Under the pieces are notes generated by a model, which was given only the letters and a program-made list of their open reading frames with translations, made no database searches and had not been told where the DNA came from. A program made the position numbers and the translations under genes. DNA of 33,351 bases from a virus: positions 1 to 33,351 of the IMG/VR virus record IMGVR_UViG_3300042691_001220. One strand, given 5' to 3'. Positions 1 to 33,351 of the stretch are shown piece after piece. Each line of letters opens with the position of its first letter. Positions within the stretch are counted from its first letter, which is position 1.

Positions 1-1
1 C

Positions 2-463
2 GTAGCCCTCACTGGACGTACTACGACCGGCGTAGTTGGGACAGTTTCTGTTTCCGGCACAGCCAACGTACCCCTCACTGGACGTACTACGACCGGCGTA
101 GTTGGGACAGTTTCTGTTTCCGGCGCAGCTAACGTAGCCCTCACGGGAGTCACGACGACTGGAGCCGTGGGCACTGTTTCCGTTTCCGGCGCAGCTAACG
201 TAGCCCTCACGGGAGTCACGACGACTGGAGCCGTGGGCACTGTTTCTGTTCTTCCTAGCGTAACTGTAGCTCTCACGGGAGTCACGACGACCGGCGTCGT
301 AGGGACGGTTGTTGCCCAGCAGGCTACGTTTATAAACGTCGTAGGGGTTACGACAACTGGGGTCGTAGGCGATGTTTCCGTTATTCCCGGCGCGGAAGTG
401 GCGCTTGTTGGTGTTACTACGACTGGAGTGGTTGGGGCGGTTTCCTTTATTATATGGAGCCAA
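2..463 (+). repeat. Seven tandem 66-nt in-frame repeats
   Basis: Units start at 2, 68, 134, 200, 266, 332 and 398, always 66 nt apart. Each encodes a VALTGxTTTGxVGxVSV-type 22-mer. Units one and two differ at only about three positions, and units three and four are identical over their first roughly 48 nt. Later units have diverged. There are no spacers, so this is coding tandem duplication and not CRISPR. Confidence 0.92.
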
Positions 464-640
464 ATAGTCCCCAACCAAAATCCAAGCTGGGTGCCTGTGA
501 ACGATAGTCAGACTGGAGTATGGAGTGCGGTGAACGATTCGCAAACCACTAGCTGGACGCCGGTAAACGATACTCAGACGGGCACTTGGACGGATGTCAA
601 TGATGCTCAAACCCCAAATTGGACGCAAATAGCTGCGTAA
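2..640 (+). CDS. Repeat-rich tail/fibre-like virion protein, 5' end cut by window
   Basis: The reading frame is open from the window edge (first full codon at position 2) to TAA at 638-640. A GTG at 167 lies inside a repeat and is not a credible start. The visible part has two repeat zones. Seven 22-residue units built on VALTGVTTTGVVGTVSV fill 2-463. Four 11-residue units of the form xxVNDSQTxxW fill 491-622, and the protein ends in TQIAA. Beta-prone Val/Thr/Gly repeats followed by Trp-anchored VND repeats are typical of phage tail or fibre proteins, but I cannot name a family. It lies 12 nt upstream of a second fibre-like gene on the same strand. Structural role is inferred from repeats and context; the N-terminal part is unseen. 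Confidence 0.7.
   Translation, partial: VALTGRTTTGVVGTVSVSGTANVPLTGRTTTGVVGTVSVSGAANVALTGVTTTGAVGTVSVSGAANVALTGVTTTGAVGTVSVLPSVTVALTGVTTTGVVGTVVAQQATFINVVGVTTTGVVGDVSVIPGAEVALVGVTTTGVVGAVSFIIWSQIVPNQNPSWVPVNDSQTGVWSAVNDSQTTSWTPVNDTQTGTWTDVNDAQTPNWTQIAA
491..622 (+). repeat. Four tandem 33-nt in-frame repeats (VND-x-QT motif)
   Basis: Four 11-codon units at 491, 524, 557 and 590 each encode a variant of xxVND(S/T/A)QTxxW. They are more diverged at DNA level than the 66-nt repeats upstream. They form the C-terminal end of the fibre-like protein, just before its last five residues. Confidence 0.88.
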
Positions 641-652
641 AAGGATCTAAAT

Positions 653-1954
653 ATGTCTTCTACTTATTCTAATCTGGGTATTGAACTTATCGGCACAGGC
701 GAACAGGCCGGTTCGTGGGGCGGAACTACTAACAATAATTTAGACGATATTATTGATAACGCTATTGTTGGGTATGTGAAGGTAACGCTTACTACTGCCG
801 GAACTTCGGGGTCGCCGAATACTCTTAATGTGGCGCAGGGGCCGTCCGTAGTAACTGCATCTGATGGACAAAAACGAGTTATTGAGGTTTACAGCGCCTC
901 CGATCTCGGCGGGGAGGTCTATCTCCAAATTACCCCCGCTACATTTGCAGGGTACTACTTCATCCGAAATAGCCTAGCAGGTAGCCGTTCGCTTCGTATT
1001 TTTCAAGGAACCTATTCTGTCGGGAACACGGTGCTACTTGCTAACGGCTACGACGCCGTAATTCGCTGCGATGGCGCAGCAACCCCCATTGTGTCTCTTG
1101 TGCTTAGTAACATCCAAGGCACAGTGTTAAATGCTACGAACACTGCGGTCACTAACGACGCAGCAACCGCAGTAGCGGTCTACCCCACTTGGGTCACCGC
1201 AAACACGGGCAACCTGCCGCAGAAAACCACCAGCGCGTCATTTTCTTTCATTCCATCTACGGGGGTTTTGACCGCAAAATTTTCAGCAAGTGCAGGTACT
1301 AGCAGTGTCCCGCCGTTACAACTTGCGTCAGGGGTTAACTTGGCGTCAGTTACAGCGGGCGCGGTGGAATACGACGGTACTGTTTTAACTGCTACCCCCA
1401 ATACAAGTTTCAAACGCGCCACAATCCCGTTGATAAACTACACCTCCGGTGTCGGCACAAGTTTGACTATAGGGTCAGAAACAACATCACAAACACTACT
1501 ACCGTCAGCAAACGACACTATTACGTTACCAATAGGAACTTATTTTTTAGATTTATTTTGCACAATTTCTAGAGGTTCAACTTCTCTAACTACCGCTAAC
1601 CCCCGGATAAACATTTTGGGGGCTGGCGGCGCAGTGGGGACATTTAGTGGCGCGACAATAAGTTCTATTTCTAATGGAGGGGCATCAGTTATTTACGGGT
1701 TTAATGGGGTAAATATTAACGTAGATAATGTGGTAGGCCCATCTAGTTCTTCTCCTACAGCTGTATATCACACTACGTTAAGAGGTATGTTGAAAATTAC
1801 AACAGCGGGGACAATTATTCCGCAATACTCGTTAAGCGCAAACTTGGCGTCAGCGGGGTCAGCCTCTACTCCAAATGTAGTGTATTTTAATCTTAAACAA
1901 ATGGATGCTCAAAGCGCGACGGCTTTTGGCCCCGCTGGCGCGGGTTGGGGCTAA
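653..1954 (+). CDS. Tail fibre-like protein (433 aa)
   Basis: The ATG at 653 has an AAGGA ribosome-binding site about 8 nt upstream. The N-terminus (STYSNLGIELIGTGEQAGSW, then a TNNNLDDIIDNAI segment) matches, from memory, a motif found at the start of tail-fibre or tail-associated proteins in marine and freshwater podophages. The rest is low in charged residues and rich in Ser, Thr, Ala and Gly, consistent with a beta-structured fibre shaft or head. It ends in a glycine-rich PAGAGWG tail. The second half (about 1441-1920) is more AT-rich than the first, suggesting a swapped distal domain, as is common in host-recognition fibres. Receptor binding is inference. Confidence 0.6.
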   Translation: MSSTYSNLGIELIGTGEQAGSWGGTTNNNLDDIIDNAIVGYVKVTLTTAGTSGSPNTLNVAQGPSVVTASDGQKRVIEVYSASDLGGEVYLQITPATFAGYYFIRNSLAGSRSLRIFQGTYSVGNTVLLANGYDAVIRCDGAATPIVSLVLSNIQGTVLNATNTAVTNDAATAVAVYPTWVTANTGNLPQKTTSASFSFIPSTGVLTAKFSASAGTSSVPPLQLASGVNLASVTAGAVEYDGTVLTATPNTSFKRATIPLINYTSGVGTSLTIGSETTSQTLLPSANDTITLPIGTYFLDLFCTISRGSTSLTTANPRINILGAGGAVGTFSGATISSISNGGASVIYGFNGVNINVDNVVGPSSSSPTAVYHTTLRGMLKITTAGTIIPQYSLSANLASAGSASTPNVVYFNLKQMDAQSATAFGPAGAGWG

Positions 1955-1970
1955 TTAAAACTGATTAACT

Positions 1971-1975
1971 AGGAG
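1971..1975 (+). promoter_or_regulatory. Ribosome-binding site that selects a GTG start
   Basis: AGGAG lies 7 nt before the GTG at 1983. The first in-frame ATG, at 1992, would be 16 nt away, too far. The spacing therefore supports GTG initiation for the following gene. Confidence 0.7.
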
Positions 1976-1982
1976 ACTAAAA

Positions 1983-2303
1983 GTGAGCACTATGAATACT
2001 TTTTGGAAGATCGAACGCCTGACTCGCGATATCGACACTGGCGGCGTCCTTGTGGCTCACTGGCGTGCTTTTGCGGATGACGAGGGGTTCCAAGCCACTG
2101 CATTCGGACATGTCGGCTTTGCTCCAGACAGCACCAAGGAAGACTTCATTCCGTTTGAAAGCCTGACCGAAGAAGAGGTCAGCAAGTGGGTTTTGGAAAC
2201 GCTTGGCGACGAGCGTGTTGCGGAAGTGATGGATGCCATGAAAGTGGAAATCGACCGGCGTAAAGCTCCGACGACTTCCGAAGGTCTGCCTTGGCAGCAA
2301 TAG
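1983..2303 (+). CDS. Conserved small phage protein of unknown function (106 aa)
   Basis: GTG start chosen on ribosome-binding-site spacing. The protein is acidic and soluble. It has a beta-rich N-terminal half (WKIERLTRDIDTGGVLVAHW), then a FxPFESLTEEEVSKWV segment, a helix, and a C-terminal tail ending in GLPWQQ. I recall similar short proteins (tryptophan-rich start, LTEEEV-W motif, TPW-like end) beside tail and lysis genes in cyanophages and pelagic phages, where no function is assigned. No signal peptide or membrane segment. It sits between the fibre gene and the lysis cassette, 3 nt before the next gene, so it is probably co-translated with late genes. Function unknown. Confidence 0.75.
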   Translation: MSTMNTFWKIERLTRDIDTGGVLVAHWRAFADDEGFQATAFGHVGFAPDSTKEDFIPFESLTEEEVSKWVLETLGDERVAEVMDAMKVEIDRRKAPTTSEGLPWQQ

Positions 2304-2306
2304 CTA

Positions 2307-2540
2307 ATGGATTTACAAATCGTAATTAACCTTGGGTTGGGGGTCATCATGGCGCTACTAGGATGGTTCGCCCACGAAGTGTGGAGCGCGGTCAAGGAAC
2401 TGAAGTCCGACATGTCGGGCCTCCGCGAAGACCTCCCAAAGGTTTATGTGATGAAAGAGGACTATCGCCGTGATATCCATGAAATTAAAGATATGTTGTC
2501 GCGGATCTTTGACAAACTAGATGGGAAAGCTGACCGATGA
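2307..2540 (+). CDS. Small N-terminally anchored membrane protein of the lysis cassette (77 aa)
   Basis: One hydrophobic segment at about residues 4-22 (IVINLGLGVIMALLGWFAHEVW) is followed by a charged, probably coiled-coil helix (KELKSDMSGLREDL, then IHEIKDMLSRIFDKLDGK). One membrane helix plus a helical tail is common for small proteins next to holins; it could be a holin accessory or a spanin-like component. No lipobox is seen. The ribosome-binding site is weak, and the start lies 3 nt after the previous stop, so translational coupling is likely. Its stop overlaps the next gene's start by 4 nt (ATGA). Confidence 0.7.
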   Translation: MDLQIVINLGLGVIMALLGWFAHEVWSAVKELKSDMSGLREDLPKVYVMKEDYRRDIHEIKDMLSRIFDKLDGKADR

Positions 2541-2755
2541 GAGAAAAGTTGAGCGTGTGGGTGACATTGATCGCCACAATCACGTTAGCCGCAATTCTTT
2601 TAGCGATGGTTGCTGGAATGATGATGGGGTTGTTCAACGAAAAAGTGGATAACAACAAAATCTTTGAAGCGGTACTTCCCGCGTTCCAAACCATCGTCGG
2701 TGGGTTTATTGGGTTGATTACTGGTATCAAAATAGCCTCGGATGACAAACCATGA
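2537..2755 (+). CDS. Putative holin (72 aa, two membrane helices)
   Basis: Two hydrophobic segments are visible: about residues 7-31 (VWVTLIATITLAAILLAMVAG and following) and about 47-66 (AVLPAFQTIVGGFIGLITGI). They are joined by a short polar loop (NEKVDNNK). Size, two-helix topology and a 4-nt overlap with the muramidase gene all fit a class II-type holin that would permeabilise the inner membrane. It overlaps both neighbours by ATGA, so the three genes are translationally coupled. Holins are too diverse to assign by sequence alone; position is the main argument. Confidence 0.65.
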   Translation: MREKLSVWVTLIATITLAAILLAMVAGMMMGLFNEKVDNNKIFEAVLPAFQTIVGGFIGLITGIKIASDDKP

Positions 2756-3258
2756 CTTTTGAAGAATCTTTCAAGGTACTTATCGGGCACGAAGGCGGAT
2801 ACAGCGACGACCGCAACGACCCCGGCAACTGGACTGGCGGCAAGGTTGGCGTTGGCGAAATGTTGGGCACTAAGTATGGCGTCGCCGCTAACTCCTATCC
2901 GATGGAGGACATCAAGAACTTGACGCTTGAGCGAGCGCAGCAGATTTATCGCCGGGACTATTGGGACAAATTGCACGCTGACGATCTCCCCAAGCATGTG
3001 CGGTTTGCCGTCTTTGACGCTGCCGTCAACTCAGGAGTTAAGCAAGCCGTAAAGTGGTTGCAAAGAGCGGTAGGTGTGGTAGATGATGGGGCTATCGGCC
3101 ACAAAACGCTGAGTGCCATCACTGCGATGGATCCGTATAAGCTCGCCGCTACCTTTAACGGGCAGCGTCTCAAGTTCATGGCCGATCTCAAAACATGGGA
3201 TACCTTCGGCAAGGGTTGGGCGCGGCGAGTCGCTGAAAACCTCATCAATCTGCCGTAG
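2752..3258 (+). CDS. Endolysin, GH108-type muramidase (168 aa)
   Basis: The N-terminus has the glycoside hydrolase 108 (ZliS/secretion-activator) signature: FxxxIGHEGGYSDDRNDPGN, with catalytic Glu14 in EGGY. A TKYGVAANSYP segment and a YRRDYWDKL segment follow. The C-terminal half resembles the family's peptidoglycan-binding-like fold (AVFDAAVNSGVKQAVKWLQ, then DGAIGHKTL). Length matches the family. No signal peptide is visible, so export should rely on the holin. It is encoded directly after the putative holin with a 4-nt overlap. Expected role: cleavage of peptidoglycan glycan strands at the end of infection. Confidence 0.9.
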   Translation: MTFEESFKVLIGHEGGYSDDRNDPGNWTGGKVGVGEMLGTKYGVAANSYPMEDIKNLTLERAQQIYRRDYWDKLHADDLPKHVRFAVFDAAVNSGVKQAVKWLQRAVGVVDDGAIGHKTLSAITAMDPYKLAATFNGQRLKFMADLKTWDTFGKGWARRVAENLINLP

Positions 3259-3269
3259 GAGTAGCTTCC

Positions 3270-3440
3270 ATGAATCTCAAGTTTTTCCTTGACCGTGCGA
3301 AAGAACCCTCCACTTGGCGCGGCGCTGCCGTCATGGTGGGCACGCTTGGCGTGGGGGTTAATCCCGATGCTATACAGCAGATTGGTCTGGCGGTAGGTGC
3401 TGTCATCTCGGCCATCGAGATTTTCCGTAAGGAAAGCTAA
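3270..3440 (+). CDS. Short membrane-associated phage protein (56 aa)
   Basis: The ATG at 3270 follows an AGGAG site; the stop TAA at 3438-3440 overlaps the next gene's ATG (TAATG). The protein starts MNLKFFLDRAKEPSTWRG and continues with a small-residue, hydrophobic stretch (AAVMVGTLGVGVN, then IGLAVGAVISAIEIF), ending FRKES. This is one or two short membrane-interacting helices. Small proteins of this form (an EPSTWRG-like start, a hydrophobic core and a terminal basic patch) are, from memory, common beside phage endolysins with no agreed function. Accessory holin or antiholin is possible but unproven. Confidence 0.72.
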   Translation: MNLKFFLDRAKEPSTWRGAAVMVGTLGVGVNPDAIQQIGLAVGAVISAIEIFRKES

Positions 3441-5401
3441 TGCCCCTTAAAAAACTGATATTTAAGCCGGGGGTAAACCGAGACCAAACCAACTACACAG
3501 GCGAAGGCGGTTGGTGGGAATGCAACAAAGTTCGGTTTATCTCGGGCTACCCCCTAAAATTGGGAGGATGGCTAAAATACTCAGTTACTGCGTATCTGGG
3601 GGTATGTCGCACGCTCTTTAATTGGCTGGCCTCCCCCAATTTGAATTACCTTGCGCTTGGCACTAGCAGCAAAATCTACATTGACAACGGCGGTACGCTC
3701 AACGACATCACGCCGCTTCGGGCCACCTATACGGGCGCGTCGTCGCCTCAAGACACCGACAACTGCCTTACCCCATCTGCTGGCTCTAACATAGTTACGG
3801 TAAACATCAATACGCATGGGGCGGTGACCGGCGACTACATGACGTTTGCCGGGGTCGCTGCGATAGGAAGTATCCCCGCAACTAGCTTCAACGGTGTCCA
3901 GTTTTATGTAACGGTGGTGAACGCAAATCAGTTCACGATCACAGTAGACACCCTAGCCAGCACTTCTTCCCCCGCTGGTGGTACGGGTATCACAGCATAC
4001 TTCTATATCCCTTCCGGTAACGCAGTGGCTTCTGGAGGTACAGGATGGGGCGCTCCTCCGTGGGGCGGTTCTGGTACGTCTCCTACCACAGGTTGGGGTA
4101 TTGCGTCGGCCACGACAATTTCTAACCCGCTTCGGTATGTCTATTTTGCGTCGCGATACGACGGGAGTACTAATTACACCGACCTTTTGTTCAACATCCG
4201 CAATGGTTCGATTTACAAATGGTCGGTGTCTCCGGGGTTCCCGTTCCCGTCCGGTAATGCCGTTGCATTGTCGGGTACGCAAGTACCACAGCAAGTTGGT
4301 CAGATTCTCTACGATACCTACAGCGGCATCTTAATGGCGTTTGGCGCTACACCTTATGGCGCGGGTAGTCCGTATACGATTGAGCCTCTTCTGGTGCGGT
4401 GGGCAAGTCAGGATGACTATACCAACTGGGATCCCGCAACGCCCGCATCCTCCACCGCTGGTTTTCTCACAATCCAAACCGGCTCAAACATTCTTAGAGC
4501 GGTCTCCAACCTCGGCGAAATCCTCGTATTCACTGAGCGATCAGTAACTTCAGTAACATTCACTGGGTCTAGCGACGTATTTTCTCAGAAGCTAATTTCT
4601 TCTGACATGTCTTTAATTGGAACAAACGCCGTAGTTGTTGTTAACAACGTATACTATTGGATGGGTACGGACAAATTCTTTATGTATAACGGTCGCGTAG
4701 AAACCATCCCCTGCACACTTCTCCAGCACGTTTTCAACAACATCAACTTTGCCCAAGGCGGTCAGGTTGTCGGCGGTTCGATTGAACGGTTTTTTGAAGT
4801 CTGGTGGTTCTATTGCTCTTCCGGCGCAACGGTCGTAGACAAATACGTTGTGTATAACTACGACGAAAACATCTGGTATTACGGCGACTGCACTGAAGGG
4901 ATGAGCCGTACCGCATGGTCTGATTCCCCCTTGCGGCAATATCCCCAAGGGGCGAGTGGGGATGACAACTACCTGTACAACCATGAGCAGGGCGTGGATG
5001 CGGACACGTTGCCTATGACCTCCTACATCACTTCCAACAATTTTGACCTTGACCCAGATGGGCAAAAGTTCATGTTGGTGCGCCGACTCATCCCTGATGT
5101 GTCGTTTGCAGGATCTACCACTGCTGCCGGGGTTAGCCCCACCGTAGATTTCACGTTGTACCCGCGCAACTTCCCCGGCTCGGCATATATGACTTCCAAC
5201 GCCGAGGGCGAGGATTTTTCGCGGGCTGTTACGCAAGCCCCCGGATCTACGGTAGCGGTAGAGCAATACACCGACCAAGTTTACGTCCGTGCGCGTGCCC
5301 GTCAGATGGGTGTTTCTATCGGGTCTTCCGGGGTGCTGGGGGTTAGTTGGCAGTTGGGTTCCCCCCGTATTGATGTTCGTGAAGACGGTACGAGGGGGTA
5401 A
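3440..5401 (+). CDS. Conserved large virion protein, possibly P22 gp10-like DNA-stabilisation/tail hub (653 aa)
   Basis: ATG at 3440 overlaps the previous stop (TAATG); AAGGA lies just upstream. The N-terminus (LKKLIFKPGVNRDQTNYTGE, then GGWWECNKVRFISGYPLKLGGW) is a strongly conserved opening that I recall from many podophage proteins annotated as packaged-DNA-stabilisation or tail-hub proteins related to P22 gp10. The body is beta-rich with many Gly, Ser, Tyr and Trp residues and looks like a propeller-type virion protein, e.g. repeated segments ending in WxDYTNW and YNYDENIWYYGD. No membrane segment. It sits between the lysis genes and the ejection-protein set. The virion role is well supported by context; the gp10 equivalence is from memory and tentative. 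Confidence 0.6.
   Translation: MPLKKLIFKPGVNRDQTNYTGEGGWWECNKVRFISGYPLKLGGWLKYSVTAYLGVCRTLFNWLASPNLNYLALGTSSKIYIDNGGTLNDITPLRATYTGASSPQDTDNCLTPSAGSNIVTVNINTHGAVTGDYMTFAGVAAIGSIPATSFNGVQFYVTVVNANQFTITVDTLASTSSPAGGTGITAYFYIPSGNAVASGGTGWGAPPWGGSGTSPTTGWGIASATTISNPLRYVYFASRYDGSTNYTDLLFNIRNGSIYKWSVSPGFPFPSGNAVALSGTQVPQQVGQILYDTYSGILMAFGATPYGAGSPYTIEPLLVRWASQDDYTNWDPATPASSTAGFLTIQTGSNILRAVSNLGEILVFTERSVTSVTFTGSSDVFSQKLISSDMSLIGTNAVVVVNNVYYWMGTDKFFMYNGRVETIPCTLLQHVFNNINFAQGGQVVGGSIERFFEVWWFYCSSGATVVDKYVVYNYDENIWYYGDCTEGMSRTAWSDSPLRQYPQGASGDDNYLYNHEQGVDADTLPMTSYITSNNFDLDPDGQKFMLVRRLIPDVSFAGSTTAAGVSPTVDFTLYPRNFPGSAYMTSNAEGEDFSRAVTQAPGSTVAVEQYTDQVYVRARARQMGVSIGSSGVLGVSWQLGSPRIDVREDGTRG
5392..5398 (+). 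promoter_or_regulatory. Ribosome-binding site supporting a GTG start at 5404
   Basis: GAGGGGG lies 5 nt before the GTG at 5404. An overlapping ATG at 5402 is in another frame and gives a Pro/Ser-rich out-of-frame product, so GTG is the better start. Confidence 0.6.
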
Positions 5402-5403
5402 AT

Positions 5404-5952
5404 GTGGCGTTTGATAAGTTCAAATCCCCCCGCGTCCCCACCGCACCAAGAGAGTACGACTTCCCGTACTTCAACCAGCTTGCGCGGGCGTTGGATAACT
5501 TTTTTACGAATTTTGATTCTAAAGCCGGAATCTCAGTAGGCAGCGCGACTAACGATTTGTTAGTTACACCTTTTGCTAAAGACCCTATTACGGGGGTAGC
5601 GTCAGTTACTGTAGCGGCTACAAACGATAACTTAAAAATTCCACCGTATACATTTTTGCGAGTTAACCCGTCTCCTGCGGGGGCGTTCTCTATTTCTGGG
5701 TTTTTAACCGGCAACGCAGTAAAAGATTCTACTGGAGTGGTAGCTTTTTCTGCGTTAGATGGGCAGCAGTTAGTAGTGTTTAACCCCACTGCAAACGCTA
5801 TGACTATTAAAGATCAAGCTACGTCCAGCGCCGTTCCCAACCGCATTATCACGAACACCGGGGCCGACATCGTTACGACAGGTTCCGGCGTTGTGTCGCT
5901 TATTTATTCAAGAGCAGATGCACGCTGGGTCGTCATCTCAGCGCAGCTTTAG
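5404..5952 (+). CDS. Small virion-associated protein of unknown function (182 aa)
   Basis: GTG start two nt after the previous stop. The N-terminus (AFDKFKSPRVPTAPREYDFP) is polar and helix-prone up to LARALDNFFTNFDSK. The rest is rich in Val, Thr, Ala, Asn and Gly and predicted beta-structured, ending SRADARWVVISAQL. An N-terminal assembly helix followed by a beta domain is common in phage head-fibre or tail-spike adaptor proteins. The C-terminal SLIYSRADARWVV segment resembles endings I have seen in small phage structural proteins, but I cannot name a family. The stop overlaps the ribosome-binding site of the next gene. Structural role is inferred from composition and position. Confidence 0.6.
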   Translation: MAFDKFKSPRVPTAPREYDFPYFNQLARALDNFFTNFDSKAGISVGSATNDLLVTPFAKDPITGVASVTVAATNDNLKIPPYTFLRVNPSPAGAFSISGFLTGNAVKDSTGVVAFSALDGQQLVVFNPTANAMTIKDQATSSAVPNRIITNTGADIVTTGSGVVSLIYSRADARWVVISAQL

Positions 5953-5961
5953 GAGTTTGGT

Positions 5962-8900
5962 ATGGCCGGTATTGCATCCATCGTAGACCCCAACTCCCTC
6001 GTTGCCCGGAAGTTCGCTACTGGCGGCACTGCGAAAAAGCCCACGACCATTAACCTATTTGGGCAGCAAATCACCCTCCCGGTTAGACCCGCGCCAACTC
6101 CGGTTAGACCCGCGCCAACTCCGGTTAGACCCGCGCCAACTCCGGTTAGACCCGCGCCAACTCCGGTTAGACCTGCGCCTACGCCCCCCGCGCCCGTTTT
6201 TCGAGGGTACGATTCTCTTGACGCATTGACCAACATTTCAAAAAGCGGCGGGTCCTTTTTGTTTACCGACCCCAAAACTGGGGCGCTTAATCCTGCGCTA
6301 CAAGCACAGCTAGACCAACAGAAAGTCGCAGCGGCCAGTTACGTCCCTAAAAATGGGGATATGCGGTATGGGTTTGTGCAGTTTGGAAAGGGGATGGCCC
6401 CCGATAAAGACAACCGTAGCTTCCAAGAAAAGTTTGCCAACACCCCCGGTGCGGGGCTTTGGTCGGCGGGGATTAACCCAGACGACCCCCAAGCTGAAGT
6501 TAAAGCAAAAGCTATGTTGGATAGGCTTTTGGCTAACAAAGATCCTAAATATAGTCAAAGCGTATGGGGGAACGGGGCATGGGGTCGAGACGACGCCAAA
6601 ATGCCGGGGATACGCCAAATCCTCGCCACAACCCCTAATATTAAAGCCACTGATTTAATTGATTACGCATGGCGTGCGCCCCAAGCGCAGAATGCCCTTC
6701 AGCCCCGCGATATTGGTGAAGACATTCTTGACATGGTTGCCGTTGTAGGTTTGACGTTAATGTCTGGCGGTAACCCAACGCTTGCGACGATGTATGGCGC
6801 GGCGCGGAACGGGGAAAAATCCGGCTCATTGTTAGGTGCTTTTGGAGGCGCACTACAAGCCTATTCTCTTGCTAGTGGGGTCGGTAGCTTAACTACCGCT
6901 ATTAATTCCGCTGGTGGAGTGGGTAACTTTATAACCTCTATTCCCGGCAAAATTTCAACCACAGTTAATAAAATTTTTGCCGAAGGCGCTAAGTTTACTG
7001 GCGCCCCGCTTACTTACACTAAAACGGCAATTGATAAATTAGTTGACACCGCTACAAATAAAGTCGTAGATACTGTTACTAGCGCAAAAGATTTTGTGCG
7101 TGATTTAGCAGAAGCTCCGGGCGAAACGCTTGGATCTCTTGTGGGTACTCCAAATACCGGAGGTATTACAAGTCTTTCAAATGTTTCACCGGATATTCCG
7201 ACTATCAATGTATCGGCTATTCGCCCCCAAGATCCATTTGGGGGGTCGCTTGGACTTTCTGGCGCTCCGTCATGGGTTTTGGGACATAATTTAGTTCCAG
7301 ACGAATTAATCCCCAAAGAAAACATCACTGATACTTCAACAAAAGAAGGTGGCGGTGGAACTCCGGGCGAAGGCACTGCGGGGAGTGGGCAAGTTTCGCA
7401 AGCTGGCGGTGGCGGTGGCGGTGGCGGAACCCCAAACACCGGGGGGGTCACAGAACTTCCAAACCCTAACGCCGGGGGGGTCACAGAACTTCCTAATATC
7501 GACGCTGGTGGCGCTACGACCCCCGGCGGGGTTACAAACCTCCCGAGTGCCGCTGACATTGCAAATGCGGGTGGCGCTACGACCCCCGGCGGGATTACTA
7601 CTCTTCCAAGTGGGACCCCAGAAATTGTCATAACAGCAAGTAGGGCTGCGGAAGATAATTGGCTTATAAACGCATTAAAAGTTTCGCCTAGTTGGATAGC
7701 AAGTCAACCTGCGGATGTAAAACATAAATTATATAACCAATTAAAAAATGAATATGGAACATTAGATCAGCCTAGAATGGACACAGATGCAAGGGGGAAC
7801 ACATACAGAGTACATGATTTAACTCGTCCCGAAGAAATTATGAAACCAGATACTATTGTAAATAGTAACGGGGATAGAGTAGTAATAGATTATTCTGGAA
7901 ATGGTATTAATCCTAATGCGTTGGAAATAACTACAATTGAATCTCCAACGCCAACCCCAATAACTACGCCGACCCCAATTACGACGCCGGGGCTTCCGGG
8001 ACTTTCTACTGCGGCAAGCCAGTATGTAAATTCGTTTGAACAAACTACTCCGGTAACCCCGCCGATAATCCCCACTGGCCCTGTTGGATCCGAACCGCTG
8101 ATTCCGACAGTGCCCCCCGTGACGCCCGTGGTTCCGCCTACGCCTCCCGTGGTTCCGCCTACGCCTCCCGTGGTTCCGCCTACGCCTCCCGTGGTTCCGC
8201 CTACGCTTCCCGTGGTTCCGCCTACGCCTCCCGTGGTTCCGCCTACGCCTCCCGTGGTTCCGCCTACGCCTCCCGTGGTTCCGCCTACGCCTCCCGTGGT
8301 TCCGCCTACGCCTCCCGTGGTTCCGCCTACGCCTCCCGTGGTTCCGCCTACGCCTCCCGTGGTTCCGCCTACGCCTCCCGTTGGTCCGGTTGGTCCAATT
8401 ACTATTTCACCGTACCCAGTAGGTCCAGTAGGTCCAGTAGGTCCGGTTGGTCCGGTTGGTCCTATTGGTACTGGCCCCGTTGGTCCAGTAGGTCCGGGCG
8501 GTCCGGGCGGCGGGGGAAGTGGTGGTGGGAATGGTGGCGGGGACGGCACGGGTGATGGCACGGGGAATGGGCCGGGGACCGGAGGTACGGTGCCGGATAT
8601 TAAAATCCCGGCTGTCAGTGCGCCAAGACCTTCTGGAACCGCTGGTAAAAGCCCTGCGTTTACGGACTCAGAGGTTACATACTTAGGACTGTCTAAACCG
8701 GGGGAATATAAGCCGGTAACATATCAAGGGATTTCATCCGTCATGCCCTCTAAAAATATGCCGTTCCCATTGATGGGTGCCCAACAACCTGCGGCTTCTG
8801 CGCCAGTAGATAATTCATGGATTAATATGCTTAACCCACAAATGCCAACAGACCCCAACGCCGCTGGGTTTTTTGATTTCGCAAATTTTGGGTTTGCTGC

Positions 8901-9264
8901 GGGCGGCGACATCAACTCCCAAGATCCTATGAACCCAATGGGCGGTGCGCCTGCGTCGCAATATGGCCTCGCAGGATTGATGCGTGGGGGGCCTGCAACA
9001 AACAAACCAGTTGAAGGCTACCTTGACGGCCCCGGCGATGGGATGAGTGATTCAATCAAAGCCACCATCGACGGGCAGCAACCCGCTCGGCTTGCAGATG
9101 GAGAGTTTGTTATCCCTGCGGATGTCGTAAGCCACCTTGGTAATGGTTCCAGCAAAGCTGGTGCTAAGGTACTGTATGCTATGATGGATCGCATCCGCCA
9201 TGCCCGCACAGGCAATCCTAAGCAGGGCAAAGAAATTAACCCCAAAAAATTCTTGCCCGTGTAA
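5962..9264 (+). CDS. Large Pro/Gly-repeat virion protein with conserved ARLADGEFVIPADVV tail domain (1100 aa)
   Basis: ATG at 5962 follows AGGAG by 6 nt. Visible parts in order: five PVRPAPT repeats (residues about 40-74); a globular region (about 80-250); a hydrophobic, amphipathic stretch (about 254-400, LDMVAVVGLTLMSGG then GALQAYSLASGVG); a Gly-rich zone with GGVTELPN repeats (about 455-555); a more AT-rich middle (about 555-660); twelve VVPPTPP repeats (about 723-806); a collagen-like PVG run; and a poly-Gly zone. The C-terminus (about 1023-1100, GPGDGMSDSIKATIDG then ARLADGEFVIPADVV) is a motif I recall from many environmental phage virion proteins. Likely an internal or ejected virion protein, perhaps with membrane-interacting segments. 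Its exact role is unknown. Confidence 0.62.
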   Translation: MAGIASIVDPNSLVARKFATGGTAKKPTTINLFGQQITLPVRPAPTPVRPAPTPVRPAPTPVRPAPTPVRPAPTPPAPVFRGYDSLDALTNISKSGGSFLFTDPKTGALNPALQAQLDQQKVAAASYVPKNGDMRYGFVQFGKGMAPDKDNRSFQEKFANTPGAGLWSAGINPDDPQAEVKAKAMLDRLLANKDPKYSQSVWGNGAWGRDDAKMPGIRQILATTPNIKATDLIDYAWRAPQAQNALQPRDIGEDILDMVAVVGLTLMSGGNPTLATMYGAARNGEKSGSLLGAFGGALQAYSLASGVGSLTTAINSAGGVGNFITSIPGKISTTVNKIFAEGAKFTGAPLTYTKTAIDKLVDTATNKVVDTVTSAKDFVRDLAEAPGETLGSLVGTPNTGGITSLSNVSPDIPTINVSAIRPQDPFGGSLGLSGAPSWVLGHNLVPDELIPKENITDTSTKEGGGGTPGEGTAGSGQVSQAGGGGGGGGTPNTGGVTELPNPNAGGVTELPNIDAGGATTPGGVTNLPSAADIANAGGATTPGGITTLPSGTPEIVITASRAAEDNWLINALKVSPSWIASQPADVKHKLYNQLKNEYGTLDQPRMDTDARGNTYRVHDLTRPEEIMKPDTIVNSNGDRVVIDYSGNGINPNALEITTIESPTPTPITTPTPITTPGLPGLSTAASQYVNSFEQTTPVTPPIIPTGPVGSEPLIPTVPPVTPVVPPTPPVVPPTPPVVPPTPPVVPPTLPVVPPTPPVVPPTPPVVPPTPPVVPPTPPVVPPTPPVVPPTPPVVPPTPPVVPPTPPVGPVGPITISPYPVGPVGPVGPVGPVGPIGTGPVGPVGPGGPGGGGSGGGNGGGDGTGDGTGNGPGTGGTVPDIKIPAVSAPRPSGTAGKSPAFTDSEVTYLGLSKPGEYKPVTYQGISSVMPSKNMPFPLMGAQQPAASAPVDNSWINMLNPQMPTDPNAAGFFDFANFGFAAGGDINSQDPMNPMGGAPASQYGLAGLMRGGPATNKPVEGYLDGPGDGMSDSIKATIDGQQPARLADGEFVIPADVVSHLGNGSSKAGAKVLYAMMDRIRHARTGNPKQGKEINPKKFLPV
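6079..6183 (+). repeat. Five tandem 21-nt repeats encoding PVRPAPT
   Basis: Units start at 6079, 6100, 6121, 6142 and 6163. The first four are identical at DNA level; the fifth differs at a few third positions. This implies recent duplication. Confidence 0.93.
8128..8379 (+). repeat. Twelve tandem 21-nt repeats encoding VVPPTPP
   Basis: Units of gtggttccgcctacgcctcc plus one c start every 21 nt from 8128. All are identical apart from the fourth, where one base change makes Pro a Leu. A PVG tract follows, built on repeated ggtccagta/ggtccggtt triplet groups to about 8500. The near-perfect identity points to recent expansion. Confidence 0.93.
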
Positions 9265-9283
9265 CGGCGATTAGGAGAATACG

Positions 9284-10396
9284 ATGCCGACTGCAAATCC
9301 AGTTGTTACCCCCACCCCACCTGCGGCTCCCCCTGCGGGGAAAGAAGCGGGGTTTTTTAACTCGGGGATAAGTGGTAGCCCCACAAGTGCAAGAGTAGTT
9401 TCTAGTACGAAAACTACTTCTAATACGTTTGATCCTAACTATCAAACAAGTCTTGATTCGGCAAGGTCGGCGATAGACACCGCGTTTAGTAAACCGTGGG
9501 AAAAACTTGCTAACCCGTCGCAATACTTTGCGCCGACTACCGCCGCGCAAACAAAGTATTTTACTGACACTAAAAACCTCACAGGTCCAGCGCAATACGA
9601 CCAGTCTGGGAACCTCTACACGGGGGTGGGGGGTAGCACGTTCGATCAGGCGCAAGCCCAACAGTACATGTCCCCGTACCAAGATGCTGTTACTCAGGCC
9701 ACGATGGCTGAGATGCAGCGGCAACAAGATCGAGAATTAGCGCAGCTTGGGCTAAGAAGCGTAATGGGCGCGGGGTTAGGCTCCAGTGGGTTTTCTCTTG
9801 CACAAGCGTTGTCTAACCAAAATTATGGGCAAAACGCTGCTGCCATGTACGCTAAGTTGCAGCAGGCTGCGTATGAAAACGCGCAGAAGCAATACAACGA
9901 CGAGCAGAATCGGCGAATCCAAGCCGCTCAAGGGTTAGCTACGCTTGGGACTAACGTGAGTGCTTCCGATCTTGCTCGACTTGCAGCACAAGGGACCGCA
10001 GCAACCCAAGAGTACAACCTCGCCCAAAGGCTGAATGATCTTAGGTACAAAGAAGATAACGATTACCGGGAAGCCGCGATGAAGATGGCAGTTAATCGGG
10101 CTAATGCTATTGGTGCGATGCCGCATACTACGACCGAAACTTCCACGATCCCTAATGAAACAACTTCGATTTACGGGATAGACCCATCCGTTATGCAAAC
10201 CCTTATTGGTGGTGCGGGGGGTATCCTTGATCTAATTGGTAAGGGTGGGGATGTCGCTGCTGGGCTTAAAGGACTTAGAGACGGTTGGAATACTTTTACC
10301 GACTGGTTTGGCGGAAGTAATAGTGGTGGCGGTGGTTCTTCATACGTTCCTACCGTTGGCGGTCCAACCACAACCTTGGATGATATTCAGCCATGA
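9284..10396 (+). CDS. Internal-virion-like coiled-coil protein (370 aa)
   Basis: ATG at 9284 follows AGGAG by 8 nt. Residues about 1-20 are Pro/Ala-rich. Then comes a polar region with YQTSLDSARSAIDTAFSKPW and a QAQAQQYMSPYQDAVTQATM helix. A long helical, coiled-coil section (about 145-270: MAEMQRQQDRELAQLGLRSV, then AMYAKLQQAAYENAQKQYND) follows. The C-terminus has a small-residue hydrophobic patch (TLIGGAGGILDLIGKGGDVA) and a Gly/Ser tail. The LxxALSNQNYGQNAA segment resembles phage proteins placed next to ejection proteins (T7 gp14-like position). Its stop overlaps the next start by ATGA. No family is certain; an internal core or ejection component is the best inference. Confidence 0.55.
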   Translation: MPTANPVVTPTPPAAPPAGKEAGFFNSGISGSPTSARVVSSTKTTSNTFDPNYQTSLDSARSAIDTAFSKPWEKLANPSQYFAPTTAAQTKYFTDTKNLTGPAQYDQSGNLYTGVGGSTFDQAQAQQYMSPYQDAVTQATMAEMQRQQDRELAQLGLRSVMGAGLGSSGFSLAQALSNQNYGQNAAAMYAKLQQAAYENAQKQYNDEQNRRIQAAQGLATLGTNVSASDLARLAAQGTAATQEYNLAQRLNDLRYKEDNDYREAAMKMAVNRANAIGAMPHTTTETSTIPNETTSIYGIDPSVMQTLIGGAGGILDLIGKGGDVAAGLKGLRDGWNTFTDWFGGSNSGGGGSSYVPTVGGPTTTLDDIQP

Positions 10397-12465
10397 GCAT
10401 ACTTTCACCTGACACCATGCAATTTCAGTCGCTGGTTAAAAAACTCAGCGATGGGGCTTTGTCTCAAGCGTTGCAGATGCACGCCGATCCGTCCGATCCA
10501 AAAGGCTTTTGGCTTGCCCAAGAAGCTATGGGCCGCGCTGCTGCACGCAAAGATGCTCAGACGGGGAATGCTAACCAACCAACGGTTGCCCAGCAGTTAG
10601 CCCAACAGATGAACCCGCAGCAGCCTCCTATGCCGCCCCAAGGTATGCCGCCGATGCCGCCTCAAGGTATGCCGCCGATGCCCCCACAAGGTATGCCGCC
10701 TCAAGCACCGCCGGTTGCTATGGCTCAGGCAGGTGGGCATGTCCACGACTACGGTATCGCTGGCCTCCCTTACGAACCGCACTACGAGCACGGTGGGATT
10801 GTGTCGTTCGCCAAAGGCGGGGACGAAGGGTTATACGAAGGGCAAAGTTTTGAAGGGTACGACCCGGATGATGTAAGCCAAATGCTTGCGGAATTAGACA
10901 CAAAAGGAAAAAGCAAAGAAAACCAACAGCAGTTAGAGGCGGATAGAGACGCAGCAGTTATCGAATCGATAATAAAAGCGGGGGCGTCAGGGCCGGTATT
11001 AGCTGGGGCTGGGTTAGCGGATTTAACAGCAGTTCCGTTTCGCCTTGCCGGATCTCTTGCGTGGGAACGTGGGGAAAACGGTGAACTTAAGCGGGGGTTT
11101 GATGATCCTAATTTCAAATTATTCCCAACATTAGAAAAAGCAAATAACTGGTGGCAAGCCCCTTCTGGGGATGATTTCGTTAGCACCCGCTATGACCCCA
11201 ATTCAGACAACGCCCCGTTACCTAAAGAACAATATAAGCCAACTACCTCTAATGTGTTTTCCGCCCTCAACCCAAAAGCGGCGGAGCCCGTTAAACCTTT
11301 TGAAGCTGCCCCTACTCCGCGTCGAGCTTCACCCACTGATCTCTATAATCCATCTATCCCAACTATCGCAGCGGAAGAACCCGCCGCTCCAATGCCGCCC
11401 AATATCCGGGAAGTTACCCCGACTGGGTTAGCGTCAGGGGCGGATAGATTTTTGATGCGCGGTGCGGGCCTCCCTGCCGCCGCATCGGCTGTTTCGGGTG
11501 GTAAGAGTTACGATATTTCTGACACTGCAAAACCCGCAGAACGTACTCCACAAGACGATATAAAAGACGCGGAACAATTAAAACGCCTCAACGAATTGTA
11601 TGGGTACAATCCAGACCTAAAACAAAAACTCATTGAGGAGAACTCTGCGGCGTTGGCGGGGCTTAGTAAGAAAAGAGGGAAAGCCGCGCTTTCTGATTTG
11701 GCCGCTGCTATGGTTGCGTTTGGGCAGGGTACGGCGAAACAAGGACTCATGTCGTTTGGGCAAACTCTTAATGAAAGGTTTCGTCAAAGCGATAAAGAAA
11801 TTGATGCCGAAGAAGCCGCGTATAAGAAACGTGATTCCGAATTACGCGAAGGTATGAATGATCTTAGAAAAAATAACGTAGAAAAAGGCATGGCTAAAAT
11901 AGAAAAAGCCAACGCAGATTTCACAGCTTGGAAAGCTAACCAAGAAAAAGGCGAAACTGAACGCAATAAAACAGCGTTTGAAAAACAACAAGACGCACAG
12001 CAAAAAGCACTTGATCGTGAAGCAGACCTTAGAAAAGCCTATGCAGAAATTGCAAGTGCTGAATACCGCACCCGGTATGCTTCCAATGCTACTGCTGGGG
12101 ATAAAACCGACCCATTGTTAACAACGATGTTAAAAATTATCGAAAATCAGGGGGTTTCTCCCAATACCCTTATGCAGGAAGCGGGGGAAATAGACGCGAG
12201 TATTGATGACTCAGTGGTAGAAGCCGAGGTGGACCGCAGGACCGGCAAAACTCATGATTGGAGAAACGTAAAACCCGATTCTGAAGCTGCTAAACTGAAA
12301 TCAGACATTCGGAAAGAAATGGTAAGTTCTATACTTTCCAATCGCGCCGCAGAGGCCGGTCAACTATCGGCAAAAGGCCCGGCTGCGGGACTACGGGCTT
12401 TGATGTCAGGCCAACCAACCAGCGGTACGTGGGGTCCTGATTTCTATTCCGTTCTCCCCCGTTAA
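10393..12465 (+). CDS. Internal-virion-like protein with HYEHGG motif and coiled coil (690 aa)
   Basis: ATG overlaps the previous stop by 4 nt. Residues about 1-60 are helical (SILSPDTMQFQSLVKKLSDG). Three PPMPPQGM repeats lie at about 78-101. A conserved HDYGIAGLPYEPHYEHGGIV segment ends near residue 137 and runs into SFAKGG. This type of motif recurs, from memory, in freshwater phage virion proteins. A hydrophobic stretch lies at about 195-215. Residues about 390-565 form a long charged coiled coil (KRDSELREGMNDLRKNNVEK, then DREADLRKAYAEIASAEYRT). The C-terminus has a helical ENQGVSPNTLMQEAGEIDAS domain. It shares a YG(I/L)AGL motif with the 1100-aa protein. Probably part of the ejected core set; function inferred. 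Confidence 0.55.
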   Translation: MSILSPDTMQFQSLVKKLSDGALSQALQMHADPSDPKGFWLAQEAMGRAAARKDAQTGNANQPTVAQQLAQQMNPQQPPMPPQGMPPMPPQGMPPMPPQGMPPQAPPVAMAQAGGHVHDYGIAGLPYEPHYEHGGIVSFAKGGDEGLYEGQSFEGYDPDDVSQMLAELDTKGKSKENQQQLEADRDAAVIESIIKAGASGPVLAGAGLADLTAVPFRLAGSLAWERGENGELKRGFDDPNFKLFPTLEKANNWWQAPSGDDFVSTRYDPNSDNAPLPKEQYKPTTSNVFSALNPKAAEPVKPFEAAPTPRRASPTDLYNPSIPTIAAEEPAAPMPPNIREVTPTGLASGADRFLMRGAGLPAAASAVSGGKSYDISDTAKPAERTPQDDIKDAEQLKRLNELYGYNPDLKQKLIEENSAALAGLSKKRGKAALSDLAAAMVAFGQGTAKQGLMSFGQTLNERFRQSDKEIDAEEAAYKKRDSELREGMNDLRKNNVEKGMAKIEKANADFTAWKANQEKGETERNKTAFEKQQDAQQKALDREADLRKAYAEIASAEYRTRYASNATAGDKTDPLLTTMLKIIENQGVSPNTLMQEAGEIDASIDDSVVEAEVDRRTGKTHDWRNVKPDSEAAKLKSDIRKEMVSSILSNRAAEAGQLSAKGPAAGLRALMSGQPTSGTWGPDFYSVLPR
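10624..10695 (+). repeat. Three tandem 24-nt repeats encoding PPMPPQGM
   Basis: Units start at 10624, 10648 and 10672, each encoding PPMPPQGM with a few synonymous changes. A partial unit (PPQ) follows. Confidence 0.88.
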
Positions 12466-12488
12466 ACAAGATTTTGGAGTGTAGTTGA

Positions 12489-15400
12489 ATGCCTACTTTT
12501 TTGGTTAGTACCCCTACTGGGCGTCAATTTGAAGTAGATGGGGCTGATGAGAACGAAGCAATCAGCTCACTCCAAAATTACTTAAGTGGGGAAGCTGCGC
12601 CGCAACGGCGCACTAGACTTACCCCCGAGATGATCGATGCGTACCAGCAATCGCTGGGCGCACCCGCGCTTAACCAAAGTTCTATTTCTGACGAAGACTT
12701 AAAAAGTAAGTTAGCCGAGTACGAACACAAGCCGGGGTTCTTGGAAAGCCTTGGCAGTGGGGCGGAACGTAGTTTCTCTCAAGCCGCCGTACTCAAAGAC
12801 CAGCTACTCTCCTTGGGCGCGAAGGGTCTCGGTTACGACGACTACGCCAAGCAAAAGCTGGACGAGGCTGCTGCTAAACAAGAAGAAATCCAGCAGACCA
12901 ACCCCGCGCAGTTTGAGTCTTATAAAGACGTTAACTGGAGCAATTTGCCCGCTTACGCTGGAGAAAGCATCGGCGAGCAAGCATTCAACGCGCTCACAAT
13001 GTTGGGGTTTGGCGGGGTAGGCGGCGCTATCGGGAAGCGCGTTGTCACTTCAGCGGCGGAAAAAGCTGTGGCCGAGATGGCTGCACAGCGTGCGGCGGCA
13101 GGAGCGGCGGAAGCCGCAGTCCCTGCGGTAGAGCGACTCGTTGCCCGTGAAGCGGCCAAGGGTGCGGGGGTGGGCGGTAATATCGGGATGTACCTTGGGT
13201 CTTTTGGACTTAACGCCGGGGATACTTACCAAGGCATCTACGACAAGACGGGGGAAATGGCCCCCGGTGCGTCAGTAATCGGCGCTTCGATCAACGGCTT
13301 CCTCGACTCCATCGTCCCGGCGCGGTTCGTCAAAGCCCTGCGTGAGACCCCAACGCTCCGTGCAGAAGTTGCCGCTCGCATCGCTGCGGGCAAAGGCGTT
13401 GCAGAGGGTCTGCTCCCTGCGGTGAAAGCCGGGGCAATGGGTGCGCTCAAGGGCGGCGCGTTAGAACCTATCACGGAAGTGGGGCAGGAAATTGTCAATA
13501 AGCTCGCCGAGGACATTGTCGGCGAGTCGCAAGAGAAGTGGGGTTCCGAAGACTTCGACCGCTTTATCAACTCGGCTGCTAAATCCATCGCCCCCGGTAT
13601 GCTCTTTGGTTTTGGCGAAGGGGTAGGGAAGCAGTCAAACAGACGCGCCATTGCAGATCGACTAGAGCAGCAACAACAGGCTCGGCAGTTCGACGCCGAC
13701 CAGCTTGCCTCCGAGGAAGAACGCAAGCAGCAGTTGTACGAGGGGATCCCAGAGCTTGAGCAACAGGTCCAGATGCTGACTGAGGCGCTCAACCTACCAG
13801 AGAACCGCGCCCGTGCGGGGGAACTCAACTTCAACTTGCGGGAAACCCAGCAGCAACTGAACGACCTGTCGCAAGAACTTACCATCCTTGAGATGCCCCG
13901 CAATCAGCGGGCGCAGTTCTACGCTCAACAGCAGCAAGAAGAAGAAATCGCCCCGGAAGAGGAGGAAGCGCCGCCGACTGCGCCTGCGCCCGTTACGGCT
14001 AGAAGCGTGCTTGAGCCGCTGGGTGTTTCTGCGGAAGATATTAAGGGGCTGAACGTAAACCCCAACGCTCCGCTCCGTGGGAACGCCGCGCAACGAGTCG
14101 CAGACTTTATCGACCAGTGGCGGGTGAATCCCAATCTATCTCTTGAGCAAGCCCAAGCGGCGGATGCGGCACTTGCAGAACTCCCGGAACTCCAGTCGGA
14201 CGCCATCAGCGTAGGTCAAAGGGAAGACCGGGAAGCACACCTTGCTGCGGCTCCCGACCTTGTGCCTAAAAAGATGGAGAACTGGTACAAAGCCGCGCAA
14301 CAGCACGGGTTAACGCCCGAATCCCCAGACGCATGGCAGCAACTGTCTGATGCCCGCTATGCCGCTAGGAGCCCCTCAGTCCGTGCGGCGTTGACCGAGA
14401 AACTGAAGGCCGACTTCCCGGAACAGGAACAAGGGGAGGCCGACCGCGTTGCCGCGTTGACCGAACAGCAGCGGATGGCGGAGGAGCAAGCTAGAGCCGA
14501 GGCGGTGTTCAAGAAGGCGCAGGATGCGACGTACCGCAAACAGGTTAAGGACACCATCGCTAACTTCTTGGCAATAGCTAAGGAGCAACAGCGGAAACTG
14601 GAGGCGGCGCGGAAGCAAGCGGCGCAAGAAGGTAAGCTTAAGGCCGAGCAGGACGCGCAAGCGGGGACGCTGATCTCGGAGTTAGACAGGCACCTCAACT
14701 CCGACCTACCGGCGCTCACGCAGGCTCAGTTGGACGCCCCGGACAGCACCGCCGCTGCGGTCGCTTTGCGGCAGATGCGAGACACCATCGCCAAGAAACA
14801 GGAGGCGCTGAACAACTTAGCGCCCGTTGGGACCCGCCCGACCCCCCGCCCCGCGACTATTGCGCCGCCCAACATCACCGCTATGCAGACGGTCAGCGAT
14901 GTGCTGCGTCATGCTGGGTTCCCCGGCGCGGCCAAGCCTAACGGGATGCAGCCCAACGCACCGCTCCGTGGTGCCACGGCGGAGAAGTTAGCTAACTTCC
15001 TACAGCGTATTAAGCCCGAGTCGGTTAAGGATGTCGCTCAAGGTGAGCGCATTGACGCGCTCAAAGAACACCCAGCGTTCGCCTTGGAGGAGATTGAGCG
15101 GACCAAAGCGGAAGATCACCAAGCGCATATTGAGTCGGCAGCGGGGCTTAGAAGAAGCCGGGAAGCGTTCCAAGCATGGCAGACGCAACTGCGAGGCGAC
15201 TACAAGTTAGGGACCGATGCGGAAAAAGACCAAGCGGTCTACCGGGACCTGCGTACCGCACAGGGGGTCGCCCAAGACCATACGAAGAACCAGATTGAGA
15301 AATACATCTACAGCAGCCCCCCGCTGAAAAAGATTGCTGCGGAAGAGCAACAATCTGCGGGTCCGTTGGCGGAAGTCCGTGAGTCCCGTGCGGAGTCAAG

Positions 15401-18400
15401 GTCGGGAGCGGGGGCATTTTCAGAAGATGCGTTTCGTAAGGCAATGGGGGACGCGGTTAATTGGTCGGGGGATTACAAAACGCCCGGATATAAAAGCAAA
15501 GACAAATTAATTGAAATGCCAATTGCTGATTTTTTAACAATAGCGGACGATGGTTTTCAGCAAAAAAACTATGATGATGTTTTAGCTCTTTTTAGAAAAG
15601 GAATTAAATTTAATGCTATACCACAATTATCACTTTTTCGTGACAAAGATGGTAATATTAGAGGACAAGGGCATGAAGGAAGACACCGCGCTCGTGTTTT
15701 GAGAGATAACGGATACGATACGATTCCCGTCAAATTATTAACGGATATTCGTTGGTCTGAACAATCAGACCCTAAAAGTTTTGATTATTTGAAGAAGTGG
15801 CCGTCTAAAATCATATCTCAAGACGGCACCAAATCTATCCCTATGCTTGTTCCTCGCGAGCAGTCCATGACTCCGTGGAGTCCTTCAACGAAAATCCGTG
15901 AGTCCCGTGCGGGGAAAGTAACAAAAAATCGCACGCCGGAACTTCAAGCTGCTGCCGAAAAATTAAAGGCGGGGGAAATCACCCGTGAGGATTACGCCCG
16001 ACTTGTGAATAAATACAAGCCGGTAGTGCCGTATGAGCAAGTTCCGGCTCCAGCGTCCAACGCCGATATGGAACAAGCGTTAGACAAACCCAAAGTTCCA
16101 AAAATTAATGCCCCGCGTGGTATGGCTAATGGAACGCCGGTTAAACTCCGATTAGATATTCCTGCGTATGATAAACACAACACATGGATAGTAACTGTCC
16201 ATGAAGGGAATAAACCGGGGTTCAAAGCAGAAGCGGTTATTGGATACACCAGCACTGCGGCAGCTACTGATGTTACGTTTGGGTTAGAAACGGCGCAGGC
16301 TGGGTTAAATATCGCTGGGGGTAAACCGAAAGGCACTATTGCGACCATGAAGGGTAAGTGGCGCGACATGACTCCCGAGAAAGCAAAAGCTCGCGCTGAT
16401 GCTGCCATGAAAGACCCAGCTTGGCGTCAGATTGGTATGGATCCAGAACGTCATGGGTACTTCTATGACCGCGAAACAATGCAGCCGATTACCCGCGCTG
16501 ATGAAGTAATCCAGATTGGTCCGTTGGTTCTTGGGAAAAACGTCACCTACGGCAAACCGGACAATTTCCTATACTCCCGCGCTGCCGAAGGCTCCTCCAC
16601 CAAGCCGACACCGGAGCAGGTGCGTAAGGTTATCGAAGACCGGATGGGGGCCAGTGCGGCTAATGTCACCATCGCCCGCACGCCGAAAGAAGCTGGGGTA
16701 GATAACGTCAAGGGCATCCACCCGCTGACCAAGGGCGCGATCATCAACGGCAAGGCGTACCTGTTCACCGACAACATGCGTGTCGGTAAGGAATTTGGCG
16801 TGTTCCTGCATGAGGTCGGCGACCACCTCGGGATGAAGAAGCTAGTCGGCGAAGGGAACTACAACTTCCTTGTCTCGCAAGTTCAGAAGTGGGCCGACAA
16901 GAACGACGGATCGCTGGAGTCCAAGATTGCCCGTGCGGCTATGGAGCGCATCCCGCAGGGGACCAAGAAAGAAAGCGAATTGCTCGCCTACTTCATCGAA
17001 GAGGCGGTGGACAACTACGGGGTAAACCCGTCTGAGGTCCGAGACACTGCAACTCCGCTGGGGGCGTTCTTCCGCAAGATCATGGCGGGCATCAAGAACA
17101 TCCTCAACAAGTTGGGGCTGTCACCGAAAGATCTTACGTCGCAAGACATTATCGACCTTGCGTATGGCGCGGCGCAGTTGGAGTTGTCGGGGCAAGTTAA
17201 GGGTAAGGGCACCTCGCTCTCCCTATCAAGCGATAAGAACATCAGCCCGTTGGGGTTCTACAGCGCGTTGGAATACAACCTCTCACGCCTGCCGACCAAG
17301 TCGGCCACGGCGGCTGGCTGGAAGGACGCGATCAAGGGCCTGCTCAACAAGGGGCTAGTCAAAGCCGAAGAGGTCGAGTGGTCTGGCATCAACGACTGGC
17401 TCGATCTCACGGAAGGCAAGATCACCCGTGAGCAAGTGCAGGACTACCTAGCCCAAGGCGGCGTGCAGGTAGAAGAGACGGTACTGGGTAGAGCAAAAAA
17501 GAAAGATGATAAACCGTTAACTTGGGGAGAATGGTCGGAACCTGACGAAAATGGGCATAAAGAAATGAAAGCCTCTTCGGGGTCAAAAATTATTTACAAA
17601 CCAAAAAATTCAAACAGCGGACCGGGGACGCCGCTAAGAGACGACTATGTAGTTATAGACTCGAATGGTCGGCATCAAGGTACAGTAAATGATCTAGAAC
17701 ACGCTAAACAAATTACTTCAGCGTTTGAATCTAGCGCAGGGATGGGTGTAACTCCTACTAGATATAACCGTAATAATCTCGTTCTCCCCAACGGTAAAAA
17801 TTACCGAGAAGTATTGTTGACATTACCAAGTAAAAAAGTAAAAGGACGCAACTACGGACATTGGGAACAAAGTAATGTTTTAGCCCATACCCGCCTTAAT
17901 GACCGCGTCGATACAGACGGTAAGCGCGTGTTGTTTGTCGAAGAAGTTCAATCGGATTGGGGGCAAAAAGGTAAAAAAGAAGGTTTTGTTGTTTCACTTC
18001 CGCCGCTTAAAGAACTACCAAATGATGTAGTAGTTACAAAAAAATACAATGCTACAATAGACGAAGTTGAATATATTAAAGCCGAATTTACACGAATTAA
18101 TAGAATAATAACAAATTTATTTGATGCTGCGGATTTTAATCCCGAAAAACGTAAAAAATATAACGCTATTGTAGACGGAGAAAAAGGCGATAGATTCCTT
18201 GATCTTTCGCATAAATTTACAGATTTTAATTCCTATAACAGGATCGACCGAGTTCTAAATACGGTTCCTCATTCTGAGTTTTTAGAATGGCGTGAATTAA
18301 TTAGAGAAATAGTTCCTACTGCGTTTGAAACAGACCCTTATGAATCGAGACAGATATGGGTTGCAATCCAAAGTAATGCACGAATTGGTACAGGCGAAAC

Positions 18401-21400
18401 TAAAGAAGAAGCTAAAAAAGAGGCGCTTGACGTAATTAATGAAAATAGGAAATTTCCTGATGGGATTGCGTCCGCACCTTTTGTCACCAAGACCGAAGGC
18501 TGGGTGAACCTCGCACTTAAGCGCATAATGATCATGGCTGCGGAAGAAGGCTATGACAGCGTAGCTTTTTCTAACGGAAAGCAGAACGCAGATAGATACA
18601 ATTTAGCTAATCACGTTGAATCGATACAAGTACTTAAGGAAGGGGAAGGATATTACGTCACCCCCACCGATAAAGATGGGTATGAATTTCCTCCACAAGA
18701 AGCTAAAAACGCCGCAGAACTTGAGCGTATGGTCGGTGTAGAATTAGCAAAAAAAATTGTAAAAGATTTTAGTGGAAAACCCAATGATAGTTTTACCGCT
18801 ATGCAAAACGAAGATTTTGAAACTTATGCTGTTTATAATCAAAATTTAGAACAAATTGGCCCCAAATTTGATGATTACGATCAAGCCGCAGATTATGCAA
18901 AAGATCTTCTCGCTGGTAGAGTAGTTCCTCCTAGAGTGTACAGTGGTTTAGATTTGGACATTGGTGGTGAAGGCATGAAAACCTTCTATGACCAAATCAT
19001 TCCTTCTGCGTTGAAGAAGCTACTGCCAAAAGTTGATGGTGGAAAACTTCGTAATGTTAATATTGATTTTTCTGGGGATGCGTCTAATAACGAAGAATTG
19101 CCTTGGAACATTGCGGCTGTTCGCCGGATAATTCAAAGCGGTGGGGAAGTATACGCAGTTACGCATTATGGGTCTGAAGAACAAATTAGATCGGAACAAG
19201 ATTTAGAAGATATATTAGAATACGGAGAACCAAGAGGGTTTATATACGGCGATAAAGGAGAAACCCTTCCCCAACTCGGTTTCGACATTACCCCGGAGAT
19301 GGTGTCCAAGATCGAAGGGGGCTTGCCGCAGTTCTCCCGCGCCCCGGAAGTCCGTGAGTCCCGCGCTCCCGGCGTTGTAGTCAACCCGCGTGCGCCATCG
19401 CCCAGCGTCATAGGCAACGGCACCGCACAGGGTCGGCAGCAGCTTGCCGACTACGCCTACGGTCGTATGGATACCGTGATGCGGAACACCCCGCAGTGGG
19501 GTAAGGCGACGATGGGCAAGGCGCTGGGCGAGTTGAGCAACATGCCCACCAGCGCGAGAAAGTTTGTCTACTACGCGGCACAGCTTCCGCAGTTGGCCGA
19601 CATGATCGACAAGACCAGCCCCAGTGCAGCGGCCCGCATCCGGGATCTGGGGGAAGTCCTTGCTGCGCGGAAGACCCGTGCGGATAAACGGAAAGCGTTC
19701 ATCGAGAAAATCCTGCTTGACGGCAAAGCGGCAGTGGAGAAGTACACGCCCGCGCAGTTGGCTAAGTTTGAAGAAGTGACGCACAACCTGAGCCGGGAGC
19801 AGATTGATCCGTGGGATGCCGCTAACAAGACCCACCCGCTATCTCGACAATTCTATGCGTTGCCGAAACCGTTGCAGGACATTTTTAGCTCGGTGGTCGC
19901 GGCGTACCGGCAGTTTGGGGATGAGTACCTCGACCACATGGAGAAGATCGCGGGGCCTGCGTTCTCTCCTGCGATGAAGATGCAGTACAAGATGCGGATG
20001 AAGCGGATCATGCCGTACCTCCCGTTGTTCCGCGAAGGCGACTTCTGGGTGGCGTACACCGACAGAACTGGTGAGGCTGTGGTCCGGGCGTGTGATACCG
20101 ACCTTGAACGCAGTCAGGTGATGCGTGCAGCACAGGCGGCAGGGGCGACCGACATCCAGCCGTTCAAGCAATTGGCTGACATCAACCCCAACAACGTGAA
20201 GCCGACTCGGGAGTTCGCCCAGATTTTCAACCTGATGAAGGAAAAGGGAGTCGATGAGGCGGTGCAGGCTAAGGTCTACCAGACGCTCCTCCAGATGTTC
20301 CCGGCGAAGTCCATCATGCAGCAATTCCGCCCCCGTAAGGGGACGCTGGGTTACCGTGAGGACATCCTACGGAACTTCGCCATCGTGGGTTCCCGCATGG
20401 CCGACAACCTCACGCAGTTTGAGTTCACCAAAGACATCGACAACGTCTACAGCGACTTGGGCAAGGAACTGCTAAAGAGCGAGCGGTCCGGGGATGACGT
20501 TGCCGTTGACATGCTGAACGAACTGAAACAGCGGGAGAACTTCCTGCGGTATCCGGTGAACAGCAAGTACGCCAACCTCGCCGCGTCTGCCAGCTACAAC
20601 CAATTTTTGCTGGGTAATATTTCCTCGTCGGTGATGAACAGCACCAGCTTGGTGATGAGTACGTTGCCTGTTCTCGGCGGCGAGTACGGCTACGGTAGGA
20701 CCGCCGCTGCGATGTCGAGAGCGTTGAGCATGTACGCCAAGGGTGGCCGGGACGACAACACCTCACTCACTATCTTCGGTCGGCGGCTGTCCGACAAGAC
20801 CTTCATGGGCGACTCGGCTCGGGGCAAGGCGTTAGAGAAATCCCGTCCTGACCTCAAGAAGCTCTACGACACCGCAATATCCCGGCAGGCTATCCACCGT
20901 TCCGTGGGGCTTGAACTCCACGATATGAGGAAGATGGCGCTGTCGGAATACACCGGCTCGTGGATGAAAATCAAAACGCTCTTAAGCTGGTTGTTCCAAA
21001 ACTCGGAGCGGATGAACCGCGAAATTACTTTGCTTGCTGCGTATCAGTTAGAAATGGATGCGTTAGCGAAGCGCGGGATTCGCGGGGATGCGGCGACCAA
21101 TCAGGCGATTGATAAAGCCATCAAGGCGATCACGTTCACCCAAGGCGTTGCCACCCCGGAGCTTGGTTCTCGGGCGCTTCAAGGCAATATAGGCAAAGTC
21201 ATTGGTACGTTTAAGAAGTACCCCATGACCCAGCTTTACATGGTAGGCACGCTCTTCAACGATGCTATCCGGGGCGCAAGCGCCAAAGAAAAGCAGATCG
21301 CACAGAAACAGCTTCTGGGCATCATGGGTATGGGTTGGGCGTTTGCCGGGGTTAAGGGCCTGCCGCTCGTTGGCGGTATCTCATTTTTGGCCGAGATGAT

Positions 21401-22148
21401 TATCGGCGACGATGATGAGCCATTCGACATAGACCAGTGGGCGCTGGAGTCAATGGGCAATCTGGGGTGGAACGGTCTGGTCAGTGATATGACCGGCCTC
21501 CGCATCAGCGACCGTGCGGCTATCGGCTCGTTCTTCCGTGAGGATAAAAAGCGGCTGCAAGAGCTTGGGTGGCAGTGGTATCTCGCGGAGCAGACCATTG
21601 GTGCGCCTGCCAGTCTGGTGAAGAATTGGATCGACGCGAGCGAACTATTCCAGCAAGGCTACACTTTGAAAGCGGCGGAACGCGCCTTGCCCCTGTTCAT
21701 GAGCAACGCCATTAAAGCGGTTGATCAAGGCATCAACGGTATCGTCACCAAGGACGGCGTGCGTATTGCGGACGACCCGAGTACCAAGGACCTCATCATG
21801 CAGGGTATTGGGTTCCGAAAGGAATCGACTGCACGGGCGCAGGATGTCAACACTATCGAGAACCAAATCACCACAGCGGTTAACGCCCGCAGGACTCAGG
21901 TCCTCAATAACCTCTGGCGGTTCCGTAACGATCCTGAGCGGCTGGCAGAAGCCCGTGAAGCTAGGGACGACTTCAATCGCAGTCGGTACGGGCAGCTACC
22001 GAAAAACCGTATCACTGCCGAGACTATTGAGAAGTCCAAGAAGCAACACAAGGTGGTGGACAAAGCGGCGGCAGCGCACGCTGGTATGGCCCCGGACCAA
22101 AGGTACAAAGCCGCGTTCCGAGAGTTGGAAGAATCGGTGGACAGATAA
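12489..22148 (+). CDS. Giant polyvalent virion protein with ParB-like and zincin-like domains (3219 aa)
   Basis: ATG with GGAG upstream. Layout by residue: 1-55 beta N-terminus (FLVSTPTGRQFEVDGADENE); 75-370 Ala/Gly-rich hydrophobic virion-like part; 385-500 coiled coil; a duplicated domain at about 504-600 and 798-900 (shared NAPLRG); 975-1120 ParB-like, with GHEGRHRARVL near 1060; 1205-1375 a recurrent phage domain (GMDPERHGYFYDR, then ADEVIQIGPLVLGKN); 1375-1520 zincin-like with H1441-EVGD-H1446; 1590-1665 a small helical domain; 1750-2265 a recurrent polyvalent domain (NYREVLLTLP, FVEEVQSDWGQKGKKEG, GWVNLALKRIMIMAAEEG); 2300-3219 helical, with an LPD38-like zone at about 2830-2935 (tentative) and a hydrophobic patch at about 2940-2975. 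Such proteins are thought to be packaged and injected to counter host functions. Two blocks are AT-rich, unlike their flanks. Confidence 0.82.
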   Translation: MPTFLVSTPTGRQFEVDGADENEAISSLQNYLSGEAAPQRRTRLTPEMIDAYQQSLGAPALNQSSISDEDLKSKLAEYEHKPGFLESLGSGAERSFSQAAVLKDQLLSLGAKGLGYDDYAKQKLDEAAAKQEEIQQTNPAQFESYKDVNWSNLPAYAGESIGEQAFNALTMLGFGGVGGAIGKRVVTSAAEKAVAEMAAQRAAAGAAEAAVPAVERLVAREAAKGAGVGGNIGMYLGSFGLNAGDTYQGIYDKTGEMAPGASVIGASINGFLDSIVPARFVKALRETPTLRAEVAARIAAGKGVAEGLLPAVKAGAMGALKGGALEPITEVGQEIVNKLAEDIVGESQEKWGSEDFDRFINSAAKSIAPGMLFGFGEGVGKQSNRRAIADRLEQQQQARQFDADQLASEEERKQQLYEGIPELEQQVQMLTEALNLPENRARAGELNFNLRETQQQLNDLSQELTILEMPRNQRAQFYAQQQQEEEIAPEEEEAPPTAPAPVTARSVLEPLGVSAEDIKGLNVNPNAPLRGNAAQRVADFIDQWRVNPNLSLEQAQAADAALAELPELQSDAISVGQREDREAHLAAAPDLVPKKMENWYKAAQQHGLTPESPDAWQQLSDARYAARSPSVRAALTEKLKADFPEQEQGEADRVAALTEQQRMAEEQARAEAVFKKAQDATYRKQVKDTIANFLAIAKEQQRKLEAARKQAAQEGKLKAEQDAQAGTLISELDRHLNSDLPALTQAQLDAPDSTAAAVALRQMRDTIAKKQEALNNLAPVGTRPTPRPATIAPPNITAMQTVSDVLRHAGFPGAAKPNGMQPNAPLRGATAEKLANFLQRIKPESVKDVAQGERIDALKEHPAFALEEIERTKAEDHQAHIESAAGLRRSREAFQAWQTQLRGDYKLGTDAEKDQAVYRDLRTAQGVAQDHTKNQIEKYIYSSPPLKKIAAEEQQSAGPLAEVRESRAESRSGAGAFSEDAFRKAMGDAVNWSGDYKTPGYKSKDKLIEMPIADFLTIADDGFQQKNYDDVLALFRKGIKFNAIPQLSLFRDKDGNIRGQGHEGRHRARVLRDNGYDTIPVKLLTDIRWSEQSDPKSFDYLKKWPSKIISQDGTKSIPMLVPREQSMTPWSPSTKIRESRAGKVTKNRTPELQAAAEKLKAGEITREDYARLVNKYKPVVPYEQVPAPASNADMEQALDKPKVPKINAPRGMANGTPVKLRLDIPAYDKHNTWIVTVHEGNKPGFKAEAVIGYTSTAAATDVTFGLETAQAGLNIAGGKPKGTIATMKGKWRDMTPEKAKARADAAMKDPAWRQIGMDPERHGYFYDRETMQPITRADEVIQIGPLVLGKNVTYGKPDNFLYSRAAEGSSTKPTPEQVRKVIEDRMGASAANVTIARTPKEAGVDNVKGIHPLTKGAIINGKAYLFTDNMRVGKEFGVFLHEVGDHLGMKKLVGEGNYNFLVSQVQKWADKNDGSLESKIARAAMERIPQGTKKESELLAYFIEEAVDNYGVNPSEVRDTATPLGAFFRKIMAGIKNILNKLGLSPKDLTSQDIIDLAYGAAQLELSGQVKGKGTSLSLSSDKNISPLGFYSALEYNLSRLPTKSATAAGWKDAIKGLLNKGLVKAEEVEWSGINDWLDLTEGKITREQVQDYLAQGGVQVEETVLGRAKKKDDKPLTWGEWSEPDENGHKEMKASSGSKIIYKPKNSNSGPGTPLRDDYVVIDSNGRHQGTVNDLEHAKQITSAFESSAGMGVTPTRYNRNNLVLPNGKNYREVLLTLPSKKVKGRNYGHWEQSNVLAHTRLNDRVDTDGKRVLFVEEVQSDWGQKGKKEGFVVSLPPLKELPNDVVVTKKYNATIDEVEYIKAEFTRINRIITNLFDAADFNPEKRKKYNAIVDGEKGDRFLDLSHKFTDFNSYNRIDRVLNTVPHSEFLEWRELIREIVPTAFETDPYESRQIWVAIQSNARIGTGETKEEAKKEALDVINENRKFPDGIASAPFVTKTEGWVNLALKRIMIMAAEEGYDSVAFSNGKQNADRYNLANHVESIQVLKEGEGYYVTPTDKDGYEFPPQEAKNAAELERMVGVELAKKIVKDFSGKPNDSFTAMQNEDFETYAVYNQNLEQIGPKFDDYDQAADYAKDLLAGRVVPPRVYSGLDLDIGGEGMKTFYDQIIPSALKKLLPKVDGGKLRNVNIDFSGDASNNEELPWNIAAVRRIIQSGGEVYAVTHYGSEEQIRSEQDLEDILEYGEPRGFIYGDKGETLPQLGFDITPEMVSKIEGGLPQFSRAPEVRESRAPGVVVNPRAPSPSVIGNGTAQGRQQLADYAYGRMDTVMRNTPQWGKATMGKALGELSNMPTSARKFVYYAAQLPQLADMIDKTSPSAAARIRDLGEVLAARKTRADKRKAFIEKILLDGKAAVEKYTPAQLAKFEEVTHNLSREQIDPWDAANKTHPLSRQFYALPKPLQDIFSSVVAAYRQFGDEYLDHMEKIAGPAFSPAMKMQYKMRMKRIMPYLPLFREGDFWVAYTDRTGEAVVRACDTDLERSQVMRAAQAAGATDIQPFKQLADINPNNVKPTREFAQIFNLMKEKGVDEAVQAKVYQTLLQMFPAKSIMQQFRPRKGTLGYREDILRNFAIVGSRMADNLTQFEFTKDIDNVYSDLGKELLKSERSGDDVAVDMLNELKQRENFLRYPVNSKYANLAASASYNQFLLGNISSSVMNSTSLVMSTLPVLGGEYGYGRTAAAMSRALSMYAKGGRDDNTSLTIFGRRLSDKTFMGDSARGKALEKSRPDLKKLYDTAISRQAIHRSVGLELHDMRKMALSEYTGSWMKIKTLLSWLFQNSERMNREITLLAAYQLEMDALAKRGIRGDAATNQAIDKAIKAITFTQGVATPELGSRALQGNIGKVIGTFKKYPMTQLYMVGTLFNDAIRGASAKEKQIAQKQLLGIMGMGWAFAGVKGLPLVGGISFLAEMIIGDDDEPFDIDQWALESMGNLGWNGLVSDMTGLRISDRAAIGSFFREDKKRLQELGWQWYLAEQTIGAPASLVKNWIDASELFQQGYTLKAAERALPLFMSNAIKAVDQGINGIVTKDGVRIADDPSTKDLIMQGIGFRKESTARAQDVNTIENQITTAVNARRTQVLNNLWRFRNDPERLAEAREARDDFNRSRYGQLPKNRITAETIEKSKKQHKVVDKAAAAHAGMAPDQRYKAAFRELEESVDR
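14058..14975 (+). repeat. Diverged internal domain duplication in the giant protein
   Basis: Two copies are offset by 297 residues. Copy one (residues about 504-600) has NPNAPLRGNAAQRVADFIDQW, then EDREAHLAAAPDL and NWYKAAQ. Copy two (about 798-900) has QPNAPLRGATAEKLANFLQR, then EDHQAHIESAAGL and AFQAWQ. The anchors PNAPLRG and the (E)D-AH(L/I)-(A)A motif align in order. The coordinates span the two anchor motifs only. Confidence 0.7.
15376..15393 (+). repeat. RESRA linker repeat, copy 1
   Basis: tccgtgagtcccgtgcgg is identical to copy 2 at 15895-15912 and lies 519 nt (173 codons) upstream of it in the same frame. It encodes the RESRA linker just before the AT-rich ParB-like domain. Confidence 0.9.
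15394..15894 (+). other. AT-rich ParB-like domain block inside the giant gene
   Basis: By hand count, 15601-15660 is 15/60 G+C and 15541-15600 is 20/60, against 33/60 in the preceding stretch 15061-15120. The block encodes the ParB-like domain (IEMPIADFLTIADDGFQQKN, then GHEGRHRARVLRDNGYDTIP). Exact 18-nt repeats bound it on both sides. Acquisition as a unit is inference. Confidence 0.7.
15895..15912 (+). repeat. RESRA linker repeat, copy 2
   Basis: Exact 18-nt match to copy 1. It closes the ParB-like block and is followed by a helical KNRTPELQAAAEKLKAGEIT segment with mixed base composition. Confidence 0.9.
17490..19330 (+). other. AT-rich polyvalent-domain block inside the giant gene
   Basis: G+C falls sharply after about 17490 (18061-18120 is 13/60 by hand count) and recovers near 19270-19330 (19981-20040 is 35/60). 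The block encodes the recurrent YREVLLTLP / EEVQSDWGQ / ADRYNLANHVESI / GLDLDIGGEGMKTFYDQIIP polyvalent domain. A short GC-richer patch at about 18475-18560 lies inside it. The downstream border is the third RESRA repeat; no RESRA copy was found at the upstream border. Confidence 0.65.
19345..19363 (+). repeat. RESRA linker repeat, copy 3
   Basis: cggaagtccgtgagtcccg is identical over 19 nt to 15370-15388 (copy 1 and its upstream flank). It follows the AT-rich polyvalent block and a related QFSRAP motif, and precedes the GC-rich C-terminal third. Confidence 0.9.
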
Positions 22149-22151
22149 AAG

Positions 22152-22190
22152 AAAACCCCGCTAAGAACGGTCCTAGCGGGGTTAAAACAC
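22152..22190. terminator. Hairpin terminator between converging gene arms
   Basis: A 10-bp perfect stem (aaccccgcta at 22154-22163 with tagcggggtt at 22174-22183) encloses a 10-nt loop. On the - strand the stem ends in GGGGTTTTCTTTT, a good intrinsic terminator for the primase operon. On the + strand only two Ts follow before AAAA, so termination of the giant gene here would be weaker. The rest of the gap (22184-22232) shows nothing else. Confidence 0.85.
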
Positions 22191-22232
22191 AACGAACACA
22201 AAAAACAACAGAGGTGCGCGAAATATACAGGG

Positions 22233-25022
22233 CTATCCCAAGTTAGGCAACAACCCCTCGATCCCAAAGAAGTCTTCTTTCTCAAACGTAAACTCGTGGA
22301 CCCGCACCGCCGGGGAGTCTGAGTTGGTCCCCTTGCCCATCCGCTTCTTGGTTTCACCGATATAAGTCCCCCGGTCCCGGAAGTCCTTCAGCAAATCCTT
22401 GGCGCTCACCTGCCGCTCCATGCAAAAATCTTTGAATGGTTTGGTGCCAATAAATATCCGCTTGGTATCCGGCTCGACCCGGACAAGTAGTTGTCGGCGC
22501 GGGGTTAGAATCGCCATTGGGGATAGGACCGACCGTCTGTCCATCACGGCGTTGATGACCAAGATGCTGTCTTGGTTAGCGTTCAAAAACTCACCAAGGA
22601 TGTCGGCGGAGTCTGGTACTGCCTCGTTCATGTCCCGGCGCAACGATGGAATCAAGCCATCTATCACCCAGTCCAGCACAGGCTTAGGCGCAATCCCGTG
22701 AAGGTCTAAACTATGGGACACCGTGCCGCCGACTAGGTTGGCTGCAATGGTCGCCGCCCAGTACCGCTCCTTGCTCACCAGCCGTGCCCGCTTGTCGATG
22801 TACTCCTGCATGGCGATCTGTTGGCGCTTGATGTCGTCTCGGGACTTCACCACATAGTCCATGTACAGCGGGCCAGCAACGCCGAAGTTATTGGCGAGCG
22901 TTACTTCAAACAACTGATACGCATCCGACTTGCTCATATTGTTGAGTGAGTCAATTTTGTACTCAATAAGTCGCATTAGTTCGCCGTTCGCTGTGGCTTT
23001 ACCAGAAGAGATTTTATCCGCGATAGAGGAGTTGGAAGTTGCCAGCGCGATGGTCGCCCATGTCGTGGTGTTCTTCCGCTCCATGTTCGACTGCGACTGC
23101 ATCCGCCCCGGACCCTGCCCCTGAGACACCGCGTAGGCCAGCTTAGACGCCACCTCGGGCTGGATGTTGGTTAGCTCATCCATTGTATAGGGCAGGTTGT
23201 TGAGTACGCCGAGGCGGTGGATCTTGTGGGCGTAGGTGTCGCCCTCGGTGGACAGGAGCTTGCTCGGGTGCCCGTAGACGCTGTTGACCATCCGCATGAT
23301 GGTCGTCTTCCCCGTGCCTGACTGCGCGTTGACCAGCGAGATCAAAGCGCCGTTGTACCCACTGAACTTCATCAGGGGCGCACCGAATGCGGTGAAGAAC
23401 GCAAAGGCAAACGCTTCCGCGCCGGGGCGGCTGTACGGCTCCACGACCCGCTTCCAATTGTCCAAGGTGCCACTGCTGTACAGCAAGGAGGATACCGATT
23501 CGGTTATTTCGGATGGCGGGCTGTACCGCGTCTCCGACACGCCGATCTCGTTGGTGCCTAAAATAAACTTGGTGTCGCCCTCGGCCCAGCCCATCTGGTT
23601 GTGTAGCACCTCGGTGTCGAGCATCACTTGCTGCTGCTTGGCGCACGAGATGAGATACCACATCAGCCTGCTCAGGGCGTCGCCCGCGCTCAAGACACCA
23701 TTGGCCGACAGCACCTTGCGTAGCTCGTCCTTGGAGGTCATAGCGGATAGCGGGATAACGAACTCCCGTGCCTTCTCCCTTGGTAGGTGCAGCCGTGCCA
23801 ACGCTAGGTCGCCCCGGATGGAGTCGGTCATGCGCTTGACGAGGTAGAGGGAATGCTCGTAGACCATTTCCGACTCGTCGTTGTTCTGGATGTAAATAGC
23901 GCCAGATTTGGCTCTGAAATATGGGCTAGGCAGCACCGGGATGTCGTACTCGACAGGACTGCCGCCCTCCTCGATCTCAACGATAACTTCCTCATCGCTC
24001 CCTTGAACCTCAATGCCGAGAACGATGGGACTCTTAATTTTCCCCTTGTGTGGGCACCGCTTGCACCCGCCGGGGTTGTGAAACTCTATGGTCTCGCACT
24101 TGTATGGCTTGTCCACCAAGTCTTCTGACTTCCGCACCGTCGCCTCAAAGCTATAGCCCGAGTGCTTGTCAGAGATAGCGTGGATGCCGATTTCAAAATC
24201 AACGCAGTTCCGGGCGATGGATAGCCCAGCCCGCCACAGGTTGTAGTCCAGCCCTTCCTGATTGGTCGCGATGTGTACCAACTGCTGGCACCCGTCGCCA
24301 CGGGACGAGCGATCCAGAATCAACGCGAACCGCTTTTGCTTGTCGTCAGACAGCGACTGCATCAATGGGCTCGGTCCCGCCTTCAGATAATCAGGCGGCT
24401 CAGACAGCAGCACCGTCACCCCGACACACTGCCGGATCTCATCTATCCCGGACGCCTCACCCTCAAACAGCACCCCCACAGGAACCGCAGGGTCGCGCTT
24501 GTAGTTGGACGTACCGGGGACCCGCAGGATGCGAGCGGCGTCGGCGGTGACTGAAGCGTCAGCGTGCAGCGCGTGTTCCTTGCACAGGGTCTTCAACCGC
24601 TCCGCGACCGGCTTCCACTCGGCCAAACGGATGGGGGCTTTTAACGCCCAATAAACATGGACCCCGTACCCGGAGGATACGATGGTCGGACTGGGTAATC
24701 CCGTCTTATCCAAGAAAGCCGCAAACGCTTCCAGCCCCGCAGTCTGGTCGGGGTAGTCCTTGGTCGGACCACAGTCGATGTCGAGGTAAAACGATTTGAG
24801 TACTTGGACGTTGATGGTCTTGCGACCAACCGCAGGATCTTCAAAGCTCGCACAAGCAAAATACGAGTTAAAATTCTCGGCGTCTAACTGAGATGATTTC
24901 TGAACAGCGTTGTCGATATTGTCGTAAAAATAGGTCTGGGGGTTATGGCCTGCTTTTAACCCCACTATGCAATACACCCCCTCCTCGGGGAGTACATGCG
25001 AGAGAAATTTCGTTGTGTCCAT
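22233..25022 (-). CDS. Primase-helicase: AEP-type primase plus P-loop helicase (929 aa)
   Basis: ATG at 25022 is preferred: AAGAGA lies 6 nt upstream and it avoids overlap with the HTH gene. An in-frame ATG ten codons upstream (25052) is possible. Numbering from 25022: the N-terminal primase-polymerase domain has FYLDIDCG (D81, D83), SGYGVHVYW (H122) and D161-AARILRVPGTSNYK, the three archaeo-eukaryotic primase motifs. A Cys/His cluster (C309, C320, C323, H325) follows in GGCKRCPHKGK. The C-terminal ATPase has Walker A NAQSGTGKTT (K572) and Walker B-like TMDELTN (D615, E616), as in DUF927/D5-type helicases. It should prime and unwind phage DNA. It is the last gene of the - strand unit, directly before the terminator. 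Confidence 0.85.
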   Translation of the reverse strand: MDTTKFLSHVLPEEGVYCIVGLKAGHNPQTYFYDNIDNAVQKSSQLDAENFNSYFACASFEDPAVGRKTINVQVLKSFYLDIDCGPTKDYPDQTAGLEAFAAFLDKTGLPSPTIVSSGYGVHVYWALKAPIRLAEWKPVAERLKTLCKEHALHADASVTADAARILRVPGTSNYKRDPAVPVGVLFEGEASGIDEIRQCVGVTVLLSEPPDYLKAGPSPLMQSLSDDKQKRFALILDRSSRGDGCQQLVHIATNQEGLDYNLWRAGLSIARNCVDFEIGIHAISDKHSGYSFEATVRKSEDLVDKPYKCETIEFHNPGGCKRCPHKGKIKSPIVLGIEVQGSDEEVIVEIEEGGSPVEYDIPVLPSPYFRAKSGAIYIQNNDESEMVYEHSLYLVKRMTDSIRGDLALARLHLPREKAREFVIPLSAMTSKDELRKVLSANGVLSAGDALSRLMWYLISCAKQQQVMLDTEVLHNQMGWAEGDTKFILGTNEIGVSETRYSPPSEITESVSSLLYSSGTLDNWKRVVEPYSRPGAEAFAFAFFTAFGAPLMKFSGYNGALISLVNAQSGTGKTTIMRMVNSVYGHPSKLLSTEGDTYAHKIHRLGVLNNLPYTMDELTNIQPEVASKLAYAVSQGQGPGRMQSQSNMERKNTTTWATIALATSNSSIADKISSGKATANGELMRLIEYKIDSLNNMSKSDAYQLFEVTLANNFGVAGPLYMDYVVKSRDDIKRQQIAMQEYIDKRARLVSKERYWAATIAANLVGGTVSHSLDLHGIAPKPVLDWVIDGLIPSLRRDMNEAVPDSADILGEFLNANQDSILVINAVMDRRSVLSPMAILTPRRQLLVRVEPDTKRIFIGTKPFKDFCMERQVSAKDLLKDFRDRGTYIGETKKRMGKGTNSDSPAVRVHEFTFEKEDFFGIEGLLPNLG

Positions 25023-25028
25023 GTAAAT

Positions 25029-25034
25029 TCTCTT
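25029..25034 (-). promoter_or_regulatory. Ribosome-binding site favouring the shorter primase start
   Basis: AAGAGA on the - strand overlaps the stop of the HTH gene and lies 6 nt before ATG at 25022. It supports this start over the ATG at 25052. Confidence 0.5.
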
Positions 25035-25272
25035 ACTGCGTCCATCCCCCACTCACCAATAGCGCAGTTATTTTTTCTCTGTAATGTTTTCTCGGTTCTA
25101 CTTTGCCGGTGAACCACTTGTATATCGTCATTTTGGAGACCCCAAAATACTCCGCCATATCAATGGCGGAGATGTCTCGGCTAATACAATACCGGCCCAA
25201 GAGAACACCGAGGCTATCAGACGCGGAGCGGTTCACCTCCACGATTCGCTGACTGTAACCTCGGTTGTCCAT
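25033..25272 (-). CDS. Small helix-turn-helix DNA-binding protein (79 aa)
   Basis: Start ATG overlaps the upstream stop by one nt (TAATG). After an N-terminal region (SQRIVEVNRSASDSLGVLLG), residues about 33-65 form a helix-turn-helix: ISAIDMAEYFGVSKMTIYKW, then FTGKVEPR, where MAEYFGVSKMTIYKW is the two-helix unit. It resembles the XRE/Cro fold, with a recognition helix and the usual WFTGK-type turn. It sits between the Cys-cluster protein and the primase in the replication operon. It could be a repressor of this or an opposing transcript, or a replication accessory protein that binds an origin. No operator was recognised. The HTH call is good; the role is unknown. Confidence 0.75.
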   Translation of the reverse strand: MDNRGYSQRIVEVNRSASDSLGVLLGRYCISRDISAIDMAEYFGVSKMTIYKWFTGKVEPRKHYREKITALLVSGGWTQ

Positions 25273-26177
25273 TACTCGTCGTCCACTTCCGTAGCGCGTT
25301 TCTTGTTGGCGAACTTCGCCAATACCGCGCTAACGTCAGGTTTCGCAGGCACCACATCGGCGGGCTTCTTCGCCTTGACCTTCGGCTCCTCATCCTCGTC
25401 CACCTCGCCGCCGTTGGCCTTGATGGCGTCCTTCAGCGACGGTAGTGCCTTCTGGCCCTTGTCGGCCTGATACACCGTCAGCGTCACCGCCAGCTTGGCC
25501 TCCGGGGACTGCCCAAACTCAATCAACTTGGGCATCGCTTCCCGTGACGGGAACCCAATCGGCGAGAAGAACATCTTCGGGGTGTCCGCGTCATCGTCGA
25601 ACGAGATGCGGGTGATCAAGCGGTCGATGCTGTGGTTCTGGCTCGCAACGTACTTGAAGTACTGCTGGTAAGGCATGTGGGCAATGTCGCCCTTGCCAAA
25701 CAGCGAGGTCGCGGGCAGTTCCAGCATGTGAACGCCGGAGTCCAGATCGTCCGCCAAGACCACCGCGATGCGCTGCTTGAACCGGCAGGCGCGGGTCGTG
25801 CCCTGACCACTGCCAGCGATGTTCATCGGGCAGTCGTTGCAGTTGCTGTGCTGCGGGTTCTCCACACTGGGGTGCGGGGCCTTGCTGTCAGCCGACCAGC
25901 AAGTCGGCGGCGCGGCATCCGCAGTCGGGTCGTAGGTCCCGGCGTAGTAGGTCCGGGAAACGTCCTTTGCCACGTTGACGATGACTACGTCAAGGGCGTC
26001 CTTCTTCTTCGCCACTTCCTCACCGTTGACGATCAGGCGGAACACCTTGCCCCGGATAGAGATGCGCTTGTTAGTGCCCCCCATCCTCTGCATCAGACCC
26101 TTGGTCAGTTCAGACTGGCCTTCACTACGGATGTAGTCGGGCACCATACCAGCATTAAACGGAATCATATCGCTCAT
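25272..26177 (-). CDS. Cys-cluster replication-associated protein, possibly ssDNA-binding (301 aa)
   Basis: ATG follows AAGGAG with good spacing. The N-terminal half is beta-rich (RISIRGKVFRLIVNGEEVAK, DALDVVIVNVAKDVSRTYYA). A probable metal-binding cluster follows: C93, H102, C113, C116 and C131 (NCNDCPMN and RACRFKQR). The middle (about 160-235) has HMPYQQYFKYVASQ and FFSPIGFPSR segments. The C-terminus (about 250-301) is an acidic, low-complexity tail with Lys-rich linkers, ending ATEVDDE. A beta-core plus an acidic tail is what ssDNA-binding proteins use to recruit partners. Similar proteins recur beside phage replication genes, usually unannotated. The SSB role is an inference. Confidence 0.6.
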   Translation of the reverse strand: MSDMIPFNAGMVPDYIRSEGQSELTKGLMQRMGGTNKRISIRGKVFRLIVNGEEVAKKKDALDVVIVNVAKDVSRTYYAGTYDPTADAAPPTCWSADSKAPHPSVENPQHSNCNDCPMNIAGSGQGTTRACRFKQRIAVVLADDLDSGVHMLELPATSLFGKGDIAHMPYQQYFKYVASQNHSIDRLITRISFDDDADTPKMFFSPIGFPSREAMPKLIEFGQSPEAKLAVTLTVYQADKGQKALPSLKDAIKANGGEVDEDEEPKVKAKKPADVVPAKPDVSAVLAKFANKKRATEVDDE

Positions 26178-26188
26178 CTTAAATCTCC

Positions 26189-26590
26189 TTAACTTTTCTT
26201 ACGAATGGTAATTGCGTACTCTTTGTCCATATTCAGACCCTCGGGATGGAGATCGGGATTCTCCTCCATAAAGGTCTTCATATTCGTCTGGTGGATACGC
26301 TTCTCCAGAAGTTCAAACGCATCGTTATCCTTCATAAACCGATGAAAGGCCGACCAGTCGTTGGTCCAATACTTGGTCTTGACGGTGCGGATAACGGTGC
26401 CGTAGTTGGTGCGGATGCTGTCCGCGCCTAGTTCCTTACACAGGTCGTTCATCGCTGTGGTGAGCACCTGCATTTCTTTATCAAGTTGCTCAACTTTGAG
26501 CGCCACATTGCGCTCAAGCTCCCGCTTCTCATCGCGTAGAGCGACGTAAGCCTCTACGAGGGTGTCAACCCCGTATTCATTAGATTCCAT
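26189..26590 (-). CDS. Conserved phage coiled-coil protein of unknown function (133 aa)
   Basis: ATG at 26590 with GAGG 7 nt upstream. Residues about 8-58 form a coiled coil (YVALRDEKRELERNVALKVE, then LDKEMQVLTTAMNDLCKELG). A conserved C-terminal domain follows: IRTNYGTVIRTVKTKYWTND, WSAFHRFMKDNDAFELLEKR, and PEGLNMDKEYAITIRKKS. This C-terminal pattern (YWTxDWxAF, NDAFxLLEKRIHQT, PxGLNxxxEYxxTIRK) is, from memory, widespread in phage replication and recombination regions without a defined function. Nothing in it supports an enzyme. The 51 nt upstream (26591-26641) shows no promoter that I can support, so it is probably part of the same transcript as the helicase. Confidence 0.72.
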   Translation of the reverse strand: MESNEYGVDTLVEAYVALRDEKRELERNVALKVEQLDKEMQVLTTAMNDLCKELGADSIRTNYGTVIRTVKTKYWTNDWSAFHRFMKDNDAFELLEKRIHQTNMKTFMEENPDLHPEGLNMDKEYAITIRKKS

Positions 26591-26641
26591 GTTTTTACCT
26601 CGTGTTTGTTGTCGTGCGAATCGAATCTTAGGAAACTAAAT

Positions 26642-28201
26642 TTACTCTGTCAACTCCTGATTGTACAAATCGATCAACTTTGTATGGTCGCCGAGTTTGT
26701 CTCTTAGCATGGCGTAGAGGCGGTTCTCCACTTGCGAGCCCGCAATGTGGATGACGGTCATCGGGTTCTTTTGTCCCTGCCGGTCGATACGCGCATTCGC
26801 CTGTAGGTAGGTCTCGATTGATGTACAGGGGGCGTACCAGATGATGGTGTCGGCGGCGGTCAGCGTGACCCCGTGCGCCGCAGCGGCGGGCTGGATGACC
26901 AACACTTTCAAATCATCTTCCCCGTTGGTTTGGAACCGCTGGATGATGTCGTTGCGCTTGGTCGCGGATACATCCCCGGCAATCACTTCGCAGGGGATGT
27001 GTTTGCTGTCGAGATAGTTTCTTAAAAGGCTGATGGTGTGCGAGAACGGGACGAATACCAGCACCTTGTGCGACGCCTCATTGATCGCCTCCTCCACAAC
27101 CTTCAACCGATTGGACACATCAAACTCGGCGGTTGCCCCGGAGTTGGTGTAGACCGCCCCGCCCGAAATCTGCAAGAGCTTGTTGATGTTCACCGCGACG
27201 TTGGCCGAGGTAATCTCCTCTTCCCCGGCGGTCATCAAGAAATCCTTCTTGAGGATGTCGTAGTACTTCTTCTGCTGCGCCGTCAGCGGGGCTTCCCGGT
27301 CGATGTATGTGATCGGCGGCAGGTCTAGGCAATCTTTTTTGGCAAACCGAATGGCAGGCTGCAAAGCCGTGTGAACTTTCTGCGCCGCGTCCACCTTGGG
27401 TATCCACTTGAACCGACTGATCTGAGTCATCACCGCATCCTTCCACGCGCCAAAAAACTTAGGCACCGTGTCGGGCGTGCATAGTTTGGCAAGCCCATAA
27501 GCGTCGGCAGGGGACTGCGCCGCAGGGGTCCCGGTCATTAGCCACAGCCAGCGGTCTTCAGTCACTAATTTTTTCATCACCCGCCACCGCTTGGTGGTCG
27601 TCGTCTTATAGGCGTTGGCCTCGTCAATGATGATGAGGTCGAACTTGTTCTTGGCAATGGCGTCGGCGACAATTTCCACCCCATCAAAATTTATGATGAC
27701 GTAGTCGTAGTTACCTTCGATAATTTTTTGGCGCTTATCTTTTGTGCCGTGCGCGATACCGACAGACCTGTGCGTAGCGAAGTTGAACAGGTCGCGCTGC
27801 CATGCCGCCTGCATGATCGACAGGGGGCACACGACCAGCACGCGCCGAATGTACTTCCACTTCATCAGGTAGTCGGACGCCCAGATAGCCGCCCCGGTCT
27901 TCCCCGTGCCTTGCTCGTTGAAGCAGTACGCCCTCGGATGCAGGGTCAGGAACTCCCCGGTATCACGCTGGTGTTGGAACGGTGTATACAGCCCCGGCCA
28001 GTCGTAGTCCCGGAGGATCGGACTGGGGACATTTTTAACTTCTAATCTAGTCAACTGCTGGGCACGTTTTAAGTCCCATTCAACGGCAACGGTGGAAATG
28101 TCGGCTTCTTGATCTACTACTTGGCTCTCCTCAATTACGTCTGTGATTTTGTTTGGGTTTCGTGTGCGTACCGCTAAGTACTTGTTATCTATTATTTCCA
28201 T
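26642..28201 (-). CDS. SNF2/DEAD-box family helicase (519 aa)
   Basis: Motif Q-like FQHQRDTGEFL (about 75-85) precedes Walker A NEQGTGKTGAA (K101). Walker B IIIDEANAY (D193, E194), motif III LMTGTPAAQ (about 221-229) and C-terminal-domain motifs follow: VLVFVPFSHTISLLRN; LVIQPAAAAHGVTLTAADTI; and motif VI ARIDRQGQKNPMTV. This is the two-RecA-fold arrangement of superfamily 2, SNF2-like subgroup, as in many phage helicases placed near the polymerase. Expected role: ATP-driven remodelling or unwinding in replication or recombination. It starts only 5 nt after the preceding zinc-ribbon gene, with no obvious ribosome-binding site, so coupling is likely. Confidence 0.88.
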   Translation of the reverse strand: MEIIDNKYLAVRTRNPNKITDVIEESQVVDQEADISTVAVEWDLKRAQQLTRLEVKNVPSPILRDYDWPGLYTPFQHQRDTGEFLTLHPRAYCFNEQGTGKTGAAIWASDYLMKWKYIRRVLVVCPLSIMQAAWQRDLFNFATHRSVGIAHGTKDKRQKIIEGNYDYVIINFDGVEIVADAIAKNKFDLIIIDEANAYKTTTTKRWRVMKKLVTEDRWLWLMTGTPAAQSPADAYGLAKLCTPDTVPKFFGAWKDAVMTQISRFKWIPKVDAAQKVHTALQPAIRFAKKDCLDLPPITYIDREAPLTAQQKKYYDILKKDFLMTAGEEEITSANVAVNINKLLQISGGAVYTNSGATAEFDVSNRLKVVEEAINEASHKVLVFVPFSHTISLLRNYLDSKHIPCEVIAGDVSATKRNDIIQRFQTNGEDDLKVLVIQPAAAAHGVTLTAADTIIWYAPCTSIETYLQANARIDRQGQKNPMTVIHIAGSQVENRLYAMLRDKLGDHTKLIDLYNQELTE

Positions 28202-28206
28202 TTATT

Positions 28207-28416
28207 TTATGTTTCGTATTTAAAGTATTTACTTAAGTGTTTTGCGTATTTAACAGAATTTCTCTTGTACAGTTTGGCGTTAACACACGCTTTGCATGTT
28301 GCTTGGTGCCCATCTTTAGTTTTTGATTTATGTGAGTATGATTCAAGATTTTTATTTTCTTTACATACAGGGCATTGTTTTACACCGTATGAAACATATG
28401 GATACCCAAATGACAT
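28207..28416 (-). CDS. Stand-alone zinc-ribbon peptide, endonuclease VII N-terminus-like (69 aa)
   Basis: Starts by TAATG overlap with the methylase gene. Two CxxC pairs are present: C15-PV-C18 and C41-KA-C44, spaced by KENKNLESYSHKSKTKDGHQ. The pattern CxxCxxxKxxxxY...KDGHQxxCKxC matches, from memory, the zinc ribbon that often precedes the HNH domain of phage recombination-endonuclease-VII-like proteins, but here no nuclease domain follows. The tail is basic and Tyr-rich (KLYKRNSVKYAKHLSKYFKY). The DNA is far more AT-rich than its neighbours (28321-28380 is 15/60 G+C, against 34/60 in the helicase at 27241-27300), suggesting separate acquisition or a truncated remnant. Nucleic-acid binding is plausible; no activity is claimed. 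Confidence 0.7.
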   Translation of the reverse strand: MSFGYPYVSYGVKQCPVCKENKNLESYSHKSKTKDGHQATCKACVNAKLYKRNSVKYAKHLSKYFKYET

Positions 28417-28835
28417 TATTTAAATACCACTATTGCGCTAGGGAACGGGGCGCTATTTTTTGCGCCTCCAAATTTAAGTCGGCCCCGGATGAACGTCACT
28501 TCTCCGTAGGGAAGCACATAGTCGTGCCACCATGCGGTGTCGGTCCGGGCTGGGAGCAGGCACACAACAAGAGCCCCGTTGTCTCGGGCGCTTTCGTAGG
28601 CTTTCTTCACCCAGTATTTAATGTCGCGCCCGTAAGGGGGGTTCATCCAACATCGGCCCATCCAATATTTGGTAAGGCCGTTGTCTTCCTTTGTATAGAA
28701 GTCTGCACACTTGGCGTTTTCTGCGGTCGCGCAAACATCCAAGGTGAATCGATAGGTCGCCATTAACTTGTCAAAGAAATCTTGTGGAGTCGCCCACTCA
28801 TCCGTGGCGCTGCTGAAGTGTACGGTGGTGTCCAT
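28416..28835 (-). CDS. Phage Dam-type DNA N6-adenine methyltransferase (139 aa)
   Basis: The start overlaps the HNH stop (TAATG). The sequence fits the phage N6-adenine-methyltransferase family: ATDEWATPQDFFDKL at the N-terminus, then FTLDVCATAENAKC (D33), the catalytic CWMNPPYGRDIKYWV (NPPY at 65-68) and VCLLPARTDTAWWHDYV, ending with RGRLKFGG and APFPSAIVVFK. The length is typical of this compact, single-domain family. It should transfer a methyl group from S-adenosylmethionine to adenine in a short recognition site, which cannot be predicted here. Its pairing with an HNH nuclease directly upstream is notable. Likely role: masking phage DNA from host restriction, or marking it for packaging or replication. 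Confidence 0.88.
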   Translation of the reverse strand: MDTTVHFSSATDEWATPQDFFDKLMATYRFTLDVCATAENAKCADFYTKEDNGLTKYWMGRCWMNPPYGRDIKYWVKKAYESARDNGALVVCLLPARTDTAWWHDYVLPYGEVTFIRGRLKFGGAKNSAPFPSAIVVFK

Positions 28836-29131
28836 TACTTCTTCTTCCGCGAGACGTTCTTCTTAACCGTGTGGTCCGCGTTGCGGTAGAAGCTCCGGTT
28901 GTCGCTCGGAGACTCAAGGCGCAGATTAGACAAAGAGGAGTCGCCACCCTTGGACAGTGGCTTGATATGCTCAATGTCTTTCCCTTTGCGTTTAATAACC
29001 TTGCCGTCCTTGCCGGGGTTGTCCATCTCATACCGTGCCCTTGCTCGCGCTGCACGGGAAGGGTTCTCGTCTCTGGCCTTCTGCTGTTGATACTCTTTTT
29101 TATAAGGTCTTGGTTTGTTGGTGTAAGGCAT
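28835..29131 (-). CDS. HNH endonuclease (98 aa)
   Basis: A basic N-terminus (KPRPYKKEYQQQKARDENPS, then RAARARARYEMDNPG) precedes the HNH signature: GKDIEHIKPLSKGGDSSLSN with H55, LRLESPSDNRSF with N69 and N78. The EHIKPLSKGG...NLR...NR pattern fits the HNH/McrA-like fold, but the cysteine pairs that often stabilise this fold are absent. The C-terminal tail is Lys/Arg-rich and ends KKNVSRKKK. The start lies just after the nuclease gene and the stop overlaps the methylase start by one nt. It may act in recombination, genome processing or as a homing-like element; adjacency to the methylase also allows a restriction-like pairing. Confidence 0.82.
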   Translation of the reverse strand: MPYTNKPRPYKKEYQQQKARDENPSRAARARARYEMDNPGKDGKVIKRKGKDIEHIKPLSKGGDSSLSNLRLESPSDNRSFYRNADHTVKKNVSRKKK

Positions 29132-29794
29132 TTACCTTCTCCCGTTGTGTTCACAATCAGTTACAGGACAAAATTTTCTACAGGTAAAATTAGGGCTCGG
29201 GTTCCAAGTGTCGTTCTCAAAGCACGCATCAAGCTGGTCAGTAACTTTGAGCCAAGGCTTCCAAAGATGTGCTTGGCTGTCGCGGATGATTTCCACCTCG
29301 ATAAACTCTTTGCTGACAACGAACAGCAACCCAGCCCGCACTATCTGCACATCCGGGAAGTGGGCAAAGATAGCCAGCGCCAGAAGCTCAAGCTGTGCGG
29401 TGTCGGCGTAGCGGGCGCTCTTGCCGGTCTTGTAGTCCACCAGCACCGCCTCTTTACCGTTGATGGCGAGGAAGTCGGCAATGCCGCGCCACCACACGCC
29501 CTTATCCATGAACCCGCAGGCGTCGAGGTCCTGCGTCAACCCCATCTTATGCTCGTAGTACTTATCCCCCGGCGACTCGATCAGTGTGTCCACATACTGT
29601 TTGATGTAGATAAACTTCTCCGGGATGGGCGTACCGTCCCGGCCATACTCTTCTGCCGCTTTGTGAACTTCATTGCCGTAGATAAGATGCTCTACATATT
29701 CATCTTCTTTGATGTCTTTACTTACCCGCAGTCGGTAGTATTTCCGGGGGCACTGCTTGAAAAGATTGATAGAGGAATAAGACCACGTTGCCAT
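29132..29794 (-). CDS. PD-(D/E)XK nuclease of the Cas4/RecB type (220 aa)
   Basis: The ATG has AAGGCGG upstream. Motifs in order: SYSSINLFKQCPRKYYRLRV (C15) at the N-terminus; H44 in GNEVHKAAEEY; E81; D107 in WRGIADFLA; D120 and K122 in AVLVDYKTGK; and the QLELLAL helix. The C-terminus carries C205, C209 and C214 in CRKFCPVTDCEHN. One N-terminal Cys plus three C-terminal Cys is the arrangement of Fe-S-cluster nucleases such as Cas4 and AddB, though the spacing is not identical to the usual one. No Cas1/Cas2 or CRISPR array is nearby, so this is a phage recombination/repair exonuclease, not adaptive immunity. It lies between DNA polymerase and the HNH gene. Confidence 0.85.
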   Translation of the reverse strand: MATWSYSSINLFKQCPRKYYRLRVSKDIKEDEYVEHLIYGNEVHKAAEEYGRDGTPIPEKFIYIKQYVDTLIESPGDKYYEHKMGLTQDLDACGFMDKGVWWRGIADFLAINGKEAVLVDYKTGKSARYADTAQLELLALAIFAHFPDVQIVRAGLLFVVSKEFIEVEIIRDSQAHLWKPWLKVTDQLDACFENDTWNPSPNFTCRKFCPVTDCEHNGRR

Positions 29795-29806
29795 TTTTGT
29801 CCGCCT

Positions 29807-31624
29807 TTAGCATTCACCGTAGTTCCTTCCAATACCACTCTCGCAATTCAAAGGCAAGCCCTCTGCCCAGACGGGCGTTTCGCGGAAACACTCCTCGATG
29901 AACGCCTGCGCCCGCTCGGCTTCTGCTTCCGGGGCGACGATGGCAATAGCGTCGTGGACCGTCATGACGGGGCGGTACTCGTATGAGATGTTGACCATCT
30001 GCTCGGCTATGACGCACCGCGCTATAGCCTGCGTGACGTTCTCAATCACCTTGCCACCGTAGATCCGCGTCCTGCCGTTCCGGGTCTTGTAGCTGAACTG
30101 CCCCTCGGAGTCCTTCTGCAAGTCGTCATACCCCAGACTGTATCCGCTCGGCAGCACGAAGCCATCCGCCCCAAGATGCAACGCCTCCGGTCGCACGCCG
30201 ATGGGGGCTGTTCTGCCCTCCAACATCGCCTCAAGGCACCGCTGGCCCTGCTTCCACAGCGCCGGGATCGCGGAGTATGTTTCACGGTAAACATTGATGA
30301 TGTTCTGGCATTCCTCCAACTCCAACGTCACGCCAGAAGTTTTGAGGGACGATTGAAACTTCGCAGCACCAAGGCCGTACCCACAACCAAGTACTACCGT
30401 TTTGCCTAGAAATCGTTCCTCCTTATTAATTTCATCAATAGGCTTGTTATAAATTTTAGACGCCATGATTTTGTAAACGTCTTCCCGGTTGGCGAACGCC
30501 TGCACGAGGTCATCCTGTCCTGCCAACCACGCCAACACCCGCGCCTCGATCTGGCTGGAGTCGCAGTCGATGATCACATGGCCCGCCGGGGGCAGGATGG
30601 CGCTCTTCAACGTACTGTCGCCCCGGCTTGGGAGGTTCTGGAGGTTGAGCTTGTCGGTGCCACCCCACCGGCCAGTGTGGGCCGCATAGTAGCGAAGGGG
30701 AACTGGTAAGGACCCGCGCTTGGCAATGCCGATGAACCGCTCGGTGCGCGTCTCCTCAAGCGTAGATCGGGTGCCCAACCGCGCCGCTACCACAGCTTGC
30801 ACCCGCTCGTCAGGATGCTCCAGCAACTCCTTCAGCCCCTCGTCGGACTTAGCCAGCGCGTAGGTCTCCTTGCCCGTCGTCGGACTGATCTTCAGCGGCG
30901 GTTCTACGCCCAGCCCCCGCAGGAGGTCGGCAAACTTGGGGTTGGAGTTAAGTAGCTCAGGCGTACTCTCGCACGCTTGCAATAACTCGTACTTGCGCTC
31001 GCGCACTTCTTCAAGGTGCTGCTCCAGCAACGGGAGGTCTAACTCCAGCACCGGCTCGCTGAACATCTTGATCGTCAAGTTAATGACTTGAAGCTCCCCG
31101 GTGCGCGTTAACGCAGAAACCTTGTCGATGTAAACATCGAGTAGACTCCGGGTCAGGTCGCAGTCGTTGCGGCAGTACGCCCCATACCGCTGAAGCTCGT
31201 CCGGAGTGAAGTCCTGTCGGCGCTTGCCAAGCGCATTGATGACCTCATCCCCCTTGGCTCCCAGCCCGTGTCGCTCGGCAGCGGCCTTGAGGCTACCGCT
31301 AACCTCCAGCCCGTCTATCGCCCGCGCCAGACTGAGCGTATCGACCCACATGTGGGGTCGGATGTCGAAAATCCACGATAAAATTGCGGCGTCGAACATG
31401 GCGTTATGTGCAACGGCGGCGGCGTTGTGCCAGTCGTAGGTGTTGAGAAAGGTTTTGGTTTCTTCCCGCGTTCCGCTGAACCACTGCGCGTCTTCGTCGT
31501 TAACCTTGACCCCCACGCCAATGACTTCAAACCGTTCGTCGCGGATGTACTCCTCCGTTGTCACCTTTGACAACGAATACTCCCGGTCGTAGTAGGTTTC
31601 AAAGTCGATTGTTAGGATCTTCAT
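29807..31624 (-). CDS. DNA polymerase, family A, with 3'-5' exonuclease (605 aa)
   Basis: Start ATG at 31624 has AAGAGG about 10 nt upstream and lies inside the end of the oxygenase gene. The N-terminal DEDDy exonuclease shows LTIDFET (D7, E9), AHNAMFDAAIL (D78) and YCRND (Y150, D154). The polymerase domain has motif A DCDSSQIEARVLAWLAGQ (catalytic D355), motif B RFLGKTVVLGCGYGLG (R404, K408, Y416) and motif C VHDAI (H557, D558). Motif C reads HDA where many A-family members have HDE. A T7/T-odd-like compact form without a 5' nuclease domain fits the 605 aa length. It is the central replicative enzyme of the - strand unit. Confidence 0.95.
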   Translation of the reverse strand: MKILTIDFETYYDREYSLSKVTTEEYIRDERFEVIGVGVKVNDEDAQWFSGTREETKTFLNTYDWHNAAAVAHNAMFDAAILSWIFDIRPHMWVDTLSLARAIDGLEVSGSLKAAAERHGLGAKGDEVINALGKRRQDFTPDELQRYGAYCRNDCDLTRSLLDVYIDKVSALTRTGELQVINLTIKMFSEPVLELDLPLLEQHLEEVRERKYELLQACESTPELLNSNPKFADLLRGLGVEPPLKISPTTGKETYALAKSDEGLKELLEHPDERVQAVVAARLGTRSTLEETRTERFIGIAKRGSLPVPLRYYAAHTGRWGGTDKLNLQNLPSRGDSTLKSAILPPAGHVIIDCDSSQIEARVLAWLAGQDDLVQAFANREDVYKIMASKIYNKPIDEINKEERFLGKTVVLGCGYGLGAAKFQSSLKTSGVTLELEECQNIINVYRETYSAIPALWKQGQRCLEAMLEGRTAPIGVRPEALHLGADGFVLPSGYSLGYDDLQKDSEGQFSYKTRNGRTRIYGGKVIENVTQAIARCVIAEQMVNISYEYRPVMTVHDAIAIVAPEAEAERAQAFIEECFRETPVWAEGLPLNCESGIGRNYGEC

Positions 31625-32219
31625 TGCTGTTGTACCTCTTACCCCGAATCCAAGACGTTGCTATCCACTTCTGCCCGCTGATGATAGGAAGTCCTGCATG
31701 TTGGGTTTTCATGTTTAAGTCGAAAATATATTTATAGTCAAAAAACAACGCCGCACCTTGCTTGGGCACGATGCGAATGTCTAGCTTTGTGAAGTACGTT
31801 TCTCCCCCTTCAAAGTCGTCGTTGAGGTAAACAATCAATGTCGCAATGCGGTCGTTGGGGTCCTCATGGATACCGGGGTGTGTGAAGAAATCCTCATGGG
31901 GTTTGAACTCCTGCCCAACGTCATACCGCTGGATCTGCGGCTCCTCTAAATTCTCTGTAGTGAACTCATCGAGAAACCAGAAGAACGGTTTAACTACTTT
32001 GTAGTTCCTGTCAGTTAAACCAAACCGATTCTCCCTATCATAGTGAGTATGGCAAGTTCTCCACTCACTTTGAATAGATTTCTTAGTCGTCCCGTCATAC
32101 CCCAACGCAGGCTCAAACGTAATCCCCGAATTTAAGATTGCATCGCATTCCTCCGGGGTGTACAAATTTTTAAAGATAAAAATCTTTGGCTCTGCTTTGA
32201 TGATATCAACGTCAATCAT
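31599..32219 (-). CDS. 2-oxoglutarate/Fe(II) oxygenase, prolyl-4-hydroxylase-like (206 aa)
   Basis: The ATG at 32219 is preferred to one five codons upstream because a strong purine-rich ribosome-binding site precedes it. The P4Hc-type fold shows IFKNLYTPEECDAIL near the N-terminus, then QRYDVGQEFKPHEDFF with the iron ligands H108 and D110. ATLIVYLNDDFEGGETYF follows. The distal ligand H174 lies in KTQHAGLPI, and the 2-oxoglutarate-binding K184 in GQKWIATSWIRGK. All key residues are present, so it is probably active. The 3' end overlaps the polymerase start by 26 nt. Phage P4Hc-like enzymes are common, e.g. in cyanophages; protein (proline), nucleotide or other substrates are possible and none is shown here. 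Confidence 0.92.
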   Translation of the reverse strand: MIDVDIIKAEPKIFIFKNLYTPEECDAILNSGITFEPALGYDGTTKKSIQSEWRTCHTHYDRENRFGLTDRNYKVVKPFFWFLDEFTTENLEEPQIQRYDVGQEFKPHEDFFTHPGIHEDPNDRIATLIVYLNDDFEGGETYFTKLDIRIVPKQGAALFFDYKYIFDLNMKTQHAGLPIISGQKWIATSWIRGKRYNSNEDPNNRL

Positions 32220-32419
32220 TCCTCCTCCCTCCACTTTTCTGCCAGCATTGCATCAGCAATCTCGTAAGCGTGCCTCGCAAGACTGGATGGATAATTGCCA
32301 CCAGCAGAAAGCACTCCAGCTATCGCCTTGGCCGCGAAGTAATCGCGGAGCGTCATGCCTTCCTCCATCCAGTGCCCCGGTTTCGTCGGGAACGCTGGCC
32401 CACCTGTGGGTTTACTCAT
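32216..32419 (-). CDS. Small phage protein with MTLRDYFAAKA motif (67 aa)
   Basis: ATG at 32419 has AAGGGGG 6 nt upstream. An ATG 12 codons earlier has no such signal. The sequence starts SKPTGGPAFPTKPGHWMEEG, then MTLRDYFAAKAIAGVLSAGG and a helical, acidic end (ARHAYEIADAMLAEKW, EEE). The GMTLRDYFA(A)KA pattern is very common, from memory, in short phage and prophage proteins of unknown function. The stop overlaps the oxygenase start by 4 nt (ATGA), and its last Glu codons encode the oxygenase ribosome-binding site. Function unknown. Confidence 0.72.
   Translation of the reverse strand: MSKPTGGPAFPTKPGHWMEEGMTLRDYFAAKAIAGVLSAGGNYPSSLARHAYEIADAMLAEKWREEE
32220..32232 (-). promoter_or_regulatory. 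Strong ribosome-binding site embedded in the 67-aa gene's end
   Basis: On the - strand GGAGGGAGGAGGA precedes ATG at 32219. It also encodes the C-terminal Glu run of the upstream protein, so two signals share the same DNA. Confidence 0.7.
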
Positions 32420-32438
32420 GTGTTCCCCCTTGCGCGGA

Positions 32439-32717
32439 TTAAGTCTTTTGCCCACCGCATCGTATACCCCCCCACTTGAAGGCTACCCATCCCCTATCGT
32501 CGTCGGGCAATGGGGTGCTATCTGAATACTCAAACTCCCTCTCGTCGCCGTCCTGCCGCACGCAGAAGCCGCCCCTGTTTGTCTTCTGTATCTCTGCGTC
32601 ATACGGATTGCCGAACTCGTCGATTGCCCAGAAGATGTCGTTCATCGTCGGCGCAACTGCCAGCCCGACCCAGCCGCTACCGGGAAAGCGGAAGTAATAA
32701 GCCAGCACCCTACTCAT
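32439..32717 (-). CDS. Small phage protein of unknown function (92 aa)
   Basis: ATG at 32717 overlaps the upstream stop by 8 nt, with GGAGG 6 nt before it. The sequence is polar, with aromatic clusters: YYFRFPGSGWVGLAVAP, MNDIFWAIDEFGNPYDAEI, and DRGWVAFKWGG. Acidic loops (QDGDEREFEYSD, PLPDDD) are frequent. No membrane segment, Cys cluster or known catalytic motif. A single-domain beta-rich protein is likely. It is encoded in the tight run that leads to the oxygenase and polymerase, so early expression is expected. I do not recognise it. Confidence 0.68.
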   Translation of the reverse strand: MSRVLAYYFRFPGSGWVGLAVAPTMNDIFWAIDEFGNPYDAEIQKTNRGGFCVRQDGDEREFEYSDSTPLPDDDRGWVAFKWGGIRCGGQKT

Positions 32718-33186
32718 CGTGTTCCTCCAGCGGGGGCATCATTTGCGAGTAGTCAAAAAACTCGCCCATGCAGTCGGAAATGCTTATGAGTGGGCCTTCA
32801 AAGCGGACGACCCGGTTGTTGTAGGTGAACGCTTTTTGATGGACTTGCGCCTTGCCTTTCACCCAGTCCAGCCCCAGTCGGGTTATCCGCCATCTACCGC
32901 TGGACCGCTTCTTTGTGTCGTCGTTTTGTTGGCCCTCGATCAACCCCCACCACCGCAGGATGGTTAGCTGGCTGCTACGAAGAAGCCAGCGCGGGGCCAT
33001 TTCTGGGACATCCACCCATGAGCCATCGGCGGTATGACTCGCCAGCCAAGCGGCGGCGCGTGCCATCGTCTGGTTGATCGTGCGGCCATACACCTTGCCC
33101 CAGCGGTCGCAGCAGGGGCAATGCCCCCCGTTCGCCCCAATGGTCTCGGCCCAGTCCGTCCTAATTTCCTCTAAATAATTACTCAT
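32710..33186 (-). CDS. CPCC-motif protein of unknown function (158 aa)
   Basis: ATG at 33186 overlaps the upstream stop by 8 nt, with GAGGAG about 7 nt before it. Near the N-terminus H22-CPCC lies in GGHCPCCDRWGKVYGR, a possible metal-binding site. Helical segments follow (NQTMARAAAWLASHT, RWLLRSSQLTILRWWGLIEG), then KKRSSGRWRITRLGLDWVKG and a C-terminal acidic tail. The middle (WLLRSSQLTILRWWGLIE then GRWRITRLGLDWV) reads like a winged-helix fold with a basic wing. That would make it a small DNA-binding protein, but this is inference. Its start is coupled to the preceding coiled-coil gene. Confidence 0.68.
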   Translation of the reverse strand: MSNYLEEIRTDWAETIGANGGHCPCCDRWGKVYGRTINQTMARAAAWLASHTADGSWVDVPEMAPRWLLRSSQLTILRWWGLIEGQQNDDTKKRSSGRWRITRLGLDWVKGKAQVHQKAFTYNNRVVRFEGPLISISDCMGEFFDYSQMMPPLEEHDE

Positions 33187-33351
33187 GATTATGCTCCTCC
33201 AGTTCTTCCGCTAATTTATCCGCCTTCAGCCGCAGTTCGTTCAGCCGTTTTTTCTTGCGGCGCAACTCCTTCTTCTCCTTCTCGGTCAACTCCGGCGGCG
33301 GCTCGGTATCAGGCCGCGCCGGGGCATACACCGGCTGCTCACCGTCGAGGT
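33179..33351 (-). CDS. Coiled-coil protein, 5' end beyond the window (about 57 residues visible)
   Basis: The frame is open from the window edge to TAA at 33179-33181. The visible residues begin LDGEQPVYAPARPDTEPPPE and continue with a highly charged helix (LTEKEKKELRRKKKRLNELR, then LKADKLAEELEEHNHE). This is a classic Lys/Arg/Glu-rich coiled coil. The stop overlaps the next start by 8 nt, and the EELEEH codons supply its ribosome-binding site. Too short to appear as an independent gene in this window; the remainder lies to the right. Function unknown. Confidence 0.7.
   Translation of the reverse strand, partial: LDGEQPVYAPARPDTEPPPELTEKEKKELRRKKKRLNELRLKADKLAEELEEHNHE

Follow-up and report, generated by a model that had tools for sequence, protein, structure and literature searches.

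The window analysed here, a virus record of 33,351 bases taken at its full length, contains one open frame of 3219 codons, which raises the question of what kind of protein a phage would make at such a size and how its parts are arranged. An initial annotation had read this frame as a single gene for a polyvalent protein, with a ParB-like domain followed by a zincin-like peptidase, and the position that it gave is exactly the one that we find:

12489..22148, + strand: giant polyvalent protein gene, with an ATG start and encoding 3219 aa; the identical 3219-aa protein is found in a second contig (L002)

Because the whole protein is intact at 100% identity over its full length in this second contig, the frame is neither an assembly artefact nor a chance ORF. 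Structure prediction, motif conservation and the relatives of the protein all back the general reading, and the 3219-aa product belongs to the polyvalent proteins of phages, which were described as a class in 2017. Indeed, it unites at least two unrelated biochemical domains, since a ParB/sulfiredoxin (Srx) fold, a zincin motif set and a GNAT-like fold stand in one polypeptide, and it belongs to an invasive element and lies near late and virion genes, since in the virus record lysozyme and virion structural genes precede it in the same orientation.

The giant gene is the last of the virion-gene block. Before it, together with other late genes, come genes for a GH108 lysozyme, a virion structural protein (PHROG 3287) and a tail-fibre-like protein, as well as two more, all on the same strand. 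These two genes have partly similar counterparts at the same position in relatives, and their products are candidate partner virion proteins of the giant:

9284..12465, + strand: two upstream genes, encoding 370 and 690 aa

The last ~120 aa of the tail-fibre-like protein (5962-9264, +) are about 80% identical across phages and the remainder differs, a pattern as expected of an intramolecular-chaperone end. Downstream, on the opposite strand, lies a replication block with a DUF927 primase-helicase, an SNF2 helicase (26642-28201, -), a Dam methylase (28416-28835, -), a PD-(D/E)XK nuclease and DNA polymerase A, in which the SNF2 helicase and Dam are separate early genes. A 2OG-Fe(II) oxygenase gene (31599-32234, -) adjoins that of the polymerase and could possibly serve DNA or nucleotide modification.

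Relatives of the giant that are annotated as DarB-like are also placed among late genes. Such a place suits assembly too, and the giant might then be a late protein that is not injected but has a role in assembly or lysis timing inside the cell that makes it. We regard this as very unlikely, given that related and similarly annotated giants have been predicted or found in virions (PMC5512222, PMC9144972). Virions of phage JC1 yielded 51 unique peptides of its DarB-like giant gp69 (PMC9144972), and P1 virions contain both DarB and DdrB (PMC9024508). A comparison of Burkholderia phages with the C-terminal region of the giant found no sequence match, and JC1 gp69 is linked to it by annotation only. 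Judged from the place of its gene and from its family, delivery of the giant into the host together with DNA is plausible.

To describe the architecture of the family, loci from IMG/VR were searched with profiles of both ends of the protein:

12666..13658, + strand: N-terminal chassis region (aa 60-390), Gly/Ala-rich and moderately hydrophobic, seen by profile in 35 relatives, all with the C-terminal chassis too
19464..22052, + strand: C-terminal chassis (aa 2326-3188), of the PLxRFG / tail-700 type (NF032893, PHROG 10089)

The C-terminal region was found in 84 proteins, 35 of which are relatives that have the N-terminal region as well, and the middles of these 35 vary in length and in domains. 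The conserved parts span ~aa 60-470 and aa ~2313-3200. The helical C-terminus passes the curated cut-off (100 bits) of the NCBIfam family NF032893 'tail-700 / PLxRFG', with 116 and 226 bits (E 1e-33 and 1e-66) for the two overlapping segments scanned, and its last ~700 aa match PHROG 10089 'DarB-like antirestriction' (E 7e-45). At the other end, where a hydrophobic, virion-like N-terminus had been proposed, the region is real and conserved, with 34% identity to that of L028, but its hydropathy is moderate: the best 19-residue window scores 1.24 in this region and 1.49 in the whole protein, and no strong transmembrane segment was found in the giant by such windows.

Comparison with close relatives shows how the middle is replaced. 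The replication proteins of L091 are 69-85% identical to those of the window phage, and the two giants align only over aa 1-472 (35.5%) and 2313-3200 (33.8%), with about 845 aa in L091 standing where the window giant has about 1,840 aa of middle. Four shorter relatives of 1760-1891 aa (L028, L097, L098 and L103) have the N-terminus, the recurrent domain that we call LPDa, the zincin and the C-terminus in the window order, without the coil, the duplication, the ParB domain or the second recurrent domain, LPDb. L131 has a zincin and then a short HEGRHRA match. Judged from these alignments, the giant is a chassis of conserved N- and C-terminal parts with an exchangeable middle.

The middle contains a duplication that the initial annotation had noticed, aa ~520-592 and ~817-888 matching each other with an E value of 4e-5:

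13965..14264, + strand: duplicated domain, copy 1 (aa 493-592), matching copy 2 (E 4e-5 to 3e-6)
14922..15176, + strand: duplicated domain, copy 2 (aa 812-896), matching copy 1

No relatives were found for this domain or for the putative coiled coil (aa ~400-470). A Pfam search with the whole 3219-aa protein matched nothing, and the segment-wise search proposed with the initial annotation gave a weak LPD39 as its sole match (E 0.009). The ParB, LPDa and zincin rows were misaligned when taken jointly, and were therefore aligned domain by domain. The first of these domains had been called ParB-like, and its predicted fold agrees:

15480..15878, + strand: ParB/sulfiredoxin-fold domain (aa 998-1130), from a 15-sequence alignment, an AF2 model and PDB matches

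The motifs HEGRHRA (aa 1062-1068) and DIRWSEQ (aa 1086-1092) are invariant in the 15 sequences. The AF2 model of aa 974-1138 has a pLDDT of 84.7, and the best Foldseek matches are sulfiredoxin (E 6e-4), Noc, SbnI, ParB, PadC and Osa, nearly all of the best 37 being members of the ParB/sulfiredoxin superfamily. VIA-align gave Z scores up to 5.8, and all nine rows at Z 5 or more belong to the superfamily (Srx, Noc, SbnI, serine kinase, ParB, PadC, Osa); the absence of other folds from these lists was given no weight as evidence. The model thus indicates that aa ~998-1130 is a ParB/sulfiredoxin fold, in which the features of the superfamily, an alpha+beta fold and a helix with a conserved Arg of the GxHR type, are provided by the fold matches and by the invariant EGRHR. 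In hhalign, the 15-sequence profile had no match in the ParB domain of P1 DdrB, which was represented by a single sequence, and the HEGRHR ParB domain may be a family separate from the DdrB-like one. The HEGRHR ParB/Srx domain is also encoded by itself, as a small gene, in L169 (492-1256), L181 and L183-L186; in L169 this gene encodes 255 aa and directly precedes the large terminase gene.

Two recurrent domains had been predicted in the giant, and both recur. They flank the zincin:

15930..16574, + strand: LPDa (aa 1148-1362), a recurrent domain with a distant likeness to mycobacteriophage L5 gp82, from PF25735 and its recurrence in IMG/VR
17247..19334, + strand: LPDb (aa 1587-2282), a probable GNAT-fold domain with large insertions, from a 12-sequence alignment, a model and fold matches

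LPDa is present in at least 592 IMG/VR stretches; PF25735 was matched by 20 of 51 rows (best E 5e-7), and the likeness to L5 gp82 is weak. LPDb recurs in phage giants and matched no Pfam family. Its model has a pLDDT of 59.7 overall with a confident core. Foldseek matches were weak (best E 0.055), acetyltransferases leading, and in VIA-align all 50 rows are of GNAT fold (Z 10.8-6.8), from the GNAT domain of ICL2 (Z 10.8) to NatD, AtaT, KacT and TacT. LPDb therefore probably has a GNAT (acetyltransferase) fold, as judged from the model. Its invariant residues in the 12 sequences lie in E-x-Q-S-x-W and H-x-R, and the aligned loop, EVQSDWGQKGKKEG, in which E, Q, S and W are invariant, differs in spacing from the canonical acetyl-CoA loop Q/R-x-x-G-x-G/A. 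Two RimI-like GNAT families have been described in polyvalent proteins (Iyer et al. 2017, PMC5512222), and the lack of a Pfam match disfavours LPDb as one of them. Two GNAT-like LPDb copies are present, with four ART-PolyVal stretches, in a giant of Dolichospermum phage Dfl-JY45 (L006, 6352-13515).

These invariant residues bear on what the middle is for. The giant could be an ejection or internal-core protein in which the modules of the middle have no enzymatic part to play and are for the most part decaying passengers or structural filler, as would suit the wide differences in size and composition among relatives and a coil and duplicated domain that have no relatives. We consider this improbable, as residues of catalytic type are invariant across diverse proteins in the ParB domain (HEGRHRA/DIRWSEQ), in the zincin (HExxxH and a Glu) and in LPDb (E-x-Q-S-x-W, H-x-R).

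The borders between modules are marked by short linkers, RESRA three times and YSRA and FSRA once each in the window protein, all of them at such borders:

15361..15393, + strand: linker repeat copy 1 (repeat family D1), encoding VRESRA ahead of the ParB domain
15880..15912, + strand: linker repeat copy 2, encoding IRESRA at the ParB/LPDa border, 82% identical to copy 1
19336..19368, + strand: linker repeat copy 3, encoding APEVRESRA at the border of LPDb and the C-terminal chassis, 67% identical to copy 1 over 33 nt
16572..16583, + strand: YSRA linker (aa 1362-1365) at the LPDa/zincin border, a sequence motif

The DNA around the RESRA sites is itself a repeat of 33 nt that occurs three times (at 15361, 15880 and 19336), and the serine codon of the linkers is constant within each protein: TCC in all five of the window protein, where TCC makes up 17% of the serine codons of the giant gene, AGC in all five of L029 and AGT in all three of L162. 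Repeated DNA with a constant serine codon suggests copied DNA linkers, and hence insertion of modules by recombination. There is no general excess of FSR/YSR in the giants (FSR 28 against 22.8 expected). At module borders these motifs are enriched, 15 of 51 falling within 4.5% of the residues, a count that depends on a small number of proteins (L029, the window protein and L006) and may include some domain ends. The giant of L029 (4475-16213) has five FSRKQ linkers (aa 1833, 2056, 2198, 2346 and 3021), four of which are at mapped module borders. That the linkers serve as protease cutting sites is a guess.

The candidate protease is the zincin, proposed in the initial annotation and recovered here at the level of its motif:

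16728..17177, + strand: zincin-like metallopeptidase domain (aa 1414-1563), with HEVGDH at aa 1441-1446 and E1497

H1441, E1442, H1446 and the downstream E1497 are invariant in the 20-sequence alignment, and so provide the HEXXH/HEXXXH helix and downstream Glu that define a zincin MPTase; HEXXXH is one of the published variants of the polyvalent-protein zincin (PMC5512222). PF20573 (putative metallopeptidase) was matched by 4 of 51 rows, with a best E of 0.0018. The PDB sequence-profile matches for the zincin were designed helical proteins and were taken as composition artefacts.

We counted the motif in the family, taking the 44 non-redundant proteins in which 450 aa or more precede the C-terminal region. 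HExxH/HExxxH occurs upstream of that region in 39 of these relatives, against 2.5% expected from shuffled sequences, and five have no simple zincin motif. The ParB domain, with its HEGRH, would itself be counted by this pattern, but every protein with HEGRH has a further motif. The motif is likewise present in every one of the 12 prophage copies, from named bacteria that are mostly Gammaproteobacteria, in which over 1,000 aa precede the C-terminal region. Because it is found in 39 of 44 relatives and in every long prophage copy, the zincin behaves as part of the chassis and, at the level of these motif counts, looks like core machinery.

Cleavage does not follow from its presence, since the virion RNA polymerase of N4 keeps the MPTase and is packaged uncut (PMC5512222). 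It is accordingly possible, if doubtful, that the giant is a virion-delivered polyvalent protein acting uncut in the manner of this polymerase, its zincin being an effector that cuts host proteins. ArdC, like the N4 enzyme, keeps the MPTase and is transferred uncut (PMC5512222). The zincin of the window protein lies 885 aa from the C-terminal chassis, and the family has two zincin sequence types (for example, HEALGHFGL and HETVHAAISH), as swapped effectors would show. Against this, the motif is near-universal and mostly in one place just before the C-terminal chassis, at 117-165 aa from it in relatives, which fits core machinery better than cargo.

We therefore favour, with a probability of roughly 60%, a virion-carried, module-swapping polyvalent protein built of chassis and cargo with an internal processing peptidase. 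The N- and C-terminal chassis would let the giant be built into the virion and ejected together with DNA. The middle would be cargo that changes between close relatives through module exchange, aided by the short repeated DNA linkers at its borders. In the window phage this cargo would comprise a domain of ParB/Srx fold that binds nucleotides or acts as a nuclease, LPDa with its likeness to L5 gp82, and the GNAT-fold domain, which may acylate host targets. The zincin would most likely cut the polypeptide, during maturation or after entry, freeing modules in the host cytoplasm; zincin-mediated processing has been proposed for the polyvalent class (Iyer et al. 2017, PMC5512222). Packaging, ejection, self-cleavage, the enzyme activities and the host targets of the giant are what we infer, the first three from its family. 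It is unlikely that the full set of proposals holds jointly, namely a chassis with its own protease, enzymes swapped at linker repeats, GNAT and HEGRHR ParB/Srx families so far unrecognised, and linkers (SRA here, FSRKQ in L029, YSR in L162) as cutting sites.

How much of this is known already can be seen from described systems. With the polyvalent proteins of Iyer et al. 2017 (PMC5512222) the window giant shares one long polypeptide with unrelated domain types, a zincin MPTase of the HEXXXH class, a ParB/Srx-type domain and a gene at the end of the late virion genes; it differs in a ParB/Srx domain that is not recognisably DdrB-like, in a domain of probable GNAT fold for which Pfam has no model and in its own domain order. 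The proposal in the initial annotation that the order of ParB ahead of a zincin might be new does not stand. MPTases fused to a distinct ParB domain have been reported, as in P1 DdrB, where the MPTase is C-terminal and ParB precedes it (Iyer et al. 2017, PMC5512222), and L172 of the same family (1680 aa) has ParB, zincin and C-terminal part in that order. The resemblance of DdrB to the window zincin is confined to 24 residues around the HE motif, and DdrB, with 995 aa, has no GNAT-like or PLxRFG part, unlike the window giant. The DarB-like / PLxRFG giants (Serratia phage Parlo, PBC5, Klebsiella phage ZX1 and others) have the C-terminal ~700 aa in common with it. P1 DarB-type proteins carry a methylase and an SNF2 helicase inside the giant, whereas the window phage has Dam and SNF2 as separate genes; Pfam detected no DNA methylase or SNF2 helicase domain in the whole window giant or its segments, which places it outside DarB antirestriction proteins. 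T7 gp16 (internal virion protein D), likewise large and in a late virion block, is a working analogy only: hhalign detected no relation to the window giant, including its C-terminal part, and no transglycosylase domain was found in it.

Thus, the polyvalent kind (2017) and the order of ParB before zincin were known, and the exact combination of domains, two domain families unrecognised by Pfam and the quantitative pattern of chassis and cargo are new. The construction, delivery and cleavage of large phage proteins, like the roles of their unnamed domains, rest so far largely on prediction. The results name a likely fold for LPDb, a domain without a Pfam model, and the fixed ends, replaceable middle and near-universal zincin lead to a direct test of whether the zincin cuts at the linkers. 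The chassis may also offer a natural carrier for bringing proteins into bacteria.

Follow-up and report, generated by a model that had tools for sequence, protein, structure and literature searches.

The window, i.e., the whole stretch of DNA that was analyzed, is a virus record of 33,351 bases. It carries a giant gene encoding a protein of 3219 aa, whose C-terminal third matches phrog_10089, a family annotated as 'DarB-like antirestriction' (E 7e-45). The giant genes of Bcep22-like phages (e.g., Parlo, PEp14 and Skulduggery) also match the C-terminal third of this protein, and a neighboring gene of the window (3440-5401) is similar to a family of virion structural proteins. No match was found when the DNA of the window was compared with annotated phages using blastn, and a Pfam search with the whole 3219-aa protein returned no domain. 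The features of the giant gene are the following (evidence in parentheses):

12489-22148, plus strand: gene of the giant polyvalent (DarB-like) protein, 3219 aa (open frame; phrog_10089 match; Bcep22-like matches)
15375-15392, plus strand: tag A, VRESRA, before the ParB-like block (repeat search, translation)
15396-15893, plus strand: ParB/sulfiredoxin-fold domain, AT-rich block 1, with GHEGRHRA at 15669 (homologues L366-L381; AlphaFold model; PDB neighbors)
15894-15911, plus strand: tag B, IRESRA, after the ParB-like block (repeat search, translation, model)
15912-16565, plus strand: uncharacterized region between tags B and C (translation; no Pfam match)
16566-16583, plus strand: tag C, FLYSRA, before the zincin domain (motif count, translation)
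16605-17198, plus strand: predicted zincin metallopeptidase, HEVGDH (HExxxH) at 16809-16826 (conservation in relatives; model)
17250-17453, plus strand: 'FYSAL' helical module, without a clear tag ahead (SLSSDKNISPLG)
17487-19331, plus strand: B2 domain, AT-rich block 2, ending ...ITPEM...GGLP (widespread mobile phage domain)
19326-19343, plus strand: tag D1, PQFSRA, the B2 domain's own end tag
19350-19367, plus strand: tag D2, VRESRA, directly after D1, with 19 nt in common with tag A
19368-22145, plus strand: C-terminal DarB-like region of PLxRFG type (phrog_10089, Bcep22-like giant genes)

A single 3219-aa ORF combines a ParB/Srx fold, a zincin-like domain, a B2 domain and a DarB-like C-terminus, and this combination places it among the polyvalent proteins. 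As far as the consulted text describes them, these proteins are likewise giant and multidomain, with a ParB/Srx-like domain, a HEXXXH zincin and a DarB-like C-terminus (Iyer et al. 2017; PMC5512222).

Short repeats are found at the borders of several of these domains. The sequence TCCGTGAGTCCCGTGCGG is an exact 18-nt repeat located at 15376-15393 and 15895-15912, on both sides of the ParB-like block, and CGGAAGTCCGTGAGTCCCG is an exact 19-nt repeat located at 15370-15388 and 19345-19363, whose second copy closes the second AT-rich block. Allowing up to three mismatches, we detected three repeat matches, relative to 0.02 expected from dinucleotide shuffles. All copies share the reading frame of the ORF 12489-22148 and encode the peptides VRESRA, IRESRA and VRESRA. 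Two related motifs occur in the giant protein: YSRA at 16572 and FSRA at 19332. Overall, [FYE]SRA is found five times in this protein (shuffle mean 0.18; maximum 3 in 3000), and these sites are placed at the ends of different domains. The repeats, their frame and the related motifs are thus as described by a sequence-only reading of this DNA, which had proposed that protein domains are exchanged as cassettes by homologous recombination at short linkers.

The two blocks present a GC-content of 0.41 (ParB-like block) and 0.39 (B2 block), and the flanks one of 0.57-0.61 (14400-15369, 16584-17486 and 19368-22145). GC3 goes down to 0.07-0.5 within the blocks, against values of mostly 0.7-0.9 in the GC-rich flanks. 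In addition, all five synonymous codons are identical between the RESRA copies of tags A and B (P ~0.001 under the codon use of the gene), which indicates that the similarity of these copies at the DNA level exceeds what the peptide needs. This codon identity and the exact 18-19 nt repeats count in favor of the interpretation that recombination takes place at the linker DNA and that homologous exchange of domain cassettes makes the linkers alike.

The ParB-like block was modeled with AlphaFold (pLDDT 78) and its closest neighbors among solved structures are sulfiredoxin, ParB, Noc, SbnI and Osa (Foldseek probability 0.8-1.0; best E 0.0019). The predicted fold therefore supports the assignment of block 1 to the ParB/sulfiredoxin fold. 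In this model, the RESRA of tag B corresponds to residues 168-172 and falls within a stretch (residues 166-179) with pLDDT <50, i.e., a predicted disordered linker. A further 16 viral contigs carry homologues of the ParB-like block, and the arginine-bearing motif GHEGRHRA is invariant. Each phage's tag, where known, precedes and follows its ParB-like homologue: the bracket reads SLRD or SLR in L371, L370, L374 and L375, ASEKRD in L369 and L151, and RESRA in the window; in L373, the bracket departs from the SLR/SLRD pattern on one side. The bracket is an exact DNA repeat of 34 nt in L151, 15 nt in L369 and 18 nt in the window, and the 34-nt sequence of L151 differs from the repeat of the window while enclosing the same ParB-like domain. 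In the phages with SLR tags, the two sides of the bracket agree as peptide but differ as DNA.

The comparison of two relatives indicates how such domains move. L302 presents the arrangement tag-ART-tag where L151 presents tag-ART-tag-ParB-tag-ART-tag, ART being the ADP-ribosyltransferase domain of polyvalent proteins (ART-PolyVal), and the next 707 aa are 79.5% identical. More generally, in 33% of the cases, the homology between related giant proteins stops no more than 8 aa away from a tag, versus 4% at random, a figure that partly restates the position of the tags at domain edges, since tags and edges coincide. The sequence-only reading had suggested a test for breakpoints at the repeats, and the part of its proposal that is supported is that the modules are exchangeable and that their borders are the linkers. 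The module borders at tags and the exact 34-nt bracket of L151 are also expected if the exchange is driven by linker DNA. However, the brackets that appear to be old share the peptide without the DNA.

The domain located at 16605-17198 is a predicted zincin, based on its HExxxH motif, its conservation and the fold order of its model. The H, E, H and G of the HEVGDH motif are nearly invariant in 35 relatives. The model presents a helix (residues 3-14), strands (21-24, 44-47 and 50-54), the HE helix (63-74) and a later helix with ESELLAYFIEE, so that the elements described for zincins are all present in this domain: a HEXXXH helix, an N-terminal helix, three strands and a downstream glutamate. 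A search of this domain against Pfam yielded no match, and the best match by fold in the PDB was the metallopeptidase MATCAP, which is not significant (E 0.42). Sequence matches of the zincin profile in the PDB were mostly designed helical proteins and were discarded as composition artefacts. Across giant proteins, HE..H or HE...H motifs were found in 170 of 208, relative to 8-9 for the reversed motifs.

We surveyed the tags in 287 groups of related phages and prophages. An initial count of the motif [hydrophobic]x[FY]S[RK] revealed only a ~1.5-2-fold enrichment, because the tag differs between phages. A within-protein test was therefore based on the 5-6 residues that follow two unrelated mobile domains, ART-PolyVal and B2, in the 34 proteins that carry both. 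ART-PolyVal ends with ...NPDI and the B2 relatives all end with ...GLP-x-F, each followed by differing residues. Within one protein, the residues that follow the two domains form pairs such as FSLN/FSLN, SLRD/SLRD, FQP/FQP, SADR/SPDR and A.GGSVDD/A.GGSVDD. The identity between the ART and B2 end tags was 2.22 of 5 residues within proteins versus 0.96 +/- 0.12 when the tags were re-paired (0 of 20000 permutations; z=10.6). The result was similar when a single protein was retained per unrelated backbone (n=9; identity 2.20 vs 0.95; mean z 5.4), where backbone components group the phages that are related in other genes; this definition replaced a 10-mer-sharing filter that left only 8 proteins. 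These permutation tests are independent of the tag classes used below, which were themselves defined after viewing the sequences.

Such tags might simply represent structural domain ends (a last strand and its cap) or effects of composition. The constant GLP-x-F ending of B2 suggests that the motif partly belongs to the fold, but the residues beyond the anchor vary from phage to phage and yet match between unrelated domains of the same protein. Moreover, the windows located just before or just after the ART and B2 tags presented no comparable within-protein match, and the RESRA linker is predicted to be disordered. We consider a purely structural or compositional origin to be highly improbable.

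We further compared the codons of the shared tag residues in the 34 proteins. The same codon was used for 69 of 140 residues, relative to 59.9 +/- 5.5 expected, and the two copies of a shared serine often belong to different codon families (TCN and AGY). Codon agreement is therefore little above chance, which indicates that the match between tags is maintained at the protein level. Together with the SLR brackets, which are alike as peptides only, this result weakens the view that shared linker DNA is the general cause of the likeness, and this part of the cassette-exchange proposal was not supported.

The tag class of a phage was then compared with the ancestry of its domains. For nearest relatives at 0.4-0.6 identity, the same tag class was observed in 54 of 134 cases for ART and 38 of 77 for B2, relative to 45 of 54 for the zincin; this comparison required a minimum overlap and involved no post hoc choice of zincin clusters. 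The domains LPD38 and FYSAL were weak predictors of tag class. Phages with several classed ART tags presented a single class in 26 of 27 cases, and the tag class of the phage itself is the commonest ahead of FYSAL and ART module starts in the well-sampled classes. In the window, no clear tag was found between the zincin and the FYSAL module. We then clustered the zincins without reference to the tags. All 40 groups with the TFLHE type (STFLHExGHFFLE) presented Q tags, and the HExxGHxG types were associated with [FY][SA][RK] tags in 20 of 24 groups and the LAVFGHE type with S..R tags in 7 of 8 groups (zincin type against tag class: chi 247 vs null 37 +/- 9). The zincin of the window (HEVGDH) clusters with those of phages whose tags are RYARR, RHARD and RFSRAPEA, plus some without a classed tag, and phages of the GG class are mostly devoid of a recognizable zincin.

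The location of the zincin varies among phages. In L157, L159 and L302, it is encoded in a neighboring giant ORF that bears the same tags, and L157 mostly presents S.ER where L302 presents S.DR, at many sites. The lineage tag is also used in a second neighboring giant protein in some phages.

A control revealed that other phage genes predict the tag class equally well (92% of 297 genes). Since ordinary genes are equally predictive, the link between zincin and tag partly reflects shared descent. Among phages whose other genes are unrelated, the same tag class was observed in 221 of 283 pairs (78%) with the same zincin versus 896 of 5017 (18%) with a different zincin, although 146 of the 221 matching pairs come from the TFLHE type alone, whose 33 phages represent two backbone components. 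The other zincin types cover more backbones in smaller numbers. As judged from these sequence comparisons, tag class tracks the phage lineage and the type of the resident zincin, not the ancestry of the moving domain.

Moved domains thus adopt the tag class of the recipient lineage, and this result, along with the near-chance agreement of codons, indicates that the linker acts chiefly as a signal in the protein. As for the short DNA repeats of the window, a recent insertion or duplication is their best explanation. Selection acting on a protein signal, with short repeats in the DNA that persist briefly after an insertion or a duplication, is the most economical account, and recombination at the linker DNA as the cause of the likeness appears unlikely.

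Alternatively, the tags could be docking or export signals for head packaging or ejection, one per domain, read by another phage protein and left uncleaved. The tags are indeed a property of the lineage that is matched to other phage genes, the DarB protein of P1 has known capsid localization signals (PMC9024508), and some last domains also bear the tag, leaving a tail of 17-58 aa. However, a signal after every domain would be redundant in a single polypeptide, and the link with the zincin across unrelated backbones would lack an obvious reason. Such a role seems improbable to us.

What was observed is that the tags end unrelated domains, that each lineage presents one tag, that the tags are alike at the protein level and that variable domains lie between them. 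This pattern is as would be expected of cognate sites: there are several per protein, at the borders of unrelated domains, with a sequence that depends on the lineage, in a predicted disordered linker (tag B) and with a match to the peptidase. On the basis of these sequence patterns, we consider it fairly probable that the tags are cognate processing sites of the resident peptidase and that domains are exchanged as tag-bounded modules. The peptidase that each phage encodes would then recognize or cleave its interdomain tags; in the window, this enzyme would be the HEVGDH zincin (16605-17198), sited between tags C and D. Cutting, which may take place around the time of packaging or injection, would release the ParB, B2 and zincin domains and other pieces from the giant protein. 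To be released, a domain that has just been acquired would need to gain the resident tag at its ends; recent gains would leave a short exact DNA repeat, as for the ParB block of the window and in L151, and old gains would keep the peptide alone. Another phage protease could be the cutting enzyme, since other genes predict the tag class too. Further points against this interpretation are the lack of a clear tag ahead of the FYSAL module of the window, the tags borne by some last domains and the scarcity of recognizable zincins in phages of the GG class. Finally, the virion RNA polymerase of N4 constitutes a counter-case: it carries a zincin motif, yet it is reported to be packaged unprocessed (PMC5512222).

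The embedded zincins of polyvalent proteins have been predicted to release the domains of these proteins, which were likened to the polyproteins of RNA viruses (Iyer et al. 2017; PMC5512222). The same article indicates that DdrB and DarA of phage P1 are proteolytically processed and that DdrB combines a ParB-like domain with a zincin at its C-terminus. P1 DdrB, DarB and DarA are also comparable as antirestriction or defence proteins packaged in the virion. In contrast, cleavage sites, lineage tags and the link with zincin type are absent from the consulted text of this article; in its main text, 'linker' does not appear and 'cleavage site' appears in the reference list alone. Among the papers covered by our literature search, no earlier description of the tags as sites was found. 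Relative to this source, as far as it was consulted, zincin processing of polyvalent proteins is already a prediction, and the matching tags of each lineage and their link with zincin type constitute the new part.

The polyproteins of eukaryotic RNA viruses are similarly single polypeptides with short border sites that are repeated and specific to their own protease. In the giant protein family, we likewise found sites that match at several of the domain borders within a protein, and these sites co-vary with the encoded protease, with shared lineage as a caveat. The systems differ in that the present candidate enzyme is a zincin and not a chymotrypsin- or papain-like protease, the phages have dsDNA, the domains are shuffled and non-homologous, and cleavage is inferred here. 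Polymorphic toxin cassettes also exchange domains in frame at a fixed border, but mainly C-terminal toxin domains are swapped in those systems, whereas the domains are internal here and bounded on both sides by the same peptide.

We lean slightly toward a broader view, in which polyvalent phage proteins would be plug-in polyproteins with one zincin type and one tag per lineage (SRA/FSR, LFQ, SLRD, S-x-E/D-R and others), acquired domains would be re-tagged to the resident code, and many independent zincin-site pairs would exist. If the tags are sites, the domain borders of giant proteins would be readable from their sequence, and domains of unknown function could be excised correctly for testing. 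The released pieces of the injected phage arsenal would form a list that can be checked by mass spectrometry, and the tags would constitute a large natural collection of protease-site pairs. They would also offer a general view of how phage proteins gain new domains.

The window was found to contain the following features besides the tagged domains of the giant polyvalent gene:

1-316 and 6079-6183: units of 66 nt and 21 nt, repeated in tandem within genes upstream of the giant gene
8047-8515: tandem array of about 12 units of 21 nt, then 9-nt units, within the ORF 5962-9264
17250-17453, plus strand: helical FYSAL module with no clear tag in front, whereas most relatives have one
22233-32234, minus strand: gene block following a strand change after the giant gene

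The 9-nt units of the array are GTPVGP-like, and the minus-strand block contains DUF927/primase-helicase-like, SNF2 helicase, family A DNA polymerase and 2OG-Fe(II) oxygenase genes.

Among the related loci, a Cupriavidus pampae contig (L070) encodes 13 ART-PolyVal domains, nearly every one followed by R-[FY]-[SAR]-R. Loci of the GG class (L017, L021, L251 and others) present A-x-GG or F-x-x-GG at domain ends, often in proteins that are shorter and lack a recognisable zincin. The Q-class tags, ILFQ-P and LFQ-G at loci including L282 and L005, resemble viral 3C-type protease sites; however, the encoded peptidase is zincin-like in appearance.

Three phages (L157, L159 and L302) each carry two neighbouring giant polyvalent genes. 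Because both genes of a pair share the same tag class but only the upstream one presents the zincin motif, it is possible that processing occurs in trans between them. Finally, many tag sites read S-x-E-R in L157 but S-x-D-R in the related phage L302, a difference that resembles a concerted switch of the code by one residue.
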